From positions 1 to 59,197 of the IMG/VR virus record IMGVR_UViG_3300027985_000657: a stretch of DNA of 59,197 nt. The stretch is one strand, 5' to 3'. The first letter of the stretch is position 1. Each line of letters opens with the position of its first letter. A program made the translations under genes and the position numbers. Shown here piece after piece: positions 1 to 59,197 of the stretch. Source of the stretch: a virus. The notes beneath the pieces are model-generated. The model saw nothing but the letters and a program-made list of their open reading frames with translations. It was not told where the DNA came from and ran no database searches.

Positions 1-321
1 AAAAAATAAGTTAAAAAAAAGTGACACAATTGACATATTTTTAACATGGCCCGTGAAGATTGCGCAAACAACACCTTTTTTTACCCAAAAACTACCCAAA
101 TATCAATAAATTGTATGTCAAATCTTTCCTGAAAAGTGACACAAAAGTGACACAAAAGTGACACAAATTGACATTTTCAATGTTTTTTATGGTATTCGTT
201 AATTATTAATCCAAAAATTAATGGTATATGTATATTTTTGACATACTTTTTGACATAAAATATTAGGCAAACTTTACGGGCAACGTTTTTATCATTTTTA
301 GTGTGTTTACCTAAAATTAAA
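1..321. other. left-end non-coding control region
   Basis: No gene is visible in these 321 bases. The stretch is very AT-rich and holds direct repeats of GTGACACA and TTGACAT together with one TTGCGCAA palindrome near position 64. The last nine bases of the window equal the first nine (AAAAAATAA), which is too short to prove circularity. If the molecule is circular or terminally redundant, this stretch joins the non-coding right end and forms one control region of about 390 bases. A replication origin or a repressor/operator array is the most likely content, by inference. Confidence 0.5.
132..175. repeat. tandem 11-bp iteron-like repeats
   Basis: Three back-to-back copies of an 11-base unit (AAAAGTGACAC) run from 132 to about 164 and end in TTGACAT at 169-175. 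A fourth copy with the same GTGACACAATTGACAT ending lies at 21-36. Further TTGACAT copies are at 238-244 and 250-256, and an inverted one at 115-121. Spacing by one helical turn is typical of protein-binding iterons. The binding protein is not identifiable from this window. Confidence 0.6.
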
Positions 322-356
322 AAAAAGAGCCCATGCGTTTTCGACGAGCTCTTTTT
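322..356 (-). terminator. end-of-genome terminator
   Basis: AAAAAGAGC at 322-330 pairs with GCTCTTTTT at 348-356 around a 17-base loop. The A and T runs at the two ends make it a possible bidirectional Rho-independent terminator. It lies just downstream of the last minus-strand gene and closes the leftward transcription. Confidence 0.75.
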
Positions 357-417
357 ATAATTTAATTTTCATTTAGTTTTTTAAATGCCATATATTAGAA
401 TATAAAATGTATAATTT

Positions 418-597
418 TTAGCGGGCCTGAACCGCACGTCGCTCGTGTCTCGAATGGTTGACACTTGTAACTTTCATACATTTATTCTCTAATACAGGTC
501 TAGACGATCGTTGTGGATATGTGTCTTCGACATATGATCGAATACCATGACGGTTGCCGTAAGAATATCCACCATAGAACCCGTACATTAGATACAT
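418..597 (-). CDS. small Tyr/Arg-rich protein, 59 aa, unknown
   Basis: Short gene starting ATG TAT CTA ATG with an excellent ribosome site (AAAGGAGATAACA) just upstream, and ending TAA. The protein starts with a Tyr/Gly-rich stretch (YGFYGGYSYGNR) and ends in a basic, Arg-rich tail. It follows the zinc-ribbon gene by two bases and is the last gene before the terminator at 322-356. I do not recognise a family. The ribosome site and tight spacing make it a credible gene. Confidence 0.65.
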   Translation of the reverse strand: MYLMYGFYGGYSYGNRHGIRSYVEDTYPQRSSRPVLENKCMKVTSVNHSRHERRAVQAR

Positions 598-599
598 TG

Positions 600-815
600 T
601 TATCTCCTTTTTCGTCCGCTATCTTTTCCGCGTGACTTATAATTATTTTTAGAATGTTCTTCTCTCTTATCTTTAAGGTATTCAGAACGATTTCTTTTCA
701 GAGCTTTCATCATATTTTCATATTCTTCTTGACAGTCATCACATAATCTATGATTACCATAAACTTCCCGACCGCATCTTTCACAGTTATTCGTTCTGTT
801 CGTGTACGTTTTCAT
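600..815 (-). CDS. small zinc-ribbon protein, 71 aa
   Basis: Two CxxC pairs (C11/C14 and C25/C28) form a likely zinc ribbon near the N-terminus. The rest is highly charged and ends in a Lys/Arg-rich tail, as in small nucleic-acid-binding proteins. The start overlaps the end of the upstream 169-aa gene by 29 bases, which suggests translational coupling. The 3' end contains one copy of the recurrent 12-mer AGATAGCGGACG. Function unknown. Confidence 0.65.
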   Translation of the reverse strand: MKTYTNRTNNCERCGREVYGNHRLCDDCQEEYENMMKALKRNRSEYLKDKREEHSKNNYKSRGKDSGRKRR

Positions 816-1296
816 TCGGTTTCTCTAGTAATTTTTCGACCACGCGCATATTTTTGAAAGTTCTTGCTTCCTTATTTAACCGCTCGCGTACGATATCTTT
901 TGCATCACGGAAACGGTGTGCTTCAACAATCTCTGTGACATGCTTCCATGAAACTCTTTTGGATGCACCTTTGAATAAAGGTTCTATTCGTAATTCGTAA
1001 GAAACCTCATAAAGTTTTAACGGATGTTCTTCCACTTCTTTTGAAATGTCTGGAATATAAGTAAAGAATTTCTTATTACCCAAACATAGTAGTTCTTCTG
1101 AGTTACAGTCACTCAAGACACAGTCAATAGTTTTTCTAAAGTCATCAATTTTGCTATCATTATAGAGAGCATATGATAATTCCTTAATAAAAATTTCCCT
1201 AGTAACCTTTCTGTCATTTATGATGTAAATCATTAAATCTCTGAAATCTTCTTCAGGTATGCCTAAATCAATAGACATCTGCTTGAAATGACCCAT
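787..1296 (-). CDS. hypothetical protein, 169 aa
   Basis: Start ATG follows a clear AAGGAG site. The protein is charged and predicted largely helical, with no membrane segment and no motif that I recognise. It begins a short leftward group of three small genes downstream of the SPFH gene. The intergenic space before it contains the perfect palindrome GTTTGCGCAAAC. Confidence 0.6.
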   Translation of the reverse strand: MGHFKQMSIDLGIPEEDFRDLMIYIINDRKVTREIFIKELSYALYNDSKIDDFRKTIDCVLSDCNSEELLCLGNKKFFTYIPDISKEVEEHPLKLYEVSYELRIEPLFKGASKRVSWKHVTEIVEAHRFRDAKDIVRERLNKEARTFKNMRVVEKLLEKPNENVHEQNE

Positions 1297-1350
1297 GTAC
1301 TTCTCCTTGTCTTTTTTTTAGTTAAACGTTTGGTAAAATAAGTCTGCACT

Positions 1351-1362
1351 GTTTGCGCAAAC
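1351..1362. promoter_or_regulatory. palindrome GTTTGCGCAAAC, possible operator
   Basis: A perfect 12-base palindrome sits in the gap between the SPFH gene and the next gene. Its core TTTGCGCAAA also occurs in two of the promoter-like elements (about 4304-4313 and 27337-27346) and once inside the polymerase gene near 13411. A dyad recurring at promoters suggests a binding site for a dimeric regulator. The minus-strand sequence next to it resembles the recurrent promoter motif only weakly. Confidence 0.35.
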
Positions 1363-1365
1363 AAA

Positions 1366-2448
1366 TTATGGGGTTATCAATAGATTACTTCCATCAGTTA
1401 CAATAGTTGGTAATTGACCATCCCAAATTCCTAGATACTCGAGGTATTTTACATACGATAATAGAGCATCAATTTCTTCTTGAGTATGACCATCGGTATT
1501 GACAACTAAAGAACCATCCGTAGCTTGTGTAATTTCAAATCCCAATGATTGAGCAACAAATGCAATCTTACTTGAATATGCCATAGCTTCTGCTTCAGCG
1601 ATAGCTTTGATTGCATTAGCCTCACCGATAGCTTTGGCTAGAGCTGCATTAGCTTCACCCTCTGCTTTGGTTAAAGCTTCGAGAGCGTTTTGTTCAGCAA
1701 TCAATACTGCATATTCAGCTTCTTGTAATTGTTTTTCGAGTTCAGCCTGTTGTTTCAAAATTTCTTGTTCAGCAAGCTTTGTACTTTGTAATAGAGCTTC
1801 AAATTCTGGAGTATAGACAGTATTTTTCAGTTTTATTTGATATACATTAATAAAGTACTGATTAAAACTGTTAGATAACTCTGTTTGAACATCGCTCACA
1901 TATTGAGCCTTAAGTGTTGTTAGTTCTCTAGCACTGTATGTACTAGCAACTGCCTCTGTAGCAGCCCAAATTGGATTTTGTAGTAGAGTTTCAAGATTTT
2001 CCAATGTGTTGTATCTTAAATATAAATCATTAATTTTGGTAGGGTCTACCTGATACTCGATTGTGAATGTGATTTCTACTGCTTGAAGATCTGAAGTATA
2101 TACTTCTCGTACTACTTCTGTTGTTCTAATTTTCTTATCATATTTGTGATACACTTCAAAGAATCCTTTGGATTGAATACCGGCAGTATTAACCGTATCT
2201 TTAACAACTCCAAATTCAGTTACAACATAAACCGATTGTGCATCCGTGATCTTATAGGTATTGAAACCATAGATAATCATAAATAATGCAACAACAGCAA
2301 GGATTGTGAATAGCGTACCACGCTTATTCAATTTTGATGCTTTCTCTGATGAATTTTCATTGTATGCTTTTGTAAATTTTACAGCTGCAACAATTCCGAA
2401 TACAATGAGTAATACAATACTAATAATTCCTAAAATTAATCCTAACAT
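1366..2448 (-). CDS. SPFH/band-7 (stomatin/prohibitin-like) membrane protein
   Basis: 360 aa. Two hydrophobic segments (about residues 2-23 and 45-62) are followed by a band-7/SPFH-like domain (about 66-230) and a long Ala/Glu/Lys-rich coiled coil with repeated AEGEANA-type heptads (about 225-300). This is the order seen in stomatin/prohibitin proteins, which oligomerise on membranes and build microdomains. Ribosome site AAAAGGAGAATTTAGAAAA precedes the ATG. The phage encodes many other small membrane proteins, so a scaffolding or membrane-organising role during infection is plausible but inferred. A band-7 assignment rests on overall pattern rather than a catalytic motif. Confidence 0.75.
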   Translation of the reverse strand: MLGLILGIISIVLLIVFGIVAAVKFTKAYNENSSEKASKLNKRGTLFTILAVVALFMIIYGFNTYKITDAQSVYVVTEFGVVKDTVNTAGIQSKGFFEVYHKYDKKIRTTEVVREVYTSDLQAVEITFTIEYQVDPTKINDLYLRYNTLENLETLLQNPIWAATEAVASTYSARELTTLKAQYVSDVQTELSNSFNQYFINVYQIKLKNTVYTPEFEALLQSTKLAEQEILKQQAELEKQLQEAEYAVLIAEQNALEALTKAEGEANAALAKAIGEANAIKAIAEAEAMAYSSKIAFVAQSLGFEITQATDGSLVVNTDGHTQEEIDALLSYVKYLEYLGIWDGQLPTIVTDGSNLLITP

Positions 2449-2487
2449 TTTTCTAAATTCTCCTTTTTTATTTTTTTATATTGGATT

Positions 2488-2940
2488 TTATTTTGTTGGT
2501 AATCCTACGTTCCAAGCAGACTCAACCTTTGTACCACAATGTTGACAATAAGGTCGCTCAACTGGAAATACATGCCCAAATGTAATTGGGTCTTCAGCGG
2601 TATACAGTAATGCTCCACATATAGGACAATTTGCCCAGTATATGGTTTTACCATTTTCTGTATGTTTTGTAACATTTACATAATGATGAATTTGTTTGCC
2701 ATTATCGTCGAGTTCTTTAAATATGATTTCTTTTAAATCCTTTACTTCTTTTTGAAGTCTCTCAATAATTGTTTCAACGTATTCAAATAAATATTGATAC
2801 TCTGTCCAACCACCGCCATAGCTGCAAATACACCTTGAATTTAGGATGGCTTTAACTTTATAAATACTTTGTCCAAGTTCAATCTCTTGTCCTTCTTTTA
2901 AAATTGATCGCATCCATCTTTTCGTGAAATTTTGATTCAT
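2488..2940 (-). CDS. protein with C-terminal zinc ribbon, 150 aa
   Basis: The C-terminal third carries two knuckles, CPIC and CQHC, separated by about 35 residues, as in a treble-clef or zinc-ribbon fold. The N-terminal part is charged and contains a coiled-coil-like stretch (LQKEVKDLKEII). The start follows AAGAAGGAGAACTAAATA. The 5' leader directly abuts the structured RNA candidate at 2960-3157, so its expression could be controlled by that element. Function unknown. Confidence 0.65.
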   Translation of the reverse strand: MNQNFTKRWMRSILKEGQEIELGQSIYKVKAILNSRCICSYGGGWTEYQYLFEYVETIIERLQKEVKDLKEIIFKELDDNGKQIHHYVNVTKHTENGKTIYWANCPICGALLYTAEDPITFGHVFPVERPYCQHCGTKVESAWNVGLPTK

Positions 2941-2959
2941 TATTTAGTTCTCCTTCTTA

Positions 2960-3157
2960 TATATATCTGATCCACGGGACCAAGACGCATCAAGGCCCCG
3001 CTTTTATGGCATACTTATACGACTCGTCGGATAGCAGAGGTCAGGATCCTGATAAACTTTGTTTACTAGACTACCATTGTACTAAACGTACGTTGGGGTC
3101 CTAGATTTCGTAGAACCGGTGGCTCGGCGAGGTCGGTTTGTAGGAAGTTGATATATA
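2960..3157 (-). ncRNA. structured RNA candidate A (5' UTR or stand-alone)
   Basis: A 296-base gap between two genes has higher GC content than its surroundings and no open frame. Several helices are visible on the minus strand: a closing stem TATATATC/GATATATA (3150-3157 with 2960-2967), a 7-bp hairpin GGTTCTA/TAGGACC (3097-3117), a 7-bp hairpin CGGGGCC/GGTCCCG (2975-3000) and the palindrome TCAGGATCCTGA (3041-3052). It ends directly before the ribosome site of the gene starting at 2940. No known RNA family was recognised; it is not a tRNA. Confidence 0.45.
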
Positions 3158-3236
3158 AAAATACAATCGGAGGTTTTTGGGGAGAGGTGATGGTCCCCTT
3201 AGCATTTGGAATAGACATATTCTACTTTTTGTTATC

Positions 3237-3896
3237 CTATGCTTTGTGGCGTTTAGTCTTTTTCTTAGACTTTTTATACGCCGATGCTTTCATATCTTTA
3301 AGGCTCCCAATAGCCAAAAGAATGTCTTTACGTTTTTTTAAATCTTGTATTTCAATAAATCGATTAAGTACTTCTTCATTAATAATTCCAGTACTTGAAG
3401 AAACCGAATTGAAATATAATTTTAGTTCCTTAATGTCCTCATCATAATCTTTGATTACGTCCGCTATCTCTTGTGCGTGTTTCGGGGACATGATTTTAGA
3501 GTACATCTCAAACATTCTCAAAAGAAATTTATCCTTGTCGATTGCCGGATATACTACTAGAAATGCTTCATTAAGATAATATAAAGCACCAAGAATCTCT
3601 TTCTTAGGAACCACAAAACAAATTTTAAAACCATAGATTGTAACCATTTTAATAGCATCTTCTGCATATTTCATAGCCCAATCTTCACTTTCAAGGTTAT
3701 AATCATCTAATGATAATATTTTATAATCGTCATAGATTGACAGGTAAACCTCTTGTCCCATTCCAGGGTATGCTGCAACAATAAAACCGCGAACCTTGTT
3801 TTCCATAAGTTTTTGTACGGCTTCTATTTTTTTGATACTTGCTGGTGCGCCTACTCCGGCAGCAACAACAATTCCTTCTGTTTTATCTTTATCCAT
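3237..3896 (-). CDS. degenerate P-loop kinase-like protein, 219 aa
   Basis: Residues 37-130 follow the layout of a phage nucleotide-kinase-like family: a beta strand and P-loop position, a strand ending in a SLDDYNL-like motif where the family has DSDSSKF, then FVVPKKE and a strand VVYPAIDK. The Walker A position reads AYPGMGQEVY, so the GK(S/T) that binds phosphate is missing. The C-terminus is a Lys/Arg-rich tail. It probably no longer binds ATP normally. Start follows ACAAGGAGAATCCAA. The match to the kinase-like family is from memory of its pattern. Confidence 0.5.
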   Translation of the reverse strand: MDKDKTEGIVVAAGVGAPASIKKIEAVQKLMENKVRGFIVAAYPGMGQEVYLSIYDDYKILSLDDYNLESEDWAMKYAEDAIKMVTIYGFKICFVVPKKEILGALYYLNEAFLVVYPAIDKDKFLLRMFEMYSKIMSPKHAQEIADVIKDYDEDIKELKLYFNSVSSSTGIINEEVLNRFIEIQDLKKRKDILLAIGSLKDMKASAYKKSKKKTKRHKA

Positions 3897-3918
3897 TTGG
3901 ATTCTCCTTGTATAAATA

Positions 3919-3946
3919 TCAAAAGAGAAAGATCATTGCTGATCTT
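3919..3946 (-). terminator. Rho-independent terminator
   Basis: On the minus strand AAGATCA-gcaa-TGATCTT is followed by TCTCTTTT. The 5' arm overlaps the stop codon of the 63-aa gene, which closes its one-gene transcription cassette. Confidence 0.7.
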
Positions 3947-4136
3947 AAACTTCTTGTGCATATTCTTCAGGAATATTAATTAATATTGGGTGACTTCTTG
4001 GAACTACATAATTAACCACATATCGAACATAATTGTTCCATTTGTCTGGCTCTTTTTTACGTAGAACATTGAGTACAGTCCCTTCACTAATTGTTATTGT
4101 CCCGTCAGAAAATTCTTTAGTTATTTTAATTTTCAT
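3945..4136 (-). CDS. small hypothetical protein, 63 aa
   Basis: Mostly beta-strand-like, with alternating hydrophobic residues and no transmembrane segment. An AGGAGG ribosome site lies 9 bases before ATG. The gene stands alone between a promoter-like element (4148-4180) and a terminator overlapping its stop, so it is probably transcribed as its own unit. Family not recognised. Confidence 0.6.
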   Translation of the reverse strand: MKIKITKEFSDGTITISEGTVLNVLRKKEPDKWNNYVRYVVNYVVPRSHPILINIPEEYAQEV

Positions 4137-4147
4137 AATAATGCTTC

Positions 4148-4180
4148 CTCCTATAATAAAGGATGTAAAAACTACGAATT
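4148..4180 (-). promoter_or_regulatory. phage promoter-like element
   Basis: Minus strand reads TTCGTA, six bases, ACAT, CCTT, TATTAT, AGGAGG. It matches the recurrent consensus (TTCGCA-N6-ACAT-N4-hexamer-AGGA) with one change in the first box. It is placed directly ahead of the 63-aa gene. Confidence 0.65.
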
Positions 4181-4183
4181 GTA

Positions 4184-4208
4184 AAAGAGAAAGCCCATGT
4201 TAGGCTTT
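4184..4208 (-). terminator. Rho-independent terminator
   Basis: Minus strand AAAGCC-taacatg-GGCTTT followed by CTCTTTTAC. The stop codon of the 25-aa reading frame lies inside the loop, giving a very compact gene end. Confidence 0.65.
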
Positions 4209-4277
4209 ATTCTTCTTAAATAGATTTGACATAAAATTTTTAAATTTTTCCCAAAATTTTTTCATCTTATATACCAT
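4200..4277 (-). CDS. candidate 25-aa cationic amphipathic peptide
   Basis: A 26-codon frame starts at 4277; an alternative start at 4265 gives 21 aa (MKKFWEKFKNFM...). The sequence alternates Lys with Phe/Trp/Met/Leu, an amphipathic-helix pattern of membrane-active peptides. It is the only frame between its own promoter-like element (4282-4313) and a terminator at 4184-4208. The ribosome site (GGAAAGG) is better spaced for the second ATG. Its isolation in a dedicated transcription cassette is the main support; the frame is short, so confidence is moderate. Confidence 0.45.
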   Translation of the reverse strand: MVYKMKKFWEKFKNFMSNLFKKNKA

Positions 4278-4281
4278 CCTT

Positions 4282-4313
4282 TCCTATAAAGAGGTATGTA
4301 AAATTTGCGCAAA
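4282..4313 (-). promoter_or_regulatory. phage promoter-like element
   Basis: Minus strand: TGCGCA, six bases, ACAT, ACCT, CTTTAT, AGGAAA. The first box overlaps the palindrome TTTGCGCAAA. It drives the 25-aa peptide cassette. Confidence 0.65.
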
Positions 4314-4628
4314 CTATGCATCCCAATTATCAATGATTACATTGAAACCACATTGTTGCATTAGCTCTGTAGAACTGATATATTTCAACCCATAAAATGT
4401 GTGTGTTGATAGGTAATGATCTTGGTATGGTATTTGTCGCGCATAACTTTTTCGTTTGCTATATGGTCTTGGATTTTTTGCTCGAAGCCATCCATTATAA
4501 TCTCCAACCTCAAGAATATGACTTTTTGATTCATTTGGAATGACTTTTAACTCTTCCCAATTTTTTATTAATGTTGCTGTTGGATACTTTCTTTTTAAAG
4601 CATCCATAGTATGTACATGATGTGCCAT
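4314..4628 (-). CDS. hypothetical protein, 104 aa
   Basis: Start overlaps the upstream stop codon (TAATGG), so it is translationally coupled to the 158-aa gene. The N-terminus is His-rich (MAHHVHT) and the centre is basic with many Arg/Tyr. No membrane segment, no recognised family. Confidence 0.6.
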   Translation of the reverse strand: MAHHVHTMDALKRKYPTATLIKNWEELKVIPNESKSHILEVGDYNGWLRAKNPRPYSKRKSYARQIPYQDHYLSTHTFYGLKYISSTELMQQCGFNVIIDNWDA

Positions 4629-5104
4629 TATTCTTTCACTCGAATGTTTTGTTCTAGGAGTTTTTGTGTGTTTTTTACTGCTTTTTGAAGAATATCATTT
4701 GAAATTTCAATTGGATATACTTCTCCAGTGCGTGCTTTACCAGCACAAACACAATCAACAACCATTTCAAGAACATCTAGAAGATCAACATTTTCTGGAC
4801 ATTTATCATTAAGATGATGTCTTTCTGTTAAATGAATCTGCCACCAAGGTAGCTTTTTAAGATCAACATTTTCTGGATCTTGTTGCTTCTTAGAGAAATC
4901 CTCAAAGAATTGTTCAAAATGTGAAATTTTTGTATGATCGTGGTTATTACCAATTATCTTTAATTCATCTGATAAAGCAAATAGTACAGTTCGAACTGCA
5001 GTGATATGCTTGGTTGTATCAAGAAGAATTAGATCTTTTCTTAATGCTCCGTCAGCAGATCTTGTATCTGCATTTGGAGTTCTTTCTATGTATACTGTAT
5101 TCAT
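4628..5104 (-). CDS. DUF5662-like phage protein, 158 aa
   Basis: Residues in the centre show HDHTK followed by an aromatic/acidic stretch and HLTERHHLN, a pattern like DUF5662 phage proteins and reminiscent of HD-type metal-binding sites. The start at 5104 (MNTVYIERT) is chosen because it follows AAAAGGAGAATCT; a longer frame upstream only reads through the 3' end of the tmRNA. It lies 32 bases downstream of the tmRNA in the direction of transcription. Function unknown; metal binding is inferred from the histidines. Confidence 0.55.
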   Translation of the reverse strand: MNTVYIERTPNADTRSADGALRKDLILLDTTKHITAVRTVLFALSDELKIIGNNHDHTKISHFEQFFEDFSKKQQDPENVDLKKLPWWQIHLTERHHLNDKCPENVDLLDVLEMVVDCVCAGKARTGEVYPIEISNDILQKAVKNTQKLLEQNIRVKE

Positions 5105-5136
5105 AGATTCTCCTTTTCTTATTAGTAATTTAATAT

Positions 5137-5536
5137 TGGTGGAGGTGAGGGGAGTCGAACCCCTGTCCAAAATATTCAAATACACCAATTTCTACAGGGT
5201 TATTAACTTTTCGAATTTAAAACACTAAAAATATAAAGTATACGAAACTCTTAATAGTGAGTAAAAGGTAGAAGTTGCTTATCCCATCACACCTCTCATA
5301 GATGAGGGCAAGCCGTATTATTTTTGAGAACCAAGACACCTACGACTAAATATCAATGGTTCACCTCTCACTTTTCTTAGTAAGAGAAGACTGTTCTGGA
5401 TTTGAAGCCGGCGATTACGCTTTGGAACCAGCCGACGATTTTTTGGATAAAGTTTCCGTTTATTTTGTGGATTTTAGTTCTCCCGAACCCCTGCTTATGA
5501 TGTTCATCGTATCCTGTCGAATCCTAGAACACCCCC
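5137..5536 (-). ncRNA. ssrA: transfer-messenger RNA (tmRNA)
   Basis: The 5' end GGGGGTGTTCTAGGATTCGACAGG and the 3' end ACAGGGGTTCGACTCCCCT...CCACCA form the tRNA-like domain: acceptor GGGGGUG pairs with CACCUCC including the G3-U70 alanine identity pair, and the T-arm is perfect. A pseudoknot (GTTC/GAAC with GGA/TCC) ends 11 bases before a GGA resume codon at 5457-5455, the same spacing as in E. coli. The likely tag frame runs 26 codons to TAA at 5379-5377, which lies in the loop of a CTCT-AC/GT-AGAG hairpin, and ends SRTVFSY. It rescues stalled ribosomes with SmpB. It lies 11 bases after the MazG-like gene. Confidence 0.93.
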
Positions 5537-5547
5537 ATTAAATTACT

Positions 5548-5967
5548 TTATTCTTCTTCTTTCAGTTTCATTTCTAAGCGATTTATTTTGTATTCTCTTA
5601 TTTGCTGTACCTGATTTGAAATATCAAGTACGTCAACAACTGAGTCGATAACAATAAGCACGTCCGCTATCTCTTCTGCGATGTTTGAATTGTATCCACG
5701 ATTTCGTTTACTTATTGCTTGAATTACTTCTGCACATTCTTCAACGAGCATTCCAAATTGTGATTCCGGACCATATAATTCTACAGCCCTTTTAATCAAT
5801 TCTTTTTCTCGTTGTGTTGGAAGTCGGTAATCATTTACTAATTTTATTTTTGGATTTTCAATTGATACACTGGCAATTGCTTTCTGAAATAATGCTGCAT
5901 CTTCTGGATTTTGGAAAGTTGTAACCATATCACCGATAGATGATTTCCAATGAACACTATAATCCAT
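5548..5967 (-). CDS. MazG-like nucleotide pyrophosphohydrolase, 139 aa
   Basis: The C-terminal half carries the metal-binding signature EExxE (E76, E77, E80) and ExxD (E99, D102) of the MazG/all-alpha NTP pyrophosphatase superfamily, which hydrolyses NTPs or (p)ppGpp-related nucleotides to monophosphates. The N-terminal 60 residues are a separate small domain of unknown type. GAGG precedes ATG. The start overlaps the 59-aa upstream gene and the end is 11 bases from the tmRNA, so the three are probably one transcript. The coding segment E-I-A-D-V contains the recurrent AGATAGCGGACG 12-mer. Confidence 0.8.
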   Translation of the reverse strand: MDYSVHWKSSIGDMVTTFQNPEDAALFQKAIASVSIENPKIKLVNDYRLPTQREKELIKRAVELYGPESQFGMLVEECAEVIQAISKRNRGYNSNIAEEIADVLIVIDSVVDVLDISNQVQQIREYKINRLEMKLKEEE

Positions 5968-6136
5968 TTTTGCGATCCTCTATAAGTTTTTTACGTCTCT
6001 CCATAAAATTTTTAAATTGTTCTGATTGACGAAAAGCTATTTGATCCTCTAATATCTTTATTAATTTATCAGCAAGCTCATTTGCAAGCTCATCAATATC
6101 TTTGATAGAGCGCACTGGCTCATTAACAGCACCCAT
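5957..6136 (-). CDS. small helical protein, 59 aa
   Basis: Starts ATG GGT GCT directly after the upstream stop and ends TAG inside the first codons of the MazG-like gene. It is highly charged and helical with a heptad-like pattern (DIDELANELADKLIKIL), suggesting a coiled coil. The overlapping starts and stops argue for translational coupling. Function unknown. Confidence 0.65.
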   Translation of the reverse strand: MGAVNEPVRSIKDIDELANELADKLIKILEDQIAFRQSEQFKNFMERRKKLIEDRKNGL

Positions 6137-6880
6137 TTAACTTACATGCTCCGCAAATGCAAGTGCCATGAGTTTACAATCATCTAATGTTTTAGCAGTA
6201 AACCCAACTGGTAAACTTATATCACGTTCTGGATGTTCTTTTAATCCTTCTTCATTCCATCCAGAAGATGCGGTACAGTCTCCTATCTTAACGACATCAC
6301 CAATTTTAAATCCTTGGATTGCTCGATGAGAATATCCATACCATTTTTGACGTTTACTAGAAAAACCAATGCATGCGGTTCCTCTAGGATTATCAAATGG
6401 AAGATTCTCCAAAGTAAGCATATCAATTTTATACTTCTTAAACAATTTTAATTGATCGATAGTCCCTACATACATTTCTGGACGATCAAAAATTGTTAGA
6501 TTAGGCATTAACAATACACCCGGTTGTTTTTGTTTACTGATGTATCTGCGTGCTCTGAAGTATGCAATTGATTCAAAAATATCCCTGAAAAAACGACGGA
6601 TGTGCCATCTAATTTTTACAAAGATTGTTATTTTTTCTTTTGCTATAGGTGCTTCAATAATTGCAGCACTAGCAGTTGTTTCTGTTGTTTCATTCATTTT
6701 AATAAGTTCTCCTTTATTAATTTTTGTAATGAATTCCATATCCGTTATTGAGGTTTCTAATATAGTCATTGAACCATCTCGTTTAATATGAACAGACGTA
6801 TCACCAATAACTTTTCCTTTGTCATCTTCTAATGGTAGTCGATGTATACCAGGGGTAATATCATACGTATGTTTATTCAT
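6137..6880 (-). CDS. hypothetical protein, 247 aa, with internal start
   Basis: The chosen start (MNKHTYDITPG) overlaps the upstream stop codon. The C-terminal 80 residues (YGYSHRAIQGFKIGD, then FTAKTLDDCKLMALAFAEHVS) match a small domain often seen in gut phages. An in-frame ATG at 6697 is preceded by a perfect AAAGGAGAACTTATTAAA ribosome site, so a 187-residue shorter product is likely, or this is an old fusion of two genes. The short form begins with a Thr/Ala-rich stretch and then a basic helical region. Function unknown. Confidence 0.6.
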   Translation of the reverse strand: MNKHTYDITPGIHRLPLEDDKGKVIGDTSVHIKRDGSMTILETSITDMEFITKINKGELIKMNETTETTASAAIIEAPIAKEKITIFVKIRWHIRRFFRDIFESIAYFRARRYISKQKQPGVLLMPNLTIFDRPEMYVGTIDQLKLFKKYKIDMLTLENLPFDNPRGTACIGFSSKRQKWYGYSHRAIQGFKIGDVVKIGDCTASSGWNEEGLKEHPERDISLPVGFTAKTLDDCKLMALAFAEHVS

Positions 6881-7127
6881 TTTCAATAACCTTAATAATA
6901 TTGCCATCAATATCTATTGTTATTTTAAAGACTACTGTGCTAGGACATTCTGGGCATGGAAATGCCATTAAATACTCTAATGGATTAGGCTGTAAAACTA
7001 ATACTACCGAATCCGATGAATTCCTTGTTCTTTTAGAAGCCATTTCTTCTATTAAAACTTTTATTTCATCTGAAGTCATCTCTTCTGAATAACCGCAATA
7101 TGGACATTTAATTTCATGTTTTAACAT
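6873..7127 (-). CDS. small zinc-finger protein, 84 aa
   Basis: Two CxxC motifs, CPYC near residue 9 and CPEC near residue 59, flank a charged helical middle; together they probably bind one zinc ion. Start follows AGAAGGAGAAAATC. The end overlaps the next gene by eight bases. Small zinc proteins like this are common in phage early regions; no specific role can be assigned. Confidence 0.65.
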   Translation of the reverse strand: MLKHEIKCPYCGYSEEMTSDEIKVLIEEMASKRTRNSSDSVVLVLQPNPLEYLMAFPCPECPSTVVFKITIDIDGNIIKVIENE

Positions 7128-7461
7128 GATTTTCTCCTTCTAATTTTTCTTTAATTACTTGGTAATAATCATCTAGTATTTTTCTAGTTGGATTCCCAGG
7201 ATTCCACTCATCAATTGCATAACCATAAATGAATTTTAATAAATATAATTCATCTATATTTCGTACAAGAATTCCAATTAGTGGATTCGTCCAATAACCG
7301 TCCCCTGATTTTTCAATACCGCCAATTATAAATTTTTTATTTTCAAACATAATAATATCATTTAGCGAATATTTGATATCTGAATTTTTACGGGTATCGA
7401 CAACATAAACAAGCCCTCGTCCAATAATATTGTGTTTACTTTCAAATACTGTGTTTTCCAT
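7114..7461 (-). CDS. hypothetical protein, 115 aa
   Basis: Start ATG GAA AAC ACA at 7461 lies inside the 3' end of the SF2 helicase gene; longer in-frame starts would overlap more and lack a ribosome site. Residues 10-65 look like a small beta-barrel (IGRGLVYVVD, IMFENKKFIIGG), resembling phage SH3/YopX-like folds, though this is only pattern. The rest is helical. Function unknown. Confidence 0.55.
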   Translation of the reverse strand: MENTVFESKHNIIGRGLVYVVDTRKNSDIKYSLNDIIMFENKKFIIGGIEKSGDGYWTNPLIGILVRNIDELYLLKFIYGYAIDEWNPGNPTRKILDDYYQVIKEKLEGENHVKT

Positions 7462-8776
7462 CTTTTTCACCATTAACAAACACTGGTGCAAAACCAAGTT
7501 CATTAAACTTCTTCTTTCTTTTTTGTGCATCACGTATTGCCAAATCGATTTTACTATTACTTCTAAAATGATAATAATATAAATCGGAAAATGGTGTATT
7601 CATTCTGTCTGTTCTTCCACCAGCTTGTTGAACAACTCTCCATGAATAGTTCTGTGAGTAGAATACAATAGTATCTGTTGTGATGCAGTTCCACCCTTCT
7701 GAACCAGCGGCATATTGAACTAAATATACCCAATAATCCCCCTGCGGAATTTCTTCATGAAGATGCCCATTCCATTCGGCTTTTGCAATACGTTCATCTA
7801 CAAGATGTACCCAAGGAATATCTTCTTGAATAATCTTGTCTTGTTTAAATTCATTCTTCTCTGTAACAGCACGTGCATCACCAAATAGTTTGCGTAAAAG
7901 CTCTAATTCATAATCAAAATTATAGAAAATGATTGCTTTTGGCTTATTTTTTAGAATATCCATTAGCGCATAAAGCCTTGATTTGTCGCTATTAACGATT
8001 TTTCGTAAAATATAACAAAATTCACTCGCATTCTCAATAGGCGCGTCTGTGTACGGATTCCAGCGTTTTGTGGCTGTGTTTGCATACAACACTCTGTCAT
8101 ATTCAACAGTTATATGCTCATGATGCTGAGTTGTTGAACGAACCATCCTCATATCAACTAATATATGATTTCTTAGTCGTATTAGGGTTCCTTCATTAAC
8201 CCATCGTTCGATTTTAGGGTATTTTGTGAATCTAGACCATACTGCATGCTTTCTTTCGAAGTCTGTTTTGTTTTTATACCAACCATTTGCAATAAATACC
8301 GGCATATAGTCAGACCATGTATCACCTGGTGTAGCAGACAACAATATCCATTTATTACTCTTTACAATCTTAAGGAATGATTTTGTCCATGCACCATACC
8401 CAATCACACGTTGTTCATCAAATATAAAGAAAGCATCTTCAACATCAACGTATTTTTTAATATTATTCCAACTGTCAATAAATATATTATGATGATATCT
8501 ACTAAACTGTGGATCTGTACTCATATGAAAATTAGCTAATTCCAATTCCCATTCAAATTTATCTCTCTTTAGGGCTGTTGTAATAATATAAAGGTCCATT
8601 GGTTTGGCCTTCATTTTTACATATGTCTCGGTGTTTACCTCGCCCCCATTGAGAGTATAATAGTAGGCAAGAGATGTTCTACTTTTTCCTGAACCAACAC
8701 CACCATTTAATATACAGCCATTTCTCATTTTCATGAGAGCATCATATTGGTAGTCTCGCAGTTGTACTCCTGCCAT
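7442..8776 (-). CDS. SF2 DNA helicase, 444 aa
   Basis: Motif Q-like RDYQ at 7-10, Walker A GGVGSGKS at 25-32, motif II FDEQ at 119-122, motif III SATPG at 147-151 and motif VI QQAGGRTDR at 383-391 identify a superfamily 2 (SNF2/DEAD-like) ATPase. Motif II is DEQ, not DEAD or DEAH. It probably remodels or unwinds DNA during replication or recombination. It follows the SSB-like gene after a 250-base gap holding structured RNA candidate B. AAGGAGTAAACAAT precedes the ATG. This arrangement of SF2 helicase plus SSB plus polymerase is a normal phage replication module. Confidence 0.9.
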   Translation of the reverse strand: MAGVQLRDYQYDALMKMRNGCILNGGVGSGKSRTSLAYYYTLNGGEVNTETYVKMKAKPMDLYIITTALKRDKFEWELELANFHMSTDPQFSRYHHNIFIDSWNNIKKYVDVEDAFFIFDEQRVIGYGAWTKSFLKIVKSNKWILLSATPGDTWSDYMPVFIANGWYKNKTDFERKHAVWSRFTKYPKIERWVNEGTLIRLRNHILVDMRMVRSTTQHHEHITVEYDRVLYANTATKRWNPYTDAPIENASEFCYILRKIVNSDKSRLYALMDILKNKPKAIIFYNFDYELELLRKLFGDARAVTEKNEFKQDKIIQEDIPWVHLVDERIAKAEWNGHLHEEIPQGDYWVYLVQYAAGSEGWNCITTDTIVFYSQNYSWRVVQQAGGRTDRMNTPFSDLYYYHFRSNSKIDLAIRDAQKRKKKFNELGFAPVFVNGEKDGKHSI

Positions 8777-8801
8777 ATTGTTTACTCCTTAGAAAAAGTT
8801 A

Positions 8802-9011
8802 GAGGTATCCCATAGGGATGCTGGAAATCGGATGATCGTTTTACGTGTATACCTGGGCGCTAGCAGTTTTCCCTCTGCCGCAGATGTATTTTTTCAGCCT
8901 CTCGCCAACTAGTTAGCTGTCCATATGATCGAACAATCAGAGCGGCCGGTCTCTAAGAGTTCCATATAGGCGTACACGGGTTTGATCTCCAGCATCACTA
9001 TGAGATACCTC
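8802..9011 (-). ncRNA. structured RNA candidate B with 28-bp closing stem
   Basis: The ends form a 28-position helix (8984-9011 with 8802-8829) with only one mismatch and two G-U pairs. Inside it a second helix CGTGTA/TACACG continues, after one mismatch, into a four-pair GCCT/AGGT segment. Smaller hairpins such as GCAG/CTGC follow. The GC content is higher than the flanks and no open frame is present. It fills the whole space between the SSB-like and SF2 helicase genes. No known RNA family was recognised. It could be a cis-regulatory leader of the helicase gene or an independent RNA. Confidence 0.6.
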
Positions 9012-9028
9012 ATAACTTATTTTATTTA

Positions 9029-9616
9029 TTAAATATCATGACGATCGTTGAGTGAACAAGTTCCATTCGCGATACAGTCTTCTTCGTCATCCATCCAGTC
9101 ATCATAACGACCACCGAATTCGATGTCTGGTACTTGAATTGCATTCAATTTTTGCAAATATCCAGTAACTTTTCCAGGAAAATTTTCGGATATATAAGCA
9201 TTGATTATACAACCAACTTCCTGAATATCAATTCGATCAAGCTCACCAATACTTTCAATTTCAAGAGCTCTCTTTGTTCTTTTTCCTCTGAATTCAGAAT
9301 ATAAACTGATGATTGGTGGATTGATGCTATTCATGTTAACTTTAACATTAATGAAATATAATGTGGTCTCTGGTGTTGGATGATCTGGATCAATAGCACG
9401 TTCGCGGACTCTCCATCCACGTTCAAGCAATATCTTTCCAAGTTCTGGTGTAATAGCAAGATTGAAATTTCGTGCAGTATTACCAAAAATATTTGCTTCT
9501 CCTCTAAAGTTTGTCCAGAAAATATAAGCATCTCTTACTTCGAATCCGCCACGATCATTGAATATAAATTTAGTATCTTGAACTTTCTCGATACCATTTT
9601 CAATAACTCTACTCAT
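9029..9616 (-). CDS. probable single-stranded DNA-binding protein, 195 aa
   Basis: Begins MSRVIENGIEKVQ; this start is chosen because AAAGGAGAACTAAGAAAC lies just before it, whereas a longer frame translates the ribosome site itself. The body is beta-rich (TKFIFNDRGG, FWTNFRGEAN, NFNLAITPE, GWRVRE), a pattern I associate with a phage SSB-like family, and the C-terminal part is acidic (DDWMDDEED), typical of SSB tails. It lies directly after the helicase-primase-polymerase gene. The SSB call is by pattern and context, not by a catalytic motif. Confidence 0.55.
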   Translation of the reverse strand: MSRVIENGIEKVQDTKFIFNDRGGFEVRDAYIFWTNFRGEANIFGNTARNFNLAITPELGKILLERGWRVRERAIDPDHPTPETTLYFINVKVNMNSINPPIISLYSEFRGKRTKRALEIESIGELDRIDIQEVGCIINAYISENFPGKVTGYLQKLNAIQVPDIEFGGRYDDWMDDEEDCIANGTCSLNDRHDI

Positions 9617-9652
9617 GTTTCTTAGTTCTCCTTTTTTATTTTTCAAATATCA

Positions 9653-9686
9653 ATGGGCTAACACCAAAATATCAGTGTCAACCCAT
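9653..9686 (-). other. intercistronic 12-bp stem-loop
   Basis: ATGGGTTGACAC pairs with GTGTTAGCCCAT over 12 positions including two G-U pairs, with a 10-base loop. It separates the polymerase stop from the SSB ribosome site. No T-run follows, so it is more likely a processing or stability element than a terminator. Confidence 0.5.
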
Positions 9687-9693
9687 CGTTTTA

Positions 9694-12600
9694 TTACATA
9701 TTTAATTCTTCTACATCAAAAACTTCATTATCTGCTGATATAAATATTTCCTCATCAGATTCATGTTGTTCATGATCAACAAACCACTCAAAGTCTCCAT
9801 ACTTATTAATTGTATCAATTGCATTATCAACCATAACATTATAATATGAAGTATCGATTGAATCTCTTAAATCAAGTTCCTCAACCATTTCAGCTTCAAG
9901 CCATCTGTATCCTTTTGATCCAGTTACAGCATCATAACTAACAGTACCATCCTTTTTATTAACAGGTTTAACTAAAAGTCCTCCACCATGTCCTGGTAAA
10001 ATTGGGCAGAAGTTTCCAACACGCCCAATAAATTTCAAGTCATCAACACCGTCTGATTCATTCATGTTTAGGTAAATAGAAGATTTAACTTCTTTAACTT
10101 CACACAGATCATCAAACAATATTTTCTCATGACTAAATAATGTTTTGAAAACATATGGAACTTTAAATTGAGTTCCTGTTGCTGTCCATTTATTTGCTTT
10201 CTTTCCGCCCTTATTTCTGATTCCATGTTTATCAAGTTTACCAACATACACTGCATCATTAACAAGACATATTCTGTCAAAGTTACACTCGTGCGCAAAC
10301 TTATACCCATATTTATGAGCAAATTCATGACAGAATTCAACTATTTCATCAGTAATGTTTGGAATTTTAACGGAGTCTGTTTTTATATGCATCACTTCAA
10401 CACCCTTTTCTGCAAGGGCATCTTGTAATGTTTTCATGAACAATGCTCCACGTAAAGCAACAATATTGTTTTCATTTCTTGGGTCCTTAAATGGATTGCT
10501 AAATGTTGCTGAAGTTAAACCATATACTGAATTGATTGCGATTTTTAATGCAGTTGCAACATCATCAGACATAGTTGGATCATCTAGGAATGGTTTCAAT
10601 ACTCCATTGAATAACTCTTCAGCTAAATCAAGTCTTCCATTTTTAATATAAACTCTTGAATCAACAAGAGCCCTAAATATTGGTGTGTATTCGCCAAAAT
10701 AATTCATGGCTAGTGCTGAATTTGGATGCATACTCTCAATATCAAGCAAACCAACATCTGTATACATACCTGGTTTCGCATATACATACCCACCAAATTT
10801 CAAATCAACACCACGATACATGTTTTTCTTGTCATATTTATTGGTTTCAGGATTCCAGGTTTTTACAAATTCATAACCAGGGAATTCCTCTGCAAGATCA
10901 ACATAATTTAATTTTGGTGCTTTTTCAGTGCCAAATATCAATTTTGTAGATAATGAGTTTGTAGTGTCGTTTACGCAAACATTTAATCCTCTATACCCTT
11001 TGACCATTGCCACTAACATTTGTCTTGCTCTAAAATCTCCAGCTGTATGATTGAATAATGCTTCAGTTGCGATGACATCGTTATCACAATATTCGGCAAC
11101 TTCCAACCATTTTTCTTCAGGAACTGGTTGATCCCATGGAAGACCAAGCTCCTTGTGTTTGATTTTAAGTTTAATTTGCCACTTCTTAAGTGACATCTTT
11201 TCAACCGCATAGTCATAAATATCAGTATAACTGATGTTATATGCTTCTGCAAAGAAACCTTGTTTTTGGTTGATTATTTTACTACTCAATTCGAATAGTT
11301 TTAAATTAGAATATCCAAGAAGTGCTCCATAAATAATATGATTGTCATATCGTCTACAGTTAAACCCAACAAGTCTATATCTCATTAACATTTCAATTTC
11401 GTGTGGGGTTGGATTAATCATCCTTGTTATTGGACGTCCAACACCCTGTAATTTCCAGTTGACAACTAGCAAATTTGGAAATACTTCAACATCATAAAAT
11501 GCTATTGGTTTTTCATCGTTCGCTACATTTTCAGAAGCATCATCCGACTTAAACTTCATTTTTGGTACTAATTTTAAACAATAGTCTGATTGGTTAGTGC
11601 TGCTCGCAGCAAATGCTAATATAATACCATGTAAATCAGATACGTCATATTTAACGCCACTATTGTATGCATCTTCTAAGATTTTAAATATAAAGTCAAC
11701 CGATGGTTTAGTTCCAGCATGATACTCCTTATTTAGATTGTTTTTTATTAAAGACCTAATGGCCTTTTCATTTTTAACACTTTCGAAGTTTATCACGCGT
11801 CCAACCTCCCTCATTGGTAAACCCGAATTAATTTTATTTATGTTTTCGTTGTTACATTTTGTAAGCATTCTTCGAAGAGAACTATCCCCGGTAAATACTT
11901 TGACTTCTATATTATCTGCATATACACGACTAAGTAATGTTGGATCACCATCATAAATATAATGAAGATGAATACCTTTTCCAGACTTACTAACCTCGGC
12001 ATATGTTTTTGGCCATTTACTAGCCTCTTCCAGATTTTTTTGAAAGTCTTTTTCACCATGTTCGTCTTGAATATCAAAGTCAATGACTATATGGTTTAAT
12101 GGAACCTTAAGATAATGTAATCTCTTGGTATCAAGTTCTTTCAATGTTGTAGAGCATTCCGACCACTTACTCATTGGAATACCAGATCTTGTTCCATATT
12201 GAGCTGAACAATCTGCACAATCGACGTCAAGTTTAGAAGGATAATCACCAAATTCAATTAATTCAAATGAATCTTTTTTCTTTCTATTTTTTGGTTTAAT
12301 CACTTCCGTTGGTTGTTCAAAAATATCAGTTCGGAAATCAAAATAGTATGATCGCACGTATTCGCCATTAACCCTGTATCGTTCTTCATAATTTTTGAAA
12401 TAATTTCGCAATTCATTTTTAAAGACTCTCATTGACATTGGATATGGCACTTTTGCCGAATCACAATACATCTTATACATTTCCCAAGCAACTTTCAATG
12501 TTACACTGTTGTCTTTTTTAAATATAGGAAACGCGTCAGATACAAAGTTATAAAAGTCATTAGATTCACTCATCATCAAAATAGGTTTATAGTCATCATA

Positions 12601-13617
12601 TGCATGTTTGTCTTCCTCATATATCTGAAGACAGTGAAATGCAATAGCACCAAGTTCAAATTTTATTTGAGTCATTAAACGGTTGTATCTAGCAAGTGGT
12701 ATTTTATTACCAGATGGGTAAATATCAATCAATCTTCGCATCAAACCTGATTTGGCATTTGTGATTCTTACAGGACTATTTGTGCCCATTAGAAGAAATG
12801 ATATAAATCTCATTTCATATAAGGATTTATGCTTTTCATTCACAATCATCTTCTCGTGAGAAACCAAACTATTAATTTTAGTATTTTTTTCAATTCTTGA
12901 CAAGTCTCCATCATGGCTTATCGCCACTAATGGATTTGCTTTAAATTGTTCAAGCGCAAAAGCGTCCGATGCCGAACCAAGAGATTCAGCATCAAACATT
13001 TTAAAATATCCATTGAATAACTCTTGAATGATGTTCAGGATTGTAGATTTACCACTACCCGGCGGACCATAGAATACACCAAATTTTTGGATTGTTTTTG
13101 AATCACCACTAAGTATAGCACCAATAATCCACTCTATCTTATGACGTTCGTTTTCATTATAAAGGGTCGAAACCATCTCGTTCCAACCCTCCATAGTTCC
13201 TTCCTCGTCTAGAGAATAGGGTAATCTCTTTGTACCATAATCTTCCTTATTGGTTCCTTGATTTTGAAATATCAAGTTTTCATCAAGTTGTTTCCAATTA
13301 GATCGAAGCTGTTTTTGACAATATTTATGCCATACATCGATCATATTTGTTTCCGCATCCCACATATACATGATTCGTATATGATCCTCACCATATCTGT
13401 GTTTGTTCTTTTGCGCAAACTCGTCCAAATATCCATCTATGAGTTGTAATACATCATCCTCATTTGTGGACCATAGTCCAAGTTGTTCAATCCAGACGGC
13501 ATAAAAGTCACCGCCTCGAATCATTAGATCCTTACTCTTACTTGTAATTTTGAATTTCGGATATATTTCTACAACACCTTTACGTGTTCTTGTCGAAATC
13601 ATCAGAAAATCAAGCAT
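9694..13617 (-). CDS. SF3 helicase - primase - family B DNA polymerase fusion, 1307 aa
   Basis: One uninterrupted frame with three replication enzymes. Residues about 130-350: SF3/D5-like helicase with Walker A GPPGSGKST (184-192), acidic motif ISHDGD (233-238), sensor FLLMGTN (274-280) and arginine finger candidates R294/R295. Residues about 460-610: AEP primase with IDFDI (D513, D515), SGKGIHLHY (545-553) and IEVK (570-573). Residues about 700-1250: family B polymerase with Exo I DVE (D709, E711), Exo II NCRRYD (D758), Exo III YCDND (Y843, D847), motif A DIESMHP (D959), motif B K1025...NSVYG, motif C KTDS (D1081). The first Asp of the usual DTDS is Lys, as the less critical residue. AAGTAGG precedes ATG. 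Confidence 0.93.
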   Translation of the reverse strand: MLDFLMISTRTRKGVVEIYPKFKITSKSKDLMIRGGDFYAVWIEQLGLWSTNEDDVLQLIDGYLDEFAQKNKHRYGEDHIRIMYMWDAETNMIDVWHKYCQKQLRSNWKQLDENLIFQNQGTNKEDYGTKRLPYSLDEEGTMEGWNEMVSTLYNENERHKIEWIIGAILSGDSKTIQKFGVFYGPPGSGKSTILNIIQELFNGYFKMFDAESLGSASDAFALEQFKANPLVAISHDGDLSRIEKNTKINSLVSHEKMIVNEKHKSLYEMRFISFLLMGTNSPVRITNAKSGLMRRLIDIYPSGNKIPLARYNRLMTQIKFELGAIAFHCLQIYEEDKHAYDDYKPILMMSESNDFYNFVSDAFPIFKKDNSVTLKVAWEMYKMYCDSAKVPYPMSMRVFKNELRNYFKNYEERYRVNGEYVRSYYFDFRTDIFEQPTEVIKPKNRKKKDSFELIEFGDYPSKLDVDCADCSAQYGTRSGIPMSKWSECSTTLKELDTKRLHYLKVPLNHIVIDFDIQDEHGEKDFQKNLEEASKWPKTYAEVSKSGKGIHLHYIYDGDPTLLSRVYADNIEVKVFTGDSSLRRMLTKCNNENINKINSGLPMREVGRVINFESVKNEKAIRSLIKNNLNKEYHAGTKPSVDFIFKILEDAYNSGVKYDVSDLHGIILAFAASSTNQSDYCLKLVPKMKFKSDDASENVANDEKPIAFYDVEVFPNLLVVNWKLQGVGRPITRMINPTPHEIEMLMRYRLVGFNCRRYDNHIIYGALLGYSNLKLFELSSKIINQKQGFFAEAYNISYTDIYDYAVEKMSLKKWQIKLKIKHKELGLPWDQPVPEEKWLEVAEYCDNDVIATEALFNHTAGDFRARQMLVAMVKGYRGLNVCVNDTTNSLSTKLIFGTEKAPKLNYVDLAEEFPGYEFVKTWNPETNKYDKKNMYRGVDLKFGGYVYAKPGMYTDVGLLDIESMHPNSALAMNYFGEYTPIFRALVDSRVYIKNGRLDLAEELFNGVLKPFLDDPTMSDDVATALKIAINSVYGLTSATFSNPFKDPRNENNIVALRGALFMKTLQDALAEKGVEVMHIKTDSVKIPNITDEIVEFCHEFAHKYGYKFAHECNFDRICLVNDAVYVGKLDKHGIRNKGGKKANKWTATGTQFKVPYVFKTLFSHEKILFDDLCEVKEVKSSIYLNMNESDGVDDLKFIGRVGNFCPILPGHGGGLLVKPVNKKDGTVSYDAVTGSKGYRWLEAEMVEELDLRDSIDTSYYNVMVDNAIDTINKYGDFEWFVDHEQHESDEEIFISADNEVFDVEELNM

Positions 13618-13630
13618 ATGTGTTACCTAC

Positions 13631-13858
13631 TTAATTTTCTTTTACTTCAGGTTTAGGATCTACGTCTTTAGGTTCGGCCTCTTTTGGATCTTTTGCAGGC
13701 TTTTCCTCTATAGGGGCTGGTCCGTCAATGATTGCTGTAAGAATGATTACTTTATGACCAATTTTCTTTCTTAAATATCCACCAAGGATACCAATTCCAA
13801 CTACTCCAGTAACCAATCCGGCAATAAACGGACGTCTTTTAATAACATTTTTTAACAT
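13631..13858 (-). CDS. single-pass membrane protein, 75 aa
   Basis: A hydrophobic segment (about residues 10-27, GLVTGVVGIGILGGYL) follows a basic N-terminus; the C-terminal half is Pro/Glu/Lys-rich (PKDVDPKPEVKEN). The layout resembles several other small proteins in this genome that anchor a charged tail to the membrane. It lies just upstream of the replication fusion gene in the transcript. AAAAAGGAGAATTTAGATC precedes ATG. Confidence 0.65.
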   Translation of the reverse strand: MLKNVIKRRPFIAGLVTGVVGIGILGGYLRKKIGHKVIILTAIIDGPAPIEEKPAKDPKEAEPKDVDPKPEVKEN

Positions 13859-13876
13859 GATCTAAATTCTCCTTTT

Positions 13877-14422
13877 TTAATTATTGAATAATCTTTGTAA
13901 AAACCAGTTCATTTGATACCAAATATCAACATGTCTCATATCCTGTCTAGGATTTTCAACAGTAAAAAGCCCACCATTTCCATCATAGTCATAATCATGA
14001 TTTAATAATGCATCAATTCTACTCTCGACATATCGAATATCAATACGTTCATTTGTTTCTGATTTTAATCGTAGTGATTCCAACATTGTATTGAATATAT
14101 AGTCGGTTTTACCACCAGTTTCATAATCATATGCTATATGTTCGTCACCCCTCAATGCAAGTGCAACCATCATTTCAAGCATACTACAACTACGATTATG
14201 ACGAAGGGCAATATCCATTTGTTGATTTGAATAACCCTTTTCATAACCAAATCGGTATCTTAAATCAATACCATCTGTCATTCTATTTTCATCCATAGGG
14301 ATGGAAAAATGGAATATTGACGAATTTAGAATCTCGAGCAGACGACTATATCGGCGTCTGTCATAGATACTTGGAAACGCCAATTCGCTCATCCATTCAA
14401 AATATAATTCTTCTAATTCCAT
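13877..14422 (-). CDS. conserved gut-phage protein of unknown function, 181 aa
   Basis: Shows a chain of features I recall from a widespread phage family: PMDENRMTDG near residues 42-51, SCSMLEMMVALALR near 78-91, GGLFTVENP near 149-157 and HVDIWYQMNWFLQ near the end. No catalytic motif or membrane segment. Its conservation across phages suggests a basic role, but none is known to me. It follows the membrane-anchored 212-aa gene by four bases. Confidence 0.65.
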   Translation of the reverse strand: MELEELYFEWMSELAFPSIYDRRRYSRLLEILNSSIFHFSIPMDENRMTDGIDLRYRFGYEKGYSNQQMDIALRHNRSCSMLEMMVALALRGDEHIAYDYETGGKTDYIFNTMLESLRLKSETNERIDIRYVESRIDALLNHDYDYDGNGGLFTVENPRQDMRHVDIWYQMNWFLQRLFNN

Positions 14423-14426
14423 TAGA

Positions 14427-15065
14427 TTAGTCTTCTTCGACTACTCCTATTATACCATTTATTTGATCATATGTTCTTTCTTCTAGAAGAACTTCATATA
14501 CAATGCCCTTTTTCTCATCACAAATGAACAAACAATCAGCATCATAAATTCCCATTTTATCCAGATTAGGATAACCGCCAACGATTCCAATATTATTCAA
14601 TTGATTATAATCGTCATCGGTAAGAACTTTATCAGCAGTGTAATAAAGGGTAACAGTCTCATATTCACTATCCTGAAATTCTTCAGGTGTCATAATATAT
14701 GGTTTAGTCGTGTCTACTTCCTCCTCTTTAATATGTACAAGTTTTTCTTCTCCAGGATCACCAGGAATTCTTTGATCTGATCCTGTTCTGTATTGTTCAC
14801 TGTAGTCAATCTTGCCATTGACTTTTTTAACTACAGGTTTCTTTGGTTCTTCTTTCTTTGGTTCATCAATTGGTTTATTGTCACCTTCTGGTACAACAGC
14901 CTCTTCTTTGACGCCAGAATAACGAGCAAGTAATACTTTTCGAACAGCAGCTACTTCTTCGTCCGCTAAATGCTCATAATATTTTTTGCTACGCATGTAG
15001 CCGATTTTATAACCGGCTACCGCTGCAAGAGATGCTCCAACTAAAAATATCAATACTTTTTTCAT
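14427..15065 (-). CDS. membrane-anchored conserved phage protein, 212 aa
   Basis: N-terminal hydrophobic anchor (about residues 4-23), a Pro/Glu/Lys-rich linker (about 55-80) and a C-terminal domain beginning YIMTPEEFQDSEYETVTLYYTAD, a segment that I recognise from many gut-phage proteins. The domain is acidic and mixed alpha/beta. The start overlaps the stop of the DUF6353-like gene upstream, so both are likely made together. Role unknown; topology suggests a cytoplasmic domain tethered to the membrane. Confidence 0.65.
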   Translation of the reverse strand: MKKVLIFLVGASLAAVAGYKIGYMRSKKYYEHLADEEVAAVRKVLLARYSGVKEEAVVPEGDNKPIDEPKKEEPKKPVVKKVNGKIDYSEQYRTGSDQRIPGDPGEEKLVHIKEEEVDTTKPYIMTPEEFQDSEYETVTLYYTADKVLTDDDYNQLNNIGIVGGYPNLDKMGIYDADCLFICDEKKGIVYEVLLEERTYDQINGIIGVVEED

Positions 15066-16039
15066 TAGATCACCTTTCTGAATTGTGTGAACATTTTATT
15101 ACCGTTCTTACCGGTAAGAATATCACCATCCACGTTGAATTCTAAGAATAATTCTTGTGCGTTACTTCTTAATGAATCCATAGCATATTGGTTTTTATTT
15201 CCAAATCTGTCAAATAGACCCATTGAAATATAAGAATCTCTTGTGTCATCACTAGGATCATAAATCCATCCTAATACTCTAGATGCTTGAAGCTTTTCAT
15301 CACCAAGTGAAGAAATATCAATACCTAATTCCTCATATACTTCATGTAGGAACATTGCCCCAGTATATACTAATTTCATGTTTAGGTATTTTTCTTTCAT
15401 TGCTAATTGATTTAATACCATATTAGTATCTCTGATCCATCCATGGGCAGTTCGATCATACATTACAGTAAAATCACTATCTGCTTTGACGTGTGGCCCT
15501 TTTACAAGTTGTTTTGTTAGATTACCATCTTTATCAACAACTTCTTTTTCTTCTTCACGGACATCTCTGAAAATATCTTTTTCTGCTAGATCTCCAATTT
15601 TTGCAGCAACTCTCTCACGATATGAGCGATAGCCGTTTTCTAATGTCGTATAAGCAGCTGCAAGTGCCATGTTACGACCCTTCATGATTTTGTGTGAACC
15701 AAGAATTCCGGCAACAGTTAAGCCAAATCCGATTGCTGTTGGTAAATATAATCTACCTAGTTCGAGTCCTGTTTTTGCATAGACTTTAGTTAACTCTTTT
15801 TTGCCTAAACTAACAGAGTACTCTTTGTTTGATAATTTATTATCATCATGCATATCTTGTTTGATTTCTTTGATTTTTTTATTAGCATTAGCAACTACAA
15901 GCTCTGCTTTTGGTGTTGCTTTAACGGCTAATACAATACTTCCTGCTGCAGCGATAATAGCTCCAGCTACAAGTAGTTCTGGTGATTTTTGTTTACCCCA
16001 AAAACCAACCTTACTAATAAATCCTGTAAATTTATTCAT
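15065..16039 (-). CDS. DUF6353-like membrane protein, copy 1, 324 aa
   Basis: Begins with a segment SPELLVAGAIIAAAGSIVLAV, then ATPKAELVV, a second hydrophobic region near 95-115 (LYLPTAIGFGLTVAG) and the motif KGRNMALAAAYTTLENGYRSYRERV. These are the marks of DUF6353 phage membrane proteins. The C-terminal half is soluble and contains LGWIYDPSDDTRDSYISMG. Two related genes follow upstream in the transcript at 17173-17946 and 17936-18889. Function unknown; three copies in one genome suggest a hetero-oligomeric membrane complex. Confidence 0.75.
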   Translation of the reverse strand: MNKFTGFISKVGFWGKQKSPELLVAGAIIAAAGSIVLAVKATPKAELVVANANKKIKEIKQDMHDDNKLSNKEYSVSLGKKELTKVYAKTGLELGRLYLPTAIGFGLTVAGILGSHKIMKGRNMALAAAYTTLENGYRSYRERVAAKIGDLAEKDIFRDVREEEKEVVDKDGNLTKQLVKGPHVKADSDFTVMYDRTAHGWIRDTNMVLNQLAMKEKYLNMKLVYTGAMFLHEVYEELGIDISSLGDEKLQASRVLGWIYDPSDDTRDSYISMGLFDRFGNKNQYAMDSLRSNAQELFLEFNVDGDILTGKNGNKMFTQFRKVI

Positions 16040-16056
16040 AATTTATTCTCCTTCGT

Positions 16057-16668
16057 TTAATCTAGTGGTGTAGCCTTAGGGAAATTAATAGAATATCCAT
16101 CTCTAACCCTGTCGATTGTTACATCAGATAGGTCTCTCCAACCATACTTATTTGCTGTATATGGAGCACTTTGCCCAATCATATCATAGAAATCAGCAAC
16201 AGATACCATCTTGTATCTATCGATTTGATCTCTAAGACTCATTAGTACTTCTTCTGCTTCTCCCCTATCAAACAATACAACTTCGTTAAAATTAAAGAAA
16301 TCTTTTCTTGTTGCTGCTTGCGGGATTCGATCGTAGTTTGTATCTCTATTTCTATCATAAAATGATGTATAACTAATATTTCTACTTCGACTATCCCTTG
16401 GGTCTCTGCTTCGACCGCCATAGATAAGAATATCAATACCGGTTTTGACCATATCAGTAATCAATCTTTGGATACCAGGTATAATGACACTAGTAAAAAC
16501 TTGACCTCTTACCGTTTTTGCATCTTCTGCAAAGAAGTTTCTTTTGAATTTTTTGAATTCTGATTCTTTTCTGACAGATACATTAGTAGTAATCGTGTCT
16601 TTCTTTATACGTTCTGGCTCAGGTTTCTTGCTTGAATCTGAGTTAGTTCCAAAGTCTTTTAGTCCCAT
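16057..16668 (-). CDS. conserved gut-phage protein with RGEAEEVL motif, 203 aa
   Basis: A basic N-terminal region is followed by VFTSVIIPGIQRLITDMVKT and ILIYGG, then a disordered Arg/Asp/Ser-rich stretch and the motif FDRGEAEEVLMSLRDQI, VSVADFYDMIG and NKYGWRDL. I recognise this motif order from many gut phages, always without known function. It sits between two DUF6353-like genes, so it may belong to the same membrane system. AGGAAAAATT precedes ATG. Confidence 0.65.
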   Translation of the reverse strand: MGLKDFGTNSDSSKKPEPERIKKDTITTNVSVRKESEFKKFKRNFFAEDAKTVRGQVFTSVIIPGIQRLITDMVKTGIDILIYGGRSRDPRDSRSRNISYTSFYDRNRDTNYDRIPQAATRKDFFNFNEVVLFDRGEAEEVLMSLRDQIDRYKMVSVADFYDMIGQSAPYTANKYGWRDLSDVTIDRVRDGYSINFPKATPLD

Positions 16669-16700
16669 AATTTTTCCTCGATTTTCATAATTTTTTAAAT

Positions 16701-16738
16701 GGAAAAGATAAAGGAGTATGATTCACTCATACCCCTTT
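16701..16738 (-). terminator. Rho-independent terminator
   Basis: Minus strand AAAGGGGTATGA-gtgaa-TCATACTCCTTT, a 12-bp stem with one G-U, followed by ATCTTTTCC. It lies after the 70-aa membrane protein gene and closes its one-gene cassette. Confidence 0.7.
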
Positions 16739-16761
16739 GTCATCCGGGCCCAGCTTGTTAA

Positions 16762-16974
16762 TTATTCTTGATCAGCTGGATTCACTTCAACGGGTTTTTC
16801 TTCCGCTTGTACTGCTGCCTTTTTAGCCGCTCTTTTCTTCCAGAAATATCTAACCGCTAATGCAAGTCCAACCACTACTGCAACTGGTGCAGCGATAGGT
16901 AGAGCTTTCTTAACGATCGGACATACTGATGAAGTAGCAACTTCAGTTGCAACATCGTTTGTCAAATTTTCCAT
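16762..16974 (-). CDS. small membrane protein, 70 aa
   Basis: The start MENLTND is chosen because GAAGGAGAAACGAAA lies before it. A hydrophobic segment (about residues 25-41, LPIAAPVAVVVGLALAV) is followed by an Ala/Lys/Arg-rich stretch and an acidic C-terminus. The gene is alone between a promoter-like element (17020-17047) and a terminator (16701-16738), so it is likely strongly and separately expressed. Family not recognised. Confidence 0.65.
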   Translation of the reverse strand: MENLTNDVATEVATSSVCPIVKKALPIAAPVAVVVGLALAVRYFWKKRAAKKAAVQAEEKPVEVNPADQE

Positions 16975-17019
16975 TTTCGTTTCTCCTTCTTTATTATTTA
17001 TATAACAAAGGTTTCCCTT

Positions 17020-17047
17020 CATTATACCAGATGTATTTTATGCGAAT
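17020..17047 (-). promoter_or_regulatory. phage promoter-like element
   Basis: Minus strand TTCGCA, TAAAAT, ACAT, CTGG, TATAAT, GAAGGG. This copy has a perfect TATAAT in the position of the variable hexamer. It lies 46 bases upstream of the 70-aa membrane protein start. Confidence 0.7.
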
Positions 17048-17172
17048 ATAATTCCGTGGAATGTACCCATATACATATGCGCATATTTAAAACCTCATCG
17101 GTTAGCGAACTAATACATATATGGGTTATCTATTTTTACATAGTCATCCATTCCATAAGACTAAAACCATAA
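17048..17172 (-). other. intergenic inverted repeats
   Basis: Between a DUF6353-like gene and the next promoter, CCCATATA pairs with TATATGGG across about 45 bases, an internal TTAG-TTCG-CTAA hairpin lies in between, and TGGAATG/CATTCCA encloses the whole. No T-run follows. It may be a 3' stabilising structure or a weak terminator. Confidence 0.4.
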
Positions 17173-17946
17173 CTAGTAGCTGTATACTTGTTTTGGTCTT
17201 GTGTTATATCTAATTGCACCACATGGTTCATTATCCGGTGTTAAAACAGTATCAATACTAATATCAATGATGCCTTGTTTACCGTCTTGTATTGACCAAC
17301 CCATGGTTTCACCAAGAACAGTTTCTTCTAACCCCAGAATATCAAACCAATCATTCAAAGTAGTTACACCAGACAAATCACCCATTGCTTGAGCATTCAA
17401 TTCGTTCGCTGCCTTTGATATGCGATTCCAATTAGTTTTGAAATATCTTCCAGACAATTCTTCATAAAATAAACTATCGCCGTCTCCAATAAGGGTAACA
17501 TTATTTATTCCATCTTTATATGTCTTTCTGACTTTTTCTTCTGAAATACTTTCCTCAATCTTCTCAAATTTCTTATCGCCGATTAAGGTTTTTGTTGTTT
17601 CTTTATACTCTTGAAGAGCAGTTTCTGACAATGTATATGCAGCTGCCAACATAATATTCCTTTTATTTGCTATGCGATTTCCAGCAATTATACAAGGGAT
17701 TGACATGCCGGTACTTACAACAACAGGTAAATAATCTTTCCAGGATAACTTAAATATTTCTTCAATAGTAAGTTTATCCTTTTTTAATTGTTGTTTTCTT
17801 TGTTCAACCTTCTTTGTTACTTTTGCAGTTGCTTTTATTCCCCATACAACTGAAAATAACATACCAGAGATACCCATTGTCATAAGTATCTCGGGTTCAT
17901 GTTGCGCTAAAAATGGTTTTATTGTTTTTAATATGTTACTCTTCAT
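17173..17946 (-). CDS. DUF6353-like membrane protein, copy 2, 257 aa
   Basis: Same order as copy 1: HEPEILMTMGISGMLFSVVWG, then IKATAKV, a second hydrophobic region (LPVVVSTGMSIPCIIAG), and NKRNIMLAAAYTLSETALQEYKE. The C-terminal part differs but keeps a domain with GDGDSLFYEELSGRYF. Start ATGAAGAGTAACATA overlaps the stop of copy 3, giving translational coupling; longer in-frame starts upstream overlap more. Function unknown. Confidence 0.75.
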   Translation of the reverse strand: MKSNILKTIKPFLAQHEPEILMTMGISGMLFSVVWGIKATAKVTKKVEQRKQQLKKDKLTIEEIFKLSWKDYLPVVVSTGMSIPCIIAGNRIANKRNIMLAAAYTLSETALQEYKETTKTLIGDKKFEKIEESISEEKVRKTYKDGINNVTLIGDGDSLFYEELSGRYFKTNWNRISKAANELNAQAMGDLSGVTTLNDWFDILGLEETVLGETMGWSIQDGKQGIIDISIDTVLTPDNEPCGAIRYNTRPKQVYSY

Positions 17947-18889
17947 CCTCGTTGACCTCTCCATCATTGTCATTTTTGATTTTTATTAGTTTACCATCAG
18001 GACCTTTAGTATATCCGAACATTTCAAATGTGGCATACTCATGATTTGGATTATCCAGGAATGGGTCAAAATCTAAATCAAGACGTTCTTCATAGTCTTC
18101 GACACCAAGCATAATTGGATCTTCCAACCAAGAAATGACTTTATATGGTATTTGAGGTTCGACATCATCAATTGTAATCTCATCTACTAATTGCATGTGA
18201 ATCCAGATTATATCTTTTGTTTCAGATAAATAATCCATTGTCCATCCCCATGAAGAAAGGTATTCTTTCGTAATTGAAGTATCAATAATATTAGCTTTTG
18301 CTAATTCTACAAATTGTAGCAACGTTACTCCTTCAAAAACTTCATCTGTTGGATATCCATTCAAAGTTCCATTCATCATTTCATTGATTGTAGCATATGC
18401 ATACATAACATCTTCGGGTAGGGCTTGAAAATATCCAATTAGTTCATCATAGTAAAGTTCTCTACGATCCCCTTCATCTCTAGTTATGTGCTGTTTTACT
18501 GCTTTTTGTTCCTTTTGTGATAAACTTTTCAGAATATCATTGTGTGCATCAACACCAAGTACAGATTTTACTTGATGTTTGTATTTTTTCCACCCTTGGT
18601 CGGCAATTACAGCCATTGACATAATAGAAGCCTGCGCTTTATTACTCATAATTGTTGAGCCAACTATTGATGAAATTGTTGCTATTCCAGCTATTCCAGT
18701 TGGAATATAAATCTTGTACAAAGCCATTATCTTTTCTTTTAAAGGTAGTGATTCAAAATTATGAATTTTCTTTCGTACAATTGATTCTTTCATTGCTGCT
18801 TTTCTTGCTAATATTGCCGTCCCTACAGTTCCTATTGCTCCAACCACGGAAAAGCCAACTGCAAGTACTTGTTTTGTTTTTAGATTCAC
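17936..18889 (-). CDS. DUF6353-like membrane protein, divergent copy 3, 317 aa
   Basis: GTG start behind AAGGAGAACTTAGAAA. Two hydrophobic segments near 8-27 and 60-82 and a helical stretch AQASIMSMAVIADQGWKKYK take the places of the corresponding parts of copies 1 and 2, but sequence is more divergent. The C-terminal half contains RRELYYDELIGYF and ends in a very acidic tail. It is the first gene of the DUF6353 block in transcription order. Membership in the family is by layout and context. Confidence 0.6.
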   Translation of the reverse strand: MNLKTKQVLAVGFSVVGAIGTVGTAILARKAAMKESIVRKKIHNFESLPLKEKIMALYKIYIPTGIAGIATISSIVGSTIMSNKAQASIMSMAVIADQGWKKYKHQVKSVLGVDAHNDILKSLSQKEQKAVKQHITRDEGDRRELYYDELIGYFQALPEDVMYAYATINEMMNGTLNGYPTDEVFEGVTLLQFVELAKANIIDTSITKEYLSSWGWTMDYLSETKDIIWIHMQLVDEITIDDVEPQIPYKVISWLEDPIMLGVEDYEERLDLDFDPFLDNPNHEYATFEMFGYTKGPDGKLIKIKNDNDGEVNEDEE

Positions 18890-18910
18890 TTTCTAAGTTC
18901 TCCTTCTCTT

Positions 18911-18945
18911 CTAAAATATAAATGAAGAGCATATGAAATGCTCTT
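18911..18945 (-). terminator. Rho-independent terminator
   Basis: Minus strand AAGAGCAT-ttcat-ATGCTCTT followed by CATTTATATTTTA. It follows the 66-aa membrane protein gene. Confidence 0.6.
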
Positions 18946-18964
18946 AACATTTAGTGAAATTACA

Positions 18965-19165
18965 TTATTCATTAGGATCTTTTTCTGGATCAACTTTTGG
19001 TTTATTTTGTTCTTCTACAACTGCTGTAGCAATCAACTTAATATCTTCCTTATTGAGTCTCTTCTTGCCTTTTCTAGCATCGTTAATCTCAATTACTCCG
19101 AATACAATTGAAGTTATTGCTGTTACAGCGATTCCTAATAAACCGATTTTTGTTGCTGTTTTCAT
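18965..19165 (-). CDS. small membrane protein, 66 aa
   Basis: A hydrophobic N-terminal segment (about residues 7-25) is followed by a basic and then an acidic, Pro-rich tail (KVDPEKDPNE), like the 75-aa protein at 13631-13858. AAAAGGAGAAAATTTT precedes ATG. The gene lies between a promoter-like element (19195-19223) and a terminator (18911-18945), the same cassette layout as other small membrane genes here. Confidence 0.65.
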   Translation of the reverse strand: MKTATKIGLLGIAVTAITSIVFGVIEINDARKGKKRLNKEDIKLIATAVVEEQNKPKVDPEKDPNE

Positions 19166-19194
19166 AAAATTTTCTCCTTTTTATTTTATTAACT

Positions 19195-19223
19195 TCATTA
19201 TAGTGAATGTTAATTTTGCGAAT
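19195..19223 (-). promoter_or_regulatory. phage promoter-like element
   Basis: Minus strand TTCGCA, AAATTA, ACAT, TCAC, TATAAT, GAAG. It overlaps the last codons of the 124-aa gene and points at the 66-aa membrane protein gene. Confidence 0.7.
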
Positions 19224-19584
19224 TAAGCCACTCATTAGCTTCTGTATCTGTTGAGAATGTTTTGGTTTCAATTATTGGTTCTAAAATACTTCCATTATTT
19301 ATTTCCAAGACATACCCAAATGAGTTATAATATTCATCAACAACATTAATTCTTTTTTCTTTATTTACTAATTGGTCTTTTTGTTTTATTACTTTTTTAA
19401 TAGATATATCCCCGCATTCATATGCGGTATTTAATTCATGCATTGTACATAGATTAGAGAATTTGTATCCCAAATGTCTCAAGAAGTGATCTTTATCCTG
19501 TGATTTGCATGAATATCCATTAAGAAATCCCCATGAATCATATTTAGTATTAACTATATACGTGTGTTCTTTTTTAGAATCCAT
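19210..19584 (-). CDS. hypothetical protein, 124 aa
   Basis: ATG at 19584 is preferred; a GTG nine bases earlier is possible. The start overlaps the stop of the upstream gene. Several Cys (CKSQ, CTMH, YECGD) are not arranged as a zinc site. The C-terminal region (FSTDTEANEWLNSQ) resembles the end of a small alpha/beta domain. Function unknown. Confidence 0.55.
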   Translation of the reverse strand: MDSKKEHTYIVNTKYDSWGFLNGYSCKSQDKDHFLRHLGYKFSNLCTMHELNTAYECGDISIKKVIKQKDQLVNKEKRINVVDEYYNSFGYVLEINNGSILEPIIETKTFSTDTEANEWLNSQN

Positions 19585-19879
19585 AAATTTCACTTCTCTT
19601 TCTTAAGAATATCAATAATTTTCTAACTACATTTAATTGAAATTTGTATGCATCGCTTTTAAAAGCCTCATGAGTTATAGAATATAATATTTCATATTGT
19701 TCTAACACATCAACCAAGTCATCAAATGGCCTATCCATACAATATTCAAGAACTTCATTCATAGCTAGTTGTTCATATAGCCGTTGTCTAAATTTCTTTT
19801 TAGATTTTCGAATATCATAATCCGGATATTCTTTTACGGCATAAGTTATTAGCTCACTAAGAAGATATCCGTTATACAT
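19574..19879 (-). CDS. hypothetical helical protein, 101 aa
   Basis: Contains ELITYAVKEYPDYD, KKFRQRLYEQLAMNEVLEY and DRPFDDLVDVLEQYEILYS, a pattern of several amphipathic helices. I have seen similar sequences in phages and prophages of low-GC Firmicutes but no function is known to me. TTAGGAGAATTTTGAATA precedes ATG. Confidence 0.6.
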   Translation of the reverse strand: MYNGYLLSELITYAVKEYPDYDIRKSKKKFRQRLYEQLAMNEVLEYCMDRPFDDLVDVLEQYEILYSITHEAFKSDAYKFQLNVVRKLLIFLRKRSEIYGF

Positions 19880-19898
19880 TATTCAAAATTCTCCTAAC

Positions 19899-20141
19899 TC
19901 ATTTTTTATCCCCTCTCGTGTGTCTGAGGATATTATTACAAGAATTTACTTGATTTTCGAGTTGTATATTTCTTTCTCGTAAATCCTTAATTTCTTCTTG
20001 TTGACATATACGATGGATTCGTGGAATTGATAGTTGATACTCTTTTGATAGTTCAACAACCATTGCCCCACTTTCACGAGCTTCATAAATATCACGATTT
20101 CTTTTTGACATTTCGTTTTGATTATTATTTAAACGTTTCAT
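19899..20141 (-). CDS. small HTH regulator (Mor-like), 80 aa
   Basis: Residues 14-47 form a helix-turn-helix: RDIYEARESGAMVVELSKEYQ, then LSIPRIHRICQQE, a spacing seen in Mor/C-type activators and resolvase-like HTH proteins. The C-terminal part is a short coiled coil (RERNIQLENQVNSCNNIL) that could dimerise. It is the only small stand-alone DNA-binding regulator I can identify, so it may control phage promoters. Two in-frame ATGs exist; the first follows AAGAGGTGTTAAGAA. Confidence 0.6.
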   Translation of the reverse strand: MKRLNNNQNEMSKRNRDIYEARESGAMVVELSKEYQLSIPRIHRICQQEEIKDLRERNIQLENQVNSCNNILRHTRGDKK

Positions 20142-20386
20142 TTCTTAACACCTCTTAATACGGAAAGCATTTTCATATTTACCCTTAATTGTGTGTAAGA
20201 AACAAGAATCTGTAATCCCATTGAAGTTATCATAAATCCAGCAATGATTTTAAGACTATTATCACTAGTCTTAACAAGTTCCTCTGTTTTTCCAACAAAT
20301 GATTCAGCTTGCTTTACTAATGATTGTAATTTATTGCTACCATCATCAACAACCTCGTGGATTTTTTTGAATGTTTTTTTAAACAT
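20138..20386 (-). CDS. small membrane protein, 82 aa
   Basis: A charged helical N-terminal half is followed by one hydrophobic segment (about residues 47-63, IIAGFMITSMGLQILVS) and a short basic tail. AAGGAGAACAAAA precedes ATG; the end overlaps the HTH gene start. Family not recognised. Confidence 0.6.
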   Translation of the reverse strand: MFKKTFKKIHEVVDDGSNKLQSLVKQAESFVGKTEELVKTSDNSLKIIAGFMITSMGLQILVSYTQLRVNMKMLSVLRGVKK

Positions 20387-20420
20387 TTTTGTTCTCCTTA
20401 TTTATTATTTTATAAGATTC

Positions 20421-20440
20421 AAGGGTAAATGAATACCCTT
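20421..20440 (-). terminator. weak terminator hairpin
   Basis: Minus strand AAGGGTA-ttcatt-TACCCTT follows the stop codon of the 181-aa gene. The downstream sequence is AT-rich but has no clear T-run, so termination may be partial. Confidence 0.4.
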
Positions 20441-20984
20441 ATTTTCTCGAAACACCTTTGATGAAGTTCCATGTTTCACTAGGAACTCTAACGTCGTCTT
20501 TATATATGGCTTTCAAAGACAATATCGACAAGCCAGCATAGATAATCAGTGGTAATCCAATTTCTAATCCTTTCATTACACCATTAAATATTTTGTCCGT
20601 CTTAGCCTTGTCTAAATCCATACTAAATTTCTTTTCCTCAAAGACTAGTTTAGAGTCCTCTAACGACATTTTTCGAATATCATTCTCGTTCATCGAATTG
20701 AACTTAATGTGGTCAAAGTCTAGCTTTGCCTTATCAAGAATCATTCGTGCATCTTCGAATTTCAATCGAGCTTTATCGACTTCAAGTTTTTCCTCATCTA
20801 GTTTGAGTCTTTTTCTTTTAATAAGATTTTCAACACTCTGACTTTCAATTTCTTTAATAGTGTTAACTACTTTAATTACACTAACCAGAATTTTACCTTT
20901 ATCTTCTGTACTGCTTGCGGTATTATACTCTTTAACCAAATCTTCGGCAATCGTATATAAGTCCGCTTTTGTTTTCACTTTCAT
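20439..20984 (-). CDS. coiled-coil membrane protein, 181 aa
   Basis: A long charged coiled coil (about residues 45-130, LKLDEEKLEVDKARLKFEDA and similar) precedes one C-terminal hydrophobic segment (about 145-160, GLPLIIYAGLSILSL). The topology suggests a cytoplasmic rod tethered to the membrane. AAAAGGAGAAGATTTT precedes ATG. A promoter-like element at 21012-21040 lies directly upstream. Confidence 0.65.
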   Translation of the reverse strand: MKVKTKADLYTIAEDLVKEYNTASSTEDKGKILVSVIKVVNTIKEIESQSVENLIKRKRLKLDEEKLEVDKARLKFEDARMILDKAKLDFDHIKFNSMNENDIRKMSLEDSKLVFEEKKFSMDLDKAKTDKIFNGVMKGLEIGLPLIIYAGLSILSLKAIYKDDVRVPSETWNFIKGVSRK

Positions 20985-21011
20985 AAAATCTTCTCCTTTT
21001 TATTTTTATGT

Positions 21012-21040
21012 TCCTATAATAAGAAATGTAAAATATGCTA
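21012..21040 (-). promoter_or_regulatory. phage promoter-like element
   Basis: Minus strand ATAGCA, TATTTT, ACAT, TTCT, TATTAT, AGGAAC. The first box is degenerate (GCA kept). It lies about 30 bases upstream of the coiled-coil membrane protein gene. Confidence 0.6.
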
Positions 21041-21274
21041 TTTCAATTTATTTATTCTAAATATAACGTCCGCTGCATTTACTAACTCCTCTGGCGGAAT
21101 TTCAAATGCAACATACATTTGTGTGTCACCTTCTTTAGAATATAAATTGAGAATACCAGCATATACTGTTTTTTTCTCATGAGAAGTTTTTTGAAATTGT
21201 TTTCCCAAAACTACCCCCGCGCCAAAAATTCCAAAACCAACTAATATCTTAGTTATTTTTTTACCAATTTTCAT
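21038..21274 (-). CDS. small membrane-anchored protein, 78 aa
   Basis: Basic N-terminus and a short hydrophobic segment (about residues 8-24, ILVGFGIFGAGVVLGK) followed by a soluble part with YVAFEIPPEELVNAADVIFRI. No strong ribosome site. It contains a GCGGACG core in an A-A-D-V context. Function unknown. Confidence 0.55.
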   Translation of the reverse strand: MKIGKKITKILVGFGIFGAGVVLGKQFQKTSHEKKTVYAGILNLYSKEGDTQMYVAFEIPPEELVNAADVIFRINKLK

Positions 21275-21277
21275 AGT

Positions 21278-21814
21278 CTACTTACCAATGGGAATATAAC
21301 ATACTTCGTTAAGTAATTCTAACTGCTCAGCTTTTGTTAGAGCATTGGCTATATATTTATACTCTTTTAATAGCTGACTAAACGTATCCCTAAAACGATT
21401 TCTATCAGTATCCCATTTTTGTGATCCAATTTTTGAGAACACAATATCACATAAAGATTTGAACTCAGTAATTTCTGTTAGTATTTTACTGTTATGCATT
21501 TCAACATATTTATTTACATAACTATCCACTCTAGCATCTAAAACTGGAAATTCACTAACCTTTATGGTATCAATTGATCTGTATGATGGGCTAACGTATT
21601 CATGTTCATAGCTAAACAAGTTTTTATTTTCCTTATTAAACACATAAACACGTGCTTCAGTATCATTAATAGTTCCACGACTATTTTCAATTACGATATA
21701 TAATTCAAGATCACTATTATATAAAACTCTACTTATAAAATGGTTTTGATATTGGTCACATCTTTCTGGATACGGTGGTGTGTAGATATCTTTTGAATTA
21801 AGTATTGCATTCAT
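21278..21814 (-). CDS. hypothetical protein, 178 aa
   Basis: GGAGG precedes ATG by 10 bases. The N-terminal half is beta-rich (SRVLYNSDLELYIVIENSRG, TEARVYVFNKE) and the C-terminal half helical. No membrane segment or catalytic motif. It is followed at once by the 78-aa gene. Function unknown. Confidence 0.6.
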   Translation of the reverse strand: MNAILNSKDIYTPPYPERCDQYQNHFISRVLYNSDLELYIVIENSRGTINDTEARVYVFNKENKNLFSYEHEYVSPSYRSIDTIKVSEFPVLDARVDSYVNKYVEMHNSKILTEITEFKSLCDIVFSKIGSQKWDTDRNRFRDTFSQLLKEYKYIANALTKAEQLELLNEVCYIPIGK

Positions 21815-21816
21815 TA

Positions 21817-21951
21817 TTATTTTTCCTCCGCTTTTCTTTTAAGTTTTTCATAACTAGTTCTTCTGACTATAACATAATCGGTGGATAGACCAACAATTAC
21901 CATCCCCATGATTATGCCGGCAAACATATACCTAAATGGTGCAAATATCAT
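21817..21951 (-). CDS. tiny membrane protein, 44 aa
   Basis: ATG overlaps the stop of the upstream gene (ATGA), with GGAGG nine bases before it. A hydrophobic segment (about residues 9-28, MFAGIIMGMVIVGLSTDYVI) is followed by a basic tail (RRTSYEKLKRKAEEK). Overlap and ribosome site make it a real gene despite its size. Function unknown. Confidence 0.65.
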   Translation of the reverse strand: MIFAPFRYMFAGIIMGMVIVGLSTDYVIVRRTSYEKLKRKAEEK

Positions 21952-22244
21952 TTTGGTTCCTCCTTCTTTCTTAATTGAATCATCATCTTAACACTTTCTG
22001 CTAGATATGACTCATAATTGTTTTGGTCTTGCTCAATTGTTACCATGAGCATTTCTTTTGTTGGGTAAACAACTCTTGTGTACATTTTACCCTGTAATTC
22101 TGTGTCATACATAATGAGAACATTCCTACCATAACCACGTAGAGCAAATACTTTTACATCGTGTTTTTTATCCTCATGAATATAACTAGTTCCAATTTTA
22201 TTTTTTAGAACTTTTTCAATACGTTCTTTAATAGAATTATCCAT
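21948..22244 (-). CDS. hypothetical protein, 98 aa
   Basis: ATG at 22244 is chosen because GGAGGATCAAATA precedes it and it overlaps the upstream stop only slightly. Mixed alpha/beta, with HDVKVFALRGYGRNVLIMYD and MYTRVVYPTKEMLMV. Ends in a Lys/Glu-rich helix. Not recognised. Confidence 0.55.
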   Translation of the reverse strand: MDNSIKERIEKVLKNKIGTSYIHEDKKHDVKVFALRGYGRNVLIMYDTELQGKMYTRVVYPTKEMLMVTIEQDQNNYESYLAESVKMMIQLRKKEEPK

Positions 22245-22632
22245 TATTTGATCCTCCATAAATTTTTTGGAATTCTTCGTCAGACATACTTAATCTAGTT
22301 TGTATAGTCAAATCATTCAACTTATTTATTTCTTTTAAATCGAACCATCCATCATACATTATAGACCAAGGTTCATATACTGAATAAAAATATTTTGCAT
22401 CTCCGTCATCAAGTTTAATATTCCTTTTTACTTTTTTAATTACAAATTCAACTGCTTGACCGGTATATACATGAAATCTTGCCAATTCTTCAACACGAAA
22501 TACATCATAATATGGTTGTATTCGAATTATTCGTTCCATACGAAGACGTTTAAGAACTTCGTAAAGATCATATTCCATTATACCGTTAATGGTATAGTAT
22601 CTACATACAACTGTATATAAATATTTACTCAT
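22237..22632 (-). CDS. hypothetical protein, 131 aa
   Basis: AAGGAGACG precedes ATG. The sequence is rich in Tyr and Arg and mostly beta/alpha mixed, without a membrane segment. Ends MSDEEFQKIYGGSNNG. Translationally coupled with the following 98-aa gene. No family recognised. Confidence 0.55.
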   Translation of the reverse strand: MSKYLYTVVCRYYTINGIMEYDLYEVLKRLRMERIIRIQPYYDVFRVEELARFHVYTGQAVEFVIKKVKRNIKLDDGDAKYFYSVYEPWSIMYDGWFDLKEINKLNDLTIQTRLSMSDEEFQKIYGGSNNG

Positions 22633-22669
22633 GATTTTAAAACGTCTCCTTATCTTTCTAATTTAGGTA

Positions 22670-22713
22670 AATTAAGAAAAGGAAGAGCCTACGCAAAATA
22701 AGCTCTTACCTTT
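22670..22713 (-). terminator. Rho-independent terminator overlapping gene end
   Basis: Minus strand AAAGGTAAGAGC pairs with GCTCTTCCTTTT (11 of 12 positions) and is followed by CTTAATTT. The 5' arm encodes the last residues of the 73-aa membrane protein, so coding sequence and terminator are merged. Confidence 0.6.
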
Positions 22714-22910
22714 CTATAAATATTTCTTTCGATTCTAATCCAGTCAATACCAAATATCCATAACGTAAATGTTAGAATTCCTCTGATTATATACCAAGGC
22801 ACCTTAATTGCTATAATTACAATATCTCTGATTGTCTTGGCAGCATCGATTAAATTCCTTACAATATTACCTCTGAATAATACAGTATATCGTTTAAAAA
22901 ATCTTTTCAT
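22689..22910 (-). CDS. small membrane-associated protein, 73 aa
   Basis: ATG at 22910 follows GGAGG by 10 bases. A basic N-terminus (MKRFFKRYTVLFRG) leads into an amphipathic/hydrophobic stretch rich in Ile, Trp and Phe (IVIIAIKVPWYIIRGILTF), and a basic end. It lies between a promoter-like element and a terminator that overlaps its last codons. Function unknown; membrane association likely. Confidence 0.6.
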   Translation of the reverse strand: MKRFFKRYTVLFRGNIVRNLIDAAKTIRDIVIIAIKVPWYIIRGILTFTLWIFGIDWIRIERNIYRKVRAYFA

Positions 22911-22923
22911 AAATATCAATCCT

Positions 22924-22952
22924 CCTATAATAAGAGATGAAATTTATGCGTT
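22924..22952 (-). promoter_or_regulatory. phage promoter-like element
   Basis: Minus strand AACGCA, TAAATT, TCAT, CTCT, TATTAT, AGGAGG. Slightly degenerate in the first box and in ACAT. AGGAGG doubles as the ribosome site of the 73-aa gene, so the leader would be very short. Confidence 0.55.
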
Positions 22953-23201
22953 TACTTTCTTCAGTTCTACATTTCCTGGCTCATTTGAAATAACCTCAAA
23001 ATCTGTTCCAAATATTTTTACAATATCACCAACATCGGGCTTATCCCAATTATCACCAGACCATTTTTTAAGAACGAAGGGTTTATTATCTTTATGTTTT
23101 ACTTTAATAGTTTTTGTTTCGGATTTTTTCTTACATACTGAACAAATCATGTCACCTTCTGGTATTTCTTGACCACACGCCACACAATAATTAGTACACA
23201 T
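22944..23201 (-). CDS. small zinc-ribbon protein, 85 aa
   Basis: CVAC (residues 6-9) and CSVC (20-23) form a zinc ribbon at the N-terminus. A C-terminal beta domain with VGDIVKIFGTDFEVISNEPG resembles a small SH3-like barrel. Start codon overlaps the upstream stop (TAATG). Possibly nucleic-acid or protein binding. Confidence 0.6.
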   Translation of the reverse strand: MCTNYCVACGQEIPEGDMICSVCKKKSETKTIKVKHKDNKPFVLKKWSGDNWDKPDVGDIVKIFGTDFEVISNEPGNVELKKVNA

Positions 23202-23533
23202 TAGTATATCCTCTGAATGATTACACAGTCTGCTGTTGTGCTTTCATCCCTATACTTTCTTCCGGAACTCCATATGAATTCTAAATTCTCAAAACCAGTA
23301 AAACCTTTAATATATTCAATATACAGATTTCTAGCTTTAACAAGAATTGGATTGTCAGAGGACATATAATTTTCAGATAATTTTGGTAATTTGTGTCTTG
23401 TTTTGCTTCGATATACTCGTTCTAGATGAGTCTTAAAATTTTCATAAGATATCAATAAATTACCATAGGTTGTAATAGTTTTAAATCCAGAATTTGTAAA
23501 TAATCCGAACTTTTCTTTTGATTGATCACCCAT
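23201..23533 (-). CDS. hypothetical protein, 110 aa
   Basis: No clear ribosome site, but the gene fits exactly between its neighbours. Basic in the middle (RVYRSKTRHKLPKL), mixed alpha/beta, no membrane segment. Not recognised. Confidence 0.5.
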   Translation of the reverse strand: MGDQSKEKFGLFTNSGFKTITTYGNLLISYENFKTHLERVYRSKTRHKLPKLSENYMSSDNPILVKARNLYIEYIKGFTGFENLEFIWSSGRKYRDESTTADCVIIQRIY

Positions 23534-23535
23534 GA

Positions 23536-24012
23536 TTAATGCACCGTATCGTAGTACTTACCAAGTTCTGTAGCAGAACCTTCAAACCATATTGCATCAT
23601 ATTTTGGTAATTCAGAGTATAACATATGCTTTACTCTAACTTTAATTTCTCTATACCAAAATCTGATTGCACTTGGAATATAAACTAAAAAGGGCATAAA
23701 TGGTCCAAAAATAGCATTCTGAACAGTATGTCCATATTCATGACTCATAAGACCTTTATTTGGACATGGCGCATGGACAAAAAATACAAGACCTATTGAG
23801 AACCCATAACCAATCCGATGTGAATTTTGATTGTATTTTAGTTGTAAATATAAAATTCCATTGTATTTTTTAACCGTACCAAATGGCAGCAACACTAACA
23901 ATAGAATAAAACCTAGAACGGTCATTAATAGTCCCCATGTCAAATTCAAAAACAAATATAAGAATTTGTTTGATATGACTTTTTTACCTAGATAATACGC
24001 AAAACCTTTCAT
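23536..24012 (-). CDS. membrane protein with HExxH zinc-peptidase motif, 158 aa
   Basis: A hydrophobic segment (about residues 18-44) precedes HEYGH (H91, E92, H95), then a second hydrophobic stretch (FGPFMPFLVYIPSAI) and E144 in WFEGSATELG, a likely third zinc ligand. This layout matches small membrane-bound putative metallopeptidases found in bacteria and phages. Substrate unknown; a wall-lytic role is not supported. AAAAGGAGAATTTAGAAA precedes ATG. Confidence 0.65.
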   Translation of the reverse strand: MKGFAYYLGKKVISNKFLYLFLNLTWGLLMTVLGFILLLVLLPFGTVKKYNGILYLQLKYNQNSHRIGYGFSIGLVFFVHAPCPNKGLMSHEYGHTVQNAIFGPFMPFLVYIPSAIRFWYREIKVRVKHMLYSELPKYDAIWFEGSATELGKYYDTVH

Positions 24013-24043
24013 TTTCTAAATTCTCCTTTTTTTTTATTTTTTA

Positions 24044-24412
24044 TTATCCTCTGTTTAAAAAATCAAAGTCATCTTCAAATACGATTTTATCATCTTTTTG
24101 GACTTCTCGTACTTTTATATGACCTGCTGAAAACGACACAACATAGTCTGCATTGAAATCAATTAAACCCTTAAGACGTTTTGCAATTTTTTCTTCGACC
24201 GTCTCATATTTAGGAATGACAACTACGTCCGCTTTCTTTTCTTCCGGTGGTAATAATTCTATTTCACTTTCAGCAAGTGTATATGGAACATTACCATTAT
24301 AGCATGAATAAAACTGTGCTGGTTTGCCATCCATTGCAGCCACGAATGGTGAATCAATAACAAACTTATTTTCTTTAATTCTTACATTATCTCCAAATTC
24401 AAATTTTGCCAT
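24044..24412 (-). CDS. hypothetical protein, 122 aa
   Basis: GAAGGAGACAGATATTA precedes ATG. N-terminal third looks like a small beta-barrel (FGDNVRIKENKFVI, YTLAESEIELLPPEE), resembling KOW/SH3-type phage proteins. The central K-K-A-D-V codons contain a GCGGACG core. Function unknown. Confidence 0.55.
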   Translation of the reverse strand: MAKFEFGDNVRIKENKFVIDSPFVAAMDGKPAQFYSCYNGNVPYTLAESEIELLPPEEKKADVVVIPKYETVEEKIAKRLKGLIDFNADYVVSFSAGHIKVREVQKDDKIVFEDDFDFLNRG

Positions 24413-24663
24413 TAATATCTGTCTCCTTCTGTTACTTTGATGTTTTGAACACCATAATATTTATGCTTTTTACCTCTAATTTTATTATAAGCATCTGTAT
24501 ATGACTTTGCCCACACATGACGCTTAACCTTAGAAACTAACTTATCCTTATAAAAAGTATTTTCTTGAATTATTCTTTCAAAAGTTACTAAATATCTTTT
24601 TCTATGAATAAGTTTGCTTATAAATCTTATGATTTTCTTATGAATTTTTCTTATTTTTTTCAT
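24412..24663 (-). CDS. small basic protein, 83 aa
   Basis: Very Lys/Arg/His-rich throughout (MKKIRKIHKKIIRFISKLIHRKRYLV), with the start overlapping the neighbouring stop region. It may bind nucleic acid or membranes. No family recognised. Confidence 0.5.
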   Translation of the reverse strand: MKKIRKIHKKIIRFISKLIHRKRYLVTFERIIQENTFYKDKLVSKVKRHVWAKSYTDAYNKIRGKKHKYYGVQNIKVTEGDRY

Positions 24664-24665
24664 GA

Positions 24666-25028
24666 TTATTTACCTGGACTTTCTGGTACTGAATGATAAT
24701 AGATTTTCAAAAACTCATGTAAATCATCTGCAAGTGTTGCTGGTGGAACAGGGTAATCATAAAAACCTACAATTTGAAGTGGGTTAAAACCCGTTCTTGC
24801 TATTCCATCAGAATATTCAAAACCACTTTTCATAATATCACCATCATCCCACACATGTTGAATCATCACCATATGACGTCCATCTGGTAGTGACATATCA
24901 GAAAATATCTTACCATCAAATACAAAATATTTTGTAATATTTGTATCCTTTGGCATAACCTTATTCGGATGTTTTTTTACAAAATATCCATTTCCTACCT
25001 GTACTAGTTCAAATACTTTTCTTTCCAT
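24666..25028 (-). CDS. hypothetical protein, 120 aa
   Basis: AAGGAGAACTTAAAAAA precedes ATG. Beta-rich, with FELVQVGNGYFVKKHP, MSLPDGRHMVMIQHVWDDG and a Pro-rich end. Looks like a compact soluble domain. Not recognised. Confidence 0.55.
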   Translation of the reverse strand: MERKVFELVQVGNGYFVKKHPNKVMPKDTNITKYFVFDGKIFSDMSLPDGRHMVMIQHVWDDGDIMKSGFEYSDGIARTGFNPLQIVGFYDYPVPPATLADDLHEFLKIYYHSVPESPGK

Positions 25029-25060
25029 TTTTTTAAGTTCTCCTTAGTTTTTTTAGATAA

Positions 25061-25093
25061 AGAAAAAAAAAGAAGCAGTATTAAGCTTCTTTT
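25061..25093 (-). terminator. Rho-independent terminator overlapping stop
   Basis: Minus strand AAAAGAAGC-ttaatact-GCTTCTTTT then TTTTTC. The 5' arm contains the last codons (Lys-Glu-Ala) of the 72-aa membrane protein, so gene and terminator share bases. Confidence 0.8.
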
Positions 25094-25299
25094 GTAGCGG
25101 GTACTTCGCCGGAACCTTTGCCGTCTTTCTTCGCCGCTTTTTTAGCTAATCTTTCTTCTTTTTTTCTTAAAATTTCTTCTTGATAGTTTTCATCTTCGAG
25201 TTTATCTCTTCGAATTCTACTAACCGTATTTACCACGCCGTTTACTACGACACTGGTAACAATACTAGCACCTAAAATCTTCCAAAACATACCTTTCAT
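25081..25299 (-). CDS. small membrane protein, 72 aa
   Basis: N-terminal hydrophobic segment (about residues 5-24, FWKILGASIVTSVVVNGVVN) followed by a charged helical tail rich in Glu/Lys/Arg. AAAGGAGG precedes ATG by 8-10 bases. Promoter-like element at 25322-25350 and overlapping terminator make this a complete one-gene cassette. Confidence 0.7.
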   Translation of the reverse strand: MKGMFWKILGASIVTSVVVNGVVNTVSRIRRDKLEDENYQEEILRKKEERLAKKAAKKDGKGSGEVPATKEA

Positions 25300-25321
25300 T
25301 ATTAAAAACCTCCTTTAGTTT

Positions 25322-25350
25322 TCTATAAAGTGATATGTAAATTATGCGAA
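25322..25350 (-). promoter_or_regulatory. phage promoter-like element
   Basis: Minus strand TTCGCA, TAATTT, ACAT, ATCA, CTTTAT, AGAAAA. Nearly identical over about 30 bases to the elements at 27205-27233 and 27306-27335. It drives the 72-aa membrane protein cassette. Confidence 0.75.
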
Positions 25351-25351
25351 T

Positions 25352-25486
25352 TTAGGCAAATATAAAATACAAAATAATACCGATTATAGACCATATTAGC
25401 AATGAAAATACTGTTGCCCAAAACATGCCTATAAAGAAATCAACACCAGATCGTTTCTCCATTTTTTCATCTTTGTATTCCATCAT
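25352..25486 (-). CDS. tiny membrane protein, 44 aa
   Basis: ATG overlaps the stop of the upstream gene (ATGATG). A charged N-terminus (MMEYKDEKMEKRSGVD) leads into one long hydrophobic segment to the end (about residues 16-44). The promoter-like element starts two bases past its stop. Function unknown. Confidence 0.6.
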   Translation of the reverse strand: MMEYKDEKMEKRSGVDFFIGMFWATVFSLLIWSIIGIILYFIFA

Positions 25487-26136
25487 TTATCACCATGATG
25501 AATTGAAAATATCTTATTTCTTGTATGGTCTTCTACGCGGTATTTTGTTTCATCCCAAACTTCTTCATTACCTTTTTCAAGTTTTGATAATATTGGTCCA
25601 TTTTCATTACATGGAACTGTATATTCATCATATATATGAAAAACCGTTCTTGGTTCTGAAAAATGACTATGATCATCCACGAGTTCATAATACAAAACCT
25701 CATCAAATGGATCATTAATTTTAAATTCCTCATCAAGTTTTGCATAATGTTCTCTAACTTCATGATCACGTATACCAAATAGGTCCGCAATCATTCTTAC
25801 AGGGAATATGTAACCCCTAAAACTAGCCCATATAATTTCATATATATGATGTGTTTGAGGATTAAAGAAATCAGACATATCTCCACCAAATGTTGAATAA
25901 TCTGATAAAAAGATGTTTTGTGTGTAGTGTCTAATTAAAGTACCTAACAATTCTGGGTGCATACTTAAAAAATTAAACATTATTACATTACCAAGATTTC
26001 TTGGTGACATTAATTGTCTAGTATACTCATCTGACAATTTACCAATGGCATAATTTTTAACATAATAATCAATTTCTCTATGTCTGTTTACTGCCCAAAA
26101 CCACCCAATATTTGAAATATCAATCGTTTGTTTCAT
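25483..26136 (-). CDS. hypothetical protein, 217 aa
   Basis: Start MKQTIDISN at 26136 follows GAAGGAGAATTTAGAA; longer frames translate the ribosome site. Rich in His/Tyr/Phe with acidic patches, mostly helical. The end, FSIHHGDK, is not related in position to the HHG tag of the head proteins. No recognisable family or membrane segment. Confidence 0.6.
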   Translation of the reverse strand: MKQTIDISNIGWFWAVNRHREIDYYVKNYAIGKLSDEYTRQLMSPRNLGNVIMFNFLSMHPELLGTLIRHYTQNIFLSDYSTFGGDMSDFFNPQTHHIYEIIWASFRGYIFPVRMIADLFGIRDHEVREHYAKLDEEFKINDPFDEVLYYELVDDHSHFSEPRTVFHIYDEYTVPCNENGPILSKLEKGNEEVWDETKYRVEDHTRNKIFSIHHGDK

Positions 26137-26161
26137 TTCTAAATTCTCCTTCTTTTTTTTA

Positions 26162-26680
26162 TTATTTTTTCTTATAAACGTATTCATAACTGTCAGTTAA
26201 CCAAGGCATTACTTTACTATCTCTAATAAAGAAGTGCTCTTGACCATCTGGTCGTCCAATTTTAATACTTGGACTTAATGTAACATTACCATTTGGCGAT
26301 TTTATAAATCCCCAATTATCACCATTTGGTTGTGATAGCCAGTGTTTGACTGGTATCTGTGTAAGATCATCAAATCCCGGCGATCTAAATACAACATAGT
26401 CATTAAATACTAACATTACATCTCTGTCAATATCTCCTAATTTTGAAAAATCAAAGTTCTTATTAACGAATTGTGTTTTATATACCGTAACTTTCGGTAA
26501 TAATTTAATCTGAACTTTGCGATATTCAATTGCTGAATCATCAACCACTTCAACATCACTATGCATAACTCCTCGATACTTATATGATGTTCTAACAGAT
26601 TCAAATATCAATGGTATTACTACACCATGGCTATATGTGTCGACAACATCATATACTTCACCTTTAAATTTTACTTTCAC
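26162..26680 (-). CDS. hypothetical protein, 172 aa (GTG start)
   Basis: Starts GTG AAA GTA AAA, with GGGAG nine bases upstream; the spacer between them is the recurrent AGATAGCGGACG 12-mer. The protein is beta-rich (EVYDVVDTYSHGVVIPLIFES, VMLVFNDYVVFRSPG). No membrane segment. Not recognised. Confidence 0.6.
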   Translation of the reverse strand: MKVKFKGEVYDVVDTYSHGVVIPLIFESVRTSYKYRGVMHSDVEVVDDSAIEYRKVQIKLLPKVTVYKTQFVNKNFDFSKLGDIDRDVMLVFNDYVVFRSPGFDDLTQIPVKHWLSQPNGDNWGFIKSPNGNVTLSPSIKIGRPDGQEHFFIRDSKVMPWLTDSYEYVYKKK

Positions 26681-26685
26681 GTCCG

Positions 26686-26883
26686 CTATCTCCCTAAAAT
26701 ATGTTTTTCGTAATACTCTTTTACATCCTCAAGTTTCATTTCCTGAAGACTTCCAGCATTGTAAATATCCATCATATGGATAAGTTTATTTCCATACCTA
26801 TCTCCGGCTTCACTTACTTGTCGAATATACCAGTCTTTAGTATTTGATTCTGATGATGCTGTTGTTTCAATAATTGTACTCAT
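26686..26883 (-). CDS. small helical protein, 65 aa
   Basis: Thr/Ser-rich N-terminus then a helical region with LEDVKEYYEKHILGR at the end. No strong ribosome site is seen. It follows the terminator of the 85-aa membrane gene and ends five bases before the next gene. Not recognised. Confidence 0.5.
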   Translation of the reverse strand: MSTIIETTASSESNTKDWYIRQVSEAGDRYGNKLIHMMDIYNAGSLQEMKLEDVKEYYEKHILGR

Positions 26884-26902
26884 TTTAATACACTTTTAGC
26901 AC

Positions 26903-26932
26903 AAAATAAAAGAGAATAGCATTTGCTATTCT
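26903..26932 (-). terminator. Rho-independent terminator overlapping stop
   Basis: Minus strand AGAATAGCA-aa-TGCTATTCT followed by CTTTTATTTT. The 5' arm includes the last codon and stop of the 85-aa gene. Confidence 0.75.
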
Positions 26933-27183
26933 TGTGCCAAGATGAGTTCTATTTCAGTAACTTTACCATCAATCATTTTGTAACTTTTGATAACATTACC
27001 ATCTTCATCTTGAAGCTGTGCTATTTCTCCTTCTTTCAAAGTTTTCTTTAATTCTCTTTTAAATCTTGCAATGTGTATCTGCTGTGCAGCAAATGTAACA
27101 CCCTTTCTTAATACAAAGGTAGTGGTGTTAACAATCGCTAGTACTGCTAAAACACGAATGCTCGTTTCTAAAATTCTTTTCAT
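26926..27183 (-). CDS. small membrane protein, 85 aa
   Basis: N-terminal hydrophobic stretch (about residues 9-24, SIRVLAVLAIVNTTTFVL) followed by a charged tail with ELKKTLKEGEIAQLQDEDG and VIKSYKMIDGKVTEIELI. AAGGAGG precedes ATG by 8-9 bases. It is enclosed by a promoter-like element (27205-27233) and a terminator overlapping its stop. Confidence 0.65.
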   Translation of the reverse strand: MKRILETSIRVLAVLAIVNTTTFVLRKGVTFAAQQIHIARFKRELKKTLKEGEIAQLQDEDGNVIKSYKMIDGKVTEIELILAQE

Positions 27184-27204
27184 TTTTAAAAACCTCCTTA
27201 GTTT

Positions 27205-27233
27205 TCTATAAAGTGATATGTATTTTTTGCGTA
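27205..27233 (-). promoter_or_regulatory. phage promoter-like element
   Basis: Minus strand TACGCA, AAAAAT, ACAT, ATCA, CTTTAT, AGAAAA. Followed by the 85-aa membrane protein gene. Confidence 0.7.
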
Positions 27234-27307
27234 AAAAATAAAAGATAAGAATACAAAAATTCGTCTACTACACTAAGTACGTCCGAGATTTTCCTTATCT
27301 TTCTTTC
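27234..27307 (-). ncRNA. small RNA candidate, about 70 nt
   Basis: Between two promoter elements lies a stretch without any start codon. On the minus strand AAAGATAAG at its 5' end pairs with CTTATCTTT at its 3' end (27294-27302 with 27241-27249), followed by TATTTTTT, a terminator-like tail. Inner complementarity (AAAAT/ATTTT, TACT/AGTA) makes a rod-like hairpin. Transcription would start near 27307 from the element at 27306-27335. No known family. Its placement in a dedicated cassette suggests an abundant regulatory RNA. Confidence 0.6.
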
Positions 27308-27346
27308 CTATAAAGTGATATGTAAATTATGCGAATTTGCGCAAAT
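27306..27346 (-). promoter_or_regulatory. phage promoter-like element with TTTGCGCAAA dyad
   Basis: Minus strand TTCGCA, TAATTT, ACAT, ATCA, CTTTAT, AGGAAA, with the dyad ATTTGCGCAAAT directly upstream. It is the strongest match to the consensus and drives the small RNA candidate. Confidence 0.75.
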
Positions 27347-27348
27347 AG

Positions 27349-27392
27349 AAAAAACCAAGTCCGTGTGCAATAAATGCGTTAACTTGGTTTTT
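27349..27392 (-). terminator. strong terminator at end of tail/lysis operon
   Basis: Minus strand AAAAACCAAGT pairs with ACTTGGTTTTTT around a 21-base loop. It follows the 85-aa protein gene and separates the structural transcription unit from the small-gene cassettes. Confidence 0.8.
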
Positions 27393-27406
27393 ATTAGTTT
27401 ATGTTA

Positions 27407-27664
27407 TTATACGATAAGTGTCCAGGTAGGAACTCCACCAAGCATTACCAATTTGTAATCTCCATCAGCTAATTGTGATGGATCAGGGATTGGATTAGCT
27501 ACAATTGTTACTTCTCCACCAACAACTTGCAGCATATATAATCCATCTGCTAATTCAGCTGGGTCTGATGGTAATTCATTCAATGAATCAAACACCAGTG
27601 TTGCTTCCGTTGGAACTGCTGAAGGATCAGAGTTCTGAAACTTAATTTTAATTTTCTTTTCCAT
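27407..27664 (-). CDS. hypothetical repeat protein, 85 aa
   Basis: Two similar segments, LADGLYMLQVVGGEVTIV and LADGDYKLVMLGGVPTWTLI, form an imperfect tandem repeat of beta hairpins. Last gene of the tail/lysis operon, directly after the holin-like gene. It could be a small virion or fibre-associated protein; no function assigned. Confidence 0.55.
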   Translation of the reverse strand: MEKKIKIKFQNSDPSAVPTEATLVFDSLNELPSDPAELADGLYMLQVVGGEVTIVANPIPDPSQLADGDYKLVMLGGVPTWTLIV

Positions 27665-27677
27665 TTTGAATTTCTCC

Positions 27678-28100
27678 TTAGTTTAATTTTTGATTTTTTA
27701 TTACAAGATTGTAGATTGCTACTACTGATTCAATCATTTCTCCGACACGTTCTGCGTCGAATTCAATACCACGAGATTCACATACTTCTTTTATAGAATC
27801 AAGGGCTTTCTGTTTCTTTTCAGGTCCTGTAAGTCCATTGAGATCTTCAACAGCATACACAATATCTTTTACAATACCCAAAAGTTCTCTTGTGTTCTTA
27901 TCTTTGACTAAAGAATATAACATCGGAGCAAACTGAATAATTGCACCAATAATCACACCCAAACCAAATATAATATTATTAATGTCAGCTTGATTTACTG
28001 TAACATTAACACCGAACAACCCAAGTATTGCAAATACAATACCTGTTAGGAACACAAGAAATGCAACAATTTTTTGAATTAATGCATTAGTTATTTTCAT
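27678..28100 (-). CDS. holin-like membrane protein, 140 aa
   Basis: Two hydrophobic segments (about residues 9-28 and 43-64) separated by a short loop, then a soluble C-terminal helical domain with KNTRELLGIVKDIVYAVE and KKQKALDSIKEVCESRGIEFD. This is the layout of LL-H-type phage holins, which form membrane lesions at lysis. Position after the tail genes fits. Start overlaps the end of the 189-aa gene. No lysin gene accompanies it. Confidence 0.65.
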   Translation of the reverse strand: MKITNALIQKIVAFLVFLTGIVFAILGLFGVNVTVNQADINNIIFGLGVIIGAIIQFAPMLYSLVKDKNTRELLGIVKDIVYAVEDLNGLTGPEKKQKALDSIKEVCESRGIEFDAERVGEMIESVVAIYNLVIKNQKLN

Positions 28101-28656
28101 TCTCGCTTTCCTCCTTATTCTTACGAGTCTTTCCCAATGTTATTTCAACACGAGCAGCTTGAACAAGTTCGTCCATTCTCTTAATATCACTATTACCACC
28201 TAAGGATGTATAGTCTGAAAACCATTTATCCCAGTTGGTTTGATCTGTTTTATTAAAGACGCCCTTTTTATCAAACTTATCATGGAAAAGGTGATTCAAT
28301 TTGATTTGAAGATCTGTCATCTGTGAGTGGTGAAGCTTACCTATTGTATCTTTAATTTCACCAATATCTTTTAAAATTGGTTTTAACTCACTTTTAATTT
28401 CACTAATGATTGCATCTTTTGTTAGTTTTAATTCCATTTCACGTGCTTTATGATCACGTTCAATATTCAATAACCACGGACAACTTACTTTTCGATCTTC
28501 CTGTACTGCACTTATTACTTTATCATTAAATGATTTCCTTACAGATTTTTTACCTTTCTTTAAGTATCTAAATCCTCTAATAGCGGAATCTAAAACACTT
28601 ATGGTAAATATAAGTCCACCACCAATGATAAGAAACCATCTCCAAAACTCTGACAT
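28087..28656 (-). CDS. membrane-anchored coiled-coil protein, 189 aa
   Basis: N-terminal hydrophobic anchor (about residues 5-22) then a basic stretch and a coiled coil (about 75-115, LTKDAIISEIKSELKPILKDIG). Adjacent to the holin-like gene and translationally coupled to it, so it may modulate lysis or sit in the membrane with it. TATAGGAGGAAGAAAT precedes ATG. Function unknown. Confidence 0.55.
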   Translation of the reverse strand: MSEFWRWFLIIGGGLIFTISVLDSAIRGFRYLKKGKKSVRKSFNDKVISAVQEDRKVSCPWLLNIERDHKAREMELKLTKDAIISEIKSELKPILKDIGEIKDTIGKLHHSQMTDLQIKLNHLFHDKFDKKGVFNKTDQTNWDKWFSDYTSLGGNSDIKRMDELVQAARVEITLGKTRKNKEESENENN

Positions 28657-28674
28657 ATTTCTTCCTCCTATATA

Positions 28675-29268
28675 CTATTTTATATGTAATTCTTTTTCTA
28701 TCCAATCTATTAATTGCCCAACATTACCATTTGATGTATATAGGGTAATAATATCTTTTGTCATTTCATCAGTTATAACAGTAGACTTATTTGTTAATAT
28801 TTTTAAAATAACATAGAAATGAACCCATCCCTTTGTTAGTTTTTCTCTTTTATAACGTTTGCCAACTGTTTGTATGTATTTTGTTCTCATGTATTCACGA
28901 TATTGTTCATCATATTGAAATATATTCCAAGTATAGTCCCAATTTCCGTAAATTACATCTCTTAAACAATAAAAATAATTATGTAATAATACTTGATTAA
29001 ATCCTTCATTTTTTCCATTTGTATTAAATGATAGTAAATCATTAATTACTGTCTCGTCTCGTATTACTAAATCATAATCAATACCATCAATTTTAATAAA
29101 TTTTCTAAAATATCCTTTTGGATAATTAGAACATATCGCAACAAAATCTAGGTCATTTGGATTATCGTGAAATATCTGTGACCCTGTCTTAAATATTTCA
29201 ATAATTTTTGTATTAGGAAATCCCTGTTCTTCAAGGATGTCATCAAATAATTGCTTAATATCTATCAT
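28675..29268 (-). CDS. nucleotidyltransferase-like protein, 197 aa
   Basis: Contains the DNA-polymerase-beta-type signature: GS at 29-30, DLD with D39 and D41, and a third Asp in YDLVI (D66). The family transfers nucleotides to RNA, proteins or small molecules (antibiotic resistance, MNT/HEPN antitoxins, tRNA nucleotidyltransferases). The remainder is helical. It lies between the fibre genes and the holin-like gene, an unexpected place. The start overlaps the upstream stop. Confidence 0.65.
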   Translation of the reverse strand: MIDIKQLFDDILEEQGFPNTKIIEIFKTGSQIFHDNPNDLDFVAICSNYPKGYFRKFIKIDGIDYDLVIRDETVINDLLSFNTNGKNEGFNQVLLHNYFYCLRDVIYGNWDYTWNIFQYDEQYREYMRTKYIQTVGKRYKREKLTKGWVHFYVILKILTNKSTVITDEMTKDIITLYTSNGNVGQLIDWIEKELHIK

Positions 29269-29531
29269 TCTTGTTGTACCTCATACTGCATATATATGAG
29301 ATTCATATCAAGAACAACACCCAAGTCACCCAAACCCATTGATTCTGCTGGATAATATGATTCAAGCCAAGCTAAACCTTCTGCTATACCATCAACATCT
29401 TGACTTGCATCTAAAAATACATCATAATCCAAACCGGATGAAGATGAATATGTAATATATACCCAAACTTGTACTGGGGTAGATCCACCAGCAGCTTGAC
29501 TTTGTATGATACCATTTGTTCTATTTAACAT
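29265..29531 (-). CDS. small tail-module protein, copy of a tail-tip domain, 88 aa
   Basis: Residues 22-86 (VWVYITYSSSSG, DGIAEGLAWLESYYPA, LGDLGVVLDMNLIYMQYE) closely parallel a segment of the 1132-aa tail-tip protein (GWVYISYSSSE, DGLEEAQAYIDSNYPA, YGDTLVILDSNGVYIQFE). It appears to be a free-standing copy of that domain. Probably a virion-associated beta-rich protein; likely function inferred from context only. Confidence 0.6.
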   Translation of the reverse strand: MLNRTNGIIQSQAAGGSTPVQVWVYITYSSSSGLDYDVFLDASQDVDGIAEGLAWLESYYPAESMGLGDLGVVLDMNLIYMQYEVQQE

Positions 29532-29532
29532 A

Positions 29533-30837
29533 TTAATTCACCGCTGTTGAGCTAAGTAAGCCAATTGCCATCCACTGACTCGCACCAATCTTAATAAATG
29601 TAACCCCCATATATCGTCCGCCAACATAACAACTTCCAGAACCGGCAGTCCCATCTATATTTCTATAGATTGTTGCTCCACTAGCATTAATATAAACAGC
29701 ACCAGTTCCCATTTTAAGAATAGTAAAGCTGTCTCCAATTTCAAAAGATCCACCCTCATTATCAGCATCCATATACATATACAGAGTTGATGTGCTATTG
29801 AACATTATTGTTTGATTTTTCTTAATATCATAGGAGTGTTGATGTGTTGATACAGATACAAAATCTGATTTTAAATCTATCTCATATGGTAATGGTGAAT
29901 ATAAATGGAATGTTCCATTCGTAAACTGATATGCACTATGATCTTCACCTAAAACTAGCGTATTTCCTGTGTCATGCATATGACCCAAGTATATATATAC
30001 AAAACCATCATCTGATGTTGGTATTGTTTGTGTAAGCCATGATGTATATGTTGTATTATCTAGAACAAAATATCCATTTGCATCAATCGTTCCTTTTAAA
30101 TACATCGGTTTATAGGCAGTCCATCCGCCGGATTGATTAGCCGTATAATTTAGAGTTGATATTGTATCTCTTGGATACCAATAGTATCTACTTACAGCAT
30201 CTGCTGCTAGATCTGTTGTTGATCCATACCAGAATATCTTACCATCAATTAGAAATGGTTGTTGTGATACTGTTTTAGTTGTCCCTGTGCCATTTTCAAG
30301 TGTTAATGGATACATTTTTCCATCGGAACCTTCCATAACTATTTTATAATCATAAATTGTTGCTCCTGCTTGAAAATATCCATCACTTCTATCATGATAT
30401 GTTTCATTACTATCATACGGATCACCAGCAACAACCCAACAACCACCGTTTAAAACACTATCATACACTAGCGGTATAATATAATTTGTGGTGAAATGCG
30501 TTGTTAATAGTGAATTACTATAACGATATATTGTTTTAGCACCCAGACCATTAATATTTAGTGTACATGATGATGCACCACTAGATGGTAATTTGAAATG
30601 AACAAATAATCCATCATAATATGAGTCAATTCCAGTTACAGTTGCCGCCCATACACCAGATGATCCAGTTGCATTGTTAATAAAATAAACCTTTGTTTTG
30701 TCATCAATATCACTTTGCATATTTGCGAGTGATGTATTTAGGGATATTACTTGATCCATTGTAGTTTGGGGGTATAGAATATCCCAAATACTACCAGATG
30801 ACTTCCATTTTTTAATTGTTCCTTTGTAAGTAGACAT
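29533..30837 (-). CDS. tail fibre / receptor-binding protein candidate, 434 aa
   Basis: N-terminus MSTYKGTIKKWKSSGSIWD is shared with the next protein and probably anchors both to the tail tip. The middle and C-terminus are beta-rich (LNINGLGAKTIYRY, DGKIFWYGSTTDL, GRYMGVTFIKIGASQWMAIG), as in phage fibres and baseplate proteins. AAAGGGG precedes ATG. Receptor binding is inferred from position and composition. Confidence 0.65.
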   Translation of the reverse strand: MSTYKGTIKKWKSSGSIWDILYPQTTMDQVISLNTSLANMQSDIDDKTKVYFINNATGSSGVWAATVTGIDSYYDGLFVHFKLPSSGASSCTLNINGLGAKTIYRYSNSLLTTHFTTNYIIPLVYDSVLNGGCWVVAGDPYDSNETYHDRSDGYFQAGATIYDYKIVMEGSDGKMYPLTLENGTGTTKTVSQQPFLIDGKIFWYGSTTDLAADAVSRYYWYPRDTISTLNYTANQSGGWTAYKPMYLKGTIDANGYFVLDNTTYTSWLTQTIPTSDDGFVYIYLGHMHDTGNTLVLGEDHSAYQFTNGTFHLYSPLPYEIDLKSDFVSVSTHQHSYDIKKNQTIMFNSTSTLYMYMDADNEGGSFEIGDSFTILKMGTGAVYINASGATIYRNIDGTAGSGSCYVGGRYMGVTFIKIGASQWMAIGLLSSTAVN

Positions 30838-30861
30838 GTACTATACCCCTTTCACTTAATT

Positions 30862-31770
30862 TTAATATTCAAACCCCATTTGACCATCAATCAAATCTGT
30901 TGTTGGTAAGGCGTCAGATAACATAAGTTGATGTCCATCAACATAGTTTTTTGTAGCTGCATCTTGGGCAGATACCGGGTCTGTAACATTTATTAGTCTT
31001 TTATTCTTCATGTTATGTGCTAGACCTGTATCATTAATTACCATTACAAGTGAATTATCAGAATAAACGTTAACAACCTGACCTGTAAATTCAAGATAGT
31101 TAAATGCATCAGCACCCATTTTACCAAGAGTACCGCCAGTATATAAATCAGTAATACCATACCCAGATATTGTTGTCGGTTTAGATGATAGGTTAGCAAA
31201 TGGAATAGAAATATTTGCTGAACCATCAAATGAAACACCCGCAATTGTTCTAGGTGTTGTTAATTTAGTTGCACTTAATACATTTTTAGCAGCATCTGCA
31301 GTATTATCAACACTACCCAATCCAACATCACCTTTAACCAATGTAACCACACCTGTTTTTCCAGCAACACTTGCAACAGCAGCCGTTGGTGTTGATAGTA
31401 ATGTAAAGTCTGCTGATGTTCCAGCTGATCCGCCATTATGAATGTACGTCTTATTATCTGTAGTTAAGATTAAGACATCCCCTTCTTGCATTTGAGTTGG
31501 ATCTGCTGCATAAATAGTTAAATATGCAGACATTGTTGTTGACACAACGGTATTTGTTAATGCAATTGCTGGCATTCTAGCAACATCAAACACGCCTGTT
31601 GTAATTTTAGATGCATCTAATACTGGAATTCTGCCAGCATCAAGAGTAGGAATTCTAGCTAAAGCTAAAACACCAGATATAATATTGTCTGCGACTGTTT
31701 TTGGATAGAGAATATCCCACACACTACCAGTAGCATTCCATTTTTTTAGTGTACCATTATATGTACTCAT
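30862..31770 (-). CDS. tail fibre-like protein, 302 aa
   Basis: Shares the N-terminal MSTYNGTLKKWNATGSVWDI anchor with the 434-aa protein. Contains collar-like repeats such as SVAGKTGVVTLVKGDVGLG and TTPRTIAGVSFDGSANI, typical of tail fibres, and ends with AATKNYVDGHQLMLSDA. AAGGAGGAAGTAAAAT precedes ATG. Two fibre proteins with a common anchor may be alternative or mixed subunits. Confidence 0.75.
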   Translation of the reverse strand: MSTYNGTLKKWNATGSVWDILYPKTVADNIISGVLALARIPTLDAGRIPVLDASKITTGVFDVARMPAIALTNTVVSTTMSAYLTIYAADPTQMQEGDVLILTTDNKTYIHNGGSAGTSADFTLLSTPTAAVASVAGKTGVVTLVKGDVGLGSVDNTADAAKNVLSATKLTTPRTIAGVSFDGSANISIPFANLSSKPTTISGYGITDLYTGGTLGKMGADAFNYLEFTGQVVNVYSDNSLVMVINDTGLAHNMKNKRLINVTDPVSAQDAATKNYVDGHQLMLSDALPTTDLIDGQMGFEY

Positions 31771-31791
31771 ATTTTACTTCCTCCTTGTTGT

Positions 31792-32226
31792 TTATTCAGC
31801 AGGTGGTTGTGGTACCTCTTCTGCTGGTTGTGGTGGGTTCATATTAACGAAAATACTCTTAAACTTAGTATAGTAAAAGATTTGTTGGTTAATTGAATTA
31901 TCCATCATTTCAAATAATGTTAAAATTGTTTGATTTTGTTCAGCAATATTGCCTTGTAATTCTCCAAGTTGTGTCCTAAATGTTAATATCATTTCCTGTT
32001 CTTTTTGTTGATGAATTTTTATAGTTTCATTTGCGAGGCGAACAGTCTCAAGGTCTTCTTGTCTAGCGCCTTTTATGATATCATATTTGCTTTTCATTTT
32101 GTCATAATTTGCAATCTTACCTGCGTTCAAAGCAATTACCTGATCTGCTGCTTCTAATTTTTCAATTAAAGCATTTTTTGTTAATTTTAAATATGGGCTT
32201 TTCAATTCTGTACTCACATTATTCAT
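31792..32226 (-). CDS. coiled-coil tail protein, 144 aa
   Basis: ATG at 32226 overlaps the stop of the 59-aa gene. The whole protein is helical with heptads (EKLEAADQVIAL, QLGELQGNIAEQNQTIL) and ends in Pro/Glu-rich PPQPAEEVPQPPAE. Located between tail-tip and fibre genes; probably a structural or chaperone-like protein of the tail tip. Confidence 0.55.
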   Translation of the reverse strand: MNNVSTELKSPYLKLTKNALIEKLEAADQVIALNAGKIANYDKMKSKYDIIKGARQEDLETVRLANETIKIHQQKEQEMILTFRTQLGELQGNIAEQNQTILTLFEMMDNSINQQIFYYTKFKSIFVNMNPPQPAEEVPQPPAE

Positions 32227-32398
32227 TTGCTGACACAACTCCATGTTCTTCTAGAGTTACTTTTGATCCAACTATTGCTGTTACAATATATGTTTGACCA
32301 TTAGCAAAATCAATCAATTGACCAATTGAATATAATTCTTCTCCGTTAATGTTAGCCCATCTTCCATTAACTATTTTTTTTGCGATAATAATAATCAT
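32219..32398 (-). CDS. small beta-barrel protein, 59 aa
   Basis: ATG at 32398 follows GAAGGAGAACTAAAAAA; a longer frame only reads through the ribosome site. Sequence is beta-rich (IIIIAKKIVNGRWANI, GQTYIVTAIVGSKVTLEEHG), like a small OB/SH3 fold. Coupled to the coiled-coil gene. Function unknown. Confidence 0.6.
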   Translation of the reverse strand: MIIIIAKKIVNGRWANINGEELYSIGQLIDFANGQTYIVTAIVGSKVTLEEHGVVSANE

Positions 32399-32420
32399 TT
32401 TTTTAGTTCTCCTTCTTTTT

Positions 32421-35400
32421 TTAATCAATATCAAACCACAGACTTTGGTCTGCTAAATTTGTTGTATCTGGTGCATCTTCACTTGCAATAAATGATAGTA
32501 CTCCACCCATAGAAATTCCGGTTACAATATCATATGTTTCAGTATATATATGCAATACCACTTTATTTGTTACTCCTCCGGTAATTCTAGATTCAGTATA
32601 TCTAGCTGGAAAAGCAGTTGCTAAATTATCTACTGAATATTGTTGCATTCCACTAACTGGAATAACATCTCCAGCACTTCCAGAAGATTCGCCAGCAACA
32701 ATCGTAATTGTCAATTCATAAGTATATATATTGTTATACATATCTCTGTATTTTACTGTTACTAAAAAATTTTTTGTTTCAAATAGAGCATAATTGGTTG
32801 TAACTTGCGCTGATATATAAAGTTGATTTCCATCTTGGAACCCTAGTGCTCCTGCTGTTGCAACTACTACTTGAGATTCTGATTGGGTATCATCTTCGGT
32901 TACACGTTCAATATATACATTTCTATCATTTAAAAGATATAATCTATCAACAATAACATCATTTGATTTTACTTCATCTGAATCTATTTTTTCTGCATAA
33001 ACTTCTTCGATAGTTACAGATTTTGCTTCGACATTTCCTGCAGCATCAACTTTAAATTTATCTTGTATACTTATTTCACCATCGATTACTTTTACGCCTT
33101 TTGCTGTTAGAATACCATCATTATTTACATAAAAATTGTCTCCGATCTGTATTGAACCACCAGTTATTGTTAATGAGTTAGCAATTACATTACCATCTTT
33201 ATCAACAGTAAATACATATGTGCTTACTAATTTATATGTGTTTAATGTAAAATTCCATTTGTATCTTTTATCGTAGTAATAACCCTCTGATGCAATTTTA
33301 AATATAGTTCCTTCAGGATATGCAGTTGGATCAAGTGGTTCTCCACCAACCGGTTGACATTCAAATTGAATATATACTCCATTTGAATCTAGTATAACAA
33401 GAGTATCTCCATATCCATATCCATTCGCTGGATAGTTTGAGTCGATGTACGCTTGTGCTTCTTCTAATCCATCAACAAGTAAACTTCCATCAACATTTTC
33501 ATCACCAATTAGTTCGCTTGATGAATATGAAATATAAACCCAACCAGGAACCGGTATACCGTTTAATGATAACCAATCTTTACCCATAAATGGATTATTT
33601 TCCAAAACATATGCTAATGTATATTCTGTGCTAGCAACTTTATTTATAGTTATAGATCCACTATCCATAGTGAAATCACCTTTAACTCTAATTGTGCCAG
33701 CGAGAAGTGCATCCGCTATTGCTGCATTATCTGCTGTAAACATTTTTGCGACAAGTTGATCTATTGATCCAGACGATGCCTCGAGTAAACCCGAAACATT
33801 AATCTTTGAAACTTCTAGTGTCTTAATTATTGCATTTTGAATTTCTGCATTAATAATATTTGCATTCTCAGCAATTAATTCAACAATATATTGCCTATTT
33901 GCATAATCAGCATCATTTTTCAATGATGAAATATTATCTCCTGTTGACACTATATTACTTGTTATTGTATTTGTTTTATCGCCGAGTTCAATTTCTGAAT
34001 ATGAATTGGTTAATACATCATATTCCGTATATATTACTCGTCTCTTTGTATTAACTCCAAGACTTTCATAAATGACTGTTATTTCATCACCAAGTTGAAC
34101 AACTTCTAAATCTTTAAATTGTTCATATTCTGGACTATTTGACAGCTGTATAAATGATACAGTTATTGATTCTTTGATCAACGTGAAATCATTATCTTTT
34201 AGATACTGTTCTGCCTTATTAAACAATGTTTCTTGTGTCATATCTGTTGGTTGAAGTCCACCAATTGCATCTAAATCCGATGTCATATCCAACGTTAATA
34301 TGTTTTGTATTTCTTTATCTTTTAATTCTTGATTTATGTAAAGTACCCCAGTTGCATTATCGAATATGATAGATTCCCCTTCTTCAATTGTATTAATACA
34401 GTCTAGAAGATCTAAATATACATATTTATCTACGGATACAGTACTTACATCAGGTTTTATTGGATATACATAGATATGGCCATTAATATCATCTTCTTCC
34501 CATTCAACGCCATTCCAACTTATTTTATATGTTGGTAAAATTGTAGTTGTTGTTAGTGGAACTTGGTATTGTGTAAATGGTTGTGTGTCTTCAACAGTTC
34601 TAGCATCAATTACCTCAACATAAAATCCGTCACGTTCATATACAACAAAAAGTTCATTGTCATATATTATTTTTTTATTGTAAAAATCCGAGTCTTCATC
34701 TTTTATAACATAAATATTTCCAAAAGATGGAACAATTGGGTTTCCACCATCTAATGTATCCTTTAATCCTGTAATATTACCTTCTTCATCAACAGAATCA
34801 ATGTATGCATCAAATAAATTGCCTGCAGCAACTGTGTTTTTTCTAAAAATATAAACCTTATCCAAATAAGATTCATATCCTTCTGCATCAGTCTTAACAA
34901 TAACTGGTACATAATATGTTGCAAGACTTCCTAATGCATCCACTATTAAATTAACAGTTTCAACAACAGGGTTTAATGGTGTTCCACCAAGTAATGATGA
35001 TGTGTCAATATATTCTATAGATAACCAATCTGCTCTTAATGGAGTTATATCTGCTATGATGTATGCTGGCTGAAATATTGGTTTTGTATTCGTTACTGAT
35101 TCAGAATATCTTTTTGAATAGAACGGAAAAATACCAGTATATAGTTTTGATCCTTCCGATTCATGTTCAAGATCTGTTAGATTCTTTCCGTATCTTATTG
35201 TTATTCCTCTATCGGAACCTCTCTTATTTCTAAGATAAATATCAAACTTATCAAACTCATACTCACCCTTATATTGATCTAAAATAGATCCGTCAGATCC
35301 ACCAAGCATTGATCTTAAATTCATTGGTTGTGGTATAGAATATCCATCTTCTTTTAATACATTTTCTTTATCTATACCTTTATGAAGTGTGAATCTATTT

Positions 35401-35819
35401 ATTAATACAGAAGATCCGTTAATATCTGCCAACACTGAATCTAACAAATATCCTTGTTCAACTTCACTAAATTCACCAAACGAAACTATTTCATTTGTTT
35501 CTAAATTTCTTTTTGGTTTTATTACTATTCCGCTTGCATCATATGATATATGTGCTGCATTAACAGTTACTCTACCATCGATTGGTTTTGTTACTGAATA
35601 AATTCTAAAAGGTTGCTCCGCTGAATACATATTTGGTTTACAAAATATAATATTTCTTATTTGTAATTTATCAAAGTGTCTTCCTGTTATCGGGTATTCC
35701 AGCTCTAATTCATAAGAACCATTCAATTCTTCTGCAACGACTGCGGCAGTTGCTTCATCAAGACTTCCTAATCCAAGACTTGTAAATTCTAATTCGTCTT
35801 GAGCGTATATTCTAATCAT
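32421..35819 (-). CDS. tail-tip / tail-associated protein (Tal-like), 1132 aa
   Basis: The N-terminal 350 residues follow the layout of the phage minor structural/tail endopeptidase domain (EELNGSYELELEYPITG, IRNIIFCKPN, FRIYSVTKPIDGRVTV). Later parts are long beta-rich and repeat-like, with NANIINAEIQNAIIKTLEVSKINVSG near the middle, as in fibre-stem proteins. A segment around residues 775-840 is copied as the 88-aa gene at 29265-29531. It follows Dit in the usual order and probably forms the tail tip. No clear peptidoglycan hydrolase motif is visible. Confidence 0.8.
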   Translation of the reverse strand: MIRIYAQDELEFTSLGLGSLDEATAAVVAEELNGSYELELEYPITGRHFDKLQIRNIIFCKPNMYSAEQPFRIYSVTKPIDGRVTVNAAHISYDASGIVIKPKRNLETNEIVSFGEFSEVEQGYLLDSVLADINGSSVLINRFTLHKGIDKENVLKEDGYSIPQPMNLRSMLGGSDGSILDQYKGEYEFDKFDIYLRNKRGSDRGITIRYGKNLTDLEHESEGSKLYTGIFPFYSKRYSESVTNTKPIFQPAYIIADITPLRADWLSIEYIDTSSLLGGTPLNPVVETVNLIVDALGSLATYYVPVIVKTDAEGYESYLDKVYIFRKNTVAAGNLFDAYIDSVDEEGNITGLKDTLDGGNPIVPSFGNIYVIKDEDSDFYNKKIIYDNELFVVYERDGFYVEVIDARTVEDTQPFTQYQVPLTTTTILPTYKISWNGVEWEEDDINGHIYVYPIKPDVSTVSVDKYVYLDLLDCINTIEEGESIIFDNATGVLYINQELKDKEIQNILTLDMTSDLDAIGGLQPTDMTQETLFNKAEQYLKDNDFTLIKESITVSFIQLSNSPEYEQFKDLEVVQLGDEITVIYESLGVNTKRRVIYTEYDVLTNSYSEIELGDKTNTITSNIVSTGDNISSLKNDADYANRQYIVELIAENANIINAEIQNAIIKTLEVSKINVSGLLEASSGSIDQLVAKMFTADNAAIADALLAGTIRVKGDFTMDSGSITINKVASTEYTLAYVLENNPFMGKDWLSLNGIPVPGWVYISYSSSELIGDENVDGSLLVDGLEEAQAYIDSNYPANGYGYGDTLVILDSNGVYIQFECQPVGGEPLDPTAYPEGTIFKIASEGYYYDKRYKWNFTLNTYKLVSTYVFTVDKDGNVIANSLTITGGSIQIGDNFYVNNDGILTAKGVKVIDGEISIQDKFKVDAAGNVEAKSVTIEEVYAEKIDSDEVKSNDVIVDRLYLLNDRNVYIERVTEDDTQSESQVVVATAGALGFQDGNQLYISAQVTTNYALFETKNFLVTVKYRDMYNNIYTYELTITIVAGESSGSAGDVIPVSGMQQYSVDNLATAFPARYTESRITGGVTNKVVLHIYTETYDIVTGISMGGVLSFIASEDAPDTTNLADQSLWFDID

Positions 35820-36589
35820 TATAACACCCACCATCTAGGTTTTAGTGAAGCACCAGAACCTCCAGTTATTGTAATTTGACTTGTTCCTGGATACAATTTA
35901 ATGAATCCATTTGTTGCACTTATTTTATTGTTAACATATTCTGTTGCTGTATATGCATCTTGTAATTCTGAATCAAGAATTATATCATCAACCAAAGTTT
36001 GATCATTAAGGGTAATGATTGTATTACCATTTGGATTTGTTATTTCAATTGTAGTAAATCCTCCTGAAATTACTATCTCTGGTAATGCAACATAATTTGT
36101 ATTGTTTACTATTTCATGTGGTAAACCATCTGCTGCTATTTCAATTGGTGTCTCACCACTTTTCAAAAATCGTTGTGGTTTACATTCAAATTTTAATGCA
36201 ATTGCGGTTGCTTTATCATAAAAATTCGGTAATTGCCCTCCCGCTCTATACATTGCTAGGCGAAAGTAATCAGGCTCATATGAATCTTCTAATCTTGCAT
36301 AACCATTTGCAGATGTTAACCAATCAACTAACTCACGAACTTTGGCTATAAATTCAGAAGCATTACCAAATACTGCTGCAATATTATACTGTCTTGCAAC
36401 ATTATTATATGAATTTTTGTCAATTATAATGTCACCATTTCGTCCTTGAATTTGTATTACATCCATCTTTTTTGTTGGAAATTCATAGACTGGAGGGGTC
36501 TGAATTACGACCCCTACAATCTTAGATTCATACAAATTATTAGGATCAGTATCAATGATGGTCACACCGTTAAATTTTAGGTTGCCCAT
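35819..36589 (-). CDS. distal tail protein (Dit-like), 256 aa
   Basis: N-terminal beta domain with KMDVIQIQGRNGDIIID and VRELVDWLTSANGYARLEDSYEPDYFRLAMY, the typical Dit/siphovirus tail-component signature, then a galectin-like C-terminal half. Order tape measure, Dit, Tal is the standard one in siphoviruses of Gram-positive hosts. Start overlaps the end of the tape-measure gene by 13 bases. Confidence 0.85.
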   Translation of the reverse strand: MGNLKFNGVTIIDTDPNNLYESKIVGVVIQTPPVYEFPTKKMDVIQIQGRNGDIIIDKNSYNNVARQYNIAAVFGNASEFIAKVRELVDWLTSANGYARLEDSYEPDYFRLAMYRAGGQLPNFYDKATAIALKFECKPQRFLKSGETPIEIAADGLPHEIVNNTNYVALPEIVISGGFTTIEITNPNGNTIITLNDQTLVDDIILDSELQDAYTATEYVNNKISATNGFIKLYPGTSQITITGGSGASLKPRWWVL

Positions 36590-39500
36590 TTTGCTTTTCT
36601 CCTATCGATTTGAATTTGTAAAACTCTCGAAACTTCATCAGCAATTGCTTTTGGATCTGATCCAGTAATATTGAAAGTATTATTCATAACTTCCACCGGA
36701 GCATTTTCATCATTTGCATTTGCAACTTTCGAGTCTTTTGTTACTGTTTGTTTGCTGTTTATTTCATCTCTTGTCCGCTTTGCAAGATTATTTGATCCTG
36801 TAATGCTATAAGATTCCATATCATCCATCATACTATATAGTTGATCTTTTCCATTTTGAATTTCTGACAAATCTAATACTGGTCTTAATACAACCTCACC
36901 ATCAAAGTCAGATTCTAATGAACTATTTAAATCACTCAATACTTTAGATAATCCTGCTTTTTCGAAACCATCTGCTGTATCATCTGCCAATCCTTCGGCA
37001 GCATCTGCTGCCTTATCGGAATGGTCATCAATACCTTTTGCAAGACCTAGATCAAGATACATACCCATTTCTGCAAATACTCTAGATGGTGACTTGATTC
37101 CAAAAATATTTTTGAACCAATCAACAACATTTCCAGCTACAGTTTCAACTGCTTCTCTTATGTTTTCGCCACCAGTTTCAAGACCTTCTTTTAATCCGGC
37201 AATTAATTGACCACCGGCTGTTTTTACGTTGTTTACTTTTTCAGAGAAGTATCCAACAATATCAGATGCTCTTGCTTTAAGCCAGTCTCTAACTCCAGAT
37301 GTTTTTTCCCAAATATTTTTTGCGCCTTCTTTTAGCTTATTAAAAATATTTTCACCAGCGGTTTTTATACTTGATCCTATTCCAGAAAAGAATCCAGATA
37401 TATCATCTGCTCTGTTACTAAACCAGGTTTTTGTTGCTGACCAAACATTGTTTGCTCCATTTTTAATGTTGTTGACAAGATCTTTACCTTTTTGCCATGC
37501 ATCTTCAAAGAAGCCACCAATACTTTTCATTATATCCCCAGCCCATTTTCCAATATTAGTGGTTAAACCAGAAAGTCCATCCCACAAACCTTTCAATAAA
37601 CCGGCAATTAAATTCTTAGCTACTTCCATCATTTTTGTTGATGGTGAATTGATACCAAAGAATGATAATATAGCTTGCCAAATATTTTCACAGAATGTTA
37701 TTATAGCTTGACGTAATTCCGGTGCTCGTTCAACAATTGCTGTACCAAGACCATCTAATAAACCAATGATCAAATTAAATCCGGCATTTACCATAACAGG
37801 TATCATTGTTATTACTGCATTTACTGCACCATTTACAAGTGCGGTCATATAATTTGTTAGTTCAATCATTATTTCTGGTAATCTTGCTGTCAATCCTCTG
37901 ATCAAACCTAAGAATAAATCTACTAACTTATTTACTAACTCTGGAATATTTTCAATTAAAGTGTCTAACAATGTTAAAAGCATTGTCATCAATGTTGCTG
38001 TTACTTCTGGGAAAATATTTACAATGGCTTTCAATAGTTCTTGAAGCATTCCAATTAAAGATTCAATAATTGTCGGGAATATTTCTGCTATTTTTGTTAC
38101 AATTCCAACAAGCAAATTTCCAACAGTGTCAAGTAATACTGGAAATACTTCATTTATACCTTTAAGTAATTCTAAGATGAGTGTTTTTAAAGCTTCCACT
38201 ATTTTTGGTGTAACTTTAATAAATATATCGATTACTCCCTCAATTAATGCTAAAAGAGCTTTCATTATTAAAGGAGCTGCAATTACTATTGCTCCTGCAA
38301 TTGCCATTAAACCTGCTGCAAATACTGCTGCTCCAACTGTTGCTATACTAGCCAACATTGTAAGAGATACAACCAGTAAAAATACACCAACTGCAAACAC
38401 TGCGAATGTTGCTGCTAATGCAATTAATATCGGAATAAGAGGTTGTAATACCAAACCTGCTATGCCCAATATAACAAATACTGCCACAATTGCTAATAAT
38501 CCTTTACCTATTGTTGCTAATGGCAGTGATCCAAGTGCTAATAATGCAACACTAAATATCAATAAACCACCAGCTAATATTACAATAGATCCACTTAAAC
38601 TAAGTAATGTTAGACCACTAACTCCTGCTGAAGTCATTAATTTTGTCATAGTAAATACAATTCCTAATACAGCAACTATAGTCCCAAGACCAAATAAAAT
38701 ATTTTTCCAAGGTATTGAACCAATTAAAGAGATTGCTGAACCAAAAGCGGTTAATCCAATTGACATAACAACTAAAGACCACATCATACTAGTCATATTT
38801 TTTATTCTTGCTTTTGTCAACTTCTTGTCAAGAAGTAAATTAAGACCAATTAGCATTCCAAATACAGCCAATGTTTCACCAAGACCAATTAATATATTTG
38901 TCCATGGTAATCCACCTATTGTTGATAATGCTAATCCTACTGCTGTCAAACCAATAGCCATAGGAATAAGTGACCACATCATTCTTGTCAAATTTTCCAT
39001 TCTAGCCTTTGTTAATTTCTTTTCTAATAATTTATTAATACCTATGATCAATCCAAATATAACAGTAATTGTTCCTAGAGCAGTTGCAATATGCCCTATT
39101 TTCATGGATCCAATTACTTTTAATGGAATTAACATTAGATTTAATGCTATGGCAATATTCATCATACCAATAATAGGTCTTTGAGATTGATCTATCGCTT
39201 TTGAAAATCTAGAAAAACCAACCATAATTGCCATTATCGCTGCTATACCTATTAGACCTTTTATACCAGTTGTTGTATCAATACTACCAATGGTTTTTAA
39301 TGGTCTTGCTAATAATGCTATAGAAATAGCTGCTTTTACCATTGATTTTACTGCTTTGTTTGTTCCCTTTTCAGATTCCCCAACTAGTTTCATAACAGCA
39401 ACCATCATACCAAGCATAATTGCTAAAATTCCAAGACTATAAATCATTTTTTCTGGATTTATAGAACTAATTGTTTTTAATGCAAAGGCTAGTATCAACA

Positions 39501-42192
39501 CAGCTGCACCAATACCAATGAATGCTGTTCCAAGTTCTGCAAGATTCGATCTTGTTATTATCATGTCTTTTATAGAACCTTTTATTTGAACCATTGCCAT
39601 TTTTTTCATAATTAGCATTACACCAACCAAGAAGCCAACTAGAGCAGATAGAGCTATCATACTTTTAGTTAGAACTGCTGTATCCATTGCGCCTAGTATT
39701 AATAATGCACCAACCATCATAAGAATACTAACAGCCATTGTTTTGATTGCTTCCATATACTGTAACATTGCTTTTGAGTTAAGAAAATCAAACATACTGT
39801 CGAATGCATCTCTAAATACTTGTGTTACTGATCTAAGCATTTCTGCAAATCTAACTATACCAACTGCAACTACAGCCCAAAATCCAACTGTAAAAATTCT
39901 AGCCAGATTAAGATCACCATTACCTGTCATAAATATAGCTTTTAATTTATCACCAACCCATGTTAAAGCTTTACCTATCAATGCAAATAATGCACCTACT
40001 ACTGGTACAATAGCTTTGATAACACTCCATAGACCTGAGAATAAATCAGCTAACCCCTTAACAAATGTTTGAAGAGGGGTAAGTTTTTCAACTACCTGAT
40101 TAGGATAGTTATCAATATCTTCTGTATTCTTTTTAGAGAACGACAAGAAGAAATTTCTTATAAATTCAGTTACTTTTTTAAATGCACTTCCTATTGATAC
40201 AAATGCTTTCTTTAAGAAGTTTAAACCATTTTGAAATTTTTCATTATTCTTTGCCCACTCAATGAATGCTGTTCCAAGTTCTTTTATTTTAACAACAAAT
40301 AGAACAATTTTTCCAACAACCCAACCTAGTCCTCTTGCCAAACTATCAAATAATTTAGGCAAAATTGGAACTACGTATGTATTGAGTAAATTTCCAAGCC
40401 ATTTAAATGCTTTTGCAATTCCATATACAATAGCATACAGAACATTCAATGGTTTAATGGATTTTCCAGTTTCACCAACAGTTTCACTCAACGATTCCTT
40501 GAATGTATTAATGAATTTTGTTATACCATCAACCAAATGTAAACTTTTTACAAAGTCGATTATTGTATTGAAGAATGCTTGAAGATTTTTTGTAATCGCT
40601 TCAAAAACAGTTGTTTTTTCAGAAAAATCAGTAACTTTTTTGCCAAGAATACCAAGCATACCAAGTACATAAACTGCTAAACTTTTTAATACGTCAAATA
40701 CTGGATAAAATCCTTTAAATATTGCTATGACTGTTTTACCAATCATTTTTAATATTGAAAATAATCCAGTAAAAATATTTGTAAGCGAGCTTGTAGCTTC
40801 ACTTGATAAGAATAAACCACTAGTCCACTCTTTTAAATTTGATGTTAAATTCTTTAATTTTGTTGCAATGTCATTTATTCTAGCATCGTAATCTTCTAAA
40901 TCAGAGAATCCAAATACTTTAGACCATGCACCACCAATTAAATCTTTTATGGCAACAATTGCATCAAATAAATTCCAAAATGCACCTGTATTTTCTTCTG
41001 TATGTGCCCATAGATCATCTCTTCCAGCATTATCTGCCCAAATACCAAGTATGTCAATTTTAGTCCACATACCATCCATAAATACATCATATAATTCTCC
41101 AGCTAAGTCACTCCATAATACTTTTGCTTCTGCAACTTGACCAAAAATATTTTTGAATACATTCATCCATCCAGAAGATACAGCATCTTTTACTGCTACG
41201 ATTGCGTCTTTAAATGTTCTTGCTTCTTGTGCTGCCAAGAATGCCTTTAATTCAAAGTCATCTAAGTCATCGCCATATTTATCGATTGCTTCGGCTGCAG
41301 TATTTATGGAATCATCTTGTAATATATTTTCATATAGTTTATCTGCACCGGATGAATATTTTTCTAGTGTACTCATTAAAACATCTGATGTAAACCATAA
41401 TTCATCAAGTTCTGTTGTAAATTGATCTATACTGAAAGATTTTCCAGTAAGTGTTGTATACGTTCCATCAATGTTTTGTGTTAATTGTCCCATCGCAACT
41501 GCTGTTGCTAATGCCGTTTCTCTAAATTCTCTAGTGTCCATATTAGCATTCTGAATTGATTTCCAATCCATTAGTCTAATATAACCAGCACCCATAGCTT
41601 GTGATAGTTGATACATTGCTCTTGATGCTGTAGACGAGTTTTGACCAGCAAGTGCTGCCCAGTTTGCAATACCAATCATTGCTTGAGATGATTCTTCTAA
41701 CCCTTGTCCTGTTGCTGTAAATTTTGACATGTTATCGACCATATCAGTAAAGGAATAAGAGGTTTCATCAGAATACCAAGCAAGCTTTTCTAATATAGAT
41801 GTTATACTTTCTTGGTCAAATCCTTGGGCAAGAAGTGTAAATTCACTAATAGATGATTCTGCAAACTTACTCCAACCAGCAGCTATTTGATCGGTGCTTA
41901 GAGATTGCACCATCTGAATACCAAGGTCAATAATTCTATTTGTAATATTTGCTATTGCTGCTATTGCTGCTATTTCAAACGTTGTAAAACTATTTTTTGC
42001 ACTTAATATTGCACCAGATAGTCCACTGGTATTTATACCGCCTAATTCACCATTAATTTTATTAGCAGTTCCGGAGAAGTCCAGACTATTTTTAAGATCA
42101 TTAATGGTATTCATACTAGTTTTTACATTAGATTCAAATCGTTTGTTGTCAAATGACATTTCTACAACGCGTTCATCTACAAATCTACTCAT
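36577..42192 (-). CDS. tape-measure protein, 1871 aa
   Basis: Start MSRFVDERVVEMSFDNKRFE at 42192 follows GGAAGGAGTTGAAAAGACT. The N-terminus is helical with the SFDNKRFESNVKTSM pattern of tape-measure proteins. Many hydrophobic helices occupy residues about 750-1350, then an amphipathic, Gly/Trp-rich C-terminal part with phage-typical INSPSTKMMEVAKNLIAGL repeats. Length sets the tail length; at about 1.5 A per residue this predicts a tail near 280 nm (family rule, not measured). The large membrane-helix content would aid DNA entry. Confidence 0.92.
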   Translation of the reverse strand: MSRFVDERVVEMSFDNKRFESNVKTSMNTINDLKNSLDFSGTANKINGELGGINTSGLSGAILSAKNSFTTFEIAAIAAIANITNRIIDLGIQMVQSLSTDQIAAGWSKFAESSISEFTLLAQGFDQESITSILEKLAWYSDETSYSFTDMVDNMSKFTATGQGLEESSQAMIGIANWAALAGQNSSTASRAMYQLSQAMGAGYIRLMDWKSIQNANMDTREFRETALATAVAMGQLTQNIDGTYTTLTGKSFSIDQFTTELDELWFTSDVLMSTLEKYSSGADKLYENILQDDSINTAAEAIDKYGDDLDDFELKAFLAAQEARTFKDAIVAVKDAVSSGWMNVFKNIFGQVAEAKVLWSDLAGELYDVFMDGMWTKIDILGIWADNAGRDDLWAHTEENTGAFWNLFDAIVAIKDLIGGAWSKVFGFSDLEDYDARINDIATKLKNLTSNLKEWTSGLFLSSEATSSLTNIFTGLFSILKMIGKTVIAIFKGFYPVFDVLKSLAVYVLGMLGILGKKVTDFSEKTTVFEAITKNLQAFFNTIIDFVKSLHLVDGITKFINTFKESLSETVGETGKSIKPLNVLYAIVYGIAKAFKWLGNLLNTYVVPILPKLFDSLARGLGWVVGKIVLFVVKIKELGTAFIEWAKNNEKFQNGLNFLKKAFVSIGSAFKKVTEFIRNFFLSFSKKNTEDIDNYPNQVVEKLTPLQTFVKGLADLFSGLWSVIKAIVPVVGALFALIGKALTWVGDKLKAIFMTGNGDLNLARIFTVGFWAVVAVGIVRFAEMLRSVTQVFRDAFDSMFDFLNSKAMLQYMEAIKTMAVSILMMVGALLILGAMDTAVLTKSMIALSALVGFLVGVMLIMKKMAMVQIKGSIKDMIITRSNLAELGTAFIGIGAAVLILAFALKTISSINPEKMIYSLGILAIMLGMMVAVMKLVGESEKGTNKAVKSMVKAAISIALLARPLKTIGSIDTTTGIKGLIGIAAIMAIMVGFSRFSKAIDQSQRPIIGMMNIAIALNLMLIPLKVIGSMKIGHIATALGTITVIFGLIIGINKLLEKKLTKARMENLTRMMWSLIPMAIGLTAVGLALSTIGGLPWTNILIGLGETLAVFGMLIGLNLLLDKKLTKARIKNMTSMMWSLVVMSIGLTAFGSAISLIGSIPWKNILFGLGTIVAVLGIVFTMTKLMTSAGVSGLTLLSLSGSIVILAGGLLIFSVALLALGSLPLATIGKGLLAIVAVFVILGIAGLVLQPLIPILIALAATFAVFAVGVFLLVVSLTMLASIATVGAAVFAAGLMAIAGAIVIAAPLIMKALLALIEGVIDIFIKVTPKIVEALKTLILELLKGINEVFPVLLDTVGNLLVGIVTKIAEIFPTIIESLIGMLQELLKAIVNIFPEVTATLMTMLLTLLDTLIENIPELVNKLVDLFLGLIRGLTARLPEIMIELTNYMTALVNGAVNAVITMIPVMVNAGFNLIIGLLDGLGTAIVERAPELRQAIITFCENIWQAILSFFGINSPSTKMMEVAKNLIAGLLKGLWDGLSGLTTNIGKWAGDIMKSIGGFFEDAWQKGKDLVNNIKNGANNVWSATKTWFSNRADDISGFFSGIGSSIKTAGENIFNKLKEGAKNIWEKTSGVRDWLKARASDIVGYFSEKVNNVKTAGGQLIAGLKEGLETGGENIREAVETVAGNVVDWFKNIFGIKSPSRVFAEMGMYLDLGLAKGIDDHSDKAADAAEGLADDTADGFEKAGLSKVLSDLNSSLESDFDGEVVLRPVLDLSEIQNGKDQLYSMMDDMESYSITGSNNLAKRTRDEINSKQTVTKDSKVANANDENAPVEVMNNTFNITGSDPKAIADEVSRVLQIQIDRRKAKWAT

Positions 42193-42566
42193 AGTCTTTT
42201 CAACTCCTTCCACGCATCATTTAAAATCTGATTATATGCATCTTGTGTAGCTTGTCCAACAAAATGTTTTCCTTCAACCCAAGATCCACTTGCCGTTGCA
42301 TGACCAAATTCAAGTAATAGTACAATTTTAGTACCATTTTGAATATTAGTGTTGTATATATTTAATACATTTTTATTCTTTGTTTCAGTTATTTCATAGC
42401 CCCATGATTCTGCAGTTATTCCAGAATCTTTTGGAGTTACTTCTATTAAACGCTCTATGCAGGCGTCTGCAAATTGCGAAATTTTCTTAAATTTAGTTAT
42501 TTTTATGGACTTCTTAAAAAAATTATCGGTCCTATCCCAATTGCCTTTGCTTTTTATTTTCAACAT
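42189..42566 (-). CDS. head-tail joining protein (HK97 gp10-like), 125 aa
   Basis: Shows the gp10-type order: SQFADACIERLIEVTPKDSG, SWGYEITETK, and a C-terminal LLEFGHATASGSWVEGKHFV. This family seals or joins the tail tube. Here it sits after the chaperones rather than before the tail-tube gene, which is unusual. AAAGGGGACTTCGCGAT precedes ATG. Confidence 0.7.
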   Translation of the reverse strand: MLKIKSKGNWDRTDNFFKKSIKITKFKKISQFADACIERLIEVTPKDSGITAESWGYEITETKNKNVLNIYNTNIQNGTKIVLLLEFGHATASGSWVEGKHFVGQATQDAYNQILNDAWKELKRL

Positions 42567-42591
42567 ATCGCGAAGTCCCCTTTACTATTTT

Positions 42592-43167
42592 TTATCCAGA
42601 AGTTCCAAGTGCCTTCTTTCTTGCTGCATTTATTTGTGCTCTATTTGTTAATGCTGCTGCTGAAGGCTTTTTAGAAGGCTTTTTATTTGCTTCTTTTGCC
42701 TTAATATTACAAACCTTTATTAGTGTTAGCAATCTATTTAGATGCCATTTTTGAGCTTCAAATGGTATTTCTAAAGCTATCATCCAATAGTATATTAATT
42801 CGCTTGTAATAATCTCTTTTTTCTTTGGAGCACCTTTTTTTTCAGCTGGTTCACTGAACCATGTCGCTGTCATCTTGTTTTCAACATATTCACTTACATG
42901 TTTTAAATTGTCTTTTGTTAAAACAAGGTAAACATTTGGGTCTACGTTTTGTGTTAGTGTCATATGTCTAACATAATCAATTGTTTGTTCATTTGTTTTT
43001 TTGTCATCACCAATAAATGGTATATGCCATTTTGCTTCCCACTTTGAAATAGAGACTAGGGAATGCTCTAATGCCAAAACAGTTTCTTTAGTGCTGACAA
43101 ATTCACCATTGCCATCATTTTTTCTGGCATCCCACAATTTTCCTGCAGGTACGGTTATTATAAGCAT
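42592..43167 (-). CDS. tail assembly chaperone, second protein, 191 aa
   Basis: Contains TSELIYYWMIALEIPFEAQK and KWHLNRLLTLIKVCN, a pattern I recognise from the second tail-assembly-chaperone gene of Firmicutes phages, followed by a Lys/Ala-rich tail. AAAAGGAGAATAAGGGA precedes ATG. It has its own ribosome site; no frameshift with the upstream chaperone is evident. Confidence 0.65.
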   Translation of the reverse strand: MLIITVPAGKLWDARKNDGNGEFVSTKETVLALEHSLVSISKWEAKWHIPFIGDDKKTNEQTIDYVRHMTLTQNVDPNVYLVLTKDNLKHVSEYVENKMTATWFSEPAEKKGAPKKKEIITSELIYYWMIALEIPFEAQKWHLNRLLTLIKVCNIKAKEANKKPSKKPSAAALTNRAQINAARKKALGTSG

Positions 43168-43197
43168 TCCCTTATTCTCCTTTTTTTATTTAAAAAT

Positions 43198-43584
43198 TTA
43201 TTTAGCTGCAGCAGCTGGTTTCTTTTCTACTTGAGGAATGATTCCATTTACGAATGCAGATGCTGCATCAGCATCGGATGCCAATTCCATGAATAAATCA
43301 GAATATACTTCTGTTTGAGCAAATTCTTCTCTTAGTTGATCATTTTTGATGAATCGTTTTCCATCATCAGAAACGACACCATAAGATTTCAGAATCAAAT
43401 CTTTGAATAGAGAAATAATTTGAGCTCCGTCTTGTGCAGATACGATTTTCTTAATGTGTTCTGAAAGACCACCACTATGGCTAAGTTCCATTTCGGCAAC
43501 TTCAGCCTTTGTCAAATTGAAATATAAATCTTCTGTTCTTTTTACACCTTTATAATCAGTGTAAGTCATTGTCTTTTGTAACAT
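43198..43584 (-). CDS. tail assembly chaperone (gpG-like), 128 aa
   Basis: Acidic helical protein with NLTKAEVAEMELSHSGG, FKDLILKSYGVVSDDG and QTEVYSDLFMELASDADA, the pattern of tail assembly chaperones in Firmicutes phages. It sits between tail-tube and tape-measure genes, the standard place. AAGGAGAACTAAGAAA precedes ATG. Confidence 0.8.
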   Translation of the reverse strand: MLQKTMTYTDYKGVKRTEDLYFNLTKAEVAEMELSHSGGLSEHIKKIVSAQDGAQIISLFKDLILKSYGVVSDDGKRFIKNDQLREEFAQTEVYSDLFMELASDADAASAFVNGIIPQVEKKPAAAAK

Positions 43585-43621
43585 TTTCTTAGTTCTCCTT
43601 AGTTTTTTTTTAGATTTTTTG

Positions 43622-43662
43622 TTAAAAAAAATAAAAGGGACTGCAATATCTTAACAGCCCCT
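43622..43662 (-). terminator. terminator between tail-tube and chaperone genes
   Basis: Minus strand AGGGGCTG pairs with CAGTCCCT (one G-U), followed by TTTTATTTTTTTT. It would lower expression of downstream tail genes relative to capsid and tail-tube genes, which are needed in more copies. Confidence 0.75.
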
Positions 43663-43699
43663 CTTATCTTATACATTAAAATAGATTTTTAGGTAAATC

Positions 43700-44368
43700 T
43701 TATACTGCTTCAAGAATTGCAATGATTTCAGATGGCATCAACAGAGTAGGCTCTGCGTCTGGTTCATCTGTACCATACAATGATGCTTCAATCAATGCCA
43801 ACTTAGCAGCATCGACTTTTGTTGAGTCAATCTCAATTGAAGCTGTAGGTTTGAACCCATTGACATCAACTGGAGTAGTTGTAACATCCCAGCTGAATGT
43901 CATTGCTTCTGGACTGTCATTAACAGTGTCGTGTGATTTCTCACTTGGACCTGCTAAACAGCCATAGATAATGTGAATCTTGTAACCAAGATCCGGATTT
44001 TGGTCATTACCAATCTTAGATTGGTAAACCAATGCAAATGTCTTACGTGATTGTTGACCGATGAAAACACCAGATCCAGCTCCACCAATTTCTGCAGTTC
44101 CATCGCATTCAGCGAATTCATCTGGATATGTGTAAGCTTCAATTGATGCTTCAAGTTCTTCAACGGACATAAGGCTCAAGTACTTGATGTTGTCCGCATA
44201 GATTGCAGATGCTTCTGCACCAGTAGGACTTTGTGTAACATTAGTCAAACCATTCCAAACGACACCATTTCCGTATACGCCTGGGGTTGCACTCATAGGA
44301 AATAAAACGCCTTTAGAAACGCCTGTTTCAAAGTATTTTTCTCCGGATTTATCCCATTGTAGTTTCAT
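43700..44368 (-). CDS. major tail tube protein, 222 aa
   Basis: Order GVSKGVLFPMSATPGVYGNG, VWNGLTNVTQSPTGAEAS, IYADNIKYL, IEAYTYPDEFAECDGTAE and DSPEAMTFSWDVTTTPV is the signature of major tail proteins of Firmicutes siphoviruses as I know them. ATAAGGAGAAATAACAT precedes ATG. A terminator follows the gene. Confidence 0.88.
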   Translation of the reverse strand: MKLQWDKSGEKYFETGVSKGVLFPMSATPGVYGNGVVWNGLTNVTQSPTGAEASAIYADNIKYLSLMSVEELEASIEAYTYPDEFAECDGTAEIGGAGSGVFIGQQSRKTFALVYQSKIGNDQNPDLGYKIHIIYGCLAGPSEKSHDTVNDSPEAMTFSWDVTTTPVDVNGFKPTASIEIDSTKVDAAKLALIEASLYGTDEPDAEPTLLMPSEIIAILEAV

Positions 44369-44389
44369 ATGTTATTTCTCCTTATATTT

Positions 44390-44707
44390 TTATTTGTTAA
44401 AAGCTACTGTGAATTGATCATGGTTCAATCCATTCGCTGCATAATGACGATCAAATACAGCATATTTAAATTGAGCCATTTTTTCTACAATTTCACTGTC
44501 TGGTTTTTTGTCAATAACAGTTACGTTGTATATTACTTTCTGATTGTATATTTCATCACTAGCATGTACATTATCAATGTCCACTCTAGAATATACTATT
44601 GCAGGGTAAGTCATTTTTATTGACTCAGGGGGTTGAAAATAGACGTATCGAGATCCAAGGATTGCACAAAGCTCCTCATGCAGTATAAGCCTGCCGGCAT
44701 TAATCAT
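44390..44707 (-). CDS. tail terminator / tail completion protein, 105 aa
   Basis: ATG at 44707 follows GGGGGTGTGTATA and overlaps the upstream stop. Sequence YFQPPESIKMTYPAIVYSRVDIDNVHASDE and YNVTVIDKKPDSEIVEKM fits the small tail-terminator fold. Position directly before the tail-tube gene supports it. Confidence 0.65.
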   Translation of the reverse strand: MINAGRLILHEELCAILGSRYVYFQPPESIKMTYPAIVYSRVDIDNVHASDEIYNQKVIYNVTVIDKKPDSEIVEKMAQFKYAVFDRHYAANGLNHDQFTVAFNK

Positions 44708-45017
44708 TATACACACCCCCTAAAGTCAATACTAGTCGAGGGAACTCAACAGCTACACTAGTAACTTTCCATCGAGTTCCCCTATAGCTAGCATATTTAA
44801 TTAGAGGAAAATTTTCGTTTGCGTACGAATCTGCCAAAAAACTTATGATCATATTAATCGAAATGTTATCATTAACATTTTCGGTTTTTTCTGTTCGTAG
44901 TGTATCCTTGTAAATATCCCCAAATACTTGTTTCTCAACATTTGTTGATTCCCATACTCCAGGACTAGTCTCCACTGTCTGCTCGCCAAACCCAATTACG
45001 CCACTATATTTTCCCAT
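44700..45017 (-). CDS. head closure / head-tail adaptor protein, 105 aa
   Basis: Beta-rich protein with NISINMIISFLADSYANEN and YRGTRWKVTSVAVEFPRLVLTLGGVY, the pattern of small head-closure proteins. Sits between capsid and tail-terminator genes, as expected. The match is by pattern and order. Confidence 0.6.
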   Translation of the reverse strand: MGKYSGVIGFGEQTVETSPGVWESTNVEKQVFGDIYKDTLRTEKTENVNDNISINMIISFLADSYANENFPLIKYASYRGTRWKVTSVAVEFPRLVLTLGGVYND

Positions 45018-45043
45018 TTTGATTAAATCCTAATTAGTTAGGA

Positions 45044-46972
45044 TTAACCAGCGACTACAGCGCCTTTGTTTTCGAAGACGATTGCACTGTATGGTTTCTT
45101 CAATGCGCCAGAGCAACGAGTTTCGATTAGATACTCATATTTGTTGAAGTTCAAGTCGAAGTCATCGAACATTGATACTTCTCCGCCTCTGTCTGCACCG
45201 ACTGCATAGTCAGTAAGGTTGACAAGGATACCAATCAAATCAAATTGATCATCACCTACAACACGATTAACACCTTCCATTACTGGAACAGTTACGATAT
45301 TGCTGACGCGAAGTGCTGTTTGAAGTTTAACAACCGTGTCATAGATTACTCTACCGTTTGTATCTTCAAGAAGCAACATTTCAACTAATTGGTCTTCAGT
45401 CGTATATAGTACAGGGTTTCCAGAACCTTTGTACAATTTGCGAGATCTTACGATATCTTGGATGAAAGCTTTTGCCTTTTGAGCAGCAGTTGCATCCGCA
45501 GCTGGAGTAAGAGTTCTTACGATTGTGTAAACAGGGTCATCCCCGTAAACTGGACGAATGTTAAGAGGGTTGATTTTGTCAGTGCTCGCACCAGAACGTC
45601 CATCACCGATCAAGAATGCGCGAGCCAATTCCTCGTTAAGCATTACTCTCATTTCGGCTTTCATGTAAACGACTACATCGAAATCAGTGATATCGATTAC
45701 ATCGTCACGGTCGATTTTTTGTAATTTGTATACAGTTGTAGGTGTAGTCACACGTTTCAAAGCGGTGATAACTTCTTCAACTTTTTGAGCACCCTTAACA
45801 TAACCTTTTGCTCTTGCTTCATCAGCGGTAATGTTGGTTGCTGTAGATTTAATTCTTGAGAATGGTGATCTTGAAACAGCTGCCATAACACCGGCAACCC
45901 ATTCCATATCTCTGGAGATTTGTTCAGGACCTCCAACAGCTTGTGCTTCAGGGAATAATGTATCAATGTCAGTGATACCATGGGCCAAGAATGCGTCTTT
46001 CAACGATCCGCTTTTCTTAGCGTCTTTTACAGCTTCTTCAAATTCTGCGTGCGTAAGAACTTTGTCTTCGCCGGTTTCAAGGTCTTTGCCTTCAAATGCG
46101 TTTTGTTTCATAGTATTTTCTCCTTCTTGTTGTGCTGCGGCTACTAGCGCATACACCATTAATTTTTGTTCTTCATTTAGTGTATCGAATACTTCTTGGA
46201 CAGTTTTATCCATCTTTGGTTCCTCCTTGGAATGTTTAAACTCTACACCATTAATAGTCTTAATATTTTCTTTTGTAATATCAGCACTATGAAGTAATTG
46301 TGAAATTGCCTCTTCTTCTGATGTAGCCTCATGTGTTTGAGTTGTTTCTTGACCGTCTTGACCAGTAAATACAAATAAGAATTGCTCCTTATGTTCTACA
46401 TCGTCTTTATTTTCCGGGTCTTTGTTTTCAGGATCTTGATTTTCCGGATCTTTGTTTTCAGGATCTTGATTTTCCGGATTTGGATTTTCCGGATTTGGAT
46501 TTGGATCTGAGTCAGAATGTTCTAACTCAATTTCACCATTATTCCAAATGACAGCTTCTTCTTTGGATGCTTCACCATGTACTAACACTGCTTCAATGTA
46601 TGCCCCAGGATTTGCACCCGCAAGGACAAGGCTAACCTCTCTGATATTACCGTGAATAACATCTTTGTTGTTTTCCTTTAATTGATTAGCGTAGATGGAT
46701 AATGCAGTAATATCACCATTGTGTACCAATTCTTTAGCATTTTGGCCTTGACTGGTGTTGTTGAATTTACCATATGCATATACCCCTTCTTTTCGATACT
46801 CTAATAGTGCATGACCTAGCACATTGTCAGCATCTGTATGATTATGGTTCCAAACCAAAGGAACTGTCTGATTGTTGTTGTGTTGGAAAGCGCCCTCTTT
46901 AATAGTTCGTCCATCACTACATTTCACGTTGTGACGTGTAGCCCAACCTTTAAAGTCCCATGTTTTATCCAT
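45044..46972 (-). CDS. fused prohead protease - major capsid protein (HK97 fold), 642 aa
   Basis: Start at 46972 (MDKTWDFKGW) follows TGGAGAAAATCAAA and overlaps the portal stop. Residues 1-135: HK97-type S78 prohead protease with catalytic candidates H43 (WNHN) and S92 (ALSIYA) and REVSLVLAGANPG. Residues 155-192: Pro/Glu/Asn/Asp repeat linker. Residues 195-350: acidic scaffold-like part. Residues about 352-642: HK97 major capsid protein (QISRDMEWVAGVMAAVSRSPF, LARAFLIGDGRSG, RCSGALKKPYSAIV). Two in-frame ATGs, 46213 and 46111, each carry a perfect ribosome site and could yield capsid protein without protease. Confidence 0.9.
   Translation of the reverse strand: MDKTWDFKGWATRHNVKCSDGRTIKEGAFQHNNNQTVPLVWNHNHTDADNVLGHALLEYRKEGVYAYGKFNNTSQGQNAKELVHNGDITALSIYANQLKENNKDVIHGNIREVSLVLAGANPGAYIEAVLVHGEASKEEAVIWNNGEIELEHSDSDPNPNPENPNPENQDPENKDPENQDPENKDPENKDDVEHKEQFLFVFTGQDGQETTQTHEATSEEEAISQLLHSADITKENIKTINGVEFKHSKEEPKMDKTVQEVFDTLNEEQKLMVYALVAAAQQEGENTMKQNAFEGKDLETGEDKVLTHAEFEEAVKDAKKSGSLKDAFLAHGITDIDTLFPEAQAVGGPEQISRDMEWVAGVMAAVSRSPFSRIKSTATNITADEARAKGYVKGAQKVEEVITALKRVTTPTTVYKLQKIDRDDVIDITDFDVVVYMKAEMRVMLNEELARAFLIGDGRSGASTDKINPLNIRPVYGDDPVYTIVRTLTPAADATAAQKAKAFIQDIVRSRKLYKGSGNPVLYTTEDQLVEMLLLEDTNGRVIYDTVVKLQTALRVSNIVTVPVMEGVNRVVGDDQFDLIGILVNLTDYAVGADRGGEVSMFDDFDLNFNKYEYLIETRCSGALKKPYSAIVFENKGAVVAG
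46418..46507. repeat. tandem repeats coding PEN(K/Q)D linker
   Basis: About four imperfect copies of a 15-to-30-base unit encode PENQDPENKD repeats in the linker between protease and capsid halves. Such repeats can expand or shrink by slippage. They may make a flexible, cleavable hinge. Confidence 0.7.
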
Positions 46973-48239
46973 TTTGATTTTCTCCATCTTCTGCATCAGA
47001 CTTGCTAGGGCCCGGTGCTTTTTCTTCTTTTTTAACTTCAACAGGTTTTTGTTCTTCAACCTTTTCGTTAAGATTCTTGTTTCTAAGCTCATCAGCTCTT
47101 GGATCTTTACTTGGTTTCATACCAATAATCTGTCTAATTTCATTAGAAGACATGATTTCATTCCGAGTAAATTTGTCTGCAATCTCAGCTAACTTCGATA
47201 CAGTAACTAAACGGAATGGGTCATTGAAATACGTAACCACGTGACCCTGTGTTCTAGCAGTTTTAGTAAGAAATTTTCTACTAAATTCCAAGGTAATCGC
47301 AGCAACAATTGGTTCAATTGTTCGGTTCATGTAATTTAACATTACTTCTTCGCTTGCAGATCCATCTAAAATTGCATCATTAATACCTAACTGGCCATAT
47401 AGCATACTCGTCAAATATTCAATCTGTTTTAATAGATTGTTCTCTACAGAACGATTGAGTTGCGTTATCTTTTCGGATCCATCAGTATAAGCAATACCGA
47501 ATTTAGAACCGGCTAATTGTGTTTCAATGTCTTTTCTTCTATTTTCAGCTTGTAATCTTCTTGCTTCTGTTTTAATAATGTAAGGAAGCTGAATAATTAA
47601 ATCTAATTTACCAGAGCCAGATTGTTCATCTATTACATCCAGTATATTTAGCTTGCTAATTAGTCTTTGCAATACTGAATTTTTCTCATTCATTACTGCA
47701 TAATACGGATTTTCAATGATAGCTGTTGACTTTTTAGGAACAATAATTGTTTCCTTTATGCCTTTTTTATCATTATATGCCTCTACTTCAATGTTATCAG
47801 GGAACCATCGTAGAATTTTTGCAGTTCTCATTGAATATATGTTAAATGTTCCTTCTGAAATGTTTACATCTGTGTCAATTGGCACAACTGCTACAACACC
47901 TTCATCAAATAAAGACATTACAATATCTTGGACAAATGCTCTTGCTTGTTGATCCTTGTTTGCTGCGTTTCGCAAGCATTCACCAAGTGAACTGTTAATT
48001 TCTTCAACAAAACGTTTGTTTTCATCAAGTTTTACGTGATTTAATTGAATAGTTGAACAGTCAATAGCGATTTTGTTATAAATTGCGGTAACAATCGACT
48101 TTTCATTACCTCTTGAAAATCTTACCCTATCAGGTCTGTACGTTGAAGAGTAACCTAAACTGTAATCTCTGACTATGGGTTTGGTACTATCAGAACGAAA
48201 CGCATCCCATGCATGCATAAGTTTGTCTAATACGCTCAT
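46965..48239 (-). CDS. portal protein, 424 aa
   Basis: Start MSVLDKLMHAWDAF at 48239 follows AAAGGGAGGTAACTAGT. Typical portal pattern: IYNKIAIDCSTIQLNHVKLDE near 55-75, IVMSLFDEGVVAVVPID near 110-126, LTSMLYGQLGINDAILDG near 285-303 and a C-terminal MSSNEIRQIIGMKPSKDPRADEL. Twelve copies form the DNA channel of the head. It lies between the third tag protein and the protease-capsid gene. The C-terminus is Glu/Lys-rich. Confidence 0.88.
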   Translation of the reverse strand: MSVLDKLMHAWDAFRSDSTKPIVRDYSLGYSSTYRPDRVRFSRGNEKSIVTAIYNKIAIDCSTIQLNHVKLDENKRFVEEINSSLGECLRNAANKDQQARAFVQDIVMSLFDEGVVAVVPIDTDVNISEGTFNIYSMRTAKILRWFPDNIEVEAYNDKKGIKETIIVPKKSTAIIENPYYAVMNEKNSVLQRLISKLNILDVIDEQSGSGKLDLIIQLPYIIKTEARRLQAENRRKDIETQLAGSKFGIAYTDGSEKITQLNRSVENNLLKQIEYLTSMLYGQLGINDAILDGSASEEVMLNYMNRTIEPIVAAITLEFSRKFLTKTARTQGHVVTYFNDPFRLVTVSKLAEIADKFTRNEIMSSNEIRQIIGMKPSKDPRADELRNKNLNEKVEEQKPVEVKKEEKAPGPSKSDAEDGENQNG

Positions 48240-48240
48240 A

Positions 48241-48726
48241 CTAGTTACCTCCCTTTCCAGAATCTTGCATGTCAACCTTGTTAGTTTTATATGCTACTCT
48301 ACCATTTTCCCATACACCATTTTTAAGCTGATTAATGTCATATCCTTGATCAGCTAATGCCATATGGACACCGATTTGGCCCCTCTTTGCAACCCATTCT
48401 ACTATTTTACCTGACGGTGACCTAATATCCTTGGTTTTTGTTCGAAGTACTTCAGCCAAATGTTTATTGTACGTATTAATAAGAGTTCGTTTACCCATTT
48501 GTTGACCTGATTTTTGTAATTCTTTAATGTATTCCTTCATTTCAGGCTTGGATTCTTTTAGTGCTTTTTCATACACCTTATCGGATTTTCGTTTAACCCA
48601 TTTTTCATCCAATTTTTGATATCGTCTAACTCCAGCAGGCGTTAGAGATCCATCATCATTCTGGTAACGTCTTATTCCCCATCGTTGACCTTTAATACCA
48701 TGATGGACTAGATATGTTTTTATCAT
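48241..48726 (-). CDS. HHGIKGQRWG-tagged protein 3, 161 aa
   Basis: Starts MIKTYLVHHGIKGQRWG, with tag continuing IRRYQNDDGSLTPAGVRRY. The rest is basic and helical (KSDKVYEKALKESKPEMKEYI) and ends in a Lys/Gly-rich segment. The same N-terminal tag begins two other proteins nearby. The tag occurs widely in phages and prophages of Gram-positive gut bacteria, usually on head-module proteins; function unknown. AAGGAGGCG lies upstream; ATG at 48726 is three bases past the TerL stop. Confidence 0.7.
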   Translation of the reverse strand: MIKTYLVHHGIKGQRWGIRRYQNDDGSLTPAGVRRYQKLDEKWVKRKSDKVYEKALKESKPEMKEYIKELQKSGQQMGKRTLINTYNKHLAEVLRTKTKDIRSPSGKIVEWVAKRGQIGVHMALADQGYDINQLKNGVWENGRVAYKTNKVDMQDSGKGGN

Positions 48727-48727
48727 T

Positions 48728-50473
48728 TCATTCGAACGCCTCCTTATTTTGTTTAAAGGCAATAAAAGCATCCATTAAGGCTGCTACATTGTCAATTTTT
48801 GCTTCATGACGTTTCTTGTAAAGTTTTCTATTACCATTTGTATCTTCAAGAGTAATAGAATTACCCATTGCGAATGTCATTAATTCTTCATCATGCAAAA
48901 GTTTTCTTTCTTCTGCAAGTTTTTTCAATTCCCCTAGAGGAACTGATTCTGTTTTAGAACCTTGAATAACTTTTACTATTCCGAATGGACCATTTTCAGT
49001 TTGCCATCTTTCAACAAACTCTTTTGCATTATAAGGGTCAAATCCAAGGGCTCTCACATCATAATTTGCTTCGGCGATGTGATTGTCAATGTCCTCATAT
49101 ACTAACATCATGTCTAGAATAGTTCCATCCATGACCATTAATGATCCTTCTTTCATAAACTCCTCATACTTAAACCTCATTGCTGTAGGCAATCGTTGAA
49201 GAGTAAATTCACTAATATAACTTCGTGTTTTAACCCCAAATTCACCATTAGATAATGGGAAAAGGAATGTAAATGCACAAAAGTCATCTCCTTGAGACAA
49301 GTCAACACCAAGTGCACATGGTAATCCCCAAAAAGTTTTCTTTGAATGAGGTAATGTTTCTTCATACGTAAAATAGTATGTAAACCCCTCCATTGGTATA
49401 CCAAATCTCTTTGCAAGTATGTCATTTCGGACTGCTGGGGCTTTTTCAGCTCTTTCCACATCTAGTAAATATGTTTCATATGAAACTGTTTTACCTAAAT
49501 TAGGATTTGCTTTGATCCACATATCTGGATCGGCAACCTCATCAATATTATCTAAACGATAGTACCAGATTGATACATGCGGATTCACATATTCACCTTT
49601 TAAGATGTCTAATAATTCCATTTTGATTGTATCACCTGATCCATTACGAACAGTACCTTCTGAAGAGACTGCAACAATTAAATAATCATCGACTTTCGAA
49701 GCTCCTTGTTCAATTGCACCAACTACATCTTCTCTAACATCCCCGGACAACCACTCATCAATAGTTGCTATCTTACATCTTAAACCTTGAAGTTTATCGA
49801 TTCTCATCGGTCTGATTTCAAGTAAAGATCCAGTTAAGAAATTCTCAATTCCCTTTTTTGTAGATGCTAATTTTACTCTATTTGCTTTTGAACCAGTTGT
49901 GTTTTGTAAAGATCCTTCTGTTAAGAACTTAAACAACGGCCCTTTTGAACGAATAATTGAAGTTTTTATTGGTGACATTACTTCATCTGCTTGTTTCATG
50001 GTTGGGGCAGTAGTAATCTGATAAGTTGTTGTAGGATCAATATTAAGAAAATAGCTTTGTATTTCAGATGCATACATTGATTTTGCAGCACCACGAGAAA
50101 CTATTAAATATTGTTTATTTACGAGTCTTTTTTTAATCATTTTCTTTTCATAATGACCATGTTTATCGTTTATACCTTTAACATAGATACTTCGTTCTAC
50201 GAAATAGTACCAACCAAATATTTGTTCTGCCCATAGTTTAAATGAATCCAACATTTTTAAATCAGATCCATCTGTTAGTGTTGTTTCTTTTTCACAATAC
50301 TCAATAAACCCGTTTATTGCCAGGTCATCATAGTAAATCCCCGGATTTGCAATAAGCTCGTCAATCCGATTCATTTCTAGAGAGATCTCCCTACATACAG
50401 GCATATCGCCTCTAAGCACGGCATCTCTGAATTCACCATAATACTTAGGCGTTGCTGTATTAGATAGTCCCAT
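48728..50473 (-). CDS. terL: terminase large subunit, 581 aa
   Basis: ATPase with Walker A VSRGAAKS (about 125-132), Walker B region CKIATIDEW with the DE pair, and a nuclease domain starting CALGVDLSQGDDFCAF; further acidic residues follow in VMDGTILDM and RALGFDPYNAKEF. This is the packaging motor that pumps DNA into the head and cuts it. Order small terminase, HNH, large terminase, portal is normal, but here three extra genes separate small and large subunits. Confidence 0.93.
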   Translation of the reverse strand: MGLSNTATPKYYGEFRDAVLRGDMPVCREISLEMNRIDELIANPGIYYDDLAINGFIEYCEKETTLTDGSDLKMLDSFKLWAEQIFGWYYFVERSIYVKGINDKHGHYEKKMIKKRLVNKQYLIVSRGAAKSMYASEIQSYFLNIDPTTTYQITTAPTMKQADEVMSPIKTSIIRSKGPLFKFLTEGSLQNTTGSKANRVKLASTKKGIENFLTGSLLEIRPMRIDKLQGLRCKIATIDEWLSGDVREDVVGAIEQGASKVDDYLIVAVSSEGTVRNGSGDTIKMELLDILKGEYVNPHVSIWYYRLDNIDEVADPDMWIKANPNLGKTVSYETYLLDVERAEKAPAVRNDILAKRFGIPMEGFTYYFTYEETLPHSKKTFWGLPCALGVDLSQGDDFCAFTFLFPLSNGEFGVKTRSYISEFTLQRLPTAMRFKYEEFMKEGSLMVMDGTILDMMLVYEDIDNHIAEANYDVRALGFDPYNAKEFVERWQTENGPFGIVKVIQGSKTESVPLGELKKLAEERKLLHDEELMTFAMGNSITLEDTNGNRKLYKKRHEAKIDNVAALMDAFIAFKQNKEAFE

Positions 50474-50484
50474 ATTATTTCACA

Positions 50485-50955
50485 CTACTTACCGGATCTA
50501 TTTTGTTTTGCGATTACTTGTTTTCTTGTTTGTGGCTTACCAGTAAATGTTTCTGGAGTAGGTCCCATACCAGTTGAATTAAATGTTCTATTACTATTTG
50601 CTATAACGAAACTTTTTGCTCCTGAAGCAACTATAACAGAGCCAATAAGTGTTGATAAAATTGCATCATTTAACAATTTTTTACCACTTTTTGTTGATAG
50701 ATTTGTTTTATTAATTTTGGCTTTTACAATAGCAGTAACACCTTTTGCCACAACGGCTGTTCCGGCAATAGTTTTTAATGTACCTCTATTAATTCTACTT
50801 CTTCTATAACTTTCTTTCATATTTACAGTTCCGTCTTCATTTACGTCATAGCGTTTTTTACCAAGAGGAGTAAGACTTCCATCTTCGTTTTGGAAACGTC
50901 TAATTCCCCAACGTTGGCCTTTAATACCATGATGGACCAAATATGTTTTATGCAT
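50485..50955 (-). CDS. HHGIKGQRWG-tagged protein 2, 156 aa
   Basis: ATG at 50955 follows AAAGGAGGGAAATAAT. N-terminus MHKTYLVHHGIKGQRWGIRR, then FQNEDGSLTPLGKKRYDV. The remainder has two Ala/Val-rich, partly hydrophobic helical segments (GTLKTIAGTAVVAKGVTAIV, AILSTLIGSVIVASGAKSFV), possibly membrane-active, and ends in Lys/Arg. May be injected with DNA; function inferred only from composition. Confidence 0.7.
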   Translation of the reverse strand: MHKTYLVHHGIKGQRWGIRRFQNEDGSLTPLGKKRYDVNEDGTVNMKESYRRSRINRGTLKTIAGTAVVAKGVTAIVKAKINKTNLSTKSGKKLLNDAILSTLIGSVIVASGAKSFVIANSNRTFNSTGMGPTPETFTGKPQTRKQVIAKQNRSGK

Positions 50956-50956
50956 A

Positions 50957-51481
50957 TTATTTCCCTCCTTTATTGCCAAGTTTTATTTTGTTAATTTCAC
51001 CTACGGTGATAGCAATACTTGCACCAATTGCAACAGCGGCGCCAACTGTTTGTAAAATTTCACGGGTCCAATCAGCTCCGGATCGAATTCTTTTTGTATC
51101 ACCAGTTAATTCGCCGTAACTACGTTCCATGCTTAAGCGGTTGATTCTTTGTCTAATTTCAGCATCAGATAATTTGCTATAATCGGCGTTGTTAACAATT
51201 TTTGATTTGTTTTTTCCGACATTACCAATCGCAGTATCTAATGTATTTATAGATTTTGATGTTCCTTCAAGAATAGCTTTTGCAGCATCCGCATCTGCTT
51301 TACGATAATCGGCTTCAAGTTGTTTTTTACCTGTCTGATTGACTATTGAATTCCCATGTTCATTTGAATTCCCATAGCGTTTTTTTCCAAGATCTGTTAG
51401 TGTGCCATCAGGGTTTTGGTAACGTCTGACACCCCATCGTTGACCTTTAATCCCGCTATGAAATAAGTATAATTTAATCAT
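50957..51481 (-). CDS. HHGIKGQRWG-tagged protein 1, 174 aa
   Basis: ATG at 51481 follows GAGGAGGAATAATGCA. N-terminus MIKLYLFHSGIKGQRWGVRR, with HSG replacing HHG, then YQNPDGTLTDLGKKRY. The middle is helical and the C-terminus carries one hydrophobic segment (ILQTVGAAVAIGASIAITVG). Like tagged protein 2 it looks partly membrane-active. Its start lies in the last codons of the connector gene. Confidence 0.7.
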   Translation of the reverse strand: MIKLYLFHSGIKGQRWGVRRYQNPDGTLTDLGKKRYGNSNEHGNSIVNQTGKKQLEADYRKADADAAKAILEGTSKSINTLDTAIGNVGKNKSKIVNNADYSKLSDAEIRQRINRLSMERSYGELTGDTKRIRSGADWTREILQTVGAAVAIGASIAITVGEINKIKLGNKGGK

Positions 51482-51485
51482 TGCA

Positions 51486-51884
51486 TTATTCCTCCTCATC
51501 CACAACGAGCGTTGCTAAATATGCTTGATATGCGGCAATGTCTTCTTCTGTAAATAATCTATATTCCATCTCTTCTATAGATCTCTTCATAGCATCTAAA
51601 ACATTACCATTGCTCGGCGGATCAAAAATCATTTTGACTTTAAGAGCAACATATGATTTAATTTGTTGAGATTTCATGGGATCAGTAAGTGTGTAACTAT
51701 CCCATGTTTCATCATAACCAGTTATTACAAATCCGGCAAGTGGACCTATGCCCATTTGCGTAAGATTGCTAAAAACAGTATTGATATGAATCAATATGTC
51801 TTGGTCAAATGAGTCATATTCTTTTGACAATCCTAATATTTTTTTCACACTTTCTAGGATTGATGCAATTACCAGATCAGCCAT
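51486..51884 (-). CDS. head-tail connector protein (gp6/gp15-like), 132 aa
   Basis: Helical protein with ESVKKILGLSKEYDSFDQDILIHINTVFSNLTQMGIGP, the pattern of small connector proteins that bind the portal. Here it is unusually encoded before the large terminase. GGGTAATAGATC precedes ATG; terminal VVDEEE overlaps the next gene's leader. Confidence 0.7.
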   Translation of the reverse strand: MADLVIASILESVKKILGLSKEYDSFDQDILIHINTVFSNLTQMGIGPLAGFVITGYDETWDSYTLTDPMKSQQIKSYVALKVKMIFDPPSNGNVLDAMKRSIEEMEYRLFTEEDIAAYQAYLATLVVDEEE

Positions 51885-51890
51885 GATCTA

Positions 51891-52316
51891 TTACCCGATT
51901 TTGATGTAGTCTTTTAAACAATAACCAACCAAATCATGAGATCCATTATTAAATGATACCTCATAAAATGACTCTGTTGAATTGTCTAGGTTAATTACAA
52001 CTTCTGTTCCGGCAGGAATTTGAGCAAGTTCTCTTGTTCTGATGTTTGCACCTTCACGAAGACGTAATGCATTGCAATTTGCAATTACACCTTTGGTTGT
52101 TCCGAGTTTTTTCTTTCGAGATGGTTTTTCTGGAGCAACAACATGCGGAGGTGTTTCTTCTACAGGAGTTTCCACTTCTGGAGTTTCTTCTACCGGAGTT
52201 TCAACTACTTCTGGAGTTTCTTCTACAGGAGTTTCAACAACTTCTGGAGTTTCTTCTACCGGAGTTTCAACTACTGGTGCATCTTCTTTAGAAGCACTTG
52301 TGTTTTGTTTAGCCAT
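51891..52316 (-). CDS. repeat-rich protein with C-terminal bacterial SH3 domain, 141 aa
   Basis: Four near-identical VETPVEETPE repeats (residues about 15-52) form a flexible acidic/proline stalk. It is followed by a basic hinge (KPSRKKKLG) and a bacterial SH3 domain (CNALRLREGANIRTRELAQI, GTEVVINLDN, VGYCLKDYIKIG). Such domains bind peptides or cell envelopes; in a phage head module the partner is unknown. AAGAAGGAGAATTTAAA precedes ATG. Confidence 0.7.
   Translation of the reverse strand: MAKQNTSASKEDAPVVETPVEETPEVVETPVEETPEVVETPVEETPEVETPVEETPPHVVAPEKPSRKKKLGTTKGVIANCNALRLREGANIRTRELAQIPAGTEVVINLDNSTESFYEVSFNNGSHDLVGYCLKDYIKIG
52151..52276. repeat. about 36-bp tandem repeats in SH3 protein gene
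   Basis: Four imperfect copies of a 33-to-36-base unit encode the VETPVEETPEV stalk. Copy number could vary between relatives by slippage, changing stalk length. Confidence 0.75.
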
Positions 52317-52337
52317 TTTAAATTCTCCTTCTTTAGT

Positions 52338-52760
52338 TTATTTTTTCCACGGACAATGATCATTATGTGTTCTTGTAACTATTCGTCTACTGTCAACATA
52401 ACTTTTAGATCCGTAATGGATAGCATTATGAGTATCTAATGAAACACATATAAGATACTCGGGATTTAATAAATCATTATCAGAATTTAATATGTCTTCT
52501 GGTGATATTGGATTCATATGATGCACATGAATTGTTCCAAAAATATCCTCACCATCTAAACCCATGTCACACCCATTATCTCTGAGTATAACTAAGTCTC
52601 TGACACGTTTCCATTCTTGTGATTTGTATAGTTGTTGATTTAAATATCTGTCAAAACCAAATGTGTCGGCTCCAACTTTTCCAGATAAGGATAAATAATC
52701 AAATCGTTCTTCATACGTTTCTAACTGACACAGTTCGGTATATGATCTAATATTCTTCAT
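52338..52760 (-). CDS. HNH endonuclease, 140 aa
   Basis: Core VHHMNP (H80, H81, N83) and DTHNAIHYG (H111, N112, H115) around N99 is the HNH signature. The start at 52760 is chosen from closely spaced ATGs (52766 and 52769 are alternatives) behind GAGGGG. It overlaps the end of the small terminase gene. HNH proteins next to terminase genes assist cos-type packaging cuts in several phages, a known association. Confidence 0.85.
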   Translation of the reverse strand: MKNIRSYTELCQLETYEERFDYLSLSGKVGADTFGFDRYLNQQLYKSQEWKRVRDLVILRDNGCDMGLDGEDIFGTIHVHHMNPISPEDILNSDNDLLNPEYLICVSLDTHNAIHYGSKSYVDSRRIVTRTHNDHCPWKK

Positions 52761-53106
52761 TGTCATCATTCCCCTCACTACCAGCATATATACGCATTGC
52801 TTTAATTGCCTCTCCATAAAGTTCTTCAATTCTCTTAGTAGAACGAATTGACTCTGTCTTGGCAATTAATAATTCTTTTTCTAGCTCCTTAATCTCACTA
52901 TCTTGTTTCTTTTTACTAGAACCGAGCATTAAATAGTGAGTGATTACTTGAGAAGAGGCGGTACCGTCCAACAATTGCTTTCTAGCTAAATCAACTGCTA
53001 GAGAAATCATCTGTTGCTCGTCAGCCTCTGGTGTTAACGCTGGTCGGATTGTCTTAACAGGCTTACTATTAGCAGACGTCCGAGCTTGTCCAGTACTTCG
53101 AGGCAT
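52747..53106 (-). CDS. terminase small subunit candidate, 119 aa
   Basis: Basic N-terminus, then a helical body with LAVDLARKQLLDGTASSQVITHYL and a coiled coil (SEIKELEKELLIAKTE), ending in LYGEAIKAMRIYAG. I recognise this pattern from small proteins just upstream of HNH/terminase genes in gut phages. AAAGGAGGGG precedes ATG. The GC-rich hairpin island lies directly upstream, which fits a recognition site. No HTH is obvious, so confidence is moderate. Confidence 0.55.
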   Translation of the reverse strand: MPRSTGQARTSANSKPVKTIRPALTPEADEQQMISLAVDLARKQLLDGTASSQVITHYLMLGSSKKKQDSEIKELEKELLIAKTESIRSTKRIEELYGEAIKAMRIYAGSEGNDDNEEY

Positions 53107-53477
53107 GATACCCCTCCTTTCGGTGTAGTTTGTTTAAGTATCTAAGCAGATATATAGTATATCCGAACACTTGTATTGTGGTTTTTAGAAGGAAAGGAGA
53201 ACTTAGAAAGAAGAATATCCCTTGAATGTCAGATTCCTATATACCTGACTAGATACTTAAGGTTAAAAACATGTCTCCAAAAACCCCCCCCGGGGAAATT
53301 TTGAAGGGCGGGGCGATGCCGGAGGGGGGTGTAATTTCCGAAGACCCCCCGTCGGTGCCCACAAAGTGGTGAAAGTACTTGAATAATTGTTATTAATGGC
53401 AATTTTTAAGTTCAGTCAAGAACACCTAACATTATTCTATTCAATTTTGATGTAAAAACATACACCTTATTTTACAA
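53107..53477. other. non-coding GC-rich packaging-site candidate (cos/pac)
   Basis: No credible gene in 371 bases. Inside an AT-rich genome, 53284-53360 is strikingly GC-rich: a run of eight C followed by GGGG (53284-53295), then an imperfect hairpin with arms GGGC...CCGGAGGGGGGT (53311-53330) and ACCCCCCGTCGG...GCCC (53344-53360) around a 13-base loop. An inverted repeat TTAAGTATCTA/TAGATACTTAA flanks (about 53133 and 53252). Position upstream of small terminase and HNH is that of cos sites in related phages. Confidence 0.6.
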
Positions 53478-53762
53478 TTAATTTTTATTTTTAGTTTCTT
53501 TAATAACTTTTTTAAATTCTATGATTTCACCTTGTTTATTTATGGCGCCCGTCTTAATTAGTTGGTCTATGCCATGGTTAACAGACTCATAGATTTCTTC
53601 ATCAGTCATTGAATCACTAAGAAATGTTATACTTGCTAATCTACCACATGTATTATAGCCAGCATTGGTATCAAATAATAGCCATTGTTCCCAGTGTGTG
53701 AAAGGATTATATGGATTGTCTGCTGTTGTTACACGTAGTTCTTTATTGTTATATGCGGACAT
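53478..53762 (-). CDS. conserved small phage protein, 94 aa
   Basis: Contains TTADNPYNPFTHWEQWLLFD and GYNTCGRLASITFLSDSMTDEE, a pattern I recall from many gut phages, without known function. GAAAGGAGAGTAATT precedes ATG. It follows the RNA-polymerase-like gene by two bases and ends just before the packaging-site region. Confidence 0.65.
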   Translation of the reverse strand: MSAYNNKELRVTTADNPYNPFTHWEQWLLFDTNAGYNTCGRLASITFLSDSMTDEEIYESVNHGIDQLIKTGAINKQGEIIEFKKVIKETKNKN

Positions 53763-53764
53763 AA

Positions 53765-56740
53765 TTACTCTCCTTTCAATGTGTTAGTAACTGTTGTTAC
53801 AGACACACCAATAGCTCTAGCTATCTCTGATGTAGTATAGCCGGATCTAGCCATGTTTTCTATTCTTCTTATTTTGGCAGGACTTAAAACAACACTAGTT
53901 CTAGGCATAGCAAACTTTCTTAGAATCTCTATGTTAGCATTAGCCATTATTTGTTCTAACTTATGGGTACTTATAGCACCAGCTTGTATTGCATCCCATT
54001 CTCTTTGTGTTATTTCTATTTCATGTCTAGCGGCACCTACCTTAGCCCTAGCCTTACTTAATTCTTGTTGTCTAAGCTTTCTTTCCTCTTCTGCAGTCAT
54101 TCTAGGATTGTCTTGTTTTTTAATTCTTATGTTAGATGCAGCAATTGTTTGGGCCTGTCTTTCTCTAGGAGCATTGAGTAGAGCTTGATTAATTTTGTAA
54201 TCTAAAGAAATGACCTCCTCATTGTATGCATTTCTAGCCGATGCAGAATAAGGGGTATTAATAATTGTAAGCGTTTCTTTTCTTGCTTCGTTGGCTAATG
54301 TTTTTAACGCATTAGCATATGTGGCATAGGCTTCCTCCTGTGGTGTACCAGATGATAGTGTTCTAGCATCATTTGTTTCAGCCATTTTAGTGGAGTATGT
54401 TGTTGCTTTAGTTGTTTTAATATTTTCATTAGTTACTTTTACATAATCACCGGTCTCATCTTTATAGTATAGATTACCATCTTTTACAATAACAGAAACT
54501 TTTTTATTGTCACCAGAAGATGTCTTATATGTAGTGGTCATGTATTCTCTGTTTGTATACGTATACAGTTTTTCACCAGTTTCTGGATCAAAGTATCTAG
54601 TTTTCTTATCTTTTTCACCATAATATTTACCAGTTTGTTCATCATAGTAAATCTTATTTTCTGGATCAATCAATGTAATTTGATTTCCTGTATCTTTTGC
54701 AAAGTAAGCTCCAAGTTTTCGCTCACCAACAACTTGTGTAGATTTTGATTTTGAAATTAATGTAGCTGCACCCATGTGCGATCTTCCAGTTTCTGGATCA
54801 ATCTGTGTTTGGTACTTTTTATGAAGTGCTTTTACACCATTGTCAACTTCAGACTGTTTATAATCCAATTTATGTTTGTTTGCATCGATGATAACCATTG
54901 AATGTTTAACAGCTCTTGCTAATTCTTCATTTGTTGCACCTTTCAATGTCATGTCTGTAATAAGGTTAGAAATAGTACCCATTTCATTTTGGGTTCTTGT
55001 TTCTGGGAGAATTGTAAATTCTTTTCCTCCTCTATAATACCTTTCTTCGCCATTAATAGTTTTTATTTCGTCTGGACCATACGAAAACTTTGTATCAAAG
55101 CCTTCCAAAGCCTTTAAAGGTGGTGATGAAGAAATCTTAATCTTGTCGGTAATAGGTATAACCATTACTGTGTCACCATCAAAATCTGCACCGGATAGTC
55201 TTGCTGCAACTTTTGCATTTATTCCTATTGCATCTGTTGGATTTTTTGTCATGATAGAAATCGCTTCTTTATTCCTATTATTTACATTTAAAACTGGAAT
55301 TTCAAAAGTTCCACCATGTGGATATCTAACCAATGCTATTTGAGATCCATCATCCATATGTGGTGCAAATGCTTCATTATCTTTTAATGATGGAACAGCT
55401 AAAATTACTTTGTATTTTGCTCCCGGTAATCCTGCAGCTTTTAAATTTACAGCTGAAGCATCACAATCATCAGCAAATGACAATAATAATGATTTTTTAA
55501 CTGTTGGATTAGTTAGAGAATTTATTTCGTCAAATTCATCAACTTTTTCTTGCATAGAAATTTCCAATTGTTTATTAATTAATTTCTGAGGCTGTTTAGA
55601 TAAAAATTGTGCGGATATTTCTTTAGACCAATCTCCCCAATCACCTTCATCTGAACGTTTATTTATTACAGATAGATGCTCATTTCCATCAGAATCATAC
55701 CAAACTGATTGTCCGCCTGTTTCTTTTATTGTTGAACCAAATGGATTATCTGGATCGTTTTTGATTGGTTTCATAGCATCTAATTTTGATTCGGTTTTGT
55801 TTTTATTTGTATTGAAAACAACATCTATTCCATCTGGCATATTATCAGAATATACTGCCATTCCTTTTAAATAGTGTGTTCCATCAACTAGAATACGAAC
55901 TTGAGAATAATTAGATGTTCCTAGTGAAATATCATCAACACCTCTTCTAAGTTCAATAATTCCATCTTTTTCACCGCCACCTTCATTGCCATATCTAACT
56001 TCAATTCTATCAGAACTCAAACTTTCTGGATATTGAAATGACGGTTTAAATGTTTTTCCATCATCATAAGATGTTAAGTCTTCTACAGAATGAATTTGAT
56101 CATAATTATAAATTGCTTTATGTGGTGTTCCAGGCGAACAAAGAACTTTTAATGTAGTTAACATTCCTTTATTAGTGGCTTGAGGAACTCTGTTACCATG
56201 AACAACATAACCTTCCATTTTTAAGATTTCAATTGCTTGATCCATCTTTTCTTTGGAAACTTTTAATTGTCTAGGTACGCCAGCACCAATATCAATCATA
56301 CCTTTTTCATCAACTAATTGTCTAAGATTGTCTGCCAAATCAGTTGCTAGATTCATTCTTGCTTTTGCATCTTTATTTAATAATGATCTTACACTTGATT
56401 CACCTTTCAAACCAAGCATTTCTGCAATTTTTACTCTACTGTATCCTTCTTCACTTAACGTGTTAGCTTTAGAATATAAGTCGTTTTTTCTTTCTCTTTT
56501 TGCTAGTGATACTAATGCTCTTAAACGAGTACTTGAAATATCACCCATGGCTTTTGCTATTTCTGCTTCTGTTAGACCTTGCTTTTTTAGTTCGTCAACT
56601 CTACTTAAAAAGTCTCCACTATGCTGATATGGTGATTCGCCACTTCCCCATGGATATCTACCAGAATGTCTAGGAGTACCATAGTGAAGTAGATATTCAT
56701 CATCAGTCATTGAATTGTCTAGTAATTCTTTATCACTCAT
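53765..56740 (-). CDS. RNA-polymerase-like protein (DFDGD active site) with three HTH segments, 991 aa
   Basis: Residues 515-527 (LSGADFDGDTVMV, with D519, D521, D523) match the metal-binding DxDGD loop of double-psi beta-barrel RNA polymerases, as in bacterial beta-prime and the single-chain YonO and crAss-phage enzymes. The segment before it (VRYPHGGTFEIPVLNVNN, 471-488) fits the preceding strands. HTH-like segments lie at about 54-79, 96-121 and 953-987, the last (GYTTSEIARAIGVSVTTV) very clear. Near the N-terminus YLLHYGTPRHSGRYPWGSG (16-34) resembles the HHGIKGQRWG tag. Likely transcribes phage genes. Activity unproven. Confidence 0.75.
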   Translation of the reverse strand: MSDKELLDNSMTDDEYLLHYGTPRHSGRYPWGSGESPYQHSGDFLSRVDELKKQGLTEAEIAKAMGDISSTRLRALVSLAKRERKNDLYSKANTLSEEGYSRVKIAEMLGLKGESSVRSLLNKDAKARMNLATDLADNLRQLVDEKGMIDIGAGVPRQLKVSKEKMDQAIEILKMEGYVVHGNRVPQATNKGMLTTLKVLCSPGTPHKAIYNYDQIHSVEDLTSYDDGKTFKPSFQYPESLSSDRIEVRYGNEGGGEKDGIIELRRGVDDISLGTSNYSQVRILVDGTHYLKGMAVYSDNMPDGIDVVFNTNKNKTESKLDAMKPIKNDPDNPFGSTIKETGGQSVWYDSDGNEHLSVINKRSDEGDWGDWSKEISAQFLSKQPQKLINKQLEISMQEKVDEFDEINSLTNPTVKKSLLLSFADDCDASAVNLKAAGLPGAKYKVILAVPSLKDNEAFAPHMDDGSQIALVRYPHGGTFEIPVLNVNNRNKEAISIMTKNPTDAIGINAKVAARLSGADFDGDTVMVIPITDKIKISSSPPLKALEGFDTKFSYGPDEIKTINGEERYYRGGKEFTILPETRTQNEMGTISNLITDMTLKGATNEELARAVKHSMVIIDANKHKLDYKQSEVDNGVKALHKKYQTQIDPETGRSHMGAATLISKSKSTQVVGERKLGAYFAKDTGNQITLIDPENKIYYDEQTGKYYGEKDKKTRYFDPETGEKLYTYTNREYMTTTYKTSSGDNKKVSVIVKDGNLYYKDETGDYVKVTNENIKTTKATTYSTKMAETNDARTLSSGTPQEEAYATYANALKTLANEARKETLTIINTPYSASARNAYNEEVISLDYKINQALLNAPRERQAQTIAASNIRIKKQDNPRMTAEEERKLRQQELSKARAKVGAARHEIEITQREWDAIQAGAISTHKLEQIMANANIEILRKFAMPRTSVVLSPAKIRRIENMARSGYTTSEIARAIGVSVTTVTNTLKGE

Positions 56741-57378
56741 CTCTTATACTCCCTTTCAAAATATTTTTTAATAGTTTTATCTTTTGATGTAATCAAATGC
56801 ATTATTCCTTGAATTTCTGTAGGTTCTGCAACAAGAGTTTGAATTTCTCCTTCTTGATAAATACGTAATTCCGTTGTAAAATCAAACGGGTCTTTTTTAT
56901 ACTCTAAACAAAATAACGCAGCATATATCAATAGTTGTTCCATTTTTGTTGGTGTTATACCACTTTTTAAATCATGAATTCTTAATATTTTATTAAATTC
57001 ATCAAAAACTATTGTGTCTGCCGTTCCGAAAGCATTCATTGAATAATATAAAATTACTTCTGGATACATTCTAAAACCAATAGCATCATTTACAAAAGGT
57101 AAAAGATTCAATAAAATTTGCTCAGAATCATATGCACCTTTTGGAATACCTAGTTTGGCTAAGAAAATATCAATTACTTTTTTGTCTGATCTAGCTAATT
57201 TAATTCTATGTGAAATTAAATCTCTAGCTAATTCATGTAATGCTGTTCCTATGGTTTGGGCGAATTGACCATAATATCTTTTTTCAAGTGTCTCATCATC
57301 CCAATTTAACCAGTGATACTTACTTGCTCCTAAAAAGGCATGTAGCCCTTCAAGTTTTGAGTGATCATTAAATATCAT
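56737..57378 (-). CDS. PD-(D/E)XK exonuclease (RecB-like), 213 aa
   Basis: Motifs GTALHELA (H48), FGTADTIVFDE (D121), IHDLKSG (D136, K138) and QLLIYAALF (Q148, Y152) make a RecB/Cas4-type nuclease core. Probably degrades or processes DNA ends in recombination. It overlaps both neighbours and lies between the second nuclease and the RNA-polymerase-like gene. AAAGGAGAACTTAGGAAA precedes ATG. Confidence 0.8.
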   Translation of the reverse strand: MIFNDHSKLEGLHAFLGASKYHWLNWDDETLEKRYYGQFAQTIGTALHELARDLISHRIKLARSDKKVIDIFLAKLGIPKGAYDSEQILLNLLPFVNDAIGFRMYPEVILYYSMNAFGTADTIVFDEFNKILRIHDLKSGITPTKMEQLLIYAALFCLEYKKDPFDFTTELRIYQEGEIQTLVAEPTEIQGIMHLITSKDKTIKKYFEREYKR

Positions 57379-57701
57379 TTTCCTAAGTTCTCCTTTTTCT
57401 TGAAATTATTAACATGATTATGCAATCTGTCAAAAACCTCATTTTCATTTTCAGGATTTATAAAACTTGAGAAACTCATATCATTATGCTTATTTACATA
57501 ATATTCTTGATTGGGTTGTTTGTTAGCTTTTTTATTTTTTTTAACTTCAAGTGTTCCCCATGTTAATGGACATAATACAACTAAATCTGGACTACCTTGA
57601 ATTTCAGTAGGATCTAGTTTATGAACTTCACATTGAGGAAACTCTTTTTTCAATCGATCTTTTACAATTGATTGAAACCCATTTTTACCAGTCTCTCTCA
57701 T
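57375..57701 (-). CDS. PD-(D/E)XK nuclease (VRR-NUC-like), 108 aa
   Basis: Contains QGSPDLVVL (D39), GTLEVKK (E52, K54) and QPNQEYYV, the compact VRR-NUC/Holliday-resolvase-like nuclease motif. Start MRETGKN at 57701 is chosen because AAGGAAGGACTTATATTT precedes it; longer frames run into the promoter region. Probably acts on branched DNA, paired with the neighbouring RecB-like nuclease. Confidence 0.75.
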   Translation of the reverse strand: MRETGKNGFQSIVKDRLKKEFPQCEVHKLDPTEIQGSPDLVVLCPLTWGTLEVKKNKKANKQPNQEYYVNKHNDMSFSSFINPENENEVFDRLHNHVNNFKKKENLGK

Positions 57702-57782
57702 AAATATAAGTCCTTCCTTCTTTATTAGGTAAAATGCAAAACAGAATGTAATATGCTTTTTTCGCAATTTACCCTCTTCTCT

Positions 57783-57810
57783 CCATAAAAGTCTATGTAT
57801 TATCTGCGAA
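57783..57810 (-). promoter_or_regulatory. phage promoter-like element
   Basis: Minus strand TTCGCA, GATAAT, ACAT, AGAC, TTTTAT, GGAGAG. Same spacing as the other elements, but with TTTTAT-GG in place of TAT-AGG. It lies upstream of the nuclease/RNA-polymerase/head operon. The pair at 59099-59126 shares this variant. Confidence 0.7.
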
Positions 57811-57812
57811 TA

Positions 57813-59024
57813 TTAATAATCATTTTCTAAGAACTTATATTGTTTAATATATTCTGGAATTAAACTAACGATTGTTCCTTCTTCATCAACCTTAAGTTTA
57901 ATAAACCATGCTCCAGATTCATTTGCAATTCTCTTTCTCTTCATCCAAGAAGATTGTTGTGTCATAGATGGCGCTTCAAAATAATGAATATTTCTATAAA
58001 GAAAATACATTGCTTTGTGATGATGTCCTACAAATAAAATGTTAGGCTTATCACCACCAGAAATAGAGTCCATATATTTTTGACCAGAATATGATACGGC
58101 ATATGCAGAACCATCAAGAGGATGGAATAAATCCATTCTACAATTTGGAGTTAACATAATTTTTGCATGGCCAATTCCTAAATAATTTATGTCTTTTCTT
58201 TCTTTTGCAATTGCAGCTCCAATATTAAAGCCACCATTCTTAATATGTGTTTCATCATGATTGCCAATAATTAGATGTGTAGTAATTCCAGGATAACGTG
58301 GCCAATTCGCAACTACATAATCTTTTTGTTCGTCTGCACCAATTGCAATTAGCTCATAAATTTGTTCTGGTCTTGATTTATAATACCCATCAACTATATC
58401 ACCAACATGATAAACATTTGTGATTCCTCTTCTGTTTGCTTCTGCATAAATAAAATCTACAAAAGATTTTTGTTGAATCTTTGTACACCAATGTGAATCA
58501 CTTATTACTAAAAATTCAATTTCTGTTACTTTACCGATAGAATGAACATATGTTTGTGGAACTACAGCTAGTGTTTTTTCCAAACTATATTGTTCTGTGC
58601 TCTTATTGTAAGATATGATATAGTTGTCTACTTTCAATGCATGAATTAATCCCATTGCAGTTATTTCATCAACTTTCAAATATTTTACAATTTCATCTAA
58701 CGTCTTTGGTTTAGCTAAATATTTCCTTAACTTAATTTTTTGATCAGATAATGTGATCTGTACTTCTTCTTGAACCTTTTTATTATTAAGTACATCGTTA
58801 ACTCTACCAAGATTTGTAGTTTGTGCTGCTGAACCTGTTCTTAATAATCTTGCCTTACCTGTTTCATATTGATTTTTCCACTGACGCTTTGTTAATGTAA
58901 CACCAAAATGTTCATTTAGAGTTTTTGAGATTTCATCCCAGTTTCTAAACGGTTGACCATCTGGTAATGGTGCGTCAATAATATCAAATACTTTCTGTAA
59001 ATCATCAGCTGTTTTACTATACAT
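57813..59024 (-). CDS. HTH - metallophosphoesterase fusion, 403 aa
   Basis: Residues 20-130 carry DNA-binding-like helices (NWDEISKTLNEHFGVTLTKRQW and KTLDEIVKYLKVDEITAMGLIHAL). The catalytic domain has D176/H178 (ISDSHW), GD at 208-209, GNHDE (254-258), H301 and GHHH (333-336), all motifs of the calcineurin-like metallophosphoesterase fold. Likely a nuclease or phosphatase acting on nucleic acid. Start MYSKTADDL follows ACAGGAGGGTTTAC. It is the first gene of the leftward transcription. Similar HTH-phosphoesterase fusions occur in other phages. Confidence 0.88.
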   Translation of the reverse strand: MYSKTADDLQKVFDIIDAPLPDGQPFRNWDEISKTLNEHFGVTLTKRQWKNQYETGKARLLRTGSAAQTTNLGRVNDVLNNKKVQEEVQITLSDQKIKLRKYLAKPKTLDEIVKYLKVDEITAMGLIHALKVDNYIISYNKSTEQYSLEKTLAVVPQTYVHSIGKVTEIEFLVISDSHWCTKIQQKSFVDFIYAEANRRGITNVYHVGDIVDGYYKSRPEQIYELIAIGADEQKDYVVANWPRYPGITTHLIIGNHDETHIKNGGFNIGAAIAKERKDINYLGIGHAKIMLTPNCRMDLFHPLDGSAYAVSYSGQKYMDSISGGDKPNILFVGHHHKAMYFLYRNIHYFEAPSMTQQSSWMKRKRIANESGAWFIKLKVDEEGTIVSLIPEYIKQYKFLENDY

Positions 59025-59098
59025 GTAAACCCTCCTGTGCTCTTTGTTATTGACCTTAGTCAAAATCTAAAGTAGAATGTAAATACTATGCATTCTCT

Positions 59099-59126
59099 CC
59101 ATAAAAGTCAATGTTTAATCTGCGAA
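59099..59126 (-). promoter_or_regulatory. phage promoter-like element, rightmost
   Basis: Minus strand TTCGCA, GATTAA, ACAT, TGAC, TTTTAT, GGAGAG. A degenerate second copy (GCATAGTATTTACATTCTA) lies 30 bases further along at 59066-59092. This is the start point for the whole leftward transcription. Confidence 0.7.
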
Positions 59127-59197
59127 TGGACTTATGTGTCAAATGTCAAAAAATTTTCTAATATTATTTTAAATTTTTATTTTATTTTAAAAAATAA
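59127..59197. other. right-end non-coding region with inverted TTGACAT repeats
   Basis: No gene. TGTGTCA (59135-59141) and ATGTCAA (59143-59149) are reverse complements of the TTGACAT/TGACACA repeats at the left end. The rest is almost pure A/T. Confidence 0.5.

Follow-up and report, generated by a model that had tools for sequence, protein, structure and literature searches.

We find that a 991-aa viral protein is predicted to fold as a single-chain RNA polymerase with two double-psi barrels, that its active-site residues are invariant among its homologues, and that its gene is associated with a recurrent DNA element that we regard as its candidate promoter. The gene lies on the minus strand of a 59,197-base virus record, the whole of which was analysed and is called the window below; the reading frame begins with ATG (Table 1). 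We propose that the protein would act as a DNA-dependent RNA polymerase on the phage's own genes, chiefly those of the early and replication region and those of the operon holding its own gene. Initiation would take place at a phage-specific element, CGCR-N6-ACA-N5-YWTWATRR, probably read by the polymerase's own HTH and winged-helix domains, with RNA synthesis most likely starting from purines right after TWAT. The virion would probably carry the enzyme, an N-terminal tag directing it there, so that early transcription could start on entry; later, the promoter in front of its operon would yield more polymerase. We regard this explanation, taken as a whole, as likely.

Table 1. Features of the polymerase gene, its surroundings and the promoter element in the window
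Feature	Position	Strand	Basis
Single-chain two-barrel RNA polymerase gene (predicted; PHROG 4291), 991 aa	53765..56740	-	ORF, profile, model, fold search
N-terminal tag (putative), residues 19-39 (HYGTPRHSGRYPWGSGESPYQ), near-invariant, disordered in model	56624..56686	-	alignment, model
N-terminal HTH, HTH, winged-helix-like module, residues 44-201	56138..56611	-	Pfam (Terminase_5), modelled secondary structure
First barrel (beta-like, DPBB-B), residues 261-313, with Q280, K292, K313	55802..55960	-	conservation, QDE-1 equivalents, fold
Second barrel (beta'-like, DPBB-A), residues 442-530	55151..55417	-	conservation, model, fold
DFDGD metal-binding motif, residues 519-523	55172..55186	-	sequence, conservation
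Helical segment after second barrel, residues 580-620, candidate bridge helix	54881..55003	-	Pfam scan, model
C-terminal HTH, residues 954-988	53777..53881	-	HTH_23, model
Small gene (PHROG 4303), directly downstream of polymerase	53478..53762	-	adjacent in 14/14 family genomes
Cas4-like exonuclease (PHROG 3953), conserved upstream neighbour	56737..57378	-	gene comparison
VRR-Nuc-like endonuclease, conserved upstream neighbour	57375..57767	-	gene comparison
Head-module protein, related N-terminal tag HHGIKGQRWG	48241..48771	-	sequence
Head-module protein, related N-terminal tag HHGIKGQRWG	50485..50979	-	sequence
Head-module protein, related N-terminal tag HSGIKGQRWG	50957..51505	-	sequence
Promoter element upstream of metallophosphoesterase gene	59099..59124	-	matrix search
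Promoter element upstream of nuclease-exonuclease-polymerase operon	57783..57808	-	matrix search
Promoter element	27308..27333	-	matrix search
Promoter element	27206..27231	-	matrix search
Promoter element, copy cited in the first-pass annotation	25323..25348	-	matrix search
Promoter element, 1 mismatch, Shine-Dalgarno sequence begins directly after	22925..22950	-	matrix search
Promoter element, 1 mismatch	21014..21039	-	matrix search
Promoter element	19195..19220	-	matrix search
Promoter element	17019..17044	-	matrix search
Promoter element	4284..4309	-	matrix search
Promoter element, 1 mismatch, Shine-Dalgarno sequence begins directly after	4151..4176	-	matrix search

An alignment of 127 homologous sequences served both for conservation and as input for structure prediction. 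The AlphaFold model of the whole protein had a mean pLDDT of 87.1 and a pTM of 0.80, and the core modelled alone (residues 236-660) had a pLDDT of 92.7. In fold searches the whole model matched QDE-1 and plant RDR2 (E 8e-8 to 1e-3). The core matched QDE-1 (E 5e-10, TM 0.41-0.51) and P74-26 gp62 (E 2e-7, TM 0.49) in alignments of about 430-530 columns, global TM-scores of the fold matches being about 0.5 or lower and identity 10-15%. It also matched RDR2 and P23-45 gp96 (E 8.5e-5) and, more weakly, the bacterial beta' barrels. The first-pass annotation, made from the sequence of the window, had named QDE-1 and crAss gp66 as structures for comparison; the likeness to QDE-1 is clear, whereas that to gp66 is weak (E 0.016).

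That annotation had also recognized a metal-binding DFDGD loop, which we place at residues 519-523, within the block S-G-A-D-[FW]-D-G-D. Residues S516, G517, A518, D519, D521, G522 and D523 are invariant in the 127 homologues, and because of this invariance the motif is not a chance match. Three residues of the first barrel, Q280, K292 and K313, are likewise invariant in the 127 sequences. The first barrel of QDE-1 has three invariant residues, Q736, K743 and K767 (PMC1750930). The residues here occur in the same order and are then followed by the invariant SGADxDGD, an equivalence set by motif order and fold rather than by residue superposition. The structure prediction, the fold search and the invariant catalytic residues of both barrels together support a reading of two double-psi barrels in one chain, as the earlier annotation had expected; the fold matches behind it are to QDE-1, RDR2, P74-26 gp62 and P23-45 gp96. 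Judged from the model, the protein almost certainly has an RNA polymerase fold.

In the model, helices 580-599 and 604-620 come after the second barrel. Residues 664-784 (54389-54751) form a beta-rich insertion, much longer than in most relatives; it follows the candidate bridge helix and is possibly in the trigger-loop region. The Pfam RdRP model (PF05183) gave 14.9 bits against a cut-off of 23.8, and 16.5 bits (E 6e-5) in a second scan. Within the window the polymerase gene was its sole match, below the cut-off, and among 14 control genomes it matched in B. subtilis only, presumably YonO. Whether the query was the single protein or the profile of 127 rows, sequence searches of the PDB returned no two-barrel polymerase at a significant score; the matches were mainly HTH proteins, designed proteins and chance matches. 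Genes for other polymerase subunits had been described as absent, and our search of the 59,197-base window for the RNAP beta catalytic domain and for sigma region 2 found neither.

Three HTH-like segments had been reported at the two termini. Two of them are borne out by Pfam matches above the cut-off: the C-terminal one (HTH_23, 963-988, E 3e-7) and the second N-terminal one (Terminase_5/gpP-like, 91-126, E 8e-6). The first N-terminal segment, 44-75, has weak support from sequence (HTH_3, E 0.31) and is modelled as helices, within a helical unit that spans 44-97. Residues 131-201 are modelled as helices followed by a beta hairpin and fit a winged-helix-like unit, which the earlier annotation had overlooked. 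One clade (alignment rows L005 and L007) carries a further HTH-like repeat close to the N-terminus.

The recurrent motif noted earlier at 25322-25350 proved to be one of 11 copies of the element in the window at no more than 1 mismatch from the consensus. In a matrix search these 11 copies, all intergenic, were on the coding strand, against 0 on the opposite strand and 0-2 per shuffled sequence; a twelfth match falls within a gene and is probably due to chance. All 11 copies precede non-structural genes. They lie past the tail and lysis genes, within the non-structural region, except for one that precedes the VRR-Nuc, Cas4 and polymerase operon, and the structural genes at 28-53 kb of the window contain no copy except the chance-like intragenic match. 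The description of the motif as unlike a sigma promoter also holds: the aligned sites have no -35 box (TTGACA about 17 nt upstream of the -10, the sigma-A criterion) and show a conserved CGC and ACA instead. A sigma-70 promoter was considered as an explanation of the element and rejected, as a consensus scan gave 65 matches versus 72 in shuffled sequences, and hence no excess.

The spacing of the element from its genes bears on where transcripts would begin. The start codon follows TATWAT at a median of 31 nt and the Shine-Dalgarno sequence at a median of 18 nt. Some Shine-Dalgarno sequences begin 0-3 nt after TATWAT, and in Lactococcus lactis phage 1706 the Shine-Dalgarno region typically has its start only a few bases from TATAGT. 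A start of the kind made by host sigma factors, 6-8 nt downstream, would cost such leaders their ribosome site. For this reason we suggest that the RNA most likely starts at a purine right after TWAT.

The protein also has an N-terminal sequence of the pattern HYGxxxxSGRYPWGSGxxPxQ that is near-invariant yet modelled as disordered, as expected for a linear tag. Related tags, HHGI[KL]GQ[KR]WG, open head-module proteins in the window and in many relatives. The head-module tags continue into YQN-DGSLT, and in relatives many proteins near terminase and portal have similar tags. In one relative (L176, 15321-16370) a different protein, directly before terminase, has the polymerase-type tag HYG...SGRYPWGSG together with the head-module continuation YRNKDGSL and so links the two tag types. 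We found no description of this portable tag in a literature search that missed most subscription journals. Fifteen structural proteins of phage 1706 were reportedly identified by mass spectrometry. In the GenBank entry for this phage (EU081845), the portal, protease-capsid, tail and 'structural' entries total 15; they include the polymerase homologue orf75, whose label 'structural protein' is a database annotation, and orf7, which is tagged and was likewise deposited as 'structural protein'.

On the strength of these labels and the shared tag, we lean towards packaging of the polymerase in virions. The tag could, of course, serve some purpose other than packaging. A real two-barrel polymerase might also use this promoter without being packaged: host RNA polymerase would make it first, and it would then serve middle or late genes. 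There are precedents for such an arrangement, as YonO serves late genes (PMC5467207) and P23-45 gp64 is not a virion protein (PMC10770324), and an element stands in front of the operon that runs on past the polymerase in the direction of the packaging genes. However, the deposition of 1706 orf75 as a structural protein, the tag shared in kind with head-module proteins and the position of most elements in the early region speak against an unpackaged enzyme, and we consider it a rather doubtful alternative.

Comparisons across genomes support a link between the polymerase and the element. Across 14 family genomes, the coding strand has 120 exact copies and the opposite strand 0. Conservation extends beyond the fixed pattern, with T before CGC, A/T at positions 7-10, CC at 17-18 and RA after the end. 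By matrix search there were 8-27 copies per genome outside Lactococcus, 0 on the opposite strand and at most 0.2 in shuffles. The element is found in phages of Rhodococcus, Arthrobacter, Gordonia, Streptomyces, Microbacterium, Curtobacterium and Faecalibacterium. Seven phages of the host genera used by the family that lack the gene (ReqiDocB7, FP_Mushu, FP_Lugh, GTE2, phiC31, MementoMori and Hendrix) had 0 exact copies in 387 kb, while ReqiPepy6, which has the gene, had 15. When the DNA element alone was the query over 2.9 million viral contigs, 60 stretches were returned. The polymerase was encoded on 21 of the 22 element-bearing viral contigs of at least 45 kb that were tested, an association among phages that also share other core genes; element-bearing contigs without it were mostly fragments. 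The strict TATAAT pattern matched a single viral contig, a 19-kb fragment lacking the polymerase gene. Eight bacterial genomes with such prophages had 45 of their 50 exact matches in tight clusters.

Two phages of one host species are informative here. L. lactis phage 1706 has the variant TTTTACA-N4-CTATAGTAG (10 coding, 0 opposite), and L. lactis phage P092 has ACA-N5-YTATWATRR (12 coding, 1 opposite). That 1706 might be without the promoter was considered, and discarded once matrix matches revealed this shifted variant. Because these two phages of a single host species differ in their variants, the element follows the phage and not the host. A reader encoded by the phage is favoured by promoters that differ within one host species yet stay the same across phyla.

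Conceivably, the host RNA polymerase instead uses the element as its promoter, by itself or with the help of a phage activator, and the two-barrel protein does other work such as late transcription or priming. The TATAAT or TATTAT within the element does resemble a host -10 box, and other core genes, including 16057-16668 and PHROG 4303, are inherited together with the polymerase. Against this, there is no -35 box, and CGC and ACA start 18 and 8 bases upstream of TATWAT. Phage 1706 uses TATAGTAG, a poor -10 box, whereas P092, on the same host species, has TATAAT. A start 6-8 nt downstream would truncate several of the Shine-Dalgarno sequences that lie 0-3 nt after TATWAT. Finally, the same element spans phages of Firmicutes and Actinobacteria and is absent from other phages of those genera. 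The core gene set narrows this alternative further. In the window and in all 14 genomes, the core non-structural genes are the helicase, annealing protein, primase-polymerase, PHROG 2152 membrane proteins, a gene of unknown function at 16057-16668, the polymerase, PHROG 4303, Cas4 exonuclease and VRR-Nuc nuclease; none of them except the polymerase has an obvious promoter-reading domain, which limits the room for a separate activator of the host RNA polymerase. We therefore rate a host promoter as unlikely and infer that the reader of the element is this enzyme rather than host RNA polymerase aided by a phage factor. From the sequence evidence we are fairly confident that the protein is enzymatically active and uses this element.

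An RNA-dependent RNA polymerase, as the PHROG and RefSeq names have it and as the closest solved folds, QDE-1 and RDR2, might suggest, is very improbable: the carriers are double-stranded DNA phages, the Pfam RdRP match is below the cut-off, a DNA template is indicated by the HTH modules and by the DNA element linked to the gene, and QDE-1 itself was solved with DNA templates.

Two other features of the core genes were conserved in 14/14 genomes. Three PHROG 2152 membrane-protein paralogues and the 16057-16668 gene are kept beside the primase-polymerase (15065-18889), and a 1307-aa protein (9694-13617, PHROG 4210) matches, within a single chain, families of both DNA primase and DNA polymerase. 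The PHROG 4303 protein (about 90 aa) could be an accessory subunit or regulator.

The polymerase family itself is not new. The protein matches the PHROG 4291 profile over its full length (1174 bits, residues 10-989), and PHROG 4291 already bears the database name 'RNA-dependent RNA polymerase'. Relatives are present in 251 of 50,697 phage records, from phages of Arthrobacter, Gordonia, Streptomyces, Lactococcus, Curtobacterium, Microbacterium, Rhodococcus and Faecalibacterium, and on many bacterial genome contigs, largely of Lachnospiraceae and other Firmicutes. Phage relatives are usually annotated as HTH DNA-binding proteins; labels within the 1706 orf75 family include 'RNA-dependent RNA polymerase', 'HTH DNA-binding protein' and 'structural protein'. 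One full-length relative (L256, record G037 C1 29366-32071) has a single in-frame TGA read through, which may reflect a pseudogene, a sequencing error or a recoded stop.

Promoter finding by single-chain two-barrel RNA polymerases is an open question, as the study of YonO did not define its promoter (PMC5467207). In this family there is a predicted pair of enzyme and promoter, with natural variants of the promoter on one host species (1706 versus P092) and about 250 sequenced phages, many of them isolated on laboratory strains, in which the pair could be tested. If our reading is true, hundreds of 'HTH DNA-binding' genes would be re-annotated, early transcription in these phages is predicted to be rifampicin-resistant, and the family may provide a new promoter-specific polymerase akin to the cellular and RNA interference enzymes. 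We give even chances to a broader proposal: that these are a widespread and so far unrecognized class of virion-delivered one-protein transcription systems in which a polymerase with HTH/winged-helix readers, a portable head-packaging tag and one composite promoter act together, the promoter staying recognizable across phages of Firmicutes and Actinobacteria.

Phage two-barrel single-chain polymerases are already known (YonO, P23-45 gp64 and gp96, crAss gp66), and two-barrel polymerases have been grouped in 23 families (PMC10770324). The closest system is the PHROG 4291/1706 orf75 family, which is alike over the full-length sequence and, in most members, in its VRR-Nuc, Cas4 exonuclease and PHROG 4303 neighbours; the literature searched contained no described activity or promoter for it. 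Our search, in which most subscription journals were missing, likewise found no earlier report of the promoter element, and the cognate promoter is apparently unreported until now. YonO, from B. subtilis prophage SPbeta, is also a single-chain two-barrel protein of a Gram-positive phage without other subunits; it transcribes the SPbeta late genes (PMC5467207), whereas the element defined here by comparison is mostly in the early region. P23-45 gp96 and gp64/P74-26 gp62 share the two-barrel single-chain core and use phage-specific promoters, gp96 being a virion enzyme and gp64/P74-26 gp62 non-virion (PMC10770324). Unlike gp96, which is fused to the tape measure protein, the polymerase described here has a gene to itself and brings HTH modules and an N-terminal tag of its own. 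The RNA interference polymerases QDE-1 and plant RDR2 are the best fold matches, and the Q/K/K and DxDGD set is that of QDE-1, but identity is about 10-15%, the protein is below the Pfam RdRP cut-off and the flanking domains differ. The gp66 polymerase of crAss-like phage phi14:2 (6VR4) is a single-chain two-barrel enzyme that is packaged in virions; it differs in its 2166 residues and its weak fold match. Overall, we regard the protein as a genuine polymerase, probably active, that belongs to a known kind and has a domain architecture of its own.
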